A stretch of DNA of 64,000 nt from Allolobophora icterica (taxonomy: Eukaryota; Annelida; Clitellata; Crassiclitellata; Lumbricidae). The notes under the pieces were generated by a model. The model ran no database searches. It saw nothing but the letters and a program-made list of their open reading frames with translations, and had not been told where the DNA came from. Where the stretch lies: positions 39,375,286 to 39,439,285 of the forward strand of contig OY744613.1 of NCBI GenBank assembly GCA_963556255.1, read 5' to 3'. Position 1 is the first letter of the stretch; each line of letters begins with the position of its first letter. This document shows positions 1 to 64,000 of this stretch, in pieces. The position numbers and the translations under genes were made by a program.

Positions 1-355
1 CAGAAATTTTATTCTGTCACAAAATAAGAGTTTTCACATTGGCTGTTAGACCGGCAACAAAGAAAATTCTTCGATATTTTGTTTACAGTTATTTTAAATT
101 ATATATTAGTTCGTCTGTTTTTCTTTCTTGTCAACTAGTACATCCCATTTCACAATCACGAGCATGTAAGTGAACTTATATGTGCTATGATAGCTGCAAA
201 AGTCAACACGAATTGGTGATATCAAAGAAATCCAGAAAAATAAAATGAAGTAAGTACAAGATGTCCACCTCCATTTAGAACCAAGGCAACAATTTGTCGC
301 AATATCATGCAAAACATGAAAAATGCAACAATAACAATTAAGCATATCAAACTGG

Positions 356-472
356 CATCGGCGGCGCGCCGACAGATTGTCGGCGGAGGCGGCGGCGGCG
401 CGCCGACAAACAAAAATCGGCGGCGGCGGCGCCCTTAAAATGTCGGCGGCGGCGGCGCGGCGCGGCCGGCGC
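356..472. repeat. CGG-rich trinucleotide repeat, GC-rich island
   Basis: Imperfect cgg/gcg triplets mixed with gcgcgcc blocks form a short, very GC-rich patch in an AT-rich intronic or intergenic setting. No coding frame is supported. It may be a microsatellite or a decayed repeat; nothing else is visible in the first 350 bases. Confidence 0.7.
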
Positions 473-544
473 AGGGCTCTACCTATAGGCAGACCCGAAA
501 GGCAACTCTGATGCCTCTACTCTGTATTCTCTAAACCACAACCC

Positions 545-660
545 TGGGGTATACATTCATATGCACCAGAGTTGACTATGGCAATGCTATTTATGCGGGC
601 TTAACCCTGTCACGCATTAATCGCCTGCAATCTGTTCTAAATGCTGCTAATATAGCCTGA
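545..660 (+). pseudogene. LINE reverse-transcriptase C-terminal remnant
   Basis: One plus frame reads a short open stretch containing VDYGNAIYAGL and RLQSVLNAA, the pattern just downstream of the RT palm in CR1/L2-group non-LTR retrotransposons (family knowledge). It ends at a stop near 660, and no upstream RT motifs remain, so this is a fragment. About 420 bases downstream an unrelated tandem duplication begins. Confidence 0.45.
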
Positions 661-1086
661 TAGGTGGCATACCTAAGTTCGGAATGTATCAAGCTTTATA
701 CAGGAGGAACTGCACTGGTTGCCTATGCAAAAACGCATTGAGTTGAAGATTGAAATGCTTCTGCGTAATTGTCTTGCAGCCCGTGCCTCAGTCTATCTTA
801 GGGAGCTTTGCGTGCCGGAATCATCCACACCAGGCCGTAGTTTCCTTCGTTCTACCGCACAAGGCGACCTGCGTGGTTGTCCCTATGGCTCGAAACTTAA
901 ACAGTGCTTCGTAAGATCTTCCAACGTCTTGGTCTGTTTTCCCCCTTTTCCGCAAGCGTTTGAAAACCATTCTTTTCGATCGCAGTTTGGTCATAGTATA
1001 AATAAGTAGACAGCACGTCGATTCCCGGCCGATGCAGCAGTCAGAATGTGTGATCGACCGCCATTTTGAAAGTGAGACGCTTACAC

Positions 1087-1210
1087 GCCGATACACCGGA
1101 ATCCATGACATCAAATATTTTTAAAACGTAAAAACAACATTGAGGAGTACAGGCCGATACACCGGAATCCGTGATTGAAATATTTTTAACCGTTACAACA
1201 ACATTGAGGA
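1087..1210. repeat. Two-copy tandem duplication, about 65-bp unit
   Basis: The segment 1087-1146 recurs at 1152-1210. Both contain gccgatacaccggaatcc followed by an A/T run and acaacattgagga. A few substitutions and small gaps separate the copies. No gene is seen between this and the exon at 1947. Confidence 0.75.
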
Positions 1211-1946
1211 CTTCATTAGAATTACCATTATCATTTTCAAAGTTTATTTCAGCTTAAATCTATAATTCAAAATCTCACTTTCAAATTGGCGCCACCAGAA
1301 AAAGTAGTCAACAGACAGCGATGGGAGTCGACGCACTGTGTAATTATTTATACTGTGGTTTGGTGCTGTCAGGTCTGGAGCCCCTCTGAGGAGTTTCGTT
1401 TTGAAGTGGCGCTATACAAATTTACGATTACGATAGACGATCAAGAGCGTATGTTCTTAATGTCAATATTGAAGAATTGTAGATTGGTAAGGTAACGTCG
1501 ACGAGGAGAGTTGCATTCAATGCACAACACCGACAGGATTCTCGTTCGTACCTTATGACCCGATGACCCCATAAACTGACGACGCTTAATAGTTGAAGAC
1601 TTCACTAAAGGACCAGAGTGCAGTGAACATCCGTCACGCTTCACGACGACGACGAATCTAACACGTTCAAGATCAACGTTTGTCTACATGTACAGAAGAA
1701 CTGGCTGTTGTAGATAAAACCATGTTTGGTAAAGTAGCAGCCAATACTCGCTTGAGTTGAAGTCTGCCAGTGTGGTCATACTTTTAATGGACCTATTTGG
1801 GCCACAGCAAGCAACAAATGCATTTATTTATTAATGAATTTAATAAATATACATGTTTCGCAGTATATAGTTCAGAAAATGTACTTCGCATACTGTTGTG
1901 GTGAACGGAAAATTGTATCGAGTTTGTTGCTCGATTATTTTTGCAG

Positions 1947-2192
1947 CCTTTCAGGGCGAAATTGATCATCTCCAAGGCCACTACTTAAGTGCATTCACAA
2001 AGAATGTGATTGCTTTATCTGCCCCAGATTGCCTTAGCTGGTGCCTTACCTACGCGAGCTGCCAAGGAATTATCATTTATAAAGTTTCTGAAAATGTGTG
2101 TTGTCACATCACCTCGTCTGGTGGCAGTGTAAAAGAAAACCCTGCAAATGATGTATACAAAATTCGGCGCGTCTGCACATCACGAGCGAAAG
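1947..2192 (+). CDS. Host gene exon, PAN/apple-like Cys-rich module
   Basis: A candidate internal exon of 246 bp (82 codons), open in the phase-1 frame. It is preceded by a pyrimidine-rich tract and ttgcag and followed by the donor gtaagc. The product has six Cys with the spacing DCLSWCLTYASC and VCCHIT, then RRVC near the end, resembling the PAN/apple extracellular fold. It starts and ends in phase 1, the same as the exons at 22757, 28802 and 53483, so all can be spliced in frame. The next exon lies about 20.6 kb away because element 1 sits in the intron. I see no initiator exon in the window. The domain call is tentative; the exon structure is better supported. Confidence 0.6.
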
Positions 2193-2455
2193 GTAAGCAT
2201 TACGAAACTCTATATCGGAGCCTTTCAAACCTCTGGCTCAGTTTAGTTATATATGCACACAAATCAAAACTCTACTCATTCTATTTTACTCAATATAAAT
2301 TTATGTACCGTCAATTATCTTCCTTGACCTTACTGATAGCATATTTTTACCTCTTCCTGTAGAAATTTTTGGCATCTTTTCGTCTGTGTTGTTTACTGAC
2401 AACTGCGTGACAACTGTAGGGTCGTTGTATGTGTCGAAGTTTAGTAGTTGCTCAC

Positions 2456-2461
2456 AGTGGT
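2456..2461. repeat. Target-site duplication of element 1, left copy
   Basis: agtggt directly precedes the left terminal repeat and recurs at 20945-20950 directly after the right one. Six bases is the TSD size known for Polinton/Maverick integration. Confidence 0.85.
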
Positions 2462-2917
2462 AGTAGTACAAACGGGGGCCCGCTGGCACATTTTGATTGA
2501 TTGATTGACTAATTGATTGATTGATTGATAAACAGTGCAGATGCGCATCACAGGTGCAAATGCTTCGTTCAGGAGCTTCAGGAGCTTCATCAGCAGGAGC
2601 AGGAGCTTCAGCTTCAGCAGGAGCTTCAGCAGCTGCAGCCGCTTAAGCTGCATTAGCAGCTTCAGATTTTATTGAATACATACATGTATACATACATGTA
2701 TACATACATGTATACACACACACACGGTGTGTGTTTAACGGGTCAAAGTTATCCGGTGCGTTTGTAATGACTGAATGAATGAACGGACGGTTGGGATGAA
2801 CGACTTTACGAGCTTCCTTTAATTAGCAACTGTTCATGCAACAGGGAGTAATGCTCTGGTGTCTGTGCCAGAGTCATCCGGTGACGTGTGCTTGTGCTCT
2901 GTGTGCGTGTCTGTGTG
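2462..2917 (+). repeat. Element 1 left terminal inverted repeat
   Basis: This 456-bp arm is the near-perfect reverse complement of 20491-20944. It begins agtagtacaaacgggg and contains a tgat-repeat block, a block of short gcttcagga-type repeats, three copies of a tacatgta/tacatgtata palindrome, and a (ca)n/(tg)n palindrome. The small open frame across it comes from the short repeats and is not taken as a gene. Confidence 0.95.
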
Positions 2918-2948
2918 AACTTATGATCACTTATTATAATGCCCCGAT

Positions 2949-4040
2949 TTATGTATCGTATACGTATAATTGTAGGACTTCTACTCCTACCACAGTGTGA
3001 CTGGGGTTGCTTGTTACTGTAAGTCTGTAATACTGGTACGCAGTTGGAGTCGTTGTAAGATTAAAAAATGACGGAGCAGATTCGGTGTTTAATAATGCCT
3101 GCGTCGATCTTAATAATTGGGTGAACGTTGATCCATCGTTACTTCCGTTTAAAATCCAGTTTGTAATCTGGTATGTGCCTCTGTTATGTCTTATCGCTTT
3201 CAACGCAATTCTCCAAATTTTAACCGGCTCAGGACATTTTATCTGCAGCCAGACATTTAGGAGTTACCTACTATCCGCGATCCATGTTCCGTTTGAACCA
3301 TCTGCATTTAGACTATTGAAAGCTCCATACGCTTGATACTTGTCAGTAACAGTTGAACTAGCACTTGCCATAAATCCGGTAACACTTTCGTCAGCCTCCA
3401 AAATAGGTATGTATCCGATATGACATTTTTTCAGAGCATTATTATCCGCTCTACTAAGAGCGTTATCTACACAATTTTTAGTGGAGGCATCTTGAGGATT
3501 AACGGGTTTTTTTTAATCGGTTATAGATTTTTGTCTCATAACGATATCTTGGTAAACATCGATTTTATGGTCGCTGGACGATTTACCGAATCGAATTATA
3601 TTTTCCGTTCCCACTTTGCACAAGAAACCTTCGATCGATTGCAACGTTATAGGTTGGTTTAAATAACCTTCTATTTTGTTTAACAGATTACCCAGTATCA
3701 AAGCAAACAGTTTGTTTCCGCGTAGATCCTTACACCCCATATTACGTTGACGATCCGAGCCCACACTTAAAAATAGATTGCCGGTCATAACGTCACCAGT
3801 CTTAGAAACTTTGTTTACACCGCTGTTTAAATCTACGTAATTTTTGGTAGCACCATCTTGGGAATTAGTAGGTTCTAACACGTTGACCAGTTTATGAGAA
3901 TCTAAATTAATATTCTCGGTCGCGGCGTTTGTTCCATCCATACAAAGGAAAGTAGCATTTGCCTGAGACAATGTAACTCCTCCGGCAATTATTCTTTCCG
4001 AGTATCCAACATCAGTATGTCCGAATTTATCCACAGGCAT
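2949..4040 (-). pseudogene. Fiber-like protein, degraded copy A
   Basis: Starts at the MPVDKFG motif (4040) and has the same N-terminal module as the intact copy next to it, including LSQANATF and SHKLVNV. It continues into a region not found in the neighbour (MTGNLFL, LLNKIEGYL), loses frame at an eight-base T run near 3507-3514, and resumes as a discoidin-like C-terminal domain. That domain has an in-frame TAA at 3264-3266 before CPEPVKIWRIALK. It ends in LQLYVYDT, like the neighbour's LQLYIYDT. By analogy to adenovirus fibers it would be a receptor-binding spike, which is inference. The gene is a duplicate of the fiber at 4140-4844 that has decayed. Confidence 0.75.
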
Positions 4041-4139
4041 TTTTAGTATATATATAAAATATATATACAATGTATATATATTTTATTTATTTATATCAGA
4101 ACAAATCGTCTAGTGAGCTCATGAATAACCTACCACGAT

Positions 4140-4844
4140 TTAAGTATCGTATATGTATAATTGTATGCTATGAAGTCCTACGTTAATCCGACCGCTAATA
4201 TAAATCCCACCGGGGAGGTTTTTCGTAAATCTGTAATACTGATACGCAGTATTCGTTGAAATATTGAAAAATGACGGCGCAGTTGCGGTTCTCAATAACG
4301 GAGTCGTCATCGTAAATAACGTCGTAAATGTCGAATCGCCGTCGTTACGCCCTGATATGGTCCAAGGGGCCCTGGTTATTCTGTCTACAGTATCGATAGC
4401 ATTCAACGCGATTCGCCAAATTTTAACCGGCTCGGGACATTTTATCTGTATCCAATTATTGAAAACATCATTAGAAACCCAAGATCCGTTCAAACCATCC
4501 GCGTTGAGACTATTGAACGCTCCGTACGCTCGATATCCGTCTTTGTGTGAACTGGCACTAGCGACGAATCCGGTACTACTCTCGTCGGCTTGTAAATTAG
4601 GTATATATCCGAGATAACATTTTTTATGAGCATTATCTACGTAATATTTGGTAGCACCATCTTGGGGGTTAGTAGGATCTGACACGTTGACAATTTTATG
4701 AGAATCTAAATTAATATTTCCAGTTGCAGCGTTTGTTCCATCCATACGAAGGAAAGTAGCATTTGCTTGAGACAATGTAACTCCTCCGGCAATTACTCTT
4801 TCCGAGTATCCAACATCAGTATGTCCGAATTTATCCACAGGCAT
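4140..4844 (-). CDS. Fiber-like protein with discoidin-like tip
   Basis: An intact 234-aa protein. Residues 1-16 (MPVDKFGHTDVGYSER) form an N-terminal module also found at the start of the element 2 fiber, a likely capsid anchor. Residues 17-70 are shaft-like, with LRMDGTNAATGNI and DPTNPQDGATKYYVD resembling phage tail-fiber repeats. Residues about 75-234 resemble an F5/8 type C (discoidin/galactose-binding) domain: STGFVASASS, GSWVSND, WIQIKCPEPVKIWRIAL, WTISGRNDG. An AT-dinucleotide run lies just upstream of the start. It neighbours the protease gene and its own decayed duplicate. Receptor binding is inferred from fold and position; no signal peptide or TM segment is seen. Confidence 0.75.
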   Translation of the reverse strand: MPVDKFGHTDVGYSERVIAGGVTLSQANATFLRMDGTNAATGNINLDSHKIVNVSDPTNPQDGATKYYVDNAHKKCYLGYIPNLQADESSTGFVASASSHKDGYRAYGAFNSLNADGLNGSWVSNDVFNNWIQIKCPEPVKIWRIALNAIDTVDRITRAPWTISGRNDGDSTFTTLFTMTTPLLRTATAPSFFNISTNTAYQYYRFTKNLPGGIYISGRINVGLHSIQLYIYDT

Positions 4845-4845
4845 T

Positions 4846-4847
<2 letters not shown>

Positions 4848-4892
<45 letters not shown>
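4848..4892. repeat. (AT)n run upstream of fiber gene
   Basis: About 45 bases of alternating AT between the fiber start (minus strand) and the protease stop. It may double as a TATA-like promoter region, as AT-rich TATATA blocks precede most gene starts in this element. Confidence 0.7.
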
Positions 4893-5335
4893 AAACAAAC
4901 CGTTTATAACTTCTTGAAAATTCGCGGCATCGTCCATCATTTTCAACACATACAAGCACAGATGACCGCAAAACACTTCGTTATCGGGCTGTATTCGTTC
5001 GCTGTTATAATAAACTGGACAGCGTAAATATTTCAGTAGCTCGGAAGGTGGAGGGAGACCATAGCCATCGAAATATTTCGCCGAAATTTCGCCTTTCTTC
5101 TTGATCCAACACACCCAATGAATCCCGCTCCCACTAGATTTATCTAGGTTAAGAATGCCGCTTTCGTTAGTAGGCCTACTCGGTCTCTCGGGCAACTCGT
5201 CTCGTAGGAGACGCCTCTAAAGTTTGTGATATTTAGTTTCTTCTTAGCGGCGTCTATCAGTTGTATATTCGACAAAGGAACATTCGGTAACACGACTCCG
5301 CAAACGTCGATTTCTGTAACACTTCTAAAACTCAT
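4890..5335 (-). pseudogene. Adenain-type maturation protease, frameshifted
   Basis: Adenovirus-type cysteine protease that would mature capsid proteins. The N-terminal part (5335 down to about 5210) ends ITNFRGV. The C-terminal part in another frame contains SGSGIHWVCW (catalytic His), YFDGYGLPPP (Asp region) and CGHLCLYVLK (nucleophilic Cys). All three active-site regions are present, but the two halves are in different frames, joined near 5205-5210 by what looks like a one-base indel. The element 2 gene is also broken but by a stop codon. It sits between fiber and polymerase. If the frameshift is not a sequencing error, the element cannot mature its own capsids. Confidence 0.85.
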
Positions 5336-5342
5336 TTTATAA

Positions 5343-8300
5343 TCAACGAATAGATTCTTTATGTGCGCAGCGTAACGAGTAATGTCCGTACGCTAATGTA
5401 TGAATACCGTCTTCCATTATTACTCGTTTGTCATCATCCGCGGATAATGCAACTTTATTTACCTGTTCGGTATAAATATCGTGATGATACGATCTAAAAA
5501 CGTTCATTTTTCTTAGTCGTTCTCTCTTGGTAAACAGACAGTTTTTGTAATCATCGTGAGTTATCGTTTTCTTCACGACATTTTGCTTAATGCCTTTACA
5601 CTTCTTATGATCTTCGCCATCCATTCTATACGAGTACAACTTGGCCCTTAAACCTACGAACTCGGAAATCTGTTTTCCTGCTGATTCGTCTTTGAACATA
5701 CCGATAACTTTCTTGTTCATTCCGCTTCTTAAACCCGATGGGTGATCTTCTGGGTAATCACTCGTATCGAATCGAACCGCAACGTCTTCGGCGATATCCT
5801 CGTAAAAATCTTCTGTTTGTATTTCATATGCCAATGAATCTGTATCGGTGAATAACAATTTAGCTCTATCGCCGTATTTTTGTCGTATAAAATTGTAATG
5901 AAAGTCGTACATCAAAGTTTTACTTAAGTCTAATATACACATGCCTAGGTATATCGGTTTATTATAAAACAACTTCGTCCTTTTCATGTGAACGGCGATT
6001 AGATTCTCGTCGAAAATCGTCAGGCGGTCATAATTCGTTTTTGCAGCTAACTTAATAGCTTCCTTCTCGTGACATACCGATTTTATGTCTACATGATTTT
6101 CGATCCTTTCAAGAGTTTTTCCAAAGACGCTATTGTTCATCAATTTGAAAAAGTCTTTCTCAAAGTTATTAGTGGCACTCGTTCTCAAGTTTGTGTTTAG
6201 GTCTACATAATATTTCAACCAAGGGCTTTCTTCGAATAGTATCCCTCTATGAATTTTCGCGATTTTCAACCCGAGACTTTCGTACAACTTCAAATTTTCG
6301 TAATGTACCACGTACTTCTTTTTATCGTTCAAGTTCGGAATTAGTTTTGGTATACTAGATGTAAATTCCGACGAGATGCTCTCGGGAGCCAGAGGATAGT
6401 CGTTGTGGAGATTGTGGATATCTTGAGGATAGTCTAAATCGACTTCCAATATACACGATCCCGTTACATTCCAATTATTTAGCTCGTCTTCGCTCATCCA
6501 TTTAAATCCGCGAGTCGGTAAAGGTTTGCTCATCGCCCAACCGTATAAATTATTAGCGTCTAGATAAGTTATATATGCCGAAGGCTCGCTGCTATCGAAT
6601 TTATCCGCCGTCATATACTTATTGTTGGCTTTCCCATAACGATTCGAAATTGTGCTGATTCCTCCTCTTATTCCTTGCTTAATCATCAGAATCATATCGT
6701 AATCGCTCAACAACTCCAACTTTATACCGGTCAACTTCAAAGCAGCATCCCAGGCCAGTCCCGGAGAAGTGTAATACCATGCGGGATCTAGCCGATAATT
6801 CTTCATGCATACGTCTCTAAAGTTTTCGAAAACATCGGCTAAGAGTAGAACATCCGAAACATTGTACAGGTCGTGGTATTCTCTAAACGTTTTACATCCG
6901 AATGCATTCCATACATTTTTGGCGTGATCGTAATCTTCGTCGCTAATATCTGAGTCGTTCAGCCTCGAATAGAATGCGGACTTGAGAGGTAGTTCGGTCT
7001 CGTTAAATCTATCGATGGAAGCAACGTAATCGTACGGGTAAATTCCTTTTTTAAGTAAAAGATCGAGCTGTTTCCCAGAATATAATGCGCCAAGATTTTT
7101 ACATTGTTCTTTCGTCAGATTCTTCGATAAAGCGTCAAGACTCGATGCCATGAATCTATAACTGTCGATGAATCGCAATTCACGTTTAACGTTAATTTCT
7201 TTCCCTTCTTTGTTTAGAAACTTATCGACGATCACTTCTCTGCTAAACGATATGTACTTCTCTTCGTTATTAGGAATGCATTTAATTTTCTCATCGTGAT
7301 CACCTCGCAATTTTTTTACGAACAGATGGCTATCGTATCCGGACAGATTATGAAATACTACTGGAAAGAACCTCGGAACTTTATAGTCTAGATTGCAACC
7401 ATTATGAGCGGCCCCTCTAAAAATACCGCTCAAATGACAGTGGTCTCTAACCCGATCTGTACCCAACGTCCCTCCACAGATATGACATAAAGTAGTTTCC
7501 TTAAACTTTTTTCGGTCATCTGGAGTAAATATCATCTTCTTCGGAAATTTAAACTGATTGTATATTCGTTTTATAGTCTCTTCGAGACTTTCTACGAATT
7601 TTTGACCTATATCGTCGTCTTCGCTTTCGGCCGTGTACGTTACAGGATCTTGTTGATATAATATATCGTCGAAGCATTTTACGTAATAACAAAACGAGCT
7701 AGGCGTGTGTTTTTGGTATTTATCGGTGTAAGACACGCGAGGATCTGGCTGGCAAGTGGCTATAGGTTTGATGAAAGATTCGAAATCTGCATAAACGATA
7801 AAGGGAACTCTCATCGACCTATTATAATTTTTAAAACTTAACGTACTTCCCGGTTCTGGGACTTCTATTTTTTGAGCGGCGTTTTGCAAACAGTACTCGG
7901 AATGTTTATTAAACGCTTCTATTTTTGTATAACCGTTTAAACATCTTCTACAATAGTGCATTGAAGTATGGGATTTTTCTGTACGTGAAGCCATCAATCT
8001 GTTGAAATTCTTTATCCAACAATAATGTTTCTTATCTCCGTCGGAAATAAGCAATAGTTCAACGATAGAAACTTCATCGTCTCGTTGATTCGACACATAA
8101 ATTGGGAATACTATCTTATTTTCATAACCGAATACGTCAACGCTGATATTATTATTTCTTTCAAACTTGCTTATTATATTAGCATCTGCAGCAACCGGAA
8201 ATTCGATACCGCTCCAATCGAGTTTCTGGGATTGATTGATTAGTTCTTTCGTAATTCTGTCGAGATTTTTGCCCGTTGGATTTAACGCTCTAGTAATGCA

Positions 8301-9113
8301 CCACTTGAAACATTGCTCGTCATTATTCTTCATGTTGATAATAGCCTTTTTGCTAGATAGTTCTGTAGGCAACGGAATGTAAGAACTGCCTTTCAGTGGT
8401 TTATAAACAGCAGTATTGACATCTAACTTTACAACATTCACGAATCTCCAATTACTTCCCCGCATCTGGAAACTGGCCATAGTCTCTGGGATCTTATTGA
8501 TCGCATTATCGTATATTTCGTTAATATCGGTAGCATCTAAAATAACTTCAGTTTTCGAGACGAATGGAACATTCGCGGATTCTTCTTCTCCAGATTTCAT
8601 ATCAACGCGCTCCATGGTACATGTAAGAACGAGTTGAACCTTGACCTGACGATTTCTTGACAACAGACTAAAAACCTGCGGTCTAACGGCGTTAAGAAAA
8701 GACACGGCATCGATTCCAGAAGAACCATCGATAGTGTATTGTTTAGTGAATCCTTTAATAGCCGATGCAGTCTTTCGAATTTCGAACTTCTTTGTATTGA
8801 TTTTAGCAAAGAGACTCTTTATTTTCGACTTAAACGATTCCAATCTTTCGTTCACAGGTTTCTTTATTTTAGGAGGTATGTAACTAATTAACCAATCCGC
8901 AAAAGAATTAATATTCGACCTAACCTTAGTTTTCAACTCGCTGAGAACTTTATTTGGCTTGGAAACGAACTTGGTCGGAGTAAGAATTGGCGCTCGAATA
9001 TCGGGAACTGGAGAGTCGAGCAAGTTTTTATTTTTGCTCATAGCAGCAATCAGATCCGCTTTTCGCAGTTTCCAATATCCGACCATGCCGCTCCGTTTTG
9101 CCATGACTCTCAA
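5343..9113 (-). CDS. Protein-primed DNA polymerase B
   Basis: A 1256-aa (1252 if MAKRSG is the start) family B polymerase of the Polinton type, which would replicate the element's linear DNA by protein priming. An N-terminal SAP/Rho-N-like patch (YWKLRKADLIAAM, about 13-25) is followed by a C2HC zinc motif (388-408). Exo I is YADFES (441-446). A zinc/HNH-like insert follows (CHICGG, then RVRDHCH and AAHNGCNL, 543-574), then Exo II (NLSGYD, 589) and Exo III (YNVSD, 750). Polymerase motif A is YLDANNLYGW (D852), motif B NNSVFGKT (993-1000), motif C FTDTDS (D1090, D1092), and KLY lies near 1167. All catalytic residues are intact over the full length. A TATATA block lies about 60 bp upstream of MAKRSG. 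Confidence 0.95.
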   Translation of the reverse strand: MRVMAKRSGMVGYWKLRKADLIAAMSKNKNLLDSPVPDIRAPILTPTKFVSKPNKVLSELKTKVRSNINSFADWLISYIPPKIKKPVNERLESFKSKIKSLFAKINTKKFEIRKTASAIKGFTKQYTIDGSSGIDAVSFLNAVRPQVFSLLSRNRQVKVQLVLTCTMERVDMKSGEEESANVPFVSKTEVILDATDINEIYDNAINKIPETMASFQMRGSNWRFVNVVKLDVNTAVYKPLKGSSYIPLPTELSSKKAIINMKNNDEQCFKWCITRALNPTGKNLDRITKELINQSQKLDWSGIEFPVAADANIISKFERNNNISVDVFGYENKIVFPIYVSNQRDDEVSIVELLLISDGDKKHYCWIKNFNRLMASRTEKSHTSMHYCRRCLNGYTKIEAFNKHSEYCLQNAAQKIEVPEPGSTLSFKNYNRSMRVPFIVYADFESFIKPIATCQPDPRVSYTDKYQKHTPSSFCYYVKCFDDILYQQDPVTYTAESEDDDIGQKFVESLEETIKRIYNQFKFPKKMIFTPDDRKKFKETTLCHICGGTLGTDRVRDHCHLSGIFRGAAHNGCNLDYKVPRFFPVVFHNLSGYDSHLFVKKLRGDHDEKIKCIPNNEEKYISFSREVIVDKFLNKEGKEINVKRELRFIDSYRFMASSLDALSKNLTKEQCKNLGALYSGKQLDLLLKKGIYPYDYVASIDRFNETELPLKSAFYSRLNDSDISDEDYDHAKNVWNAFGCKTFREYHDLYNVSDVLLLADVFENFRDVCMKNYRLDPAWYYTSPGLAWDAALKLTGIKLELLSDYDMILMIKQGIRGGISTISNRYGKANNKYMTADKFDSSEPSAYITYLDANNLYGWAMSKPLPTRGFKWMSEDELNNWNVTGSCILEVDLDYPQDIHNLHNDYPLAPESISSEFTSSIPKLIPNLNDKKKYVVHYENLKLYESLGLKIAKIHRGILFEESPWLKYYVDLNTNLRTSATNNFEKDFFKLMNNSVFGKTLERIENHVDIKSVCHEKEAIKLAAKTNYDRLTIFDENLIAVHMKRTKLFYNKPIYLGMCILDLSKTLMYDFHYNFIRQKYGDRAKLLFTDTDSLAYEIQTEDFYEDIAEDVAVRFDTSDYPEDHPSGLRSGMNKKVIGMFKDESAGKQISEFVGLRAKLYSYRMDGEDHKKCKGIKQNVVKKTITHDDYKNCLFTKRERLRKMNVFRSYHHDIYTEQVNKVALSADDDKRVIMEDGIHTLAYGHYSLRCAHKESIR

Positions 9114-9247
9114 TTCTTTTACAGTTTCAACTTGTAGTCCATTCCTTTATATATACATATATATATATTCATTTCTTTAAGTGTTGTTTAAGAAAAACAC
9201 AAATATTTATTTATGTTCATGAAAATAAATTATTTTTTCCCAAAATC

Positions 9248-9790
9248 TCACAGCTCATTCACAACGGAATCGATAGTTTTGTCGTTAATGCTATCGTACA
9301 CCTTAATTTTGTATCTATTTCTCCATACTTTTCCATTATACCATTGTATTATTGGTGCGTTTTGCCCGTGCGCCTTAGCTGCTTTGTACATCGACGGATA
9401 CACGACAACATCACCGGTTTCTAGGTCTAAGATTTCTACTTTTCTCGGCTGATTTCTGATATACCTCGTTCTATCATACGCGCCTTCCTGGTAGTTTCTT
9501 TTAAGTATTCGTTCTTTCCGATATTCTTTCCAGTATCCTTTCTGATATTCTATCTGATATGCTTTCCGATATTCTTTCTGCTGCTCTTTCTGCAGTTCTT
9601 GCCTTTGTCGTCTCTCTAGTTTCTCTAGTTTCTCTTTTTCTGAGACATCGCGAGCAAGAATCTCCATTGCGCTCAATAGAGCTATAAGCTCGGGCTTGTT
9701 GAGATGAGCACAACCCTTAACGTTGTGCTGGACCAGTAAGTTTCTCAGCTCTGGAAGTTTCATCTTCTTATTACTAATATAAGTAAACAT
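9248..9790 (-). CDS. SAP-like plus NUMOD1-like DNA-binding protein
   Basis: 180 aa, probably starting at MKLPEL (9763). Residues 10-45 resemble a SAP/Rho-N helical DNA-binding motif (LPELRNLLVQHNVKG, LNKPELIALL), matching the small N-terminal patch of the adjacent polymerase. Residues 50-110 are highly charged coiled coil rich in Glu/Gln/Arg/Tyr. Residues about 117-163 (ETGDVVVYPSMYKAAKAHG, IIQWYNGKVWRNRYKI) look like a NUMOD1-type DNA-binding module known from homing endonucleases. No nuclease active site is visible. Position next to the polymerase suggests a role in replication or terminal-protein function, which is inference. No homologue is seen in element 2. Confidence 0.6.
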   Translation of the reverse strand: MFTYISNKKMKLPELRNLLVQHNVKGCAHLNKPELIALLSAMEILARDVSEKEKLEKLERRQRQELQKEQQKEYRKAYQIEYQKGYWKEYRKERILKRNYQEGAYDRTRYIRNQPRKVEILDLETGDVVVYPSMYKAAKAHGQNAPIIQWYNGKVWRNRYKIKVYDSINDKTIDSVVNEL

Positions 9791-9870
9791 CTCTTTATGT
9801 ATGTTTAAGAAAAAAAGAAATTTTATTCATAGCCTTCACCCTTAGCATTTAGCATTTAAATCGCGGCGAT

Positions 9871-11172
9871 TTAAGACGAGCTTCTACCGTAGACGACGTT
9901 TAGCTTCTGTCCGTCCGATTGAAACTCCAGCAACTTGTCCGAAATTACGATAGCATAAGCTTCGGTTTCGGCCGGCACTGCCGTATTAAATATAGCTTTG
10001 ATCTGAATATCGACGACAGACGATTTTAACCGTTCAGATTGTTTGCTAACGTCGAAAATCATTAGCGGATATAGTTCTTTATAATCACTCGGTGTTATAT
10101 TACTCTGCGTTATCAACTGATCCATTCCGTAGAATTTTTCGCTAAACGTTGCCGCGGCTCGGTACGCTCTCGAGAATTGTTGATTAGGAAACGATAGGTT
10201 GTAGTCTACAGCCGGGTATCTTTCCTGATTCATCATTACGTACATGTTCTTAAGATCGCAATGGTCGAAGATCGACGGATTATGTTCTTGATTACCGTCA
10301 CGACTTGTCTGAAATCCTACGATTATATACCTCGGTTTTTCCGGAGATGTCTTGACACTAAGTCTCCAACTGAAAGTAGTCGACTGAGGAACAGTTATGG
10401 TGTCGCATTGACGAGCGCGATAGGCGACGGCCAACGATGCTTTCGATTCGATCGTTTTATATAACTGCATTTTTTCCATATCGGATGGAATAACGTGAGG
10501 CATAAACCACGATATCTTTTCTATTGCAACTTTTCCAGCCGCTGCATCGTGACCTCTATAAATAGCATCGTCGTCGGCTTTACGCACTAACGTTAGCGTA
10601 TGTTTCAAACCGTAAACAATCTTGTCGTAATCATCGCAAAAACCGAAGATATGCTTTAATGCAACTATAAAGCTGAACGTTCCCTTAGCAGTTGGTTTTC
10701 GAATAAGATACTGTTGTCTGACCGCAAACCCCGTGTTATCGGCGAGAACGGCCGTTGCACAACTGTCTTTATACCACAGCTGATTTAAACCTTGTGCCAG
10801 TTGAAAATCGTTTGGGTATTTTAGCAATCCAAGCATCGTGGTAGCTTGACCCGGGTGAAATAACGTTTCTATTTCTTGATTCGATAGAGAATACGATATT
10901 TGGCTAAATAGATGCATTAGCCCGTTATTCGTAACAGCCACTGCATCGGCATTAACGTATGCGGTGTTATCCGCTTTAGTCAGTCTTCCTTCGAATAGCA
11001 AATAGGATTCTGAAGGGTGGCTGAATAAATCTTGGAGTTCAATGTTTATACGAATCTCACCCGTTGTGTTTAGATTCGTTCTCGCAGTAGGTTCGTACTC
11101 GTGAAATTCGTATCGTTCGATACTCTCGTCCGTCAAAGGTTGTTCCGTGAATCTTAGTATATCTGATTGCAT
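9871..11172 (-). CDS. Major capsid protein, double jelly roll (hexon-like)
   Basis: 433 aa, collinear along its length with the 431-aa protein at 40731-42026 of element 2. Shared blocks include PSESYLLFEGRL/PSKSYLLVEGRL, HLFSQISY/YMFSQIRY, PGQATTMLGLLKY, FGFCDDY, TTFSWRLSVK and SDKLLEFQSDGQKLNVVYG. Length, all-beta look and position match the Polinton/adintovirus hexon (formerly PY). It would form the pseudo-hexameric capsomers. The start is chosen after an AT-rich leader with ATATATTA. No breaks are seen. Confidence 0.9.
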   Translation of the reverse strand: MQSDILRFTEQPLTDESIERYEFHEYEPTARTNLNTTGEIRINIELQDLFSHPSESYLLFEGRLTKADNTAYVNADAVAVTNNGLMHLFSQISYSLSNQEIETLFHPGQATTMLGLLKYPNDFQLAQGLNQLWYKDSCATAVLADNTGFAVRQQYLIRKPTAKGTFSFIVALKHIFGFCDDYDKIVYGLKHTLTLVRKADDDAIYRGHDAAAGKVAIEKISWFMPHVIPSDMEKMQLYKTIESKASLAVAYRARQCDTITVPQSTTFSWRLSVKTSPEKPRYIIVGFQTSRDGNQEHNPSIFDHCDLKNMYVMMNQERYPAVDYNLSFPNQQFSRAYRAAATFSEKFYGMDQLITQSNITPSDYKELYPLMIFDVSKQSERLKSSVVDIQIKAIFNTAVPAETEAYAIVISDKLLEFQSDGQKLNVVYGRSSS

Positions 11173-11219
11173 TTTTTTATTAATAATATATGATTTTATT
11201 TTATCTAAATATAAATAAC

Positions 11220-11753
11220 CTATGCAACCTTCAATCCAGCTCCGTTTAAACGTCTAACGAGATCTTGAATTCTAATAGCGCTCTTTGCATTGGAATTCAT
11301 ACCGTGCCCCATCATTAAATTATTTATATTTGTACTCTTCGAACGCGTTCCGTCGTTAATAAGTCTAGTTAGCACGTCTTTACTTTCTTGAGTTAGCAAG
11401 TCCTTACCTTCGTTCAGCTGCGGTTGGAGCGCTGAAAGCGCTGGAAGCGCATGTGAACCGAGTTCCGTAGCAGCTGACCTTGTAGTAGGTAAATTTTTGG
11501 GACTCATAATTTTAGCAATCGCTTTATCGACTAATCGTTTCCCGGCGTCAGCAGCGACAGTTTTACCAACATCCAGCGCTTTCCGCCCGATGTCTATAGC
11601 CGCATCTTTTCCTACGCTGAGAGCGGTTGACGCTATTTGTTTAGCCGCATTCGACGTAAATAGTTTCTTGAAAAAACCCGCAACAATATCGAATATTCCC
11701 GCCCCTCCGATAACGTATTGTTTCTTATACCTTCTTTTAGTAACTACTAACAT
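11220..11753 (-). CDS. Small basic, Gly/Ala-rich virion-like protein
   Basis: 177 aa. Begins MLVVTKRRYKKQYVIGG and then has an amphipathic/hydrophobic stretch (GIFDIVAGFFKKLF, about 18-32) and a long Ala-rich helical region to residue 85. Element 2 has a counterpart in the same position (42135-42593) with the same plan: KKRRRVVGGG, FDWIPKIAGFLG, then an Ala/Val helix. A basic leader plus amphipathic helix next to the hexon resembles adenovirus membrane-lytic or cement proteins such as pVI, but that is analogy only. Four bases separate it from the gene upstream. Confidence 0.65.
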   Translation of the reverse strand: MLVVTKRRYKKQYVIGGAGIFDIVAGFFKKLFTSNAAKQIASTALSVGKDAAIDIGRKALDVGKTVAADAGKRLVDKAIAKIMSPKNLPTTRSAATELGSHALPALSALQPQLNEGKDLLTQESKDVLTRLINDGTRSKSTNINNLMMGHGMNSNAKSAIRIQDLVRRLNGAGLKVA

Positions 11754-11756
11754 TTT

Positions 11757-12689
11757 TTATATTAATAGCATTATATTTTTATATTCATTTTTATTTATCG
11801 CTCCTTGTCTTAGTAACTCGTCGCATATACCAACTATCTCAGTTCTCACACCCGTATTCCCCGCCTCGAAGCTGGCCATTCGCAGAGATAACATTTCTAT
11901 TAATGCATTAGGATCTTGAGGAATAACGATACGCTGTAGGCCTATTCCTTTACCTTGCGCCTTTGCCATCATCGAGTCCCATATCGGTTTAATAATATTT
12001 TTATATTTTAAGCTCTTAGAGGATTTTGGTTTACTTGGATTTTTCGGCTGCCTCATAGCATTCGTTATCTTCAGAATCTCGGCATATTCTTCCCGATCGT
12101 TTGCATTGAAAATCGACTCGTCCGGTTTGGCCATCGTTAATAATTCCCAAAGTCCTGGAGTTCCTTCGTATATCTTAGGCCTATCGCCTACCGTCACGTT
12201 ATTGCCGTCGATCGATATAGGACTGTCGCCTATATAAAATTGGCCGTCTTTTGAGTTTATACCGAACGTTGTGTCTACCGTCTTTTTATCGGACGCGTAT
12301 TGTTGCAGGTACTTCACCGCAATATCTCCTAGTTCTAAGGTTTTTATATCTTCTAGGCCTACCGGGTCTTCTCCGTAAGCCTGTATCGAAGGGTATTGAG
12401 GAAACTGAATGGCTTTTAACGATGTCGAAATAGAAGCGGGAAGCGCCTTTAAAGCGTTAGCTGTCTCTGCAGAGTTTTCTTTTATAGTCGATAACAAAGC
12501 CTTTTGTTCTTTTGAAATTGTTGATTGCGAGTCGACTATTGGTTTGTACAATCTCGTTAATTCTCGTTGTAGTCCGATGTCTCCTAATCTCTCGGATAAA
12601 AAGTTTTGTCGAATATTCTTCTTCGATTTCAGAAACTCCTCAACGATAAAATCTCTTTTTGCGGGATCGGTTATCTTTAGAAACGACAT
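11757..12689 (-). CDS. Conserved Polinton structural-region protein
   Basis: 310 aa, function unknown. The C-terminus (about 250-305) has DPNALIEMLSLRMAS, AGNTGVRTEIVGICDELL and GAINKNEY, closely matching the end of the 367-aa protein at 43438-44541 in element 2. The N-terminus of both starts with a helical, basic stretch with DFIVEEFLKSKKNIRQNFL here. The middle is poorly conserved. The neighbourhood (virion proteins on both sides, same place in both elements) suggests an internal virion or scaffold protein, which is inference. The start follows TATATAAATAAAATATA. Confidence 0.65.
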   Translation of the reverse strand: MSFLKITDPAKRDFIVEEFLKSKKNIRQNFLSERLGDIGLQRELTRLYKPIVDSQSTISKEQKALLSTIKENSAETANALKALPASISTSLKAIQFPQYPSIQAYGEDPVGLEDIKTLELGDIAVKYLQQYASDKKTVDTTFGINSKDGQFYIGDSPISIDGNNVTVGDRPKIYEGTPGLWELLTMAKPDESIFNANDREEYAEILKITNAMRQPKNPSKPKSSKSLKYKNIIKPIWDSMMAKAQGKGIGLQRIVIPQDPNALIEMLSLRMASFEAGNTGVRTEIVGICDELLRQGAINKNEYKNIMLLI

Positions 12690-12773
12690 TATATTTTATT
12701 TATATAAGCTTATAGCTATATTTTTTAAACGTAAATTCGAACGTAAATTCCAACGTAATTTCGAACGTTTAAT

Positions 12774-13310
12774 TTACGTTCCCGTTAAAACGTTCTCGTT
12801 AAACGTTAATTTTTCTGTGCTAACTTTGGTTTTATTTTTAATTTTTTCTTTCATATCGTTGAATTTCACAAACTCGCTTACTATTAGCGAATATTCAATG
12901 TCTGAAATATTGTCGTCCACAAGAGCTTTTGAAATGAGGCTACTGATAGTGTTTAGTTTTGCTTCCGCTAACGTTTTGATCTTTTCGTGCTTTGTCAATT
13001 TCAACGCAAGCTTCTTACTAACTTGTCCTCCGATAATAATTAACAATCCTACACCTACTGCCGTACCTGTTGCTATCGCTATGGCCGGAGTTGCAATTAC
13101 AGTAGCCAGAGCTGCCAGTCCTGAGCTGCTGAGCCCCATCACAGTTACTATCAGAGCGTTGTCGATAATGCTAATCATTCTTATGTTCCTACGATACTTT
13201 GTACTTAAGGCGGTCCTTTTATCGCGTTCTTGTTCGATTTCTTTTTGAATTTCGTTAATTTTTTTAAAACGATACGATTGCGCTGAATTTTCCATTTGTT
13301 TATATTCCAT
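12774..13310 (-). CDS. Predicted membrane protein with central hydrophobic hairpin
   Basis: 178 aa (or start at MENSAQ, 13295). Plan: N-terminal charged helix (about 10-45), a long hydrophobic core (IIDNALIVTVMGLSSSG through VGLLIIIGG, about 48-95) that could form two TM helices, then a charged helical tail with LAEAKLNTISSLISKALVD and EYSLIVSE. The element 2 and 3 proteins at 36818-37423 and 63082-63687 share the plan and the C-terminal words (LAESKLNTVHDHISKALED, EEYKLILGE). A role in membrane interaction or entry/exit is a guess. In element 1 it lies in the structural block; in element 2 it is at the left end. Confidence 0.65.
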   Translation of the reverse strand: MEYKQMENSAQSYRFKKINEIQKEIEQERDKRTALSTKYRRNIRMISIIDNALIVTVMGLSSSGLAALATVIATPAIAIATGTAVGVGLLIIIGGQVSKKLALKLTKHEKIKTLAEAKLNTISSLISKALVDDNISDIEYSLIVSEFVKFNDMKEKIKNKTKVSTEKLTFNENVLTGT

Positions 13311-13340
13311 TATTATTATTATTATTAAGATTTTTTAAAT

Positions 13341-13742
13341 TTAAACGTGGTAATTAATGTAGCATAGCGAATCTTTTTCGTTAATGATAACTACAGAATC
13401 GGAATTGTTTTGAATAGTAATAACAATGTCTTCTACATCTTCACAAATGGTTGAATCTTGCAAGCTACATTTCTTTTCTTTAATCGCCTGTCTAAGCGAC
13501 ACTAGACAGACTCCTCTAGGTAGTCGAACACCAAATCCTAGCTCTTGCGAGACCGACGATCTGGGTTGAATTGTGATCGCTCGTTGTGCGAAAATCTCCC
13601 AACGCTGTGAGCCCGGTTGTCTTATAGCCCGATGCGTTACTTCTTTAGGCAACCAAAATACTGATTCTGGTCGAGTTCTAACTCTGCTCGGAGAATTGCG
13701 TTTTGTTATAAACTTGTGTATTGGCATACCGTATCGCGACAT
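13341..13742 (-). CDS. dUTPase-fold-like small protein
   Basis: 133 aa. Residues about 55-130 (ITIQPRSSVSQELGFGVRL, then CEDVEDIVITIQNNSDSVV and INEKDSLCYI) resemble the trimeric dUTPase beta fold in motif order, with N-terminal 'PRGVCLVSLRQ' in the place of the PxG..RSG region. The catalytic Ser/Tyr/Asp set of true dUTPases is not clearly present, so it may be a structural relative only. An ATATAT run directly precedes the ATG. It sits between the membrane protein and the core-like protein and has no counterpart that I can see in element 2. Confidence 0.45.
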   Translation of the reverse strand: MSRYGMPIHKFITKRNSPSRVRTRPESVFWLPKEVTHRAIRQPGSQRWEIFAQRAITIQPRSSVSQELGFGVRLPRGVCLVSLRQAIKEKKCSLQDSTICEDVEDIVITIQNNSDSVVIINEKDSLCYINYHV

Positions 13743-13774
13743 TATATATATTATATATATATTTATATATAGGG
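13743..13774 (-). promoter_or_regulatory. TATATA-rich leader, promoter candidate
   Basis: A run of TATATA units directly abuts the start codon at 13742. Similar but shorter TATA(T/A)A plus A-run leaders lie within about 5-40 bases of most starts in elements 1 and 2, so it may be a viral promoter. Confidence 0.4.
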
Positions 13775-13787
13775 CCTATTATAACCT

Positions 13788-14411
13788 TTACAGAATCATA
13801 CCAAGTAGGGGTCCAAGGATTGGAATACTAGAAAGTACTTTTGAAATGGGATTGTCGTTTCCAAGAATCAATCCTGAACCATTGACAAATCCAGAACCTC
13901 TGCGCATGTACAGTCCTTCTCCTACACCGTCTAATCCAGATCCTGACCATGGTTTCAGGTAAAGACCTGCTGCGTGCGGAACCATCTTGTAGCTTCTTCC
14001 TCCTTTCTTTATGTATAAAGCACCTCCATTAACACCCGATCCCATCATTTTGCTAACACCTGTACTCGCTAATCCGCTTAAAGCTCCAGTTGCAAGACTT
14101 GGCAGAACCCTAGAAAGAAGAAATTTTCCAGCTGTAGCTAGAAGTGGTAATAACGCTGGAAGAAAACCGCCTTCGACTTTCATATTATGGTCTATTTGCG
14201 TTTTACTCATTTTGAGCGTAGTACCAGTTCCATTCTGATATGCTTTCGCCATTTTATTAATTTGTGCTCGTGTAAGAGCTAAAACGTGTTCACCGGATAG
14301 ATCTCCGTGAGTTAGTCTTATACTCGTTCCTGTCCCTGCCTCAACTGCGCGTTTAATTTTGTCTTTTTGTCCATCCGAAACATTAACTTTTGTATTGGTA
14401 TATCGACTCAT
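13788..14411 (-). CDS. Core/pX-like protein with GSGLYL motifs
   Basis: About 207 aa from MSRYTNT (14411), chosen because it follows a TATATATAAA leader. Residues 10-75 contain paired motifs (DGQKDKIKRAVEAGTG, SIRLTHGDLSGEHVLALTRAQ) matching element 2's EGQKQTLAKAARDGTG and IRLTHGQLRG. Then come GGFLPALLPLL and a Gly/Ala hydrophobic stretch, and a Gly-rich tail with short repeats (AGLYLKPW, GEGLYMRRGSG, NGSGLIL). It resembles adenovirus-type core/pX-like or pVI-like proteins reported for adintoviruses. DNA condensation or membrane activity is possible; the exact role is not shown by the sequence. Confidence 0.6.
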   Translation of the reverse strand: MSRYTNTKVNVSDGQKDKIKRAVEAGTGTSIRLTHGDLSGEHVLALTRAQINKMAKAYQNGTGTTLKMSKTQIDHNMKVEGGFLPALLPLLATAGKFLLSRVLPSLATGALSGLASTGVSKMMGSGVNGGALYIKKGGRSYKMVPHAAGLYLKPWSGSGLDGVGEGLYMRRGSGFVNGSGLILGNDNPISKVLSSIPILGPLLGMIL

Positions 14412-14461
14412 TTTATATATATAATTGAAATTAAAAACTTTAATACCACGATAATTAATTC

Positions 14462-15253
14462 TCACACTTCTCTAATTTGAAACCTGATCGACAACTCCTC
14501 TCCTCGAAGGTTGATTAGTTTTCCATTTTGATCTGTAAGTTTTGTTTCCATAGCCGAAATCGTAAATAGCGTAATAGGAAGATATACTAAATTAACGGGC
14601 ACTTCTATAATCTTGTATCCGGGGCCTACATTCGGGAAAAAGGAATATATAATGTTTTCCGTTGTTCCGTTAGAGTACGAAGATCCTATTACGTCGCTGG
14701 TTAATCTCAAACTATTTACGTTCATTATATTTACTATGTTCTCGGATTCGTTATATCCTTCTGAATACACTCGGCTATTAAATCCTAAAACAGTTCTAAT
14801 CGAGTTCTCGATTGTCATATTAACCTGATAGTTAGCACCGATATCTAACACCGACTTCAAAGTATTGTTGTTCGCTTGTAACGTTATACAGTACGCATCT
14901 CCCGTTTCGTCATAATGTCCTGATTGTTTCATGATTCTCTGAATGTGTTCGTTTATATCTACGATTTCGTAACTTCCTTCTGGGATTTCTATAGTAAACC
15001 ACGTTTTACCATTATCCGGCGAATACACAAACTTGTTGTTTCCAGAATATATATTCGGGAAGGAATTATAAGTCTCAAGATTAACAAGACACATTTCATA
15101 CTTTTTGTTTTTGTCAAGTTGAATCAGAGGATTAAATTTTGTTCGAATTTGCGTGCTCCTTTCGCTCACCAAAATGCTGAATGACTCTTTAGGCTCCGTG
15201 TTACGAGCGATCTTTTCTGTGTTCAGAACTATCTTTTCCAACCGCGCTTCCAT
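14462..15253 (-). CDS. Minor capsid (penton-like) protein
   Basis: 263 aa. A short N-terminal coiled coil (LEKIVLNTEKIARNTE) leads into a beta-rich body. It aligns with the 267-aa protein at 42616-43419 through YEMCLVNLETYNSFPNI/FELALVNLETYNSIPNI, NNKFVYS..NG(K/Q)TW, DGSYEI-type strands, LGFN, YSFFPNVGPGYKIIE and LTDQNGKLINLRGE. The size and place upstream of the ATPase match the single-jelly-roll penton of Polintons (formerly PX). It would sit at the capsid vertices and hold the fiber. It is intact. Confidence 0.85.
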   Translation of the reverse strand: MEARLEKIVLNTEKIARNTEPKESFSILVSERSTQIRTKFNPLIQLDKNKKYEMCLVNLETYNSFPNIYSGNNKFVYSPDNGKTWFTIEIPEGSYEIVDINEHIQRIMKQSGHYDETGDAYCITLQANNNTLKSVLDIGANYQVNMTIENSIRTVLGFNSRVYSEGYNESENIVNIMNVNSLRLTSDVIGSSYSNGTTENIIYSFFPNVGPGYKIIEVPVNLVYLPITLFTISAMETKLTDQNGKLINLRGEELSIRFQIREV

Positions 15254-15287
15254 TACATATATAATATATATCTTATGAAGATTATTT

Positions 15288-16067
15288 TTATGCTGAAGGC
15301 ATATAAAATGTATCTAACCCACTTCTATACTTGCCGTTGTTTTTTTTACTGGTTAAATCTATCACTACAAATCCGTGCGGACGCTCCCACGCAGTTTTGC
15401 ACAGTTTTACAAATTCGTCTTTAGGCATATCATCTACGCCTACGTGATCGTTGTATATATTATTAATATTTTTAAGGTCTTGACTAAATAAACAGATAAA
15501 GTTTGCATTCTCTCTGATGGTCTGTCTAGGCAGTTTGAAGTAGTTTTGTGCGAGGTAAAATGAGTCAACATTACTATGTCTTCCTCTGATATAATAAGCT
15601 TCGCATTTGTTTTGTTTTTCTAATTGTAAATCGTCGAAAATCATCAGGTTCTGCTTGGCACTCAAATCTCTCGGATCGGGCACTTCTTCCGAAGTTTCAA
15701 AGAATCGACAGTTCATATCAGATTTTTTAACTATACTTTTAGCCATTTCCTCAACAACTGATATTGGCGATACATTCAGCCTGGCTATCTCGTCTTGACA
15801 ACCAAACAAATTGACGATTGCTTCTTTAGGCAATTTTTCTTCGAATGCTTTTTTCAGTATTTTATATTCTGGTTGAAAGAGAGATCTTCCAAAAACCTGT
15901 AAGTTATCATAATCTAACCATCCTGGATTCAAAAGTAAATTTAATAATAGCGTAGTCTTACCGCATCCAGACTTCCCAACGATCAGACCCCTTATACTTC
16001 TAGGTAATAATGGGTTATTAAATCTTTTCGATGTCTCATCGTTCCAAGATAAATCTTTAACTTCCAT
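15288..16067 (-). CDS. FtsK/HerA-type genome-packaging ATPase
   Basis: 259 aa. The Walker A motif GKSGCGKTT is at 31-39 and Walker B LMIFDDLQLEKQ at 141-152. A following FYLAQNYFKLPRQTIRENAN motif matches element 2's FYLTQNYFRIPKQAIRDNAN. This is the A32-like ATPase that pumps viral DNA into capsids. The gene is divergent from the PLA2 gene with only 35 bp between the start codons, which contains TATATTAAA, so the two probably share a bidirectional promoter region. No breaks are seen. Confidence 0.92.
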   Translation of the reverse strand: MEVKDLSWNDETSKRFNNPLLPRSIRGLIVGKSGCGKTTLLLNLLLNPGWLDYDNLQVFGRSLFQPEYKILKKAFEEKLPKEAIVNLFGCQDEIARLNVSPISVVEEMAKSIVKKSDMNCRFFETSEEVPDPRDLSAKQNLMIFDDLQLEKQNKCEAYYIRGRHSNVDSFYLAQNYFKLPRQTIRENANFICLFSQDLKNINNIYNDHVGVDDMPKDEFVKLCKTAWERPHGFVVIDLTSKKNNGKYRSGLDTFYMPSA

Positions 16068-16102
16068 TTCTTTTTTAATTATAAAAATAGTTTTATATTA
16101 AA

Positions 16103-16735
16103 ATGTATATGGAACAGATGTATTGCGTAAAGTGCAAGAGAGAAACCGAAATGACAGATATTCAAAATTTCATCAGTAAAAATAAAAGACCTATGATTAG
16201 AGCCGTATGTTCCGACTGCGGAAAAACTAAAACTCGATTTCTTTCCACTGCCAAAAAAGGAGGCGATCTAGTTGGGTCTTTAAATTCAGCTACGAAAAAT
16301 CTAAAACTTCCCTGGGCGAAATTCCCTGGAGAATTGCATCTTCCAGGACATTCGTTTACGGGCCCTGGAACAAGATTAGATTTAAGATTGAATCCTGACG
16401 CCTCCCCTAAAGACTGGAGTCAGCCTGTGGACAGAATCGACCAAGCAGCTTATCGTCATGATTTAGCTTATGACCAGTATTCGGATACCGCTGCCAGAAA
16501 TGCAGCCGACAGAGTAATGGTAAATGAATTAAATAATATAAATAATCCTACATTACGTGAGCGCGTCGAAAGAGCGATAATTAAACCTATTTTGATGACA
16601 AAAGCCAATCTTGGTTTAGGTTTAGGTACTTCCGATTCAAAGCCAGCTGTTAAACCGTCTCAAAAATGGACGGATGAACTCGCCGAACAATTGCATAAAC
16701 CGGTAATACGACATTTTACAAAAAGGAAGGTTTAG
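16103..16735 (+). CDS. Zinc-ribbon / parvovirus-like phospholipase A2 protein
   Basis: 210 aa. A four-Cys zinc ribbon comes first (C8xxC11 and C36xxC39). A PLA2 domain follows, with a calcium-loop-like SFTGPGTRLD (84-93) and the catalytic helix QAAYRHDLAYDQ (H119, D120, Y123), as in parvovirus VP1u PLA2. Such domains break endosomal membranes; secretion by a signal peptide is not predicted. Through residue about 166 (LGLGLG) it matches the element 2 protein. The rest (KWTDELAEQLHKP, FTKRKV) instead looks like the N-terminus of a Polinton integrase. The stop TAG at 16733 is followed in the same frame by the integrase, so this is a PLA2-integrase fusion frame broken by one stop. Confidence 0.85.
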   Translation: MYMEQMYCVKCKRETEMTDIQNFISKNKRPMIRAVCSDCGKTKTRFLSTAKKGGDLVGSLNSATKNLKLPWAKFPGELHLPGHSFTGPGTRLDLRLNPDASPKDWSQPVDRIDQAAYRHDLAYDQYSDTAARNAADRVMVNELNNINNPTLRERVERAIIKPILMTKANLGLGLGTSDSKPAVKPSQKWTDELAEQLHKPVIRHFTKRKV

Positions 16736-17587
16736 GTCAATGGTATCGATCAAATTTGGGCTGCAGATCTTATAGACATGCAGTCTTTCACGAAATATAA
16801 CGATAACGTTAAATATTTATTAAGCGTTATCGATATATTTTCAAAATACGGGTGGCTTGTCCCGATTAAAGATAAGAGCGGAAAATCTGTGTTCGATGCT
16901 TTCACCAAAATACTTTCTAGTAGCGGACGGAAACCCGAGAAACTGTGGGTCGATAAAGGTAAGGAGTTTTACAATAAAAACGTGAAATCAATTGGAATCC
17001 AGTTGTATTCTACTGAGAATGAAGAAAAATCATCCGTTATCGAACGATGGAATAGAACCATGAAGGAGAAAATGTTCAAATATTTCACAGCTAATTCGAC
17101 TAGGAAATATATCGATGTTTTAGAAAATATGGTTTCTCGTTATAACAACACTAGACATTCTTCCATAAAAATGACTCCAATAAAAGCGAGTATAAAGATA
17201 AATGAGACTATTGTATGGAAAAATTTATATGGCGGTTTACACCCAAAACCACCTGATAAACCGAAATTTTCAATAGGTGATAAGGTCCGAATTTCTAAGA
17301 AAAAGACGTTCTTCGAAAAGGGTTATACCCCTAGATGGACGGAAGAGATCTTTACTGTGACAAAAATTCAATACACAGATCCTCCGACCTATAAGATAAC
17401 AGATTACAACGGAGAGGAAATTCAAGGCACATTTTACGAACAGGAATTACAGAAAACGACTCAGGAAATTTATAGGATCGAAAAAATCATAAAAACACGT
17501 GGAAACAAATCTTTTGTCAAATGGGTGGGATATCCACAAAATTTTAATTCATGGGTTGATAATCAAGCATTGATAAATTTACATTAG
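16736..17587 (+). CDS. Retroviral-type integrase with chromodomain (5' part in preceding ORF)
   Basis: The frame continues directly from the TAG at 16733-16735; the first Met is at 16778. Catalytic triad: D in IWAADLIDM (just upstream of that Met), D in LWVDKGKEF and E in SSVIERWNRTM. An SH3-like region (FSIGDKVRIS) and a C-terminal chromodomain (YRIEKIIKTRG, FVKWVGYP, NSWVDN) follow. Starting at 16778 would omit the first catalytic Asp, so an active enzyme would need readthrough of the TAG or initiation upstream. It would insert the linear element into chromosomes and leave the 6-bp duplication. The chromodomain may guide insertion to marked chromatin (family knowledge). Confidence 0.85.
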   Translation, partial: VNGIDQIWAADLIDMQSFTKYNDNVKYLLSVIDIFSKYGWLVPIKDKSGKSVFDAFTKILSSSGRKPEKLWVDKGKEFYNKNVKSIGIQLYSTENEEKSSVIERWNRTMKEKMFKYFTANSTRKYIDVLENMVSRYNNTRHSSIKMTPIKASIKINETIVWKNLYGGLHPKPPDKPKFSIGDKVRISKKKTFFEKGYTPRWTEEIFTVTKIQYTDPPTYKITDYNGEEIQGTFYEQELQKTTQEIYRIEKIIKTRGNKSFVKWVGYPQNFNSWVDNQALINLH

Positions 17588-17854
17588 AATCTCCATTCGA
17601 AACAGTGAGAAATCTCCATTTGCAACCTAATGTTACTACTTACTTATCACACCGGCCCAGCATCCTACTTGTGTTACTACTTATTACACCGTTCCAGAAG
17701 CTTAATGTTACTACTACTTGTATTACAAATTGTGGGAAAGCAATTCTTAAGAACAAGCCATATAATCTAGCAGCTCAATTGGCTGTTAAGATGGGTTCCA
17801 CTGGTATGTTAAATACTTATGCTAAATCTACTGTTCCTTGACTCGAATATTGTC

Positions 17855-17897
17855 TATGTATGTATGTATGTATGTATGTATGTATGTATGTATGTAT
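17855..17897. repeat. (TGTA)n microsatellite
   Basis: Ten or so perfect tgta units just after the integrase region. Open frames here are repeat artefacts. Confidence 0.9.
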
Positions 17898-17974
17898 ATT
17901 GTATACGTAAGTATGAAATAAGTATGAACAGTACTGCATTTATGTATATTGTGTATGTATATGTAAGTATGTGT

Positions 17975-18062
17975 GGATGGATGGATGGATGGATGGATGG
18001 ATGGATGGATGGATGGATGGATGGATGGATGGATGGATGGATGGATGGATGGATGGATGGAT
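17975..18062. repeat. (GGAT)n microsatellite
   Basis: About 22 tandem ggat units. It gives an artificial WMDG-repeat frame on plus and an HPSI-repeat frame on minus. Neither is a gene. Confidence 0.95.
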
Positions 18063-18152
18063 ATACGATTAAACAGGAAGATGAATTGAATGGACATTGG
18101 AACTCTGTATCTAGAAAGTTACATGGTTTCAATAAATGGGAATCTGTTAAAG

Positions 18153-19643
18153 AGGTCATTCCATGTGAGATCAACCAGACCCTCCAACCTTCAACCTTAG
18201 ATTTGGCTGAAACTTTTTGCATCTGTTTGTCCACCATTTTTACATCTGTTTGTCCACCACCTGTTCAAGCTCTACAACACTAAGTTAAAAGCATTAACTG
18301 TTGTCCCACATGCGCATAGGCCTACTTGCAGCCCAGGATATGCTCCAGTTTACCTGACAGACCAACTTTGAAGACCCTTATCACAATGAAGACATAGAGT
18401 AATAATGGAATAAGATTTGTTACATACAGAGTGAACTATATGCAGATAACAGAAATTTAAAATTTTTGCAATTGCTTTTATTGTCTTCAATGCTACCATG
18501 CCATGAATATTACAGATTTAAATTGACAACTGCGTTATGTGGTCACTTTTCACCAATATTAGTGGGAAACTATTTGTTTCAATTCAGAATGATTTGCAGA
18601 ATCAGAAAGTACACAGAACGTTGTACAAAATCACAACATTTTGCAGGGCTATGTGGATCTGTTCCAGAGATACTGGCCTCTGAATATGTCACCAAGTTCA
18701 AAATGTGTCGCGAGTGCTTCAAACCACCCCTCCATTACCCTCAGCCATACAATGCAGATACATGGTGATAGGCTTATGACAATTTCTATATGATGTAGGC
18801 CTACCAACGTATCAAACTACCAAAATAGCTAAATTACAGCCAAATCTGAGATAGGTCACATACAGCCCCTCTGTGATTTCACATGGATTGGCCCTTCTGA
18901 GACCTCGAAAAATAGCTAATATTCAGCAGAGCATCACTGCTGATTGCTTCTGATTACCAACACCAAATTTATATATCCAGACAGCTTATGGCATGCACTT
19001 TTCAGAAATATGAAGCACAGATAAATTCCAGTTCTCCAATTTCCCAATATCAGCTGGTGAAGTTGACCCCCATTCATCAGTTTGACCAAGATTAGCATGT
19101 GAGTATGAATTCATTTGCAAATTAACACCACAGTAAAGTACATCCGGTAGGAACCCATTACTTGTTATTTCAAAATATGAAGAGATTAAAATGTTGTTAC
19201 TACTGCTTTTCCTCATATTGGTCTGGCAAATTCAAGAAAATACAGTTTGCAATTTCTGAGACTGCATATTGGCAGCTGTATTGTAAAGCCTGTACTCAAG
19301 ACACAGTCATTATAACAGGTCCAGTGGGTCGCCAACAACTTTCTGAATACAGCAGTGAAAACCTCAAGCCTCTATCTGCTCTACTTCTTGACTTATTTCA
19401 TGTTGAATATGGCTTCAGAGAACATTTCGCGAAATCGGATCCAAATTTCCGACTATTCCACCTCACTTTTAGATGGTATATATCTCGGTCAAATATTTGA
19501 ATATTTGAATATTTGAATATTTGAATAAAATTTGGCATTTGTGCCAATATGGTGGCCAAACAGAAGAAAATTTTTTCAGCCATATCTAAAGTTGAAGGTG
19601 TGAAAATGTTTTAAAAACTGGTTGATTTCACACGGAATGACCT
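18153..19643. mobile_element. Inverted-repeat-bounded insert inside element 1
   Basis: A 24-bp motif beginning aggtcattccatgtga at 18153-18176 has its inverted partner at 19620-19643, with about two mismatches. The inside is AT-rich, lacks a supported coding region and holds several short repeats (tttgtccacca twice). This looks like a non-autonomous DNA transposon that entered the right arm of element 1. No convincing target-site duplication could be read. Confidence 0.55.
19490..19535. repeat. Tandem aatatttg decamer-like repeat
   Basis: Five or so units of atatttga(at) in a row, inside the preceding insert. Confidence 0.85.
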
Positions 19644-20490
19644 AAACCTAAACCTGTGGCTTGACAGATTGGACTTGCATCACATTATTAAGAAACGTCG
19701 CATGATGTTCTATTGGCGAATAGTTCGTTCAACATTTAACCTTCTTCAAAATATTTTATGGTGTTACCTTTATGATTCCGAACTCCTTGTCATTTCGAAT
19801 ATCAAATATTGTCTCACAACTGCCATTTACACCACAGTAGTTTTCTTAGTTTGTGCGTTTGGAATTGTGTTTAATTTTCGTAGTTTGTGCTTTTCAGGTT
19901 ATGTTTATTTTTCATAGTTTGTGCTTCTTAAAATTCGGTTTATGCAGCGTGTATGTTTTACTACTGTGTAATTTGACTTGTTCTTTTTGCCTTCGAGCGT
20001 AATAAAGTGCTCATCGGCTATTTCACAACGGCTGTATGTATCACAACAATCTATGTATAATGCAACATTTGCTCGGACTCAACTTCCGCTCCAGACAAAA
20101 TGCCTCCGGGGCTTTGTTCCGGCCCAGATTAAAAATTCTGAACGCTAACTTCCTGTGAACAAAATATTTTGCGGACAAAAGCAAACATATCCAGACAGAC
20201 ACAGACTGACTGCCATTTAGCGTGGTTTGCATAAAGAAACAGTGGCGTCCACTGGCGAAAGCCTTGGGAACAGTTTGGACACGCTAGATAAACGATATAT
20301 AATCTGACTCTAACAATGGTCTTGGTGGACCAACGGTGAAGCAGGATGCCTTCGAACCGAATGGTCTCCGGTTCAAACCCTCTTAACGCCGGTATTTTTT
20401 TAATTACTTTATTTTTTGGTCGGAGAACGCGCAGGATCTTCAATAGAGAGGCGGAACACAGGAGCAATGAGAAACAAGGTGGAACTCGAA
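19644..20490. other. Right arm of element 1 without recognised genes
   Basis: No viral gene is recognised between the inserted repeat and the right TIR. A weak LINE-like 3' end (aataaagtgctcatc near 20000) is possible. The longest open frame (19669-19917) has no motif that I can name. Confidence 0.4.
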
Positions 20491-20944
20491 CACACAGACA
20501 CGCACACAGAGCACAAGCACACGTCACCGGATGACTCTGGCACAGACACCAGAGCATTACTCCCTGTTGCATGAACAGTTGCTAATTAAAGGAAGCTCGT
20601 AAAGTCGTTCATCCCAACCGTCCGTTCATTCATTCAGTCATTACAAACGCACCGGATAACTTTGACCCGTTAAACACACACCGTGTGTGTGTATACATGT
20701 ATGTATACATGTATGTATACATGTATGTATTCAATAAAATCTGAAGCTGCTAATGCAGCTTAAGCGGCTGCAGCTGCTGAAGCTCCTGCTGAAGCTGAAG
20801 CTCCTGCTCCTGCTGATGAAGCTCCTGAAGCTCCTGAACGAAGCATTTGCACCTGTGATGCGCATCTGCACTGTTTATCAATCAATCAATCAATTAGTCA
20901 ATCAATCAATCAAAATGTGCCAGCGGGCCCCCGTTTGTACTACA
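20491..20944 (-). repeat. Element 1 right terminal inverted repeat
   Basis: Near-perfect reverse complement of 2462-2917. The outermost bases read gtactaca on plus. The inner edge diverges at the cacacagaca block. The flanking duplication agtggt follows at 20945. Confidence 0.95.
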
Positions 20945-20950
20945 AGTGGT
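20945..20950. repeat. Target-site duplication of element 1, right copy
   Basis: agtggt, identical to 2456-2461. Confidence 0.85.
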
Positions 20951-21118
20951 CCTTTAATCGTTCTGTATTCTTGCATTGTTTATGTATCGGTTTCGTTCAT
21001 TTATGACCTTCGTTCTACCTCTGAAAGTGACTTGTTTTATCTACGTGCTCGAACTGCCACGGGGCAGCACAGAAGATCTCTGTGGTCTCTTCACCTCTTT
21101 GGAACGGATTGTCTACCA

Positions 21119-22556
21119 CAGAGGCTTAGCTAGGGGGAGCAGAGGGAGCGGCCCTGAGCCCATTCTCCAAAATGTGGGGCCTTTTTCACAATTTATTTAT
21201 TCCAATCATTCGAAATTTATATAAACTAATCATTCGAAATTTATTTATTCCAACGTTCGAACGACGTAATATGTCACATTGTCCTTAAACGGTAAACCTT
21301 GTGTTTCAAAATTAAAAGCTGAACAATGCAATCGTATGTAGAATCTTTCGCATTGACTCTAAAAGGACTGGGATACCAGATGGGCATTCAGGAAATCAGC
21401 ATTAGATGTACTCTTGCAGAATTTACCAGGACTAATAGTTGTCCTTAAAAGAATCGTGGGTATACTGAGTTTAAAACTGCACTACTAAACTTGGCTGAGG
21501 CAAAGGCTATTGTTTTAGCACTCAGTAGGTTACACTCAATACGCTCGAATTCTTCCTAGTTCTAATATTCTAGAAAAAGTCGTAGAGAAGGCTTTCAGCT
21601 TAACCATTTGTTTACAGAGAAGTAGGCTAGCAATGATTTGGTAACAGCTTCTCATTTGATTCAACCATTTGAAAACGATGTGAAATACATCGAAATGAAT
21701 TTGAATCCGAGTTTGAACGGATTGAGAATGATGAAACTGAGCTGGTTCAAAAATACGATAATTTTTACTACTGGATATAAGCAACATAGAGTTAGGAAAA
21801 GAAGGAGATTACGTGCGAAAATGTCAGTGGATGATGGAATTGCAGAAATATCATGGTTGAACCTTCAAAGTGTCACTAGATTGTGTCATAAATAGCACAA
21901 CTAAAAGTTTTGAGCATTTTACGAATTTTAGCAATTCATGTGAATGCCGATAATGTGACCAAATAAGAATCTTTGGCAGACATGTAATGGGATGTCATCG
22001 AAAGTCGAAGTGAAATTGTGCAAGCGTTTCTTTCATTTTAAAGACGTGTGCAAGGAAATAGTCAGTATTATCTATAAGGAAAATTCCAGTGTCATTTATG
22101 CTAGCCTGTCCACGTACCGTATTTTTCTGACATTACCAATAAACAGCACTGGTGCGTAACGACCTTTCAGCCGACTCAAACTCAAACGTTCAACTTCTAT
22201 AATGGGCGAGGACAGATTGTCTGGCTAGCCTTGATTACGATCAAAAGACAGTTTGATAGTGAAGTCGATTATAATGAAGTTATAATCCTTTGCTAAAATG
22301 AAGCCTAGAAGAAAAAGGCTGTTGTAATAATATTGGTTTTTGTTTGTACTGTTATGTTATAGTTATACTATGCTATTACTCATTTGCTATACATATTGGT
22401 TTGCAACCTTATACGTGTTTCAGTGTTTCTATAAAAAATACAAAAAGAAATGCGTATAATCATAATGAATGTAATTAACTAAAATTATTTATATTGGTAA
22501 TTTGGGCCTTTTTGTGAGTTCGCTCCCTCTGGTATTAAAACCTGGCTACGCCACTG
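21119..22556. mobile_element. Degenerate hAT-type DNA transposon
   Basis: Bounded by cagaggcttagctagg on the left and the inverse-oriented cctggctacgccactg on the right, imperfect inverted repeats resembling the CAGTGGCGTAGC-type ends of hAT elements. The 8-bp sequence gtctacca flanks both ends (21111-21118 and 22557-22564), the hAT TSD size. The interior has only short broken frames (for example 21638-21895) without a recognisable transposase motif. It lies 160-170 bp from the right end of element 1, in the same host intron. Confidence 0.8.
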
Positions 22557-22756
22557 GTCTACCAACGGCCAACATGAGCTCATTTGCTTTCGTTTACGTG
22601 TGCTTGAAACCATTTCTTATGTCGCAGTCTGTGTTGTCAGGTCGAAGTTGCTCTGATTAGTTCTACTTCAATAGACGCTATATAAATCTCAACTACAATT
22701 TACAAATTGCAATGAAGTTTTATTTTGAAATTATCAAATCTCTGTTTCTATTCCAG

Positions 22757-22990
22757 GAGGAAAAGCGTATTTTGTTAATACTCTAAAACTGGCCTCCGAC
22801 GCGTATACTTCTGCTTCTAGGACCAATGAGTCTTTGGAAGAATGTGGCCAACGATGCATTGCGGATCAGAACTGTTCTTCGTATTACTTTCGTGCACGAT
22901 TGTGCGTCACCGTCACTTTTATTATGTATAGATTCTTCATCGCGGATGATGTCAGTGAGGGACTGTTAGTACGATGTGACTCGGATCTGA
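22757..22990 (+). CDS. Host gene exon, second PAN/apple-like module
   Basis: A 234-bp exon (78 codons) in phase 1-1, between ctattccag and the donor gtgagt. The product has LEECGQRCIADQNCSSYYF, ARLCVT and a final VRCDSDL, the Cys spacing of a PAN/apple-like domain, similar in length to the module at 1947-2192. Matching phase means it can splice directly to the exon before it and the one at 28802. It would be extracellular, binding protein or carbohydrate (family knowledge). The upstream intron end near 22630-22730 resembles 1360-1420, suggesting the two exons arose by duplication. Confidence 0.65.
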
Positions 22991-23435
22991 GTGAGTAATC
23001 ACTAGGAATCTAATCTCAGTTAGAAACTTCTCAAGCGCATTGTGATAATTTATTAAGTTGCCATCCATATATTACGTACGCAAAAATCCGGGAAAATTGG
23101 ACCCCTCCCCGCACGTACTTTTTTCCACCCCTCCCCCCACCTGCGTACGTACGGTTGACGCACTCCCCCAGGACCTGCTGCAGAATGTGTCAGTACCACA
23201 GGTCCAGGGAGCGACTGTCTGCACCTTAGGCCAGATTAAAGGATGAGTAATCCATGGACTCACTGCTGAGTTGTGTTATAGTTTAATAATAGCGTCCAGA
23301 GGTAAGGTGGCATACAACTGATACTTCTCCCACAGTCCTACTTCCTCTGGTAGTACCGGATAGCTGGAAAGACTGAACTCTAGCTCACTTGAAGGCCAAT
23401 CAATCTGAAGCCCATTTTCCTATGCGTAAGTAGGC

Positions 23436-23552
23436 CTTCTTCTTCTTCTTCTTCTTCTTCCTCCTCCTCCTCCTCCTCCTCCTCCTCCTCCTCCTTCTTC
23501 TTCTTCTTCTTCTTCTTCTTCTTCTTCTTCTTCTTCTTCTTCTTCTTCTTCT
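23436..23552. repeat. (TTC)n/(TCC)n microsatellite
   Basis: A pyrimidine-only run of ttc and tcc triplets. Poly-Lys/Glu/Arg frames on minus are artefacts. Confidence 0.95.
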
Positions 23553-24357
23553 CAGTCTTCTGCTCTTGAGCAGGTTTGTGACATGGACGACCTCTTGTTC
23601 TCCCCTGACCACCTCCATCCTGTTCACTTGATTTGTCCATATCATGTCTTGGGAAATAGCCGAGGTGGTTTCCCGTTGCCTTCCTCGCGGTTTGAGTAGT
23701 GGCCTACGCCGCTCACGTTAGCCAGCTGTTTCAGGGTTCCTGCTGAGCCTTTCCTCCTCGCGTAGCGCCCAAGGTGGTACTTCAGAAACCTTCACCACTG
23801 ATGGCATAGCCTCAGCAGGCAATCCCCTACTCGGCTGTTACGCCCCCCACCACGGCGAGGTGTGAGACGGACTTTGGGGGGGGGGGGTGGGGGCCTAGTG
23901 GATTAATTAAGCCTTCGAGCCAATTAGGCCAATTGACTAATTAATAGGCCATTAATTAATAGGTAATAAATTAACTAATTAATTAATTGGCCATTTTTTG
24001 CGTTTATCGGAGCGAAAGTGATCTGTTCACGCGACGTGACTTTGAAAATTGATGTGGTAACAGTATTTCGCTACTTCTGATAATGATGATCGATCAAGTG
24101 AGACTGTCTATCCCTTGTGTGTGCATGCTAGTGTGCGTGCGTGCCTGTGTGCTGTGTGCGTGTATAAATAGTCCGAGGCTTCTGGACAATTACGTGCTCG
24201 TGGAAATGCCCACACTTTCGGCGAGTCTCGCGCTAGATGACATTTTTATGGAATTCTGTTGCTGCCATAACTATTGTTTAGTTAAGATATTGATAATTGT
24301 ACTGTCATGTCTCAATGTAATCTTACTGCGTTTGTCAGTTTGAATTAATAAAGAAAA

Positions 24358-24490
<133 letters not shown>

Positions 24491-24915
24491 TTATTACTCC
24501 ATGAGAATGGCGACCCTTTGACAAAGAATTTTTGGAAATTACCAAATTCAGCCGATATAAACCATGAAAATTAGCCAAAAGTCCTCCAGAGTCCTCAAAG
24601 TCCTGGTATAGAAACGCCAAATTGCGCCACGTCCTATAGCTCTGAAGTTTTACACAAGATATTATAAATAATCATAGTAAAACTTTGTTTCTTTTCTGAC
24701 AATAGAAATGCGCAGAATCTGATCAGTGGCAAACTAAGTGTATTACGCACCATAGTTTATTCTGATGGTCACATGTGCTGTTTGACGCGATTCACCCAGG
24801 CTGTACCTTTATGAAAGCGGAGAAGAGGGTTGGACAACGCGTTAAAAAGCCCTCTAACCGACCTTTTATCGCTCACCGTGGGCAACCGTCTTTCATACGA
24901 AGCCCAACTTAGGTA

Positions 24916-25893
24916 GACATGTCCAGGGCCTACTACGAAGGGGGGGGGGGAAGGAATCAGACTGCTTCCAATTTGTGCCAGAGGGGAAAGTTCCCCCCCC
25001 CCGGCACAGTCACTAATTTCTAATAATTAGTGACTAATAATGTGAATAATTACTAATGATTCTTAAAGTATTGTATTGTGATGTATCAGTATAATGGGCC
25101 ATGCAATATTTGCTGAGGTTACCATACAGTGTCTAAGCAGTGTTATAGTGTATCATTATTACTTGTTTTTCTTTAGCTATTGGCCATTATGTTCTGCTAT
25201 TTTTTGTTGATGAAAGATGCAAAAAATATTTTAGAAATTGAAGAAAAGCATTCACAATCCTGTTGATTTAGAAATTTCCAAAATATGAGACACGTTAAAA
25301 TATTGGGCAATATAGGACACTGTTCAGCAAATATATGGGAATTTTAAAGATTGCATTATGAATGCACATTTCTGGTGTAATGCAGCGGTAAAAGGCTCCA
25401 TCCCTGCCTACTACAGTGTTATCCAGCCGACAATTATTTTGGAGGAATATTTCAAGACCTGATAATCCCATTTTCAATGCACTAAACAACAATAATTGTA
25501 GCACTGAAATTTTGTGCCATATTTATTACAGCTTGTCCCATACAATTTTTACAGTGCACTGGGAGCCTTGCAGAAATTAATTCAACCGTTCAGTTGAACT
25601 ACAATGTATAGTCTTCCCCAGCCTGTTTTCTTGCTCCAAAAAATGCGCTAAAACTCAGCTACGGCAATGTAGAAATTCTAAATTTTTCCGGGGGAGGACA
25701 CCGGACCCCCACTTCAAGGGGAGGGGAGGGAAGAGGGAGGGGGAATGTACAGGAGGGGTAAAGGGACAGGGGAGAAAAGTGGGTGGGTAATGGGAGGGGA
25801 AGGTGTAGTGGAGGAAGGGGAGGGAAGAAGGGGGTTTACAGTTAGGGGGATTGCTTCCAGCTTACAAGGGGGATAGTAGGTCCTGGACATGTC
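24916..25893. mobile_element. Inverted-repeat-bounded element with G-rich tracts
   Basis: gacatgtccagggcctacta at 24916 has an inverted match (one mismatch) ending at 25893. Each end is next to a G-run or C-run (ggggggggg near 24940; gggaggggaggg near 25715-25850). No coding region is seen. Likely a small non-autonomous DNA transposon; a duplication at its borders was not clear. Confidence 0.5.
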
Positions 25894-26307
25894 ACAGGTA
25901 AAGTCGTAAATTATAGATCATTTTCTGACATTACCTTGCTCCTTTGAGATAAGGAGAATTTCCGCATCGCAAACTCTCAAAATACCCACAAATGAACCTT
26001 AGTCTTAATATATGCCTCAACTCAGAATACTTCTCCCCATAAGCTAACAAAGACTGAACTTGTACACATTTCTGTGAATTACAAACCCAACAACCAAAAA
26101 GTTTTAAATTATAAGCCTTATTGTACATATTTAAGCCACAATTCTCAGTAACTGAAACAATATTTTCAAAATCCGTTCAGCATTGTTCAGCTTATGCTAA
26201 AGATAAGTTTGTAAAGAACAAAAAATATAAAGAACAATGATTATCAAACAATCAAAACACTATACTAGTAACAAATTATATACAAGCTGAAGACAATCAC
26301 ATGTCTG

Positions 26308-26833
26308 CAGTGATGGGCAATAGTTAACTAAAAAGTTGCTAACTTTTAGTTTAACTAAAAAAATTTAGTTAAGGAAGAAGTTTAACTAAAAAAATAGTTT
26401 AGTTAAAACCATAGTTTAGCTAACTAAAAAGTTTAACTAAAAAAATCAACAATATGCAACTATTTTTCCACAGTGAACATTGAACACTGTCAGCAAAAAT
26501 ACATTTTAACACTGCATGGTTTTAGCATTTACAGTGTTTTCAAATTCATACACTACTTACAGTAGGCCTACACATGTAACTGTATGCCAGAACAGTACAC
26601 ATTGCATAGTTTGAAGGTGAAATTGTCATTGACGCTTTGCATTATTACAGTTCACTTAACGTCTTTTATTGTGAAAATGTTTGTCGTAAAAAGTTTGAAA
26701 AAGTTGGAAAAAGTTTAACTACTTTTTTTTAGTTTAGTTAACTAATTTCCAAAATCAGTTGCCAGCTTTAGTTAAACTATTTAAAAAAATAGTTTTAGTT
26801 TAACTAAAAAAAATAGTTTAGTGCCCATCACTG
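26308..26833. mobile_element. MITE with hAT-like ends
   Basis: Starts cagtgatgggcaa and ends with the inverse tgcccatcactg. It is flanked by catgtctg (26300-26307) and tatgtctg (26834-26841), 7 of 8 bases identical. The interior is many copies of tttaactaaaaa in both orientations, so it can fold on itself. Non-coding. Confidence 0.8.
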
Positions 26834-27478
26834 TATGTCTGACATCAAAGAATCGTCTAAAAACCGTAATTGTAGTAACTGACAGGAGACGAGAAAGTTC
26901 AACTAATCCGAACTATTCACTACTTATTTAGGTTCATAATCGATGTTTTTTTGGGCTAAAAGAACCTTGGCAATGAGGATTCCATCAACACACAAATGGT
27001 TTTCTCCTCTTCCCACTATTTAGAATATCCTCAAAGGACTTAAAATCGTTATCATTCACCGACGTTAACCGACGTCCTATAGATACTGTTACCAGGGGCT
27101 GATCCAGAAGGTTTATCAGGGGGCCAAAAATAATATATACCTACTGTTACTATGGGACCTATAATAACAGTAGCCACTTCATTCCTCCGTTCCACTGCGT
27201 CATTGCTATTCTGAAGCAGAACATTATTATTTACCGGATCAGTTACTCCTTCAATAATTCTGATGATCATGTCATATTGGGCGTTGTACATTCAAATTAT
27301 CTTCTCCCGTTCCGTCGAGCAAGTCTATTCAATAGGAACAGCAGCCACAGGTGCCTGTCCAACTCTTCCATCATGCAGCACACAAAATTTGTCTTGGCCC
27401 TCCAATGCTAAGGCGGAATCAAATTCTCCGTCGCAACTGCAGTCGTGCATCCAGGACACTGACGCGTTTTCCATCCGC

Positions 27479-27479
<1 letters not shown>

Positions 27480-27571
<92 letters not shown>
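27480..27571. repeat. (TGAT)n microsatellite
   Basis: About 23 perfect tgat units. The NQSI-repeat frames on minus are artefacts. The same tetranucleotide occurs in the element 1 TIR. Confidence 0.95.
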
Positions 27572-27573
<2 letters not shown>

Positions 27574-27683
27574 TCTTTATTGAAGCACCACACAACAAAC
27601 AAATCAAATTATGACAGTTTCGCCTATAGCAGTACAAGTGCTGGCGTCTGACACAAGGTATCTGGAGAACAGCATTCTTCCTA

Positions 27684-27905
27684 GTCAGCAGTTCGTAGAA
27701 CGCAGCGCAGCACCAAAACGAAGACTCTTATGGCATTTCCAAACTGTACCAATGTACCTTGGCGCTGCCCGGTTACTAATCTGAAATCACTGGAGATGGA
27801 CGAGTCCATGGGGTGCGCAAAACCGTTATACAAAATTTGCTGCTAGTAGAGCACACCCTATAGCCTTCGTTGAACTCCGCCATTTCCGAGGTTAGGCAGT
27901 TAGAC
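27684..27905. repeat. Dispersed repeat, copy 1 (LINE-containing)
   Basis: Shares most of its sequence with 32879-33090 in the same orientation, including gcagcgcagcacca, ggttactaatctgaaatca and gtagagcacacccct-like words. Its end (tagccttcgttgaactccgccatttc) resembles the LINE interior at about 34395-34440, so it probably includes a 5'-truncated LINE piece. Confidence 0.7.
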
Positions 27906-28284
27906 AGTTGGTGGGACTCTCTCGTCATTCTTCGCGTCAGGATATATGCTACAGTTCATGTTAGACCGTCTGGTGCGTCTGCATTATCTCCCTGCGGATA
28001 GCCCCATCTTTGAGCAATTATGTAGCCTTGCAGACGGGAGCCTCTTCGCAGCGGTACTGCATGAAGAGGGCCATGTGCTGAACCATCATCTCCCACCGCT
28101 GAAGCCACAGCACTATTCCATGAGGCCATGACTGCATGACCGATTAATACCTAGAGCGGACAATTTAATGAAGAAAACATTTCTGACAAGAATGCTTTAT
28201 TTGTATAAACTATATGTAAACCAAAGTGCGGTATAAGCAGTTGGTATAAATAAAGAATATATTTACTTTACTTACTTATTTAAG

Positions 28285-28410
28285 CAACAGTAGAAATTTG
28301 CGCGGGAACATGGTTAGTAATGAATCTGCATATTCATTTAATACAATAACTGAAAGTTCTTCATCGCTAAAATCGTTGTGGTTGGCCTTGAATCAGTTAT
28401 GAGAGCGGGA
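28285..28410 (+). pseudogene. LINE fragment, related to 34509-34640
   Basis: taagcaacagt, gctgaaagttc-like and ttgtggttggcctt words occur in the same order as in the CR1/L2-like LINE at 33.2-36.5 kb. The frame is lost. Confidence 0.6.
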
Positions 28411-28801
28411 GAAGTAGGCCCTAATCTTTTTGCATTTCTGTGTGATTAGCCATGCATAAATGAGCTCAAAGCTAATTTTTTTTACTTTTCTTATGTACAC
28501 TTCCGATCATGGGACTTAAATTGATTGGTTCTTATGTAGTGTACAAAATCTGGACCTCACGTCTTGTACTACTTTTATCAACATTTCGTGCAGAAAATGT
28601 GTTATGGAGGAGGTTTTAGGACAGTAATGTACACTGTTACTATGGCCTTAACTAGTTACGTAGTTAAATTTTTTAAGTAGTTTCTGTGTCCATCGCTGTC
28701 ATTTAAGATTAAATTTTAAAATATTATTATTACATTCCATTACATTAAATTGTATTTGTCATTTCGTTGAACACAATCGCCTCCTTCATCTCTTCAACCA
28801 G

Positions 28802-28894
28802 CGGCTTCTGCTTTAAATTTAACTGGAGATTTACATTCGATAACATCATTAATTTCAGCTCTGAAACCGCCAACTGTGGATATGACGGCTACAG
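28802..28894 (+). CDS. Host gene exon, Ser/Thr-rich linker
   Basis: A 93-bp exon (31 codons) bounded by cttcaaccag and gtacgt, phase 1-1. It encodes a Ser/Thr-rich, Cys-free linker with SALKPPTVDMTAT near its end. The exon at 53483 has the same length and phase, and the flanking intron words (atttgtcatttcgttga / atttgtcaatttgttga) match, so the two are tandem duplicates. The linker probably forms an O-glycosylated stalk above the membrane (inference). Confidence 0.5.
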
Positions 28895-28966
28895 GTACGT
28901 ACTGGCCTAATCACTTGATGTAATTCTGCCATTATACCACTGATCTCATTGTTATATTTTTATATT

Positions 28967-31480
28967 TGTGACGCCAGGGGTCAAAACCCGTCACCTGTCG
29001 GTTTTTGACCATTTTATTTAGTCATATTCTACAATTAGGCCTAATCTGCTTCAAAATACTTTTTACAGAATGAAAATATCTTTTTGCTAACTGAAGTTAT
29101 GCTCGTTTGATTCTTTCATTAATATATAGTAAGAAAATCGAATAAAAAATGTCGGAATATTCGTGTCATCAAAGTCCTCAGCAACCATTACTTTATTGCA
29201 CTACAAATTTGCTGGGCAATAAAGGGCTAAATCCTGTATCGAATAAAACAAACGGCATCAAAATCGGAGTACTACATTGCAAATTATGGCAAAGTCATAG
29301 GCAACTGCTGAATTGAAGAATGTTCAATATTTTTGACCCCTCTCGCCTAGGTTCCGGTCCGCTATTCCGGGGGTCCGCTATTCCGGGGCCCACTATTCCG
29401 GGGGTCCGCTATTCCGGGGGTCCGCTATTCCGGGGATTCGCCGGAATATACATACATACATACATAAAACATAAATACATACATACATACATGTATAATA
29501 CATACATGTATGTACCTACATACATACATACATACATACATACATACATACATACATACATACATACATACATACATACATACATACACACTAACATGCA
29601 TACATATATAATACATAGATACATGTATGTACGTACATACATGCACGTACATACCTACATACATACATACACACGTACATACATGCATACATAGATGTAT
29701 GTATATACATACATGCACACACGTACATACATACATACATACATACAAACATGTATGCACATGCATACATGCATACATACATGTATGTACATACATACAT
29801 ACATACACACGTACATACATACATACATAAACACATACATACATACATACATAGATGTATGTACATACACACATGCATACATACATATATGTACATACAT
29901 ACATACATACATACACATGTACCTACATACATACATACATACATGTACATACATACATGCACACACGTACATACATAAATACATAGATGCATGTACAATT
30001 GTACATACATACATACATACATACATACATACACACGTACATAAATACATGTATGTACATACATACATGTATGTAAATACATACAAATACACATACGTAA
30101 ATACATAATATATACATACATACAACATACATTCGTACATACGTACATAGTTTTACATACATACACGCATGCATGTATGTATGTACGTGTTTATGTATGT
30201 ATGTGTGTATATATGTATGTATGTATGTACGTACGTACGTACGTACGTTTGTGTCTATATATGGATACATACATGCATGTATGCATGTATGTACATCATA
30301 CATTTATGTATGTACATGTATATATGTATATATTATGTACGTGTGTACGTATTTAATACATACGTACACACGTACATAATATATACATGTATGCATACAT
30401 AAACACGTACATACATGCACACATAATACATATATACATACATGCATACATACATAAACCGGTACTTACATACACACGTACATACATACATACATACATA
30501 CATACATACATACATACATACACACCTATATACATACATTATGTACATACATACATACCCACGTACATAGATACATGTATGTACCGGTACTTACATATAT
30601 ACATACATACGTACGTACATACATACACATACACATAATCACACACATATAAATACACACATACAAATATACATACATGCATACACACGTACATACATAT
30701 AAACATACATACCCACATATATACGTACATACATACATACTATGTATTTATTATGTACGTGTGTACGTATGTAATATGTATGTATGTACGTGTGTATGTA
30801 AGTACCTGTTTATGCATGTATGTATGGATTATGTGTGCATGTATGTACGTGTTTATGTATGTATATATGCATATATTATGTACGTGTGTACGTATGTATT
30901 ACATACGTGTGTATTTTATGTAATACATACGTACACACGTACATAATATATACATATATACATAAACAGGTACTTACATACACACGTACATACATACATA
31001 CATATATACACACCTACTATGTATATATGTACGTATATATGTATGTATTATGTGAACATGTATGTACGTGTTTATGTATGTATATATGTATATATTATGT
31101 ACGTGTGTACGTATGTATTACATACGCACACGCGTACATAATATATACATGTATAATATATATATATATGTATGTATGTACGTATATATGTGGGTATGTA
31201 TGCTTGTATGTATGTACGTGTGTATGCATGCATGTATATTTGTATGTGTGTATTTGTATGTGTGTGGTTATATGTATGTATATAATTATGTTGTATGTTG
31301 CATGTGTGTATATTCCGGCGAATCCCCGGAATAGCGGACCCCCGGAATAGCGGACCCCCGGAATAGTGGGCCCCGGAATAGCGGACCCCCGGAATAGCGG
31401 GCCGGTACCCTCGCCTATTTCGGCTTCTAGCTCAATATCTAGGAAGCGACAAGCGACGGGTTTTGAGCCCTGGCGTCACA
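28967..31480. mobile_element. Outer inverted-repeat transposon (host of the foldback)
   Basis: The 34-bp ends, starting tgtgacgccaggg, are inverted repeats with three mismatches. Without the nested foldback the element is about 450 bp, non-coding, MITE-like. The flanking duplication is unclear (attt on both sides if the ends are trimmed by one base). Confidence 0.6.
29350..31409. mobile_element. Foldback element with TACA/TGTA microsatellite arms
   Basis: Flanked by an 8-bp duplication (ctcgccta at 29342-29349 and 31410-31417). The ends ggttccggtccgctattcc / inverse of ggtaccggcccgctattcc are followed on each side by four or five 15-17-bp repeats of ccgctattccgggggt, then gattcgccggaatata. 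The whole interior is cataca-type repeats on the left and gtatgt-type on the right, with internal switches near 30180, 30360 and 30740, so the strand is a near 2-kb imperfect palindrome. No coding region is credible; all long His/Tyr/Cys frames are repeat artefacts. Confidence 0.8.
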
Positions 31481-31794
31481 TTTGTTATCGTTATTGTGAT
31501 TGTTATTTTTATTATTTACATTTTTGACCCGATGTAAAAAGGATCCCTCAGGGATTTTAGCATTATTTAGATGCACAGAATTGTCTGAAATAGGCCCTAT
31601 TGGTCAATGTCTAAGTTGGTAAAAGTACTCCCAAAAGCCACGGCGTTTAAGGGTTGGATTGTCTGCGTTTGAATAAAAGGGTGGTTTCTCGAACGTTCCC
31701 CGTGACGGTGCTGAGCAGAAAGGAAGTTTTAGGTGTTAGCGTACTATCACTTGATCAAAGACGTTGTTTCGAACGGTTGTAGAAGTAAATATAA

Positions 31795-32878
<1,084 letters not shown>

Positions 32879-32880
<2 letters not shown>

Positions 32881-33090
32881 AGCAGTTGGTCATAGAGCGC
32901 AGCGCAGCACCAATACAAGAAGTGGCATTTTCAAATTCAAATGGACCTTGACGCTGCCTGGTTACTAATCTGAAATCATGGGAGATGGACAGGTCCATGG
33001 GGTACGAAAAATCGCGATACAATTGATCTTAGTAGAGCACACCCCTTAGCCTTCGTTGAAACCCGCTATTTCCGTGGCTATAGACAGCTG
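32879..33090. repeat. Dispersed repeat, copy 2
   Basis: Direct repeat partner of 27684-27905. It ends just before the LINE at 33.2 kb. Confidence 0.7.
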
Positions 33091-33210
33091 GCGACAGTTG
33101 GTGCAACATACACAAGTTTCTGTGTAAAAGACAAGCCAAGAACATTTGATGGTTCCTGTGATTTTAGTCAAAGGAAGAAGACAAGAGCCTCTACCTTTTT
33201 TATATTCACT

Positions 33211-36200
33211 ATGGCTGCCTTTTCATCATGTTGCTTGGTTTTACATTGTATATTGTTCATGTTTCTGCTCTTTGCCAACTCTGGTTTAGATAACTCTATA
33301 ACTGATTTTACCCATGCATCACCACAGTCAGGTTTATTTGTGAACTTGGCTCAGGCTCATTTATTTTATCTGGTTCCGGGTGTTGCTCTTTCGGTCGACC
33401 ATATATTCTGTTATATAGTTCAAGTAACTATATTTCTCATCCTGTTGTTAATGCAAGTTTGCACAGAGCATCTTCAACCTACATGTCGTAGGTTATCTTT
33501 TTATCTGCTTCTACTACTTCTCTTGGCTGGTGACATTGAAATAAACCCTGGTCCGATTAGAATGCAGAGTCTGGGTATTGGTCTGTTAAATATTTGTTCT
33601 CTTCGAAATAAGGCTTCAGTTTTATATAATTTTCTTTGTGCGCATTCTCTACACATACTTGCTCTGAATCCAACGATACACCAGCATTCATTTCTGATTT
33701 AACTCCTCCAACCTGTTCAATCCTGAATGAACCAGTGGTAAAGGTGGGGGCCTTGCTTTTCTTTTCAAATCATATCTCCCTCTGCATAAGTTCACCTTGC
33801 CTATTCCAACACCCAAGTCATTTGAAGTCTTGGCTGCTACTCTCAATTCTGGTAACAAGCAAGTATTGCTTGTTAACATTTATCGCCCACCATCATTCTC
33901 TTTGACTGACTTTTTGAGTGAATTTGAGTCCCTTCTTGAGTATTTGATTTTCTCTCCTTCTGAAAAAGTTATTATGGGCGACTTTAATATTCATGTAGAT
34001 GTTGCTGTAATCACTGCTCTTTTGCATTTCTTGATATGTTGCAGGGTTTTGACATGCAACAGCTCATTACCTTTCCTACTCATAATAAGGGTCACACTTT
34101 GGATGTCCTGATAACTCGTTCTGATTCTAAATCACTTCATTCGGTTACTTCTGTTGAGTCATGTTTTTCAGATCATGTTGCCATTTTTTCCAAATTTGAC
34201 TTTCCTTTTTATACAGCCATCAACTTTTAAAATTGTTAAATTTCGACCCTGGCATAAAATTGATTTAAATAAGCTAAAGAATGATATCTTGGCATCTCCG
34301 TTATGGCTTTCTCCTGCACAAACAGCTAATGAGCTAGCTCTGCAGTTCCAGTCTACTTTAAGTGAGCTGCTTGATAAGCAAATTCCTAAGAGGGTTGTAG
34401 AGCGCACACCATAGCCTTGGTTCAACTCTGCCATTTCTGAGGCTAAGCGTCGAAGAAGTCAATTGGAACGTTGGTGGCGCCACTCTCGTTTGCCTTCTGA
34501 TCACACTTAGTTTAAGCAACAGTGCAAACATGTGCGAAAACTGGTGTCATCTGCCATATCCACCTATCTAACGAATTTAATTGCTGAAAGTTCTGCATCA
34601 CCAAAAACCTTGTGGTTGGCCTTAAATAAATTGTTACACAGAGATAAGACATTTGTTCCCTACTGTGTGCTTACCTGCCAATGATCTTGCAAGTAAATTC
34701 TTGACGTTTTTTGCTGACAAAATTTCTGGTATACGTCTTAAAATGGTCAATTGTTTTGCACTGGATAAATTCCTCCATCCAAATTGTTCACCTCCTGCCA
34801 TGGACTACTTTCTGCCAACTACTCTTGAAGAGGTTAGAAAACTTATCTTTTCCTCGCCTAACAAAACCGGTCTTCTTGACATCATTCCTACTTGGTTTCT
34901 GTAAGAGTGCTTTGATGTCTTGGGTCCAACCATTACATCGATTATTAACTTACCATTGCACGAGGGATCTTTCCCATCTGCTTTTGCTCATGCCATAGTT
35001 CATCCTCTGCTTAAGAAACCTTATCTTGACCCTGACGACCTATCAAATTATAGACCCATCTCAACCTTGAATTTTATATCTAAAATCCTTGAACGGATAG
35101 TCATGAATCGCATGCAAACTCACCTATCATCAAAGTCACAAATCTCCCCTTTTCAGTCGGCTAATCGTGAATTTCACTCAACAGAATCCGCACTTCTTGC
35201 TGTTCATTATGACATTATGTGCTCAATGGACAAGGGTAAGGTTACAGCGCTTGTTCTTCTTGACTTTTCTGCTGTTTTTGATACTGTGGATCATTCTCTT
35301 CTTCTTCATCGCCTCAAGCACTGGTTTGGGATCTCTGGTCCTGCATTAAATTGGTTTAATACTCATCTTAGTCCACGCACTCAGTCAGTGTATTTAAATG
35401 GTAATTATTCATCTCAGTACTTTGTTGGCATGTGGTGTTCCACAGGGTTCTGTGCTTGGTCCTCTTTTGTTTACATTATACACCACACCACTAGGAACAT
35501 TGCTGGGTAGTCATTCACTGGGATACCATTTCTATGCTGATGATACTCAAATCTACATTTCATTTGACAGTCTGTCATGTGACTCATCTGTGCAGCTGTT
35601 GTCTGCTGTCTTTGATGAGGTACAGTCTTGGATGGCAGCCAATAAACTCCTCCTTAACCCATCAAAGACTGAATTTCTGCTACTAGGCACTACACAGCAA
35701 CTTAAGAAATTTGGTCAGCTTAAGTCATTGAAACTTGGTGACTCAATTGTTGAGGTGGCTGATGCTGCTCGTAATATAGGCGTCGTTTTCAATTCTACCA
35801 TGTCTCTTACGAACCATGTTAACAGTATTTGTAAGGCATCATATATGTTCATTCGTGATATTCGCAGAATTAGGCGTTATGTGCCCATGTCTGCAAGGTT
35901 ATCGCTGGCAAATGCATTGGTTTCCAGTAGCTTAGATTACAGTAATTCGCTTCTTACTGGTATCAATAATGCAAAGATCCAGAAGTCAGAGAGGGCAGAA
36001 CTCTTTGGCTAGAGCCATAATTAATACATCAAAATATCAACATATTACCTCTGTTCTTAAATCCTTGCATTGGCTTCCTGTTCAGCTGAGAATCATTTTC
36101 AAATTGGGGCTTATCGTTTATAAAACTTTGAACTCTGGCCAGCCACAATACTGAAAATCAGTTCTTACTCCCCAGACTTATCATTATTCAACAAGGTCAT

Positions 36201-36515
36201 CTGATTATCTTTGTCTGCTTATACCTAAATCTAGAACTGTTCTTGGTGAACGAGCTTTTTCGGTTGCTGGACCTACTTTTTGGAACTCTCTTCCTGTGTC
36301 TGTCCGCTCTGCTCAGTCGCTTTTGTCATTTCGTTAACTTAAAACTTACCTCTTTCAAATTGCTTATTCACCGTAGGGTGCTTCTCTGTCTTACGGACAG
36401 TAGATGGCAAGGAAGAAGATTGCGCCACCTCGATAATTTACTCAATTTGCCAGGGGATGGTCTCCACCCCCACAATTTTTTTGGTCCCCACCACTCCATT
36501 ATCTCACTGAATTAA
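33211..36515 (+). pseudogene. CR1/L2-group LINE with 2A peptide, degraded
   Basis: The 5' open frame (33211-33702) has hydrophobic segments, a poly-Leu run and GDIEINPGP (about 33529-33555), a 2A-type ribosome-skipping signal as known from APE-type LINEs. It is followed by the start of an AP-endonuclease (LLNICSLRNKASVL). Further endonuclease pieces (MGDFNIHVD near 33975) lie in other frames. RT motifs are [34 protein letters not shown] and [10 protein letters not shown]. At least five frame changes and stops show it is dead. The 3' end near 36515 is set by loss of homology and is not exact. Confidence 0.8.
33529..33555 (+). other. 2A ribosome-skipping motif
   Basis: The codons for GDIEINPGP fit the D(V/I)ExNPGP consensus and lie at residues 107-115 of the LINE's first frame. 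The cleavage-like skip would be between Gly and the last Pro. Confidence 0.8.
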
Positions 36516-36674
36516 GAGGATGTCGGTCTATACCATCTAGGTCTCCAGAGAGTCCGTAGATCCCACGGGCGATAGCGGGTCGATTTTTTTTGGTGTGTGA
36601 ATTGTACCACCAAAAACCTCCAAGCCAAAAAATAAGAATCGTGGATTGCCTTAACACACCGAAATGTAAAGTCC

Positions 36675-36718
36675 CGTTTGCTGACGGCCGAGACCCTCCC
36701 ACGAGGCCGGCCCAAACC
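36675..36718 (+). repeat. Inner inverted repeat of element 2, left
   Basis: 44 bp (cgtttgctgacggccgaga...) matching the reverse complement of 51160-51203 with two mismatches. Outside this the two ends diverge, so the left terminal repeat is probably truncated. Confidence 0.8.
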
Positions 36719-36817
36719 ATTGGCGTGTGCCAGTAAAAATTATAGCCCACTAATCGTACGGCGGTGGTGCGCTAGGAATTACAGACTCACTACTCCAACC
36801 GCCTACGACGAAAATTT

Positions 36818-37423
36818 TTATATCGTGGTTCGCGGAGAAGACCCAGCGCTGGTTAGTTTCTTGATTAGTTCTGCCACCATCTGGTCTTTGCTTTGACTCG
36901 GCAACTCTTTTTTTCCATTCTTGCTTTGTATATCACGTTTCATCGTTCTATATTTCTCCTCCTCTCCCAGAATAAGCTTATACTCTTCATCGCTAATAGC
37001 AGTGTCTTCCAAAGCCTTAGAAATGTGGTCATGAACTGTGTTTAGTTTACTTTCCGCCAAAATACAAATTTCGTCGTGCTTTGAAGCTTTAGCAACAAAA
37101 CTTCTACTGACAACATTTCCAATAATATCCAGAAAACTCGTCGCTATGGCCAAACTCTCCAGAACAATACCAGGAATAAAACCAATACCAGTGGCTAACA
37201 TAGCTGCCCCACCCACCCCAGTTCCAAGACTAACTATAGCAAGGCCGGCCGAGGCCCCATTAGCCACATCTACAACCCTCTTATACTTTTTACACAGTTG
37301 TCCCCGACTTATCGCCTCAGACCTCAGGAATGCTTCTATTTCGCCGATCTTCTGCAAGCGAAATGTTTGCGACGTCGTGTCTGACGAAATTGTTGACTCC
37401 ATCAGCGTTGGGTACAAAGGCAT
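36818..37423 (-). CDS. Predicted membrane protein, leftmost gene of element 2
   Basis: 201 aa. N-terminal helix (about 20-48), a long hydrophobic core (GASAGLAIVSLGTGVGGAAM through FIPGIVLESLAIATSFLDIIG, about 55-105), then a charged helical tail (ILAESKLNTVHDHISKALED, EEYKLILGEEEKY) and a Lys-rich C-terminus. The element 3 protein at 63082-63687 is nearly identical, and the element 1 protein at 12774-13310 has the same plan. It probably inserts in membranes as a hairpin; function unknown. An ACTATAAAAAAGT leader precedes the ATG, and the start of the next gene is close by. Confidence 0.7.
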   Translation of the reverse strand: MPLYPTLMESTISSDTTSQTFRLQKIGEIEAFLRSEAISRGQLCKKYKRVVDVANGASAGLAIVSLGTGVGGAAMLATGIGFIPGIVLESLAIATSFLDIIGNVVSRSFVAKASKHDEICILAESKLNTVHDHISKALEDTAISDEEYKLILGEEEKYRTMKRDIQSKNGKKELPSQSKDQMVAELIKKLTSAGSSPRTTI

Positions 37424-37429
37424 ACTTTT

Positions 37430-37975
37430 TTATAGTTGCTCTATCAGTAACGTTACGTTTAACTCAATAGTTGAAGTACTTAAAACGCCTATCTTTTTTC
37501 CTTCAATTCGAAAACTCGTTTGTCCTGGAATGAATATTGCCCTAGATGCATCAAATTGCCCACTTTGAATGTCAACTGTACGATCGATGCTACCCGCGGC
37601 TGTAATAATGCGAACTGACGCATCACCGGTACTAACACCAAACATTGTAAGCCTCCAGAATCCGCGGTCTAAAGAGACCGTCTCATTGTTAGTTTGCAAC
37701 GTAATACAGGGATAGCGTGCCGCGGTCAATGGAAGCGTTTGCCACGAACTTAGAGTCACAGTTTTGGTCGCCGTGTAAATATCGCGGCTGTGGTAATCAT
37801 CCGACACGAAATCGATGTGGATTTGGGGAACCGCGGCTAACATATCTGCGGTGGGCTTAGGGATAGTATATCCCCAGTTGGTTAGTCCAACCAAATCATC
37901 GAGGTTGTACTTGTGCATATTGGTTTCTCCTTTTTGTCGGAGATAACCACGAATCTTGTAGTGTGAGTCGGCCAT
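37430..37975 (-). CDS. 181-aa beta-rich protein of unknown function
   Basis: Not recognised. It begins with a short charged segment and LDDLVGLTNWGY. The body is rich in Thr/Val/Ile beta-type stretches (TATKTVTLSSWQTLPL, GFWRLTMFGVSTGD, VRIITAAGSIDRTVDIQSGQF) and ends STSTIELNVTLLIEQL. No TM segment or Cys motif. A near-identical gene starts at the right edge of the window in element 3. Six bases separate it from the membrane protein and 15 from the fiber, so they may be cotranscribed. A spike or capsid-decoration role is only a guess from position. Element 1 has no clear counterpart. Confidence 0.65.
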   Translation of the reverse strand: MADSHYKIRGYLRQKGETNMHKYNLDDLVGLTNWGYTIPKPTADMLAAVPQIHIDFVSDDYHSRDIYTATKTVTLSSWQTLPLTAARYPCITLQTNNETVSLDRGFWRLTMFGVSTGDASVRIITAAGSIDRTVDIQSGQFDASRAIFIPGQTSFRIEGKKIGVLSTSTIELNVTLLIEQL

Positions 37976-37990
37976 TATTAAGTCTTATGT

Positions 37991-39784
37991 TTACCCGACT
38001 TTAAAATATGTGTAGATCTGAAAGTGGGATATGCCAACAGTAGTTTGTGGTGGGTTGGTGGTTAAGACCGTCAGCCTGTATGCTATGTATGCAGTTTCAG
38101 TGTTGACGGTAAACTCCTGCGCAGAATCAGTCAAAGAGGTATTGGAGGTGAGTAGGTCCGTATACACGAGCAGCCCAGAGCTGTTGTAACCACGCCCACT
38201 AATTTTCCAGGACGTGATACGCAGACCAATACGACTAGACCCTCCAGTCAGGCCAACTTTCCATATTCGCACAGGCGCCGGGCAATCAATCCGTAACCAA
38301 ATCTCATCACCCGCAGCGGGCGTGACCCTCCACTCACCGCTGACTCCCGAGTTGAATGCTAGATGAGGCGGGTAAGTCGGGAGAAATGCGCTGGCTACGG
38401 CAATAAAACCAGTTTCTGAAGAGTCGTTGGACAGCGGTGGAATGTGACCTGTATAGTTGAGAAACTTGATGTTGTTCAAGTACTGTCTTACGCCGGTCTC
38501 TTTACTGTCTGTATACCTTTTAATTACAACAGCCTGAGTGTCGACATATTGTTTATTCGCCACGTTCAAAGGCTCCGTCGGTATTTTATTTAATTTTGTC
38601 ATTTTGCCGGTTACGATTCTCGTCACCTGCCCGATACTCGCCGCGTCGGTATTAGTTGTTGAGGCCCCCGTGTAAAGCCCAGTCACCCTCTTACCGCCCA
38701 TAGCTAAATTTCCAGTCATTGCGTCGCCAACTTTAAGCACGCAAGCGCTCCTGACCATAGCGTCTTGTTCTTCGGCGTAAGTTTTTGCAGCTTCGGCTTT
38801 CTGGTCTGCGTACCCCCTTGCGGCGGCGGTCTTTTGATCTGTATACAACCTCACGGACGAATTAATCGCGGTGTCCTGATCGACCGCGTACTGTCTAGCA
38901 GCAATATGTTGAACATCAACATATTGTTTGTTAACCACGTGCAACGACTCCGTGGGAACTCTATCGAGGCTCAATAGAGCGTCGGCGACCGCTGTTGACA
39001 CTTGTTTCCAACTCGCTGCGTCGCTATCAGATCCTGGAATCTCTGTTGGAAGTCAAGTTACTCGGTGGCCACCCATGACTAAACTTCCAGTCATTACACT
39101 TCCAGATTTTAGCACACACGCGTTCTTGACGATAACATCTTGCTCGTTGACGTAAGTTTTAACAATAACATCCTTTTCGTCCGCATACTGCCTAACGGAA
39201 TCTCTCAAAACCTCGTTCTTCTCGTCCGTATACTGCTTGGCATCGATAAGCTTCTGGTCTGCATGGCTCTCGGCCGCGGCCGCCTTCTGGTCCGCGTACA
39301 GCCTGACGGCAGTGTCCAGCACAGTGTCCTTATCTTCTGCGTAACGTTTAACGAGACCAGTTACCTCGGAGCTTAAGCCGTCTGCATACAACTCGGCTTG
39401 GTGCGCCCGCTCTTTCGCGTACTCTGTTATTTGTTTCCAACTCGCAGCGTCGGACTCCCCCACCAATTCGTCCCAACCCTCGTCTTCACTGTCAGATCCC
39501 GGAGTGTCCGTGGGCAAACCAGTCAATTTATGGCCGCCCATTTTTAGAACACCAGACATCGTTCCACCGGTGATTTGTAGGTTGTCCTGATCTACGATGT
39601 CTGCATAAGCCTTTGTCGCGGCGTCTGTGTCCATCGTAGGAGTCCCCACATTTCTCAGCCGAAATCCCCCAGCCGAAAGAATTCCCAACATGGTATCACC
39701 CGCCTTGTGGACGAGCCCAGCGGCGCTTATCTGCCCCCCTCCAAACCCACCTCCACCGTCTCTTCCAAATTTATCAACCGGCAT
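37991..39784 (-). pseudogene. Fiber-like protein with coiled-coil shaft, one in-frame TGA
   Basis: Start at MPVDKFG (39784), the same anchor as the element 1 fibers, followed by a Gly-rich segment. The shaft has repeating VRLYADQKAAA and VRQYADEKDVI type units typical of trimeric coiled coils. It has several MTG(S/N)L(A/V)MGG(H/K)RVTG turns like phage fibers. The C-terminal 130 residues (WLRIDCPAPVRIWKVGL, WKISGRGYN, FQIYTYF) are discoidin-like. One TGA at 39053-39055 splits an otherwise open frame of about 597 codons where a Gly would be expected from the repeat pattern. The rest is intact, so the lesion may be recent, an error or a readthrough stop. Confidence 0.8.
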
Positions 39785-39812
39785 TTTTTTATATAAAAAG
39801 GATGGAGGAAGT

Positions 39813-40184
39813 CTAACATAGGTCAAGCACGATATCTTCAAAATTCTTTCCAGCAGCGAGCTCTCTTAGCACGGTCAGGCAGAGATGACCACATACCACA
39901 TCATCGGGCCCCTGTAGCTGGAACGTTTGAGTTCTTATGGAACGGTTTAAATATCGAGAAATTTAGAGAGGCGGATCCAGCCCATAACTATCAAAATAGA
40001 CGGCTGTAGGTCCATCTATCCAATAGGCGACCCAGTGAGTACCGTCGCCGGAACCGGAATCTAAATTAACAACTCCACACTCCTTCTCACGAGCCACGGC
40101 GGGCAGACCATCTCGCATGAAAACACCGCGGAAATGCGGCAGCGCCCTGGCAACTTTCTCTATATCGAAGTTGCTAAGAGGTTT
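39813..40184 (-). pseudogene. Adenain-type protease with premature stop
   Basis: One frame reads PLSNFDIEKVA, FRGVFMRDGLP, SGDGTHWVAYW (His), VYFDSYGLDPPL, a TAA at 39963-39965, then ISRYL and VVCGHLCLTVL (Cys). This is the adenovirus-type maturation protease of element 2. The length on either side of the stop matches element 1, so a single nonsense change is the simplest reading. No in-frame ATG is visible immediately upstream, where the frame overlaps the stop of the core-like gene. It lies between fiber and core-like gene. Confidence 0.75.
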
Positions 40185-40675
40185 TAGTTTTTTTGTCCGA
40201 TGTAGAGACCCGATCCTTTACACATTGGACAACAACCACCACGAGTCTGGCGCCCGAGATATAAACCGGACCCCCGCGCCTCGAGTGCGCGATTGTGACG
40301 CTCCGCCTCCGCCTGTGCGGCGTCGTTGGCCTGTTTGTTGTGCACGGCCTCTGTCACCCCAGTGGCAATGCCACCCACGGCGGATAACCCGCCCAAAATT
40401 GCTGGGAGGAGAGCCAGTAGTGGAAGAAATCCGCCCGATTTTGTCATCTTTTTCAATTGCGTTTTGGTGAATCTCAGCTCCATGCCAACGCCTTCCGAAA
40501 TCTTCTTCACGATTCGGGCGGCTTGAACTTTTGTCAGCGCGAGCTTGTCGTCTCCGCGAAGCTGGCCATGAGTGAGCCGGATCGTGGCACCAGTGCCATC
40601 GCGCGCAGCTTTAGCCAATGTTTGCTTTTGCCCTTCGGTCAGCGAAAGGCCGAACGCAACGTATTCAGTTTTCAT
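40184..40675 (-). CDS. Core/pX-like protein with GSGLYL motifs
   Basis: About 163 aa from MKTEYVAFG (40675), chosen because the upstream codons precede a ATATATTTTTTGCAAAA leader. N-terminal EGQKQTLAKAARDGTG and IRLTHGQLRGDDKLALTKVQ match element 1's 13788-14411. A hydrophobic Gly/Ala/Leu stretch (GGFLPLLALLPAILGGL, about 80-105) is followed by a charged helix and two GSGLY(L/I)G motifs. A CCPMC pair near the C-terminus is not in element 1. Likely a virion core or membrane-active protein by analogy. Confidence 0.6.
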   Translation of the reverse strand: MKTEYVAFGLSLTEGQKQTLAKAARDGTGATIRLTHGQLRGDDKLALTKVQAARIVKKISEGVGMELRFTKTQLKKMTKSGGFLPLLALLPAILGGLSAVGGIATGVTEAVHNKQANDAAQAEAERHNRALEARGSGLYLGRQTRGGCCPMCKGSGLYIGQKN

Positions 40676-40730
40676 TTTTGCAAAAAATATATCAAAAGAG
40701 GGCCTTGTATCTAAATGTGAAAAACGATTT

Positions 40731-42026
40731 CTAGTAAACGACGTTGAATTTGCTGCCATCCGATTCAAAATTCAGGAGTCGGTCACTGATCAAGACGGCA
40801 TATGCTGTCGTATTATTTGGTACCCCTTCGTTAAAGTCCACCTTGATTTGTATGTCCTGTACAGAGGTTTTAAGTCGTTCAGATTGCCTCCGCACGTCCA
40901 GAACGAAGATCGGAAACAAATCTACAAATTCGATTGGTGTCAGTTGGCATGACGATTCACGCGCGTCTATGCCGCAATATTCTTCCTTGAAGTCACGTAG
41001 GGCCTTGTAAGCGCGAGAGGTTGTCCTCTTGGTGAAGTCGAGATTCATGTCAACAACCGGGTAGCGATCGCTGTTGAGCATAGCGAAAATGTTGCGAACC
41101 TGCACATGGTCAAACAGTGCCGGATTCTGGCCTTGATGTGCATTCTTTCCAGTCTGAAAAGCAACAAGAATCCAGCGTGGCTTTTCCGTGCCCGACTTAA
41201 CACTCAAACGCCAGGAAAAAGTCGTCGCTCGTGGCACCGCAATGTTGTCGCATTGCATGGCGCGGAATGCTACAGGTACCTTAACCTTGGCTTCAATCTG
41301 CTTCATTAGCATGCTTTTATACTCCAAAGCGGGTATTATATGCGGCATGAACCAGGAGAGTTTAGTCAGCGTGATCTGGCCATTGACCGCAGCGGCTTCC
41401 TTGAAGATCGCGTCTGCATCCCCCTGCCGGCTCAGCAGTAAGGAGTGTTTAATCCCGTATACGACCTTGTGATAATCATCGCAAAAGCCGAATAGATGTC
41501 TTAAGGGAACGATGAATGAAAACGTTCCAATAGGGACGGGTTTTCCAATGATCATCAGTCGACGGGCCTCGAAGCCGATATTCGCAGCCGCCGCCGCCGC
41601 ACTCGTGTCCTTCTGCCAACACATGTTTAAACCTTCAGCTCTGGAGAAGTCGTCGCCGTAAACCAGCATGCCTTTCATCGTCGTGGCTTGCCCAGGCGAC
41701 ATCACATTCTCTATCTCGGTGTTGTTAGCCAAGTATCGAATCTGAGAAAACATGTACGGGACGGCGTTGTTGATGAATGACACCAACGTGTCTGCGATGT
41801 AAGCGGCGCCTGTTGTTGTAAGCCTGCCCTCCACAAGAAGGTAACTCTTGGAAGGTTGCGTGAAAATGTCTTGGTTCTGGATGTCGATCTGTATGGCCTG
41901 GCCATTGTTAATAGCTGCGGGATTTTGTGATTCATACTCGCGGTATTCAAACGATTCAATGCTATTGTCATCGGGCACCGCCGAAGCGATGTCCAACATT
42001 TCACTCGGCACGTCAAATGCTGCCAT
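40731..42026 (-). CDS. Major capsid protein, double jelly roll (hexon-like)
   Basis: 431 aa, intact, alignable with the element 1 hexon over its whole length (PSKSYLLVEGRL, PGQATTMKGMLVYG, HLFGFCDDYHKVVYGIKHSLLL, ATTFSWRLSVKSG, QSERLKTSVQDIQIKVDFN, FESDGSKFNVVY). It forms the capsid facets in this virus group. The N-terminus differs from element 1 mainly in the first 25 residues. The leader has CTTATAATA before the ATG. Confidence 0.9.
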   Translation of the reverse strand: MAAFDVPSEMLDIASAVPDDNSIESFEYREYESQNPAAINNGQAIQIDIQNQDIFTQPSKSYLLVEGRLTTTGAAYIADTLVSFINNAVPYMFSQIRYLANNTEIENVMSPGQATTMKGMLVYGDDFSRAEGLNMCWQKDTSAAAAAANIGFEARRLMIIGKPVPIGTFSFIVPLRHLFGFCDDYHKVVYGIKHSLLLSRQGDADAIFKEAAAVNGQITLTKLSWFMPHIIPALEYKSMLMKQIEAKVKVPVAFRAMQCDNIAVPRATTFSWRLSVKSGTEKPRWILVAFQTGKNAHQGQNPALFDHVQVRNIFAMLNSDRYPVVDMNLDFTKRTTSRAYKALRDFKEEYCGIDARESSCQLTPIEFVDLFPIFVLDVRRQSERLKTSVQDIQIKVDFNEGVPNNTTAYAVLISDRLLNFESDGSKFNVVY

Positions 42027-42134
42027 TATTATAAGTACAAAAGTTCAAGCTTCAATTATTAATCATGCTGTAAATGAATTTCATATGTGGTGAGTTAAAC
42101 ATTTGTTAAATTGCGTTTTGTGAATATTTTTATT

Positions 42135-42593
42135 TCATTTTGCAAGAAACAGACCCCTACCACAACGACTCGGCTTTATAGTCTTGAAACCGGATCCAGC
42201 AATGCGGCTGTTTATGTCAGCCATTGTCGGAACAACGGGTGGTGGACTCACAGCCAGTTGTTTTAAGTATTCGATGCTCTTGTCGCTGAGCGCCTTCTCC
42301 AAAGGTGCGGGAACAACTGGCGCGGCAGATGAATTTTCATTTCGTAAATGAGCTTCATTTACGGCCGCAGCGCGTCTCGCTTTCACGGCATCAACAATTT
42401 GCCTGACGGCAGATGCTGTTGTGGCGCCGGCTTTCGCGACATTACCAACCGCCTTGGCAACGTTTCTGATTGTTCCTCTATTCGCCGAAATGAAGGAGCC
42501 TGCACGGCCAAGGAAACCCGCGATTTTGGGTATCCAGTCGAAAAGTCCACCACCCACGACACGACGCCGCTTTTTAATTCCAAGAACAAACAT
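42135..42593 (-). CDS. Small basic, amphipathic virion-like protein
   Basis: About 152 aa from MFVLGIKKRRR (42593), a start that avoids overlap with the penton gene. After the basic leader comes GGGLFDWIPKIAGFLG and an Ala-rich helix (about 20-65), a Pro/Ala linker, and a short C-terminal basic tail. It is the positional counterpart of 11220-11753 in element 1. A membrane-lytic or cement function is analogy only. Confidence 0.6.
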   Translation of the reverse strand: MFVLGIKKRRRVVGGGLFDWIPKIAGFLGRAGSFISANRGTIRNVAKAVGNVAKAGATTASAVRQIVDAVKARRAAAVNEAHLRNENSSAAPVVPAPLEKALSDKSIEYLKQLAVSPPPVVPTMADINSRIAGSGFKTIKPSRCGRGLFLAK

Positions 42594-42615
42594 GAGAATA
42601 TTTAAGTGTGAAAAT

Positions 42616-43419
42616 CTACGCACTGCGGATGTGAAACCTTATAGTTACTGTCTCACCGCGGAGGTTTAATTGTTCACCATTCTGGTCGGTCAGCCACACA
42701 CGAATGCCCTGTACGTTGCCAGCCGGTGCTACTGGTAGGTACACTAGATTTTTTGGAGACTCGATTACCTTATAGCCGGGCGACACATCCGGGAAAAAAC
42801 TGTAGATTACTGGCAGCTGGCTACCATTGCGATACGATCCAGAGATAATGTCACAATTTACCAGGATCGTGTCCACCCGGAGAATATCGACTGGATTTTC
42901 TCCCTCTTTATAACCAATACCAAGCCTCTGAGGGTTAAAACCGAGCGTTTGCCTGATGGTAGATTGAGCCATATTTACTATATATTGGGCATTCGTTATC
43001 TTTACGAAGGCGCGTAGGGTAGATGCGTTAGCTCCTATAGTAATAGGAGAATTAAAGCCGAGCTGAGGAACACCTGTCGGCGGCAGATTTTGCTTTTCTA
43101 TCTGCCGGCTGATTTCATCATTAATCTGTGCGATCTCGTAGCTTCCGTCGGGCAAAATGATCGTCTTCCACGTCTGTCCATTGGTGGAGCTGTAGACGAA
43201 CTTGTTATTTGTGCTGTCTATGTTCGGGATCGAGTTATAAGTTTCAAGATTGACCAAAGCAAGCTCAAAGCGTCTTTTTGGATCCAGGTACAGCGGTGGT
43301 GAGAAAGCCGTGGTCCACCCTGTAGTATCTGAGGAAACAACTATACTAAAATTTTCCTTAGGCTGCAAAAGGTCTCGAATTTCTTCGAGCAGTTTCTCCG
43401 AGCGTTCCATCTGAGCCAT
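42616..43419 (-). CDS. Minor capsid (penton-like) protein
   Basis: 267 aa, homologous to 14462-15253. It has an N-terminal coiled coil (RSEKLLEEIRDLLQ), LVNLETYNSIPNIDS, NKFVYSSTNGQTW, RQTLGFNPQR, YSFFPDVSPGYKVIE and LTDQNGEQLNLRGE. A single-jelly-roll vertex protein by family. Intact. Confidence 0.85.
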   Translation of the reverse strand: MAQMERSEKLLEEIRDLLQPKENFSIVVSSDTTGWTTAFSPPLYLDPKRRFELALVNLETYNSIPNIDSTNNKFVYSSTNGQTWKTIILPDGSYEIAQINDEISRQIEKQNLPPTGVPQLGFNSPITIGANASTLRAFVKITNAQYIVNMAQSTIRQTLGFNPQRLGIGYKEGENPVDILRVDTILVNCDIISGSYRNGSQLPVIYSFFPDVSPGYKVIESPKNLVYLPVAPAGNVQGIRVWLTDQNGEQLNLRGETVTIRFHIRSA

Positions 43420-43437
43420 GAATTTTGTTTTCTATTT

Positions 43438-44541
43438 CTATTTTATGAGCATGTTTCTATTCAATTCGAGTGCCAGCTCTTTGGAGATCGCACCGGAACG
43501 CAGTAACTCGTCAAGAATGGCGGAGATTTCGTTGCCGAGACCTGTGTTTCCCGCGGCCCTAGAGGCCACCAAAAGCTGCAACCTCTCTACCAGGGCGTTT
43601 GGATCGTTGTAAAATTGCACCGCGCCGCCTCGAATCAGCTGGAACTTTTTACTTTTCCGGCCATGAATAGGCAGACCAGACATCTGTACGAGCTTTTTGA
43701 AAGTTTCAATTGCCTGAGGCGAATATTGCTTAGTCTTAACGAAGCGTTTCGTTAACAGGCTGAACAATGACTCATCGGCAGGAGCTTCGAGCACGAGGTT
43801 CCCACCTTTAAACACTCTTAGTCTACCAGCAGACAGCGCGACGGGGTCGACGGAGAGCTCACCCAAGGCGCTACCTTGTAATTTAAGAGGAACGGCTGGG
43901 ACACTGAAACCCTTTCCCTTTTTGATGAGGCTGTGGCCCTCTATCAGTGTATCGATTCGCTTTTTATATTCCCTTAGGGCTTCGATATCTGCAGTCACCG
44001 CATCTACCTTTTCTTCGTCTCCTTGCTTATTAGCTTTCTTTTTCTCTTTGCCCAGGGTGTGGCGATTATAGTGATTGACCTCACCGATTATCTTTTCAGC
44101 ACCTGCCTTGTCGGCTAAATCGAGCTCGCTCGGAGGTCTGAAACCGTGCCTTATGATTGCCTCGACGTTGAGATATTTGTTTGGATCGACTAACAATGCG
44201 TGGGGGATACGGGTGGCTGGAAGCGCTGGAAGGGCTGGAGCAGCTAATGTTCCTGCTGAATCACCGAACAACGCCGCTATCGGGTTAAAATTAGCAGACT
44301 CTGAAATCTGCGCCGGCAAATCCTGTAAAGCGCTGGTAACTTTCTGCAACTCCTTAGACGTAGCCACCTGGGATTCAGCCGTGGCTGTGGCGATTGGTTT
44401 GAAAAGCTTTGCCGCATCGTACTGAAGGTTGGCTTCACCGAGTTTCTCATCCACGAAACGCTGTCTCAATCGATTTCTGCGAGCTAAATAGTCCTGAGTC
44501 AGGGCGTCTCGCTCCTGTTTAGACGAAACCTTTGTCCACAT
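43438..44541 (-). CDS. Conserved Polinton structural-region protein
   Basis: 367 aa, unknown function. C-terminal DPNALVERLQLLVAS, GNTGLGNEISAILDELL and GAISKELALEL match the 310-aa protein of element 1. The N-terminus (LARRNRLRQRFVDEKLGE) matches its RQNFLSERLGD region. The middle has Ala/Pro-rich and Lys-rich segments. Placed between penton and ATPase, likely internal to the virion. Confidence 0.65.
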   Translation of the reverse strand: MWTKVSSKQERDALTQDYLARRNRLRQRFVDEKLGEANLQYDAAKLFKPIATATAESQVATSKELQKVTSALQDLPAQISESANFNPIAALFGDSAGTLAAPALPALPATRIPHALLVDPNKYLNVEAIIRHGFRPPSELDLADKAGAEKIIGEVNHYNRHTLGKEKKKANKQGDEEKVDAVTADIEALREYKKRIDTLIEGHSLIKKGKGFSVPAVPLKLQGSALGELSVDPVALSAGRLRVFKGGNLVLEAPADESLFSLLTKRFVKTKQYSPQAIETFKKLVQMSGLPIHGRKSKKFQLIRGGAVQFYNDPNALVERLQLLVASRAAGNTGLGNEISAILDELLRSGAISKELALELNRNMLIK

Positions 44542-44581
44542 CGTGATTGTATGTCGGCTAAATGTTGCCTATATCGTGTCT

Positions 44582-45268
44582 TTAAATACTTGCCTTGGGC
44601 TTATAGAAGCGATCGAACCCGCAACGATATTTTCCATCGTACACTTTAGACGTCAAATCTATGACTGCGAATCCATATGGCTGGGCAGCACACTCGCTGA
44701 AGAACGCACGGAACTCATCGAAAGACATGTCGCCGCCCACGAACGTATCGTGAATGGCTCGCAAATTTTTGCTGTCTTGGTTGAAGAGGACGATAAGATT
44801 AGCATTGTCACGGATCGCTTGCTTCGGAATTCGAAAATAATTCTGTGTTAAGTAGAAGCAGTCCGCGCCACCGTGTCGACCCATAGTGAAATACCTTTCG
44901 ATGGGCGACTGTTTTTCAAGCATGACGTCATCGAAAACTAGAAGGCTTCTGGCATTCTTATTTAATGATTCAACTGGAACTATTTCATCTGAGCAAGAGT
45001 GAAAGGAAGCCACTTCCTTACCGGCAACTTTTTCGAGTTCTGTTATCCAGTCCCGGAGGAACTGATATTTTTCCTGTCCCAGAGACTTTGAGTATAGATA
45101 GAGCCGGTCAAACCGTAGGTACCCCTTCTTCAGAAGGAGGTTGAGTAGTAGGTTTGTTTTTCCACATCCGCTAGGCCCGCAGATTATACACCGTATGCTG
45201 GATGGCAACAACCAATGGTGGTGTTTTTTCCCATCGTCGGCTTCGAGATCGAAATTTGTTATTTCCAT
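44582..45268 (-). CDS. FtsK/HerA-type genome-packaging ATPase
   Basis: About 229 aa from MEITNFDLE (45268); upstream codons lack family similarity and overlap the divergent gene. Walker A GPSGCGKTN and Walker B LLVFDDVMLEKQ are intact, followed by the FYLTQNYFRIPKQAIRDNAN block and FVGGDMSFDEF. It is head-to-head with the PLA2 gene with about 20 bp between starts. Confidence 0.9.
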   Translation of the reverse strand: MEITNFDLEADDGKKHHHWLLPSSIRCIICGPSGCGKTNLLLNLLLKKGYLRFDRLYLYSKSLGQEKYQFLRDWITELEKVAGKEVASFHSCSDEIVPVESLNKNARSLLVFDDVMLEKQSPIERYFTMGRHGGADCFYLTQNYFRIPKQAIRDNANLIVLFNQDSKNLRAIHDTFVGGDMSFDEFRAFFSECAAQPYGFAVIDLTSKVYDGKYRCGFDRFYKPKASI

Positions 45269-45288
45269 ATAGAGACAACGAGTTATGA

Positions 45289-45873
45289 TTGTATTCAACG
45301 AAAACAATGTATTGCCTACGATGTAAGAAACATACTGAGACTTCAAATGAAACAATTGTCGAGTTACGAAACGGTCGGCCAGCCAAGAAGGGAACCTGTG
45401 CCGTCTGCGGTGCAAAGAAGAGCCAAATTTTGCCTTCTAAAGTGCGAAAGCATAAGTCTCGTGAGACTTATGGAGGCTCGCTACTGAATAGGGCCCTCAA
45501 CGCTCTACCTCTACCAGAAATGCATATGAGCCTTCCATCCGGTATGTCTTCGGAAGATAATCCGGGAGGTTCTTTTCAGAATACAGGAAAGTACTCTTAC
45601 TGTGGACCATTCACAAAACTCGATAAACGGCTGTCACAGCGCTATCACGGTGTTAATCAGCTCGACCGTGCGTGCCTCCACCATGATGTGGCTTACGCAG
45701 TTCATAAAGATACCCCAGGGCGTAACCACGCAGATGACATCCTCGCTGCAGCCGCGTCGAAGATCGCACTCACCGATGAAACTCCAGATTATGAGAAGAA
45801 GGATGCCCGGCTCGTATCGGCCATTATGTCAGCAAAGTCGAGGCTAGGGATGGGTGTTGGACGGCGGCGCTAA
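45289..45873 (+). CDS. Zinc-ribbon / parvovirus-like phospholipase A2 protein
   Basis: 194 aa (or 188 from the Met at 45307). The zinc ribbon is C9xxC12 and C37xxC40. The PLA2 calcium loop is YCGPFTKLD (104-112) and the catalytic helix CLHHDVAYA (H132, D133, Y136). The C-terminus is KSRLGMGVGRRR, where element 1 instead continues into the integrase. The first Gly after GP is replaced by Phe (family usually GPGN/GPGT), which may weaken calcium binding. Probable role in endosomal escape, by analogy with parvovirus VP1u. Confidence 0.8.
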   Translation: MYSTKTMYCLRCKKHTETSNETIVELRNGRPAKKGTCAVCGAKKSQILPSKVRKHKSRETYGGSLLNRALNALPLPEMHMSLPSGMSSEDNPGGSFQNTGKYSYCGPFTKLDKRLSQRYHGVNQLDRACLHHDVAYAVHKDTPGRNHADDILAAAASKIALTDETPDYEKKDARLVSAIMSAKSRLGMGVGRRR

Positions 45874-45926
45874 TGAAAATCATTTGTGTATGTGTTTACC
45901 TGTTTGTAATATATAGTTTTACTGAA

Positions 45927-46940
45927 ATGTCTAAGCACCTTTCAGCCGTCTATTACAGCCCTAGAGGTTACTGGCGAGGTAAGGCTGCGGTGAAGAAACT
46001 AGCCTCAGCCGCCAAAGTTTCCGAGGCGGAGGCTCGTGATTGGCTGAAGAAACAAGCGGTGTGGCAGATTTATCTTCCCGTTCCACGCCGCATACCGCGT
46101 CCAAAGTTCGATGAAAATCGACCAAACGCCGTACACCAAGCCGATCTCTTGTTTTTACCTCACGATAAAGTAGGTCGAAAGACTTATAAATACGCTCTCA
46201 CTGTTGTTGATGTTGCCTCACGATACAAAGAAGCTGAACCGTTGATCAACAAAAGTGCGACCGAAGTCGCCGCCGCTTTAAGCCGGATCTATAAGAGGGG
46301 CCCATTAACTTGGCCTCGACTCTTTCAGGTCGATCCTGGACGCGAATTTATGGGTGATTTTACACCGTTGCTGACGAAGCACGACGTTCTTGTAAGACGC
46401 GGACAGGCCGCAAATCATCGTCAACAGGGCATCGTTGAACGCTTTAACCGTACTCTAGCTGAGCGACTTTTCGGTGCCCAGTACGCTCAGGAATTGCTCC
46501 TGGCTGCAAGGGGGTCATCCGAACGGTCAGTGGAATGGGTTCGCCGGATGCCCGAAGTTGTTGCTGCACTAAACGATGAGCCGACGCGCTTGCTCGAGAT
46601 GAAGCCGGTTGAAGCGATGAAAGCTGCTAAAGTGACACAGAAGCCCTCTCATTCACAAATGAAAACTCGTTTGTGGGGAATGGATGAGCCTATTCTCGGA
46701 CACGACGTTCTCGTCCGATATTTGTACGCTCCCGGCGAGCTCGAAGGTGGAAGCAAACGAGCCACCGACCCTAACTGGTCGCTCACCATCCACGCTATTT
46801 TGGATGTTGTTCGGCGGGCTGGTCAACCGGCTTTGTACCATCTAGTTGATGGGCCTGGCCGCGGTTTTGTGCGTGAAGAGCTACTTCTGGTTCCTATGGG
46901 CACTGAGTTACCCCCCGATAGAATACTCAACCGTCGTTGA
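45927..46940 (+). CDS. Retroviral-type integrase, non-chromodomain type
   Basis: About 337 aa from MSKHLSAVYYS (45927). An upstream Met at 45873 overlaps the PLA2 stop, but its extension is hydrophobic and unlike the family, and a TATATAGTTTTACTGAA leader precedes 45927. An N-terminal helical domain (YYSPRGYWRGKAAVKKLA, WLKKQAVWQIYLPVPRRIPR) is followed by the core with D in HQADLLFL, D in FQVDPGREF and E in QGIVERFNRTL. A C-terminal SH3-like part follows; no chromodomain. It is a different integrase type from element 1. The 3' end overlaps the convergent polymerase by 14 bp. Confidence 0.9.
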   Translation: MSKHLSAVYYSPRGYWRGKAAVKKLASAAKVSEAEARDWLKKQAVWQIYLPVPRRIPRPKFDENRPNAVHQADLLFLPHDKVGRKTYKYALTVVDVASRYKEAEPLINKSATEVAAALSRIYKRGPLTWPRLFQVDPGREFMGDFTPLLTKHDVLVRRGQAANHRQQGIVERFNRTLAERLFGAQYAQELLLAARGSSERSVEWVRRMPEVVAALNDEPTRLLEMKPVEAMKAAKVTQKPSHSQMKTRLWGMDEPILGHDVLVRYLYAPGELEGGSKRATDPNWSLTIHAILDVVRRAGQPALYHLVDGPGRGFVREELLLVPMGTELPPDRILNRR

Positions 46941-49900
46941 TTTTGTAGTGCCCGTATGCCAGCGTTGTTATCCCATCGGCCTCTATCCACTTTTTTGTGT
47001 CTAATGGAGAGAGGCTGATCTTATTCTGCTCGTACACTCCGATCTGGTGGTCGTGGCTTCGAATCACGACTTGTGTGTGCCGCATCTCTTCTCGTTCGAA
47101 CAGGCATTCCTTGTATAGCTCGTGGTGCAGATCCTTCTTCACAACTGCTCTCTGAACGCCTTTTGCTTTCCTGATCTCTGAACCACCCGATTTTAAGATC
47201 GAGTACATCTTCGGGCGTAATCCTACGAATTCCGCGATGGCGACTCCGTTACATTCATCCTTGAACTTGCCCACGACTTTCTTGTTCTCGACGTCGTAGT
47301 ATGGGCTGTCTTTTGGAAACTCACTAAAGTCGTATAAGTGTTTTTTATTCCACATATCGGCGTAAGCGTTCGGAGTTTCCACCTGAAATAAGAGGCTATC
47401 TGTGTCTGTATATAGCAACTGGGCTTTTTCTCCGTACTCGTTTTTCACATCGTTGTACCAGAAGTCGTACATCAGATGCTTGCTGAGGTCGAGGACAGCC
47501 TGGCCGACATATACAGGTCTGTTTAACTTGAGCTTGTTCTTCAAACTGTGAATCGCGGCGAGTTGGTCGTTGAAGATTTTGTGTGATATGTAGGCCGGGT
47601 CGGCAATTAGTTTACGAAGTTTATCAACTTTTGAGGATGGTACCAGGTTAACTCTGATTCTTTTTCTAAGATTTTCCATGGTCTTTCCAAAGACCGCATT
47701 ATTAGCCAGTTTGAAGAAATCCTTCTCAAACTCCGACGTTGCCTTCGCCCTCAATTTTGTATTCATCTCGATATATGGAGCCATCCACGCCTCCTGTCTA
47801 AATTTAATGGCACGATGGATCTTAGAAACTCGCAGCCCTAACGAGTGATATAGTTTGAGATTTCTATAATGGACCACATACCGCTCCTTAGGTCGCAGGC
47901 TTGGTACTAACTTCACATGCTTTGTGAACTTGCCTCCCAACTCGTTCATAAGCACATTCTGATAGTCACTCAACCACTCCTCTTGGACTGTCAGGGTCTC
48001 CGGTGCTAGGGGATAGTCGCTATGTGATTCGTGGAGGTGCTCCGGGTACTCAAGATCGACTTCGAGCAGGAAGCCTTCAGGCGCGTCGTCTGGAGTTTCC
48101 AACACTTCATCGAGAGTAGGACTTTCCCAGCTAAATCCTCCAACTGGTAGTGGCTGTTGCATCGCCCAGCCGTAAAGATTATTCGCGTCGAGGTACATGA
48201 TCCAGTTGTCTGGCTTCGTGGTATCGTAGTCGGGGCATTGCGGGTTGTTGGCTTTTGCGAAGCGCTTAGATACCATCGAGATTCCACCTCGGAGACCTTT
48301 CTCTACGAACAAATGCATATCTATATCGGTTAAAAGTTCGAGCTCGATTTTTGTCTTTTTCAACAAAGCGTCCCAGGCCATTCCTGGCAGGCTGAAGTAA
48401 TTTGCCGGATCTAAACTGTAGTGCTTCATCGATGTGTCTCTGAAGGTCTCGAATACATCGGCTAATAGAAGTACATCCGTGCGGAGATACAAGTCGTGAT
48501 AATCGCCCAGAGTTTTACAATCAAACTCGTTCCATACTCGTTGGGCGTGTTCATAATCCACATCAGAGATATTCTCTCGGGACAGCCTGCTGTAGAACGC
48601 TTCTTTGGGTGGAAGTCGGTCTTCGCCGAAGCGGTGGTAATCGTCAATGTGCTCGTAACAATATACGCCCTTTCGCCTCAAAAGATCTAGTTTTGTCCCA
48701 TCATTGTGATCGAAATTTTCCTTTATATACGCCGTTGTGACTTTCAGATCCTCAAGCGACAGATTTCCTGATAATTTATCCAACGAGCTGTTTAGAAACT
48801 GGAGACTATCAATGAACTGCAGTTGCCCAATGTTAAATGTCATGTATTTCTCCATATTGTTTGGGATGCAGTTAATTTCAGTTTTTTCATCCTGTGCGGC
48901 TTCACAGCCTCCGATCGCTTGCATGATGAGATGGCTGTCGTAGCCTCGCAGATTGTGGAAGACCACTGGTACCTTACACTTATCTGGATATATTCTAAGT
49001 TTGAGGTTGCAGGCGTTATGAGCGGCACCTCGATACTTACCGGTAATGTGACAGTGGTCGCGAACTCTATCCGCTTCGAGAGCATTTCCGCAGATGTGAC
49101 ATTCGATAGCCTCGCGGAATGATTGGCGATCAACTGCTGACATAACCATCTTAGCTGGGGTGGCCAGTCTTTGTTTGATAGAGGCCAGCTCGCCTTGTAG
49201 TCGTTGCAAGAACTCCGGCACGGCGTTCTCTCCCCGGTATAGAACCGGCTTCTTCGTGCGGCCGTCGCATCGAACCACTATGTAACAGAAGCTGCATGGT
49301 TTCTGCTCAGCTATCTGTCTGGTGTTGCTCTCGCTGGGATTCATGGCTGCACCTTCAATTGGTACGTTTAGAGCCTCGAAGTCTGCGTAAACGATATACG
49401 GGGCTCGCATCTGTTTGTGATGGTTCTGGAATTTGAGGATATTTTCATCGTCTTTTGGCATCTCAATCCGCTGAGGCTTCTTACTAATACCCTGGCAATC
49501 TTTGATATGGGCATCCAGCAAGTCTTGTCTACAGAATATGTGTAGGCAGCGACGACATGGGTGTTTCTTGTGCTTGTCTTTGCTATTTTGATGAAGAATT
49601 CGGCCAAGGTCTTTAATCCAGACGTAGTGGTAATCCTCACCTTTAACTAATAGTAGAAGATCGATATTATAGTCTCTATTGGTCTGCTTTGAGACATAAA
49701 TCGGGTACAGCCCTTCATTCCATCCGAAGACCGATACGGACACCATCGGGTTCTGGCGCTCGAACTTGCCGACATCTGTGAACTTCACTGGAAATTCTAT
49801 TCCGTCGAAGTTTAGCTCGAGGAGGTGGGCACGATACTTAGTTGGGCGTTGAGGGTCCTTATCTACTGGATACATTGCGCTTAGAATGGCCCACTCGAAG

Positions 49901-50667
49901 CACCGGTTGTCTTCATTCTTTACATTAACGACTGAATGATAGGGGATATACTTCGGTGTTGCAAAATAGCTCTTGCCTCGGAAAGGCTTATATCTTGCAA
50001 AACTGAGGTCTAGCGCCACGACCCGCCTCACCCTCCACCCCGACCCCTCATTGGTGTAATCCTCGAGGAGTTTTAGTATTTCGGCCTTGGCCTTCTGTAT
50101 AGCCCCTTGGATTTTACCCGCATTGGTAACTGGTACTGCTTTGCTTCGAAAGTATGTTGTAGTGGTAATAATACCGGGAGCCGCGTTGCCATCGTACACG
50201 TTGTCAATAGTCGGCGCCAACTTTTCCAAATCAACTGTCAACACTTGCGAGTATTTCAGACCGTCTTGTTTCAACAGCTCTTCGTTGAGTTGCGCCTCAA
50301 TGTTGTGCTCCATTGCACTCAAGAAAGCCAACGCATCTCCTTCCAGCCTGTGATTAAGCGGCACTTCTGCGCGGAAGTCTCTCAGATGCTGATTGGCTAG
50401 CTCTCTGTGCACTAGAAAGGGTGGTGGTCCACCTCTATCCTTCTTAATTAGGAGTGGGTCAAATTGTGCCAGAAGGGCCTTACGTTTTGCCCCTCTGTGC
50501 TTACGCGCTGGAGGAATTGGCCTTGGAAGCAGTGGCTGTAGTAAGCGCCTTTTGACTGCATCTGGGATAGGTTCGTCTAAGATATTCTGTAGAACAGCTC
50601 GAAGAGCTGGGGGACCAGTAAACTCACCCAACAATTGGTCAATTTTTTCATTCGTAGACAATGCCAT
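46927..50667 (-). CDS. Protein-primed DNA polymerase B
   Basis: 1246 aa, intact. Motifs parallel those of element 1: zinc motif CRRCLHIFCRQDLLDAH, Exo I VYADFEAL, zinc/HNH-like CHICGNALEADRVRDHCH, Exo II NLRGYDSH, Exo III YLRTDVLLLADVF, motif A YLDANNLYGWAM, motif B NNAVFGKTMENL, motif C LYTDTDSLLF, and FVGLRPKMYS. The N-terminal 100 residues differ from element 1 and are basic and Leu/Pro-rich, a place where a terminal-protein function could lie. It converges on the integrase and is followed upstream (to the right) by the small zinc protein. Confidence 0.95.
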   Translation of the reverse strand: MALSTNEKIDQLLGEFTGPPALRAVLQNILDEPIPDAVKRRLLQPLLPRPIPPARKHRGAKRKALLAQFDPLLIKKDRGGPPPFLVHRELANQHLRDFRAEVPLNHRLEGDALAFLSAMEHNIEAQLNEELLKQDGLKYSQVLTVDLEKLAPTIDNVYDGNAAPGIITTTTYFRSKAVPVTNAGKIQGAIQKAKAEILKLLEDYTNEGSGWRVRRVVALDLSFARYKPFRGKSYFATPKYIPYHSVVNVKNEDNRCFEWAILSAMYPVDKDPQRPTKYRAHLLELNFDGIEFPVKFTDVGKFERQNPMVSVSVFGWNEGLYPIYVSKQTNRDYNIDLLLLVKGEDYHYVWIKDLGRILHQNSKDKHKKHPCRRCLHIFCRQDLLDAHIKDCQGISKKPQRIEMPKDDENILKFQNHHKQMRAPYIVYADFEALNVPIEGAAMNPSESNTRQIAEQKPCSFCYIVVRCDGRTKKPVLYRGENAVPEFLQRLQGELASIKQRLATPAKMVMSAVDRQSFREAIECHICGNALEADRVRDHCHITGKYRGAAHNACNLKLRIYPDKCKVPVVFHNLRGYDSHLIMQAIGGCEAAQDEKTEINCIPNNMEKYMTFNIGQLQFIDSLQFLNSSLDKLSGNLSLEDLKVTTAYIKENFDHNDGTKLDLLRRKGVYCYEHIDDYHRFGEDRLPPKEAFYSRLSRENISDVDYEHAQRVWNEFDCKTLGDYHDLYLRTDVLLLADVFETFRDTSMKHYSLDPANYFSLPGMAWDALLKKTKIELELLTDIDMHLFVEKGLRGGISMVSKRFAKANNPQCPDYDTTKPDNWIMYLDANNLYGWAMQQPLPVGGFSWESPTLDEVLETPDDAPEGFLLEVDLEYPEHLHESHSDYPLAPETLTVQEEWLSDYQNVLMNELGGKFTKHVKLVPSLRPKERYVVHYRNLKLYHSLGLRVSKIHRAIKFRQEAWMAPYIEMNTKLRAKATSEFEKDFFKLANNAVFGKTMENLRKRIRVNLVPSSKVDKLRKLIADPAYISHKIFNDQLAAIHSLKNKLKLNRPVYVGQAVLDLSKHLMYDFWYNDVKNEYGEKAQLLYTDTDSLLFQVETPNAYADMWNKKHLYDFSEFPKDSPYYDVENKKVVGKFKDECNGVAIAEFVGLRPKMYSILKSGGSEIRKAKGVQRAVVKKDLHHELYKECLFEREEMRHTQVVIRSHDHQIGVYEQNKISLSPLDTKKWIEADGITTLAYGHYKINDG

Positions 50668-50828
50668 AGTTATAACTAAGTTTATATTACTGTGGCAAAC
50701 TTTTTCTTAATACAATAACAGAATCGTTTGTTTAAAATGAAATTTTGTTTACTAGATATTCGATTGTCGCTTGCTCATCTGTATTATCTCAATACAATAA
50801 CGGAATCCTTTCTTTAATAGAGAATTTT

Positions 50829-51104
50829 TTACTCTACTACTATGTTCGCTAGTCTTTTCCATTCTTTCTCGAATTCACGGGTTAGTCCGCAGCGTCGAAC
50901 TCTTGATTTTATGACGTAATAATCACAACGTATACACTCACCTAAGTGGTTTTTGATTCCCCTTCCACATTTGGCGCATGGTCTTGTCTCGTAGCCATTT
51001 CGCAGCTGTGCTAAATGTTTGAAACAATACTCCCCAATGCATCGACGAGGGCAGAGATTTTGTTTGCCTATCATAAGCCATTTGCAAAAGTTTTGCCCTA
51101 ACAT
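50829..51104 (-). CDS. Small zinc-binding protein at the right end of element 2
   Basis: About 91 aa from MLGQNFCKW (51104); longer readings run into the inverted repeat. Cys/His clusters (CPRRCIGEYCFKH and PCAKCGRG, then GECIRC) suggest two zinc knuckles, followed by a basic helical tail. Similar small Cys-rich genes near the termini of Polintons are known to me by pattern, function unknown. No equivalent was seen in element 1. Confidence 0.65.
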   Translation of the reverse strand: MLGQNFCKWLMIGKQNLCPRRCIGEYCFKHLAQLRNGYETRPCAKCGRGIKNHLGECIRCDYYVIKSRVRRCGLTREFEKEWKRLANIVVE

Positions 51105-51159
51105 TATGTTTTTATGTATACCACAACAGATTCTTTTATTTAAATTGAAAAAATGACCC

Positions 51160-51203
51160 GGTTTGGGCCGGCCTCGTGGGAGGTTCTCGGCCGGCAGCAA
51201 ACG
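51160..51203 (-). repeat. Inner inverted repeat of element 2, right
   Basis: Reverse complement of 36675-36718 (42 of 44 identical). Confidence 0.8.
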
Positions 51204-51214
51204 TTGGTAATCTC

Positions 51215-51434
51215 ATTTCTTTACCCTGAATGACCATTCCATTCCCTCTGGCAGGCCCTTGATAGCACCAACGGGTTGGGGTTTCAGATTCACTCTTTGT
51301 AACGGTTTTTAAGCTTTTAGAACGCCGCCTGGCGAATGCGTTAACTCCGGTTTCAGATTCACTCATTGTAACGGTTTTTAAGCTTTCAGAACGACACCTA
51401 GCGAATGCGCCAGTTCCTGTATCTCCTATCTACT
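51215..51434 (-). repeat. Outer terminal repeat of element 2 (shared with element 3)
   Basis: The reverse complement matches 60792-61020 almost exactly. Read inward it starts agtagataggagatacagg and carries two tandem units of about 65 bp (cgttctgaaagcttaaaaac..., then cgttctaaaagcttaaaaac...). The AG start is like element 1. After 51434 follows gggact. Confidence 0.75.
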
Positions 51435-51844
51435 GGGACTGACCTTCTGGATTTTGACCTGATTACGGCTTGGTTTTGGTGTGCCATCGGTTGATGCCTT
51501 GTGCATTAGACACCGGCGCAATAGAAGTTAGTAATTACATTACATGCACTTCAACTATCAAACGGAAACGAAGGTTCTTCTAAAGATTTAATCTGAAGAT
51601 TATTCGGCATGGCAGACAAGCATATCCTTAACCCATTCATCGTCAATTATGCAGAACTCTGAAATGTAAAAAACTGAAACTTTTGCTTCTGTTAGGACTT
51701 AGTAGAAGGAAAATCGTCTAACAGTTGGGTATCCCCACCTAATAATTCTATCATACTTGCAAAAACTGATGGGTCTACCCGGTCTATTAAACACAAGAAT
51801 CAAAGCAAATACCTAATCACACATACTAGAATGCAAATAATGTA

Positions 51845-53290
51845 TGTCACGTTATTTCGCCGTCGTCGCTCTGCGATGGTAGGCAGCAGGAACGGGTCAA
51901 CATTGTCAAGCGTTTTCTATCTCGAATTGCAACCACGAGGCTGGTCCCAGAAAGTCCAATCCATCCTATAATGTTGTCAATCCAGGATATTCTTGGTCTA
52001 CCGTTGTTGCGAACTTCTTCTACAAGACCCGTAATCAGGCTGCCTTCGATGTTGTCCCTGGGTGCCTCATGATGTGCCCGAAGTAGGCTTTCGTAGCTTG
52101 CGGGTTCGGACGTGGTTTAGCAGTTCACTTTTGGTCCTCGCCAGCGTGTATACTTGTTCGGTGGCCATACTTTTGTCCAGGGAATTCTTAGTAACCTTCT
52201 GACGCACTTGTTCTTAAACGCTTGGATGTGTTTCTCTTCTTCTTTCCTTAGCGTCCAGGCCTCACATCCGTATGTTTCTGTCGGCCATGCCAATGCCCTC
52301 ATCATCCGTAATTTGGTGTCATTATGTAGGGCCTACCGACTTGTTCTTTCATATTTTTGTCAGTTTAACCATAGCTAGCCTTGATTTGACATCATAGTAG
52401 CAGTCCGCGTCTTGAATTACTCTGCTCCCAAAGTACATAAAAGATTTTACTTTGCTCCAGTTCTCCGGTGTCCACATTTATCTCGAGTGTTTTTCTATGT
52501 TCGTCGTTACCTTCGTTTTTGTCGCATTGATCAACATTCCATATTCTTTTCCTGCATTTTCGACTCGACATTACATTAAAAAAATTTGTAATTATTTCCA
52601 ACAATCCTGAACCCCCAGTGAATCCATACAGTGCCTTTCGCATCACCTGCTCTGTTAGTATTATATTAAACAGGCATGGCGAGAGGCTGCATCCTTGCCG
52701 GACTCCTTTTTGTCTGTCCTGACATTGACGTGTTGCTGTTTGTACAGACTTCGTAATAGTGGTGTGTCAGTTGGGGCGGAAACCCTATTTCGAGCAAGGT
52801 CAACCATAGTTGATTATGCCTGATCATATCGAAGGCCTTTGTGAAGTCAATAAAGCAAAGATATACCGGTTGATTTCTCTCTCTTGCTTTTTCTAGAATA
52901 ATTCTCAGATTCACAATCTGGTCTCGCGTGCCTCTTTTTGGCCCGAATCCAGCTTGTTCCTTTGCAATCTCTTCTTCTAGTTTGAGTTTCATTCTTTCTA
53001 AAATCACGCGTAGTAGTATCTTGCTAGCATGCGAGACCAGAGCGATCGTTCTGCAATTGCTGCGGGTCTCCCTTCTCGGGGGAGTGGAATAAATGTTGAT
53101 TTTGTCCATTCTTCTGGCCAGACTCCGGTCTTCCATACTGCTACACAAATCTCGTGGAGTTTGGTCATTGTCATCCCCCCCAACCTGAATAGTTCTACGG
53201 CTACATCATCCGGGCCTGGTGCTTTACGTGTTGCCGATTTCAGCACTGCTCGTCTGATTTAATCTATCAATTGTGGTGGTTCTCTCTCGC
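51845..53290 (-). pseudogene. RTE-like LINE remnant
   Basis: Minus-strand pieces in shifting frames: KAPGPDDVAVELF, CRTIALVSHASKILLRVILE, EQAGFGPKRGTRDQI and CFIDFTKAFDMI (RT domain), then YGCEAWTLRKEEEKHIQAF and a terminal basic region. The order matches the C-terminal half of RTE-type elements. The YADD-containing part is lost or unreadable, and no endonuclease is left. It is a 5'-truncated, decayed insertion. Confidence 0.75.
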
Positions 53291-53482
53291 TTGTGTGTCA
53301 ATTGCGATTTTTATGTTTTCATCTTCGTCATTGTATAGTATACGAAGGTACTGAATACAAATTACGTAGTTACATTTTGAAAATAGTTACATTGTTCATC
53401 ACTGCATATTTACGAATAGATTTTAAAATATTACACGTTTTTTTCCATTATATTAAATAGCATTTGTCAATTTGTTGAGCAG

Positions 53483-53575
53483 AAGGACATGATGACATTA
53501 TTCAGCCAGAAGCTTCAGAACTAATTAATTCTGAAAGTCCAATAATTGAAGCTACAGCTGCTCCATCTTCAACAG
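53483..53575 (+). CDS. Host gene exon, Ser/Thr-rich linker duplicate
   Basis: 93 bp (31 codons), phase 1-1, between ttgttgagcag and gtcagg. It encodes an acidic, Cys-free linker ending IIEATAAPSST. Length, phase and flanks match the exon at 28802, so it is a duplicate that has diverged. It splices in frame to the terminal exon at 59328. Confidence 0.5.
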
Positions 53576-54189
53576 GTCAGGAAGTCGGAACTAAATATTA
53601 GTCTATAAGATAATAACAATAATGTAATTCTTCCAGTGTGTAACTGACATCGTTAATGCACTAATATTTTTTTATTTTTTTTATTATTATCATTCTTATT
53701 CGGATAGATAAGCTTTGCTGATCACCAAATACAGGTTCATATCCAGAGCTGCAAATTGCATCCATAGTGCATTTTCGAGATCTAGTTGCTTCTGCCGATA
53801 ATAATCGAAATCACCAAATATTTCCGAACACAAATCAGGGCTATACTGAATAGAACACAAGTTAATTCCCTAGACCAAGACTTCTGTGGCTATGGCCTAC
53901 GCATCTGCTGGCCCGTCCCTTTGGAATGATCGTCCTTCCATGACTCGTTCTCAGATCCTAGCCTAACTGGGGCATTGCTGCTAATTCTCGCTGTCTTAAG
54001 ACTCTCACGGGTCTCCTCTCACTGGGAGCGCCTCTGATTAGGTTGTACTGCTAGAGGCGCTTATTACAATTCATTAATACAATACACTGCAATGCAGATT
54101 AATAATATTTATTATAATGCTGAGCCTAGTTTATGAAATCCTAAAGGGTTAAATAATAATTTTATTAATAATTAAAATAGTAATAATAG

Positions 54190-54194
54190 TATTA

Positions 54195-54249
<55 letters not shown>
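54190..54249. repeat. (AAT)n microsatellite, 5' side of LINE
   Basis: About 20 aat units immediately before the LINE's 5' hairpin. Confidence 0.9.
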
Positions 54250-54250
<1 letters not shown>

Positions 54251-54277
54251 GAAGGGCCATTCTGGAATGGCCCTTCG
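54250..54277 (+). other. Perfect 13-bp hairpin at 5' end of LINE
   Basis: cgaagggccattc, two bases, then its exact reverse complement, directly after the (AAT)n tract. It may mark the 5' terminus of the R2/NeSL-like element. Confidence 0.75.
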
Positions 54278-54462
54278 CTAAGATGGCGGCATGTTTTCTA
54301 TTCGTGCCTAATTTGGTTTTAACTCTGCACTTTTAAGCGACTGTTGTTCTTGCGTTCTATATTCACTTGGTAAGCACGCTTATTTCCCAACCCCGCTCAT
54401 CTTGGACTGATTTTTGAACTGATTTTTGTTGCATTTTTTGCACAGTCAATCGTTGTTCTTGA

Positions 54463-57461
54463 TTGGCATTGTGGCGTGCCGAATCGCTCCGGCATTATCG
54501 CCCGGGGGCGTGCATGGCTGATTCATCTTTTCAATCATGGCCTCTCTCTCAGACAGCTAATAAGGCTAAGGGCACATGCAGTGTGTGTCATGCCGTCAGG
54601 CAATTACATCTAGGCGACGGCTTGGTCCACAAGCACGGACCTAGGGACAACCCTTGCCCCGGCTCGAATAGGCCGCCCCTTACCGTCTACACAACACATG
54701 CTCCCTCTAACTCCGGTCCCTTAGCTCAAACCTCTGCATGCGAACCACCTACTGCCTCATGTTCTAGTCAGGACCCGGTTACTTCTCCCCATCCTATTTC
54801 CAAAATCACCCACCCCTCCCATATTGGCGGCCTAATCAAGCATGTTCCTAGAGGGGCTAGGCCTGCAGTGGCCAAGTTGTTGGTCAACATCATAGATAAA
54901 ATCACTCACGACCCGCTTAGGGAGGATGCTTGGGTTGCATTGCTGTGTTTTGGGGGCCACACACTGTTAACACCAAGCAGAGGAGGCAAAAGACATAATA
55001 TCGCTCAAACCATAAAGAAGAGGGTGGAGACCTTCCAATTGGAACTAGCAGCTGGAATCCCTTTTTCAAGTCCAGCAGATGGGTCTGGGCTCTTTAACAA
55101 ACGTCAAAAGAGGTGGTCAGACACCGACAGTATTGCACGGGCAGTATCATCAAAGCTGGAGGATGGCAACATCCGCGCCGCTGTTAGGATTCTCTGCTCG
55201 GGTGATCGCCCAATCCAGGCTGATTCAGAGTCCTTGGAGGAACTGCGCAACAAGCATCCTCCTGCTGAGATCGTGTCTGAACCACCACATCCACCATCAA
55301 ACTCACTCGCTTTCCAGACAACGGAGGGTGAGGTGATGCATGCAATTCGCTCATTCCCAGCTGGGTCGGCCGGGGGGCCCGACGGGATACGCCCCCAACA
55401 TATACTCGATCTGATAAACTGCAAGGAGGTTGGCACAGTTCTGCTTACATCACTCACTGCCTTAATAAACATCTTGCTGGCAGGCACCTGTCCAGAAAGC
55501 ATTACACCTCTCTTGTTTGGGGGCACCCTGTTTGCTTTAAGGAAGAAATCGGGGGGTCTCCGCCCCATCGCAATTGGCTACTGCTGGCGTCGTTTGGCAT
55601 CAAAGTGTGCAAACGCTTTTGCTCTCTCTCGTATTTTGCACCTCTGCAGCTTGGGGTTGGTACGTCAGGAGGCTGCGAGGCTGCCACACACGCTGCCAGA
55701 CGCTTCCTGGCAGATCTGCCCTCTGGCGCAGTCTTGGTCAAACTGGACTTCACGAATGCTTTTATTAGTCTTAGTCGCACAAGCATCCTAGCAGCTGTTT
55801 CCGAGCACATTCCTGAACTCTACCCATACTGTCACGTGGCTTACAGTAAATCTTCTGTTCTCAAATATGGCGACTTCTCTCTTCAGTCACAATCTGGTTT
55901 ACAACAAGGCGATCCTCTTGGACCACTTCTGTTTTGTCTCCCTATTCAACGTATCTTGTCCAGCCTCCAATCATCTCTTCGTATTGGTTATCTTGATGAC
56001 TTGACCCTGGGTGGGACTGCATCCATGGTGGCTATGGATGTCCAGGCCATTATCAGAGAGGCGGGTAAAATGGGTCTGACACTTAACGTTTCAAAATGTG
56101 AGATCATAAACACCCACAAAGTTGATTTGCCACCACCTCTGGACAGTTTCGCCATTACATCCTCTTGTGATGCATTCCTCCTTGGGGCACCTCTCTCTGC
56201 TGGTGGAGCTCTCGATGTTGCTCTGGAGATGCGTTGTGCAGAGCTTTCACTTGGTATTTCTCGATTGTCTTCAATAGCTAAACATGATGCCCTAATCTTA
56301 TTCCGCAGCTCTCTCAGTTCACCTATTTTGCTTCATACTCTTCGCTGTTTCCCATGTATGGGGAACCCAAAGCTACTCCAGTTTGACCAGATAATGCGCA
56401 CGGGTCTCATTAAAACACTTAATCTGGCCATTGCTGCCAGCAACTGGGTTCAAGCCACTCTACCAGTTAGGAGTGGAGGTCTTGGCATCCGTCGTGTGTC
56501 CTCGCTGGCATTACCCGCCTTTCTGGCTTCCGCCGCAGGTACCGCAACTTTGCAAGCCTCCATTTTGTCCAACACTGATGCGCCCCTAGATCGGGCTCTC
56601 ATAATGGCCCAAGAACAGTGGCTAACTGAATCGGGTGCTCCACTCCCCGAAGAAACCCTCTCCCATAAGCAGTGTGCCTGGGACCACCCTCTCATTATGA
56701 AAGACATGGCAGCTTTAGAGGCCTCGATAACAACAGATTACCACCAGGCCAGGCTGAAGGCAGTCGCCTCACCGCACGCAGGTGATTGGCTACTAGCGCT
56801 CCCCATAAGCGCTTGTGGACTGAGGCTAAATGACGAAGCAGTCCGTATCGCAACAGGACTGCGCCTCGGGGCGGATTTATGTGCTCCTCACGAATGCCCT
56901 TGTGGAGCGACGGTCCAAGAGGACGGCTCACATGGGATGTCATGCAGCCTCGGGCCAGGTCGCACTGCCAGACATGCTCTACTAAACGACATCATTTGGC
57001 GTGGCCTCACCAAAGCTGGCTTTCCAGCCACAAAGGAGCCCACTGGACTTGTCAGGTCTGATGGGAGACGTCCTGATGGGGTAACTCTTATCCCATGGGA
57101 GGGTGGTAAATGCCTTGCATGGGACGCCACTGTTATTGACACCCTGGCAGAATCATACCGCACCAGATCAGCTGAGGTTGCAGGGGCGGCTGCCGAGATA
57201 GCAGCGGACAGAAAAACATCCAAATATACTGCCATTTTGTCATCATATTGCTTTGTGCCCTTGGCCTTTGAAACTCTGGGTCCCATAAATCAGGAAGGCC
57301 TCGCACTGATCAACCTCCTCGGCTACCGCCTGGCCCAAATATCAGGAGACAATAGAGAGACTACTTTCCTTTATCAGCGCTTATCTATGGCAATCCAACG
57401 CTTCAATGCTGTCGCTTTTGTCAGCACCTTTTGCACCGATAAAACCATCTGCGAAGACTAG
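54463..57461 (+). pseudogene. R2/NeSL-like non-LTR retrotransposon ORF, one frameshift
   Basis: About 1000 codons in two frames that switch near 55617-55640. The N-terminus has a Cys/His cluster (CSVCHAVRQLHLGDGLVHKHG, then NPCPGS). RT motifs are GGPDGIRPQHI, SGGLRPIAIGYCWRRL, LVKLDFTNAFISL, QGDPLGPLLFCL and IGYLDDLTLGG (the YLDD active site). The C-terminus has CPCGATVQEDGSHGMSC and a restriction-like nuclease signature (RRPDGVTLIPW, LAWDATV). Such a nuclease replaces the AP-endonuclease in R2/NeSL-type LINEs, but the clade is not certain. It is flanked by AAT repeats. Apart from the frameshift the frame is long and clean, so the copy is young. Confidence 0.8.
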
Positions 57462-57488
57462 CCATTCCAGAACAATGCCCCCTAATTT

Positions 57489-57523
57489 TTGAACTCCCGA
57501 GGGATCATATGTACCTCGGGGAA
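57489..57523 (+). other. 3'-end stem-loop of LINE
   Basis: cccgagg, an 11-base loop, then cctcggg, just before the A-run and (TAA)n tail. A similar one lies at 57632-57658 (ccctgagg ... cctcgggg) and a decayed one near 57965-57995. Confidence 0.65.
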
Positions 57524-57547
57524 AAAAATAATAATAATAATAATAAC

Positions 57548-57614
<67 letters not shown>
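57524..57614. repeat. (TAA)n tail tract
   Basis: taa repeat following the LINE 3' end, with one aac interruption. Confidence 0.95.
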
Positions 57615-57660
57615 TTAGTTAATATTGAAGTCCCTGAGGGATCCTGTATACCTCGGGGCA

Positions 57661-57678
57661 AAAAAAAAAAAAAAAAAA

Positions 57679-57734
<56 letters not shown>

Positions 57735-57735
57735 G
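57661..57735. repeat. A-run plus (TAA)n tract
   Basis: About 20 A then taa units after the second 3'-end copy. Confidence 0.95.
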
Positions 57736-57737
57736 AG

Positions 57738-58000
57738 ACAATGGGCCCCATCAATCGTGCAGGCCGGGAGTTCTTGACAGAGTTGGGCCGCCGTGTAACC
57801 ACAGTCTCAGGTGATCCACAGGAGACAGTTTATCTCTTCCAGAGACTATCAATTTGCCTCCAACGTTTTAACGCCATTGCTTTTAGGGGAACCTTCACAC
57901 CACAACCCGGAGACGAGGACGGCGTGCTCCAAGCTTATATACACTTCCGTTTTATAGTTTCTTAGATCCTGATGGATTTTCGTACCTCTGGCGTAAAAAA
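57738..58000 (+). pseudogene. 5'-truncated second LINE copy
   Basis: Encodes GPINRAGREFLTELGRR, ETVYLFQRLSICLQRFNAIAF, homologous to the C-terminus of the preceding ORF (GPINQEGLALINLLGYR, FLYQRLSMAIQRFNAVAF). It runs to a degraded 3' end and A-run. Confidence 0.8.
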
Positions 58001-59075
<1,075 letters not shown>

Positions 59076-59084
59076 AATAATAAC

Positions 59085-59146
<62 letters not shown>

Positions 59147-59327
59147 GAGTAATAATTATAATAATTATTTCAATGAACTGCCCAACCGTCTAAGCCTGTG
59201 TATGAGGTTTAATAAGTAAGTATTAATTCAAGTTAGCGGTTTATTTGGCGTAGTCTCCTAAACCCAGAAAGTCACATTTTTGAAGCATTTATTGTCACTT
59301 TCTGTTCTGTTTCTTTACCCGTTAAAG

Positions 59328-59458
59328 GTACGAATGCAACAGTTAAGGATAACAAGGAATCCAAAGGCAAATCAATGATGCTATACATCATAATCGCCGT
59401 CGTCGTGCTTGCAGCTATTGTAGTAGTGGGTGGACTCGCTTATTACATACTAGTGTAA
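59328..59458 (+). CDS. Host gene terminal exon, TM anchor and stop
   Basis: After cccgttaaag, in the phase-1 frame: a short hydrophilic stretch with KDNKESKGKS, then a hydrophobic helix (MLYIIIAVVVLAAIVVVGGL), a short AYYILV end and TAA at 59456. It would anchor the PAN-containing ectodomain as a type I membrane protein with practically no cytoplasmic tail. The downstream stretch to 60791 holds no recognised gene. Confidence 0.6.
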
Positions 59459-60791
59459 GTCAATCCTATGTTCAATTCTCGACTGGATTAAAAGAGCTCT
59501 GTTAGCTAATTAATTCTCTGTCTGTGACTTAAACCTCGAACTGATGAGGAAAGAGGTCAGTATATGTAAGTGTAATGTAGTTGGCGTCATTCCTCGGTTG
59601 GGTCACCCGACGGGTGGGATAGTCGACCCACGGCAGAAGAAGTTATCTAGGTTTTCACGATCTTTATTTCTTTACAAATGTCAGCATGCACAGTACAATC
59701 CAGGAACGATTACTTTCTTAACACAGTGCAACTGCTTTTATTACCGTGTAAGAAGGTTGGCCTTCAGACATAGGCAGCTGGAATCTGTCTGCATAAAGTA
59801 ACATTCCTCGTTGATTATTCTACCTCCAGAAAGGCCTCTTCCGCCTTACAATTTCTGGCAATTGCATCTCCAGCTGCCCGCTTAGTCATCCCTCCTCCGT
59901 TATCCTGCGTTGAGGCCATGATCCTTCCTTGCCCCGCTCGTCTACTCTCTCTTTCCTCTCCAAATCTCTGTCTCTGTCTCGCTCTCTCTTGTTCTCCACA
60001 ACTCTCGCGCCGTCTACCTGTGTTTGCGTGTCTGTCTCTCTCTCCAGTCTACCCAATACATTCGCCTCCTCTTAGAGGAAGAGTAGCACCTGCGACTGAC
60101 AACACTGAATTTACAAGACACAATACAACAAAAAAAGTTATCGAGACTCGAGCTGCTGGGCTCGGTAACAAATTTGCATAGGCCTACTGAAACACAGAGA
60201 AAACAAAGAAATCGCTAAAACAACTTGCAAAATAATGTTTACAATTCTTGCGCAACAAATTTTTCTAAGATATAAGACCACTTTTATGGTTTTAACGGCT
60301 CAGCGCCTCTGTTTGGACATTAAACAACCCTGCTATAGTGTGTGCAAGTTGTGAAACCTAAGAATAATGTCCAAGTGACCCCGTGCAGCACGCGCTCGAC
60401 ATACACGAAGACAAGGAAAATATAAGGTGCTGTGATATCTAATCCGGAGTTATCACTCCTCTCGTCACTGATATAATAAAAAAACTAATACATTGTCTTG
60501 TGCTATTGTCTGGTGCGAATCTTAACCGAGCATTTATTTTAGAAATTATAACATTATAGCATGCGAACTAATTGACCAGTCCAATATAATGAGAGATCGG
60601 GTATAACAGCAGAGAAAGAAGTCAGCAACTTACATAAATGCAATAATGACGTCCACCCAGTAACGCAGGTAGACCCTACATGCGAAAAACTACACTTTTT
60701 ACGCGGTGGAATTTACATCGAGATGTAGGCCTACAGGCAATCTGTTTTTGAACCAAACCAAAGTATTGAAGGCACAATCGAAGATGACTTC

Positions 60792-61020
60792 AGTAGATAG
60801 GAGATACAGGAACTGGCGCATTCGCTAGGTGTCGTTCTGAAAGCTTAAAAACCGTTACAATGAGTGAATCTGAAACCGGAGTTAACGCATTCGCCAGGCG
60901 GCGTTCTAAAAGCTTAAAAACCGTTACAAAGAGTGAATCTGAAACCCCAACCCGTTGGTGCTATCAAGGGCCTGCCAGAGGGGAATGGAATGGTCATTCA
61001 GGGTAAAGAAATGAGATTAC
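60792..61020 (+). repeat. Outer terminal repeat of element 3
   Basis: Inverted match to 51215-51434. It has the same two tandem 65-bp units. It ends at gagattac, after which the two copies differ. Confidence 0.75.
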
Positions 61021-61149
61021 AAGCCCTCTCGTGACCAGCCAGCCCTTATAAACAGATCGGCTTTTAAAACAGTGCCTATGCTTATAACTCTCCCAGCCCT
61101 AAGTCTGCCACCTTCTCATCGTTCTCCTCCAGCACCAGGCAATTAAAAA

Positions 61150-61256
61150 AACTCAATAGCACACACAACAACACACAGACACACACACAGACACACACAC
61201 CTACACACACATACATACACACATACACAAACACACATACACACATATACTGTCTG

Positions 61257-61293
<37 letters not shown>

Positions 61294-61300
61294 GCAACGC
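61150..61300. repeat. (CA)n and (CTGT)n microsatellites
   Basis: acacac-type repeat at 61150-61250 followed by ctgt units at 61253-61293. Confidence 0.9.
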
Positions 61301-61942
61301 ACCGACAGACAAACAAACAGAAGAGACGCCCATATAGACAGGAACACACACACATACAGAGGCATAGACAGACCTACGCACAGACAGGCCTATACATAAA
61401 ATTTTAAGTTACAGAATCGGATAGAGGGTGAAAAATCCGGAATTTTGCGTACCTACACGGCATACTTTGCTTCATAAATAAAGAAACGCAGTGCTGGCCC
61501 ATTTAAATCTTCAGCCATGAAGAACATACTGGGCCAAGCTGCCCATCTTAACGACTGCAGAACAAGCCACCTATCGAGTGTGGCGGAATCATTTGATAAT
61601 GCGATAGATATAACAAACTGAAATATGGTTCTTCTCGTAGATGGCACAGTAGCTACATTGGTAACAGCGTTAGGCATGATTGTTACGATCCCAGTTCGCC
61701 TCCCGAAGACGGCATGACTTTTGTAAATACTTTAGTGATTTAAAATCTTGGTCTATCACGGTTGGTATTATATACTGGGACCTTAAATTGCGTGGTTCCG
61801 ATCCAAACGGGCAGCGGTGATGAAGATTCTCATCCGATCAATGATCAAGGTCGAGGCAATACAGTCGCTGTATAAAACACGTACGTTTGCATGTTCCCAT
61901 TTCAGGTTACACGATGAATTAATTGATGCAACCATCATTTGT

Positions 61943-62045
61943 GGGGCGCGGTGGCTCAGTGGTAAGTTCGGCGCCTTGTGACCGGAGGGTTACAGGTTCG
62001 AATCCCACTCTAGCCGCTGCGTACGGACCTTGGGCAAGTCACCCC
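61943..62045 (+). mobile_element. tRNA-derived SINE fragment
   Basis: The tRNA-like head has an A-box tggctcagtgg (61952) and B-box ggttcgaatcc (61995-62005), followed by the conserved-type word accttgggcaagtcac found after the head in MIR-like and related SINEs. It has no 3' tail of its own and runs directly into the satellite. It is not a functional tRNA: there is no paired acceptor stem around it. Confidence 0.75.
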
Positions 62046-62720
62046 GAAACAAATTTTTCATTGTCAAAAATTCATCAGGCCAAAATCAATATTTACACCT
62101 GAAACGTGCAGAAAAATCGTTTCTACGCTGTGTAAAATTTTTTCACCCATCCCCAAAAACTTTTACCCCGAAAGAAATTTTTCATTGACAAAAATTCATC
62201 AGGCCATAATCAATATTTACACCGGAAACGTGTAGAAAAAGCAATTTTGCTATGTGTGAAATTTTTCACCCAACCCCCAAAACACCCCGAAACAAATTTT
62301 TCATTGTCAAAAATTCATCAGGTCAAAATCAATATTTACACCTGAAACGTGCAGAAAAATCGTTTTTACGCTGTGTAAAATTTTTTCACCCATCCCCAAA
62401 AACTTTTACCCCGAAATAAATTTTTCATTGTCAAAAATTCATCAGGCCAAAATCAATATTTCCACCGGAAACGTGCAGAAAAAGCAATTTTGCTATGTGT
62501 AAAATTTTTTCACCCATCCCCAAAAACTTTTACCCCGAAACAAATTTTTCATTGTCAAAAATTCATCAGGCCAAAATCAATATTTACACCTGAAACGTGC
62601 AGAAAAATCGTTTTTACGCTGTGTAAAATTTTTTCACCCATCCCCAAAAACTTTTACCCCGAAACAAATTTTTCATTGTCAAAAATTCATCAGGCCAAAA
62701 TCAATATTTCGAACGAAATC
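62041..62720. repeat. Satellite of about 122-bp units, two alternating types
   Basis: Five and a half units beginning ccccgaaacaaatttttcat. Units 1, 3 and 5 share cctgaaacgtgcagaaaaatcg; units 2 and 4 share ccggaaacgtg(t/c)agaaaaagc. The alternation makes a dimeric higher-order unit of about 245 bp. The last unit is diverged. No gene. Confidence 0.85.
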
Positions 62721-62837
62721 GTGCAGTGAACGCAAATCTACGCTGAGTAAAATTTTCAGCCGGACTTTGAAATTTCAAAACGTGACACTTCTCGTCGTTT
62801 TCTGAATACCATTTTTCGGTCACGTTTTTGGACTTGT

Positions 62838-62955
62838 GAATTATGGAAATCGGGGAACTATGGAAATCGGGGAAATACGGAAATCTGGAACCACGGAAAT
62901 CGGGGAACTGCGGAAATCGGGGCACTACGGAAATCGGGGAACTGGGGAAATTGTA
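62838..62955. repeat. Short tandem repeat, ggaaatcggggaacta type
   Basis: Seven imperfect units of 17-19 bp. The minus-strand frame here (FPDFR repeats) is an artefact. Confidence 0.85.
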
Positions 62956-63081
62956 CGGCGGTGGCGCGGTGACCTGCGGAAACTTGAGCACATAAAAAAT
63001 TATAAATCCGCTAATCGTATGGTGGTGGCGCGGTCGGAACAACAACAGATTCAACGTTCCAACCGCCTACGACGAACATTT

Positions 63082-63687
63082 TTATATCGTGGTTCGCGGA
63101 GAAGACCCAGCGCTGGTTAGTTTCTTGATTAGTTCTGCCACCATCTGGTCTTTGCTTTGACTCGGCAACTCTTTTTTTCCATTCTTGCTTTGTATATCAC
63201 GTTTCATCGTTCTATATTTCTCCTCCTCTCCCAGAATAAGTTTATATTCTTCATCGCTAATAGCCGTGTCTTCCAATGCCTTAGAAATGTGGTCATGAAC
63301 AGTGTTTAGCTTACTCTCCGCCAAAATACAAATTTCGTCGTGTTTTGAAGCTTTAGCAACAAAACTTCTACTGACAACATTTCCAATAATATCCAGAAAA
63401 CTCGTCGCTATGGCCAAACTCTCCAGAACAATACCAGGAATAAAACCAATACCAGTGGCTAACATAGCTGCCCCACCCACCCCAGTTCCAAGACTAACTA
63501 TAGCAAGGCCGGCCGACGCCCCATTAGCCGCATCTACAACCCTCTTATACTTTTTACACAGTTGTCCCCGACTTATCGCCTCAGACCTCAGGAATGCTTC
63601 TATTTCGCCGATCTTCTGCAAGCGAAATGTTTGCGACGTCGTGTCTGACGAAATTGTTGACTCCATCAGCGGTGGGTACAAAGACAT
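63082..63687 (-). CDS. Predicted membrane protein of element 3
   Basis: 201 aa, almost identical to 36818-37423 (differences such as SLYPPL for PLYPTL and VVDAANG for VVDVANG). The hydrophobic hairpin core and charged helical tail are preserved. Most DNA differences are silent or conservative, so the gene has probably been under selection or copied recently. Confidence 0.7.
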   Translation of the reverse strand: MSLYPPLMESTISSDTTSQTFRLQKIGEIEAFLRSEAISRGQLCKKYKRVVDAANGASAGLAIVSLGTGVGGAAMLATGIGFIPGIVLESLAIATSFLDIIGNVVSRSFVAKASKHDEICILAESKLNTVHDHISKALEDTAISDEEYKLILGEEEKYRTMKRDIQSKNGKKELPSQSKDQMVAELIKKLTSAGSSPRTTI

Positions 63688-63693
63688 ACTTTT

Positions 63694-64000
63694 TTATAGT
63701 TGCTCTATCAGTAACGTTACGTTTAACTCAATAGTTGAAGTACTTAAAACGCCTATCTTTTTTCCTTCAATTCGAAAACTCGTTTGTCCTGGAATGAATA
63801 TTGCCCTAGATGCATCAAACTGTCCACTTTGAATGTCAACTGTACGATCGATGCTACCCGCGGCTGTAATAACGCGAACTGACGCATCACCGGTGCTAAC
63901 ACTAAACATTGTAAGCCTCCAGAATCCGCGGTCTAATGAAATAACCTCATTATTAGTTTGCAACGTAATACATGGATAACGTGCCGCGGTCAATGGAAGC
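63694..64000 (-). CDS. 181-aa beta-rich protein of element 3, partial
   Basis: The C-terminal part of the homologue of 37430-37975, cut by the window edge. Nearly identical (NNEVISLDRGFW for NNETVSLDRGFW). Start not in view. Function unknown. Confidence 0.65.
   Translation of the reverse strand, partial: LPLTAARYPCITLQTNNEVISLDRGFWRLTMFSVSTGDASVRVITAAGSIDRTVDIQSGQFDASRAIFIPGQTSFRIEGKKIGVLSTSTIELNVTLLIEQL

What the first reader, a model, noticed from the sequence alone, without database searches (positions are those of the whole stretch)
16103..16735. Zinc-ribbon plus parvovirus-type PLA2 in a Polinton
Both elements carry CxxC...CxxC followed by a GPGT/GPFT calcium loop and HDxAY. In parvoviruses this domain lyses endosomes; finding it in two distant Polinton lineages implies an ancient entry function and supports that these elements made infectious particles.
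Basis: partly seen in the sequence, partly recalled or inferred. Interest (0 to 1): 0.75.

Follow-up and report, generated by a model that had tools for sequence, protein, structure and literature searches.

The report
Polinton phospholipase joined to integrase
Two virus-like Polinton elements in this stretch carry a small zinc-ribbon protein with a parvovirus-type phospholipase domain, probably used to cross host membranes; that much was already proposed in print, but relatives show the lipase joined to the integrase or to a core-like virion protein.

Summary
Window 16103-16735(+) encodes a DUF5679 zinc ribbon followed by a parvovirus-type PLA2 domain (PF08398), inside a real Polinton (2462-20944; 6-bp target duplication; 99.6% identical TIRs). 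A second element has the same pair (45307-45873), likewise between packaging ATPase and integrase. Catalytic residues are intact in 185 of 192 relatives with the region, and the predicted fold has the PLA2 helix pair.

Not found in the papers I could search: (1) coupling to the integrase. In the first element one stop separates them in the same frame, and the integrase's N-terminal block lies inside the lipase ORF; relatives are single zinc ribbon-PLA2-integrase proteins, and a divergent locus has PLA2-integrase without the ribbon. (2) Two relatives join PLA2 to a PX-like core protein. (3) Five E2-type PLA2 proteins (one incomplete) carry a C-terminal tail like that of the first element's own PX-like protein. 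This fits a virion-cargo enzyme, but nothing here shows packaging or activity. The first copy's protease frame is also disrupted, so this copy is probably decaying.

The parts
2462..20944 (.). Polinton E1 (18,483 bp)
   Evidence: 6-bp target duplication AGTGGT at 2456-2461 and 20945-20950; TIRs 99.6% over 455 columns, 0 mismatches, 2 gaps
2463..2917 (+). E1 left terminal inverted repeat
   Evidence: pairs with 20491-20943
20491..20943 (-). E1 right terminal inverted repeat
16103..16735 (+). E1 zinc ribbon-PLA2 ORF (210 aa)
16121..16240 (+). DUF5679 zinc ribbon (residues 7-46; C8, C11, C36, C39)
   Evidence: Pfam 49.5 bits, cut-off 27; all four Cys in 140 of 142 sequences with the region
16331..16552 (+). 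PLA2 domain (residues 77-150)
   Evidence: PF08398 41.8 bits, cut-off 23.9; AlphaFold helix pair 111-125 and 129-144
16361..16372 (+). GPGT calcium-loop motif (residues 87-90)
16457..16471 (+). HDLAY catalytic motif (residues 119-123)
16667..16732 (+). integrase N-terminal block (WTDELAEQLHKP...) inside the PLA2 ORF
   Evidence: the same block precedes the catalytic core in single-ORF relatives P0203, P0247, P0276
16733..16735 (+). in-frame stop separating PLA2 ORF from integrase ORF in this copy
16736..17587 (+). E1 integrase ORF (rve core, weak chromodomain), same frame as PLA2
   Evidence: rve 1.4e-07, 32.1 bits against cut-off 32.6; first Met is residue 15, after the first catalytic Asp as I place it
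15288..16097 (-). E1 packaging ATPase, divergent neighbour
   Evidence: Pox_A32 2.4e-09
9871..11253 (-). E1 double-jelly-roll major capsid protein
   Evidence: PF21738 2.3e-58
5343..9146 (-). E1 PolB
   Evidence: 41% identical to the E2 PolB, which matches DNA_pol_B_2
13788..14471 (-). E1 PX-like core protein ending in a GLILG...IPILG tail (tail at about 13791-13886)
   Evidence: Adeno_PX 0.0011, below cut-off; tail test
4890..5216 (-). E1 adenain-like protease piece; reading frame disrupted upstream
   Evidence: no Pfam hit; assigned by eye from HW and CGHLCLY motifs (recalled) and likeness to the L001 ORF at 2121-2582, itself only a sub-cut-off Peptidase_C5 match; three-frame view
36675..51203 (.). 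Polinton E2, approximate limits (terminal repeats 42 of 44 bp matched; flanks differ, no target duplication found)
45307..45873 (+). E2 zinc ribbon-PLA2 gene (188 aa)
   Evidence: DUF5679 6.7e-14, PF08398 1.5e-09; model
45795..46940 (+). E2 integrase ORF, different frame; its first ATG (45873) overlaps the PLA2 stop by one base
   Evidence: rve 1.6e-09; sequence

Best explanation
The ORF encodes a Ca2+-dependent, parvovirus-type phospholipase A2 carrying an N-terminal zinc ribbon. The most likely working is that it rides inside the Polinton particle and, once the particle is taken up, cuts host phospholipids so that the particle or its genome can cross a membrane. It is carried into the particle by whatever it is attached to: in this lineage the integrase, which follows in the same frame; in others a PX-like core protein, or a short C-terminal tail shared with a PX-like protein; the basic zinc-ribbon protein may also hold on to the genome. 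Shown: domains, conserved catalytic residues, predicted fold, position, fusions, shared tail. Inferred: enzyme activity, packaging, entry role, and that the tail is a packaging signal. In this copy a stop splits lipase from integrase and the protease frame is disrupted, so this copy is probably decaying.
Against: No activity or packaging data. The tail is in only 5 of 315 database proteins fetched, all E2-type, one incomplete; E2's own PLA2 lacks it and E2's PX end does not match P0125 (1,184 of 10,000 shuffles). E2 has phenylalanine in place of the second glycine of the calcium loop (54 of 196 rows have F). Each element also encodes a protein with an amphipathic segment resembling adenovirus pVI (no control; likeness recalled; no Pfam match above cut-off), which could do the membrane work. 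In L002/L003, pieces of one viral contig with an A32-type ATPase, PLA2 and DUF5679 are separate genes and no rve integrase was seen in the ORFs that I read, so coupling to the integrase is not universal. The profile search of solved sequences gave nothing significant: chains called only 'Capsid protein' (adeno-associated virus, as I recall) matched at the PLA2 segment with E 0.48, below two unrelated chains. The protease-site deficit may reflect fixed glycine motifs that shuffling ignores.
Confidence: 0.6

Rival explanations
1. The lipase acts inside the producing cell, not during entry: it remodels or breaks membranes for assembly or release and is not packaged.
For: In both window elements it is next to the integrase and on the strand opposite to the capsid genes; most listed relatives are stand-alone proteins (98 of 120 in the first list are 165-203 aa).
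Against: Fusion to a PX-like protein and a tail shared with one; the closest PLA2 folds among viruses include particle proteins of parvoviruses.
Confidence: 0.2
2. The zinc ribbon-PLA2 unit is mainly an accessory N-terminal module of the integrase (DNA or partner binding), its lipase chemistry secondary or lost.
For: Single-ORF fusions in at least two divergent lineages (P0203 type and L001), plus P0176 of E2 type; the proteins are strongly basic, mean net charge +13 in 140.
Against: Catalytic H, D, Y and calcium-loop residues are among the most strictly kept positions, which binding alone would not need; most listed copies are not fused.
Confidence: 0.12
3. The stop between lipase and integrase is a programmed control point giving two products from one frame, as in retroviral gag-pol.
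For: The integrase ORF has no Met ahead of its first catalytic Asp as I place it; relative P0002 also ends at the same residue.
Against: Other close relatives are open across the site (P0003, P0042, P0086, P0203, P0276); this copy's protease frame is also disrupted, which fits decay; whether P0002 ends at a stop or a contig end is unknown.
Confidence: 0.1
4. Chance motifs or a decayed host gene, not a viral domain.
For: None found.
Against: Two Pfam domains far above cut-off in two elements, and 209 and 75 database hits for the two proteins.
Confidence: 0.01

Closest known systems
Parvovirus/densovirus VP1 unique region PLA2 (PF08398)
   Same: Calcium loop GPG, HDxxY, downstream AD, similar predicted fold; no cysteines in the domain (that parvovirus PLA2 also lacks them is recalled)
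   Different: Not at the N-terminus of a jelly-roll capsid protein; preceded by a zinc ribbon and followed by the integrase
PLA2 of Polintons as proposed in 2015 (PMC4642659, passage read) and marked in a 2013 figure (PMC3671162, legend read)
   Same: Same domain; the 2015 passage proposes packaging and an entry role
   Different: In the passages read, no zinc ribbon on PLA2, integrase fusion or shared tail is mentioned
'CAP' of Spodoptera frugiperda Mavericks (PMC5803895, passages and part of one section read)
   Same: PLA2 in a Maverick protein listed next to integrase
   Different: Described there as a capsid-like protein with N-terminal PLA2; P0195/P0196 suggest such forms may be PLA2 joined to a PX-like protein, but I did not compare the sequences
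Entomopoxvirus PLA2-like protein Q9YW13
   Same: Best viral structural match of both models, E 1.3e-07 and 1.8e-06
   Different: rmsd 17 A, so only locally alike; 138 aa and no integrase; whether it holds a zinc ribbon was not checked by sequence
Adenovirus pX/pVI core proteins
   Same: Polinton PX-like stretch to which PLA2 is joined in P0195/P0196
   Different: No PLA2 in adenovirus core proteins (recalled)

Membership tests
PF08398 parvovirus-type PLA2 domain | profile match above gathering score | tested here: met
   E1 41.8 and E2 38.4 bits against 23.9
PF08398 parvovirus-type PLA2 domain | calcium loop GPG, HDxxY and distal Asp | tested here: met
   E1 GPGT, H119 D120 Y123, D136; E2 has GPFT (second Gly replaced), HDVAY, D143
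PF08398 parvovirus-type PLA2 domain | PLA2 fold with helix pair (E1) | tested here: met
PF08398 parvovirus-type PLA2 domain | PLA2 fold with helix pair (E2) | tested here: inconclusive
PF08398 parvovirus-type PLA2 domain | enzyme activity | not testable with these tools
   needs an assay
Parvovirus VP1 (PLA2 on a minor capsid protein) | PLA2 N-terminal to the parvovirus jelly-roll capsid protein | tested here: not met
   in E1 followed by the integrase block, in E2 by nothing
Secreted (disulphide) PLA2 | cysteines forming disulphides | tested here: not met
   no Cys after residue 39 in E1
DUF5679 zinc ribbon | profile match and four Cys | tested here: met
   49.5 and 52.2 bits against 27; 140 of 142 keep all four Cys
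Polinton (E1) | TIRs and 6-bp target duplication | tested here: met
Polinton (E1) | PolB, rve integrase, packaging ATPase, DJR capsid protein | tested here: met
   rve at 32.1 bits is just under cut-off 32.6, PolB by homology to E2
Polinton (E1) | adenain-like protease | tested here: inconclusive
   piece assigned by eye, no Pfam hit, frame disrupted
Polinton (E2) | TIRs and 6-bp target duplication | tested here: inconclusive
   42 of 44 bp terminal repeat, flanks differ; core genes present
PLA2-integrase fusion protein | both domains in one uninterrupted ORF | tested here: not met
   E1 has a stop between them and E2 has separate frames; met in P0203, P0247 and L001

The most novel reading that the evidence does not exclude
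Polintons treat PLA2 as exchangeable virion cargo: the same lipase is attached to the integrase in some lineages, to a PX-like core protein in others, and in others carries a PX-type C-terminal packaging peptide. In the E1 lineage the enzyme that breaches the membrane and the enzyme that inserts the genome enter the cell as one polypeptide.
Probability: 0.35. Interest if true: 0.65.

Novelty: new variant of a known kind. Interest (0 to 1): 0.5.

Why it matters
Whether animal Polintons travel as infectious particles is still open. A lipase under strict conservation, joined in different lineages to a core-like virion protein and to the integrase, is hard to explain for a pure transposon and gives concrete predictions: the lipase should be in particles, and the shared IPILG tail should direct proteins there. 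The lipase-integrase fusion would be an unusual pairing of an entry-type enzyme and an integrase in one chain.

Tried and rejected
Adenovirus-protease site at the PLA2/integrase junction: rejected. The conserved [FL]GxG motif there seldom has the M/I/L residue of the recalled consensus four places before the cut; E1 has NLGLG, and only 14 of 196 PLA2-list proteins have a canonical site anywhere.

Frameshift at the junction: in E1 both ORFs share a frame, so none is needed; not tested elsewhere for want of DNA.

More DNA context: six scans of viral contigs were made. Four found nothing; one search gave L002 and one search gave L003 from the same contig. One scan of genome contigs gave L001. As a weak substitute, contig lengths shared by listed PLA2 and integrase proteins were counted: 10 against 2.3 at shifted lengths, 111 and 114 proteins with a length. 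This suggests linkage and does not prove it.

I had taken L002/L003 for a polinton-like virus with a capsid gene beside PLA2 and a tyrosine recombinase. On checking, Pfam supports the A32-type ATPase (1.1e-10) but names neither the capsid-like ORF nor the recombinase-like ORF. Both rest on reading by eye, one small ORF lies between the capsid-like ORF and PLA2, and I no longer use this position as evidence.

Foldseek against PDB gave no match below E 0.001; the PLA2 match rests on the VIA second look. For E2 the PDB second look is inconclusive. Pfam did not score PX in P0195/P0196.

That the integrase fusion and the tail are not in print rests on searches of open papers only. The adintovirus paper (Starrett 2021) and a Polinton review (Koonin 2024) are not held and may contain some of it.

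Full report
Observation. The ORF at 16103-16735(+) encodes 210 residues with C8xxC11, C36xxC39, GPGT (87-90) and HDLAY (119-123). Pfam calls DUF5679 (E 4.7e-13) and the phospholipase A2-like domain PF08398 (E 1.3e-10), both above cut-off. The second element has the same pair at 45307-45873(+), and these are the only two GPxT (15-60 residues) HDxAY places in six frames of the window.

Setting. E1 is a Polinton from 2462 to 20944 with a 6-bp duplication AGTGGT and terminal repeats 99.6% identical over 455 columns. It carries PolB, double-jelly-roll capsid protein, A32-type ATPase, a PX-like protein (Adeno_PX below cut-off), an rve integrase just under cut-off, and a piece that I read as the adenain-like protease, whose frame is disrupted. 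E2 (about 36675-51203) has the same core genes, but its repeats are short (42 of 44 bp) and its flanks differ. In both elements the lipase gene starts beside the divergent ATPase gene and is followed by the integrase on the same strand; in E2 the first ATG of the integrase ORF overlaps the lipase stop by one base. E1 and E2 are 50% identical in capsid protein, 41% in PolB, 29% in PLA2 and 23% in integrase.

Coupling to the integrase. The last 22 residues of the E1 lipase ORF (WTDELAEQLHKP...) are the N-terminal block of this integrase family, and the integrase goes on in the same frame after one stop. The first Met of the downstream ORF is residue 15, after the catalytic Asp as I place it. Among the 120 listed of 5,316 integrase relatives, 7 carry PLA2 sequence; among 196 PLA2-list proteins, 7 (the query included) carry the integrase block. 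Length limits of the searches exclude many complete fusions, so these counts describe the lists only. P0203 (18 member sequences) and P0247 have DUF5679, PF08398 and rve above cut-off; P0276 is just short on rve; P0288 is just short on PF08398; P0255 has PF08398 and a weak rve; P0309 and P0313 retain only remnants of the lipase part. L001, a divergent locus, has PLA2 and integrase in one 407-codon ORF without zinc ribbon. P0176 joins an E2-type PLA2 to a different integrase N-terminus. Of 120 listed PLA2 relatives of E1, 98 are 165-203 aa, and most are separate from the integrase; E2 itself has separate frames. Intact fused copies therefore exist, and this copy is interrupted; with its disrupted protease, decay is the simplest reading of the stop.

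Coupling to the virion core. P0195 and P0196 (2 of 75 E2-type hits) have PLA2 followed by a PX-like stretch (P0195: 3e-08 to E2 PX, 5e-07 to L001 PX, 0.005 to E1 PX; P0196: 6e-08 to E2 PX). L001 PX passes the Adeno_PX cut-off, whereas P0195 and P0196 have no Adeno_PX match. P0125, P0128, P0141, P0147 and, incompletely, P0133 end in a GLILGPNSPFKxIPILGAIL-type tail. The E1 PX-like protein ends in the same kind of tail: 53 against a shuffled mean of 21, 0 of 10,000 for P0125; the stand-alone zinc ribbon of L002 is weaker, 39, 30 of 10,000; the P0001 end is not like it, 2,442 of 10,000; E2's PX end does not match P0125, 1,184 of 10,000. These tests were made after seeing the motif. In L002/L003, pieces of one viral contig with an A32-type ATPase, DUF5679 (27.2 bits, cut-off 27) and PLA2 (34.1 bits) are separate genes, and no rve integrase was seen in the ORFs that I read; the first 3,896 bases of the contig were not held. 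PLA2 proteins are poor in canonical adenovirus-protease sites (14 of 196 against 46.1; 3 of 66 thinned representatives under 260 aa against 15.2) while integrases are not (18 of 120 against 19.5), as expected of a protein matured beside that protease, though fixed glycine motifs could explain it.

Mechanism. The most likely reading is a virion-carried lipase for membrane passage, delivered by attachment to the integrase, a PX-like protein or a shared tail. The activity, packaging and entry steps are inferred. A rival is that the pVI-like proteins of both elements (amphipathic segment after a GG-containing site, no control) do this work and PLA2 acts elsewhere.

Comparison with the literature. 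A 2015 paper states that some Polintons encode lipases closest to the parvovirus PLA2 and that lipases of these viruses are likely packed in virions (PMC4642659, passage). A 2013 paper marks PLA2 in a figure (PMC3671162, legend). Maverick 'CAP' with PLA2 is in PMC5803895 (passages and part of one section). The zinc ribbon-PLA2 pair is recognised by database annotation (source names), but DUF5679 is in no held paper. The integrase fusion, PX-like join and tail were not found in the searches made, which cover open papers only. Hence: new variant of a known kind.

Noticed in passing
window 3513-4082 and 4140-4889 (-); 37991-39865 (-); L003 2365-4893: Fibre-like proteins, by eye, with repeats of the type DGTN...ATKNYVD; three of them have a sub-cut-off F5/8-C match. 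Two tandem copies in E1. Possibly the receptor-binding fibre.
   Followed up: partly
window 11220-11756 (-) and 42135-42638 (-): Small proteins with a GG-containing site followed by an amphipathic segment, resembling adenovirus pVI (recalled); no Pfam match above cut-off.
   Followed up: partly
window 4890-5216 (-): E1 protease-like gene has its start and body in different frames, so this copy is probably not autonomous.
   Followed up: yes
window 9248-9826 (-): Protein with sub-cut-off HeH/LEM and NUMOD1 matches between PolB and the capsid gene of E1; no counterpart among the E2 ORFs compared.
   Followed up: no
L001 (contig CALZFZ010000048.1, labelled Muriicola MAG): A Polinton-like piece (PLA2-integrase, protease-like, PX-like, PolB-like ORFs) filed as a bacterial genome, probably contamination.
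   Followed up: partly
window 35398-36012 and 55332-57461 (+): Reverse-transcriptase ORFs (RVT_1) on either side of E2.
   Followed up: no
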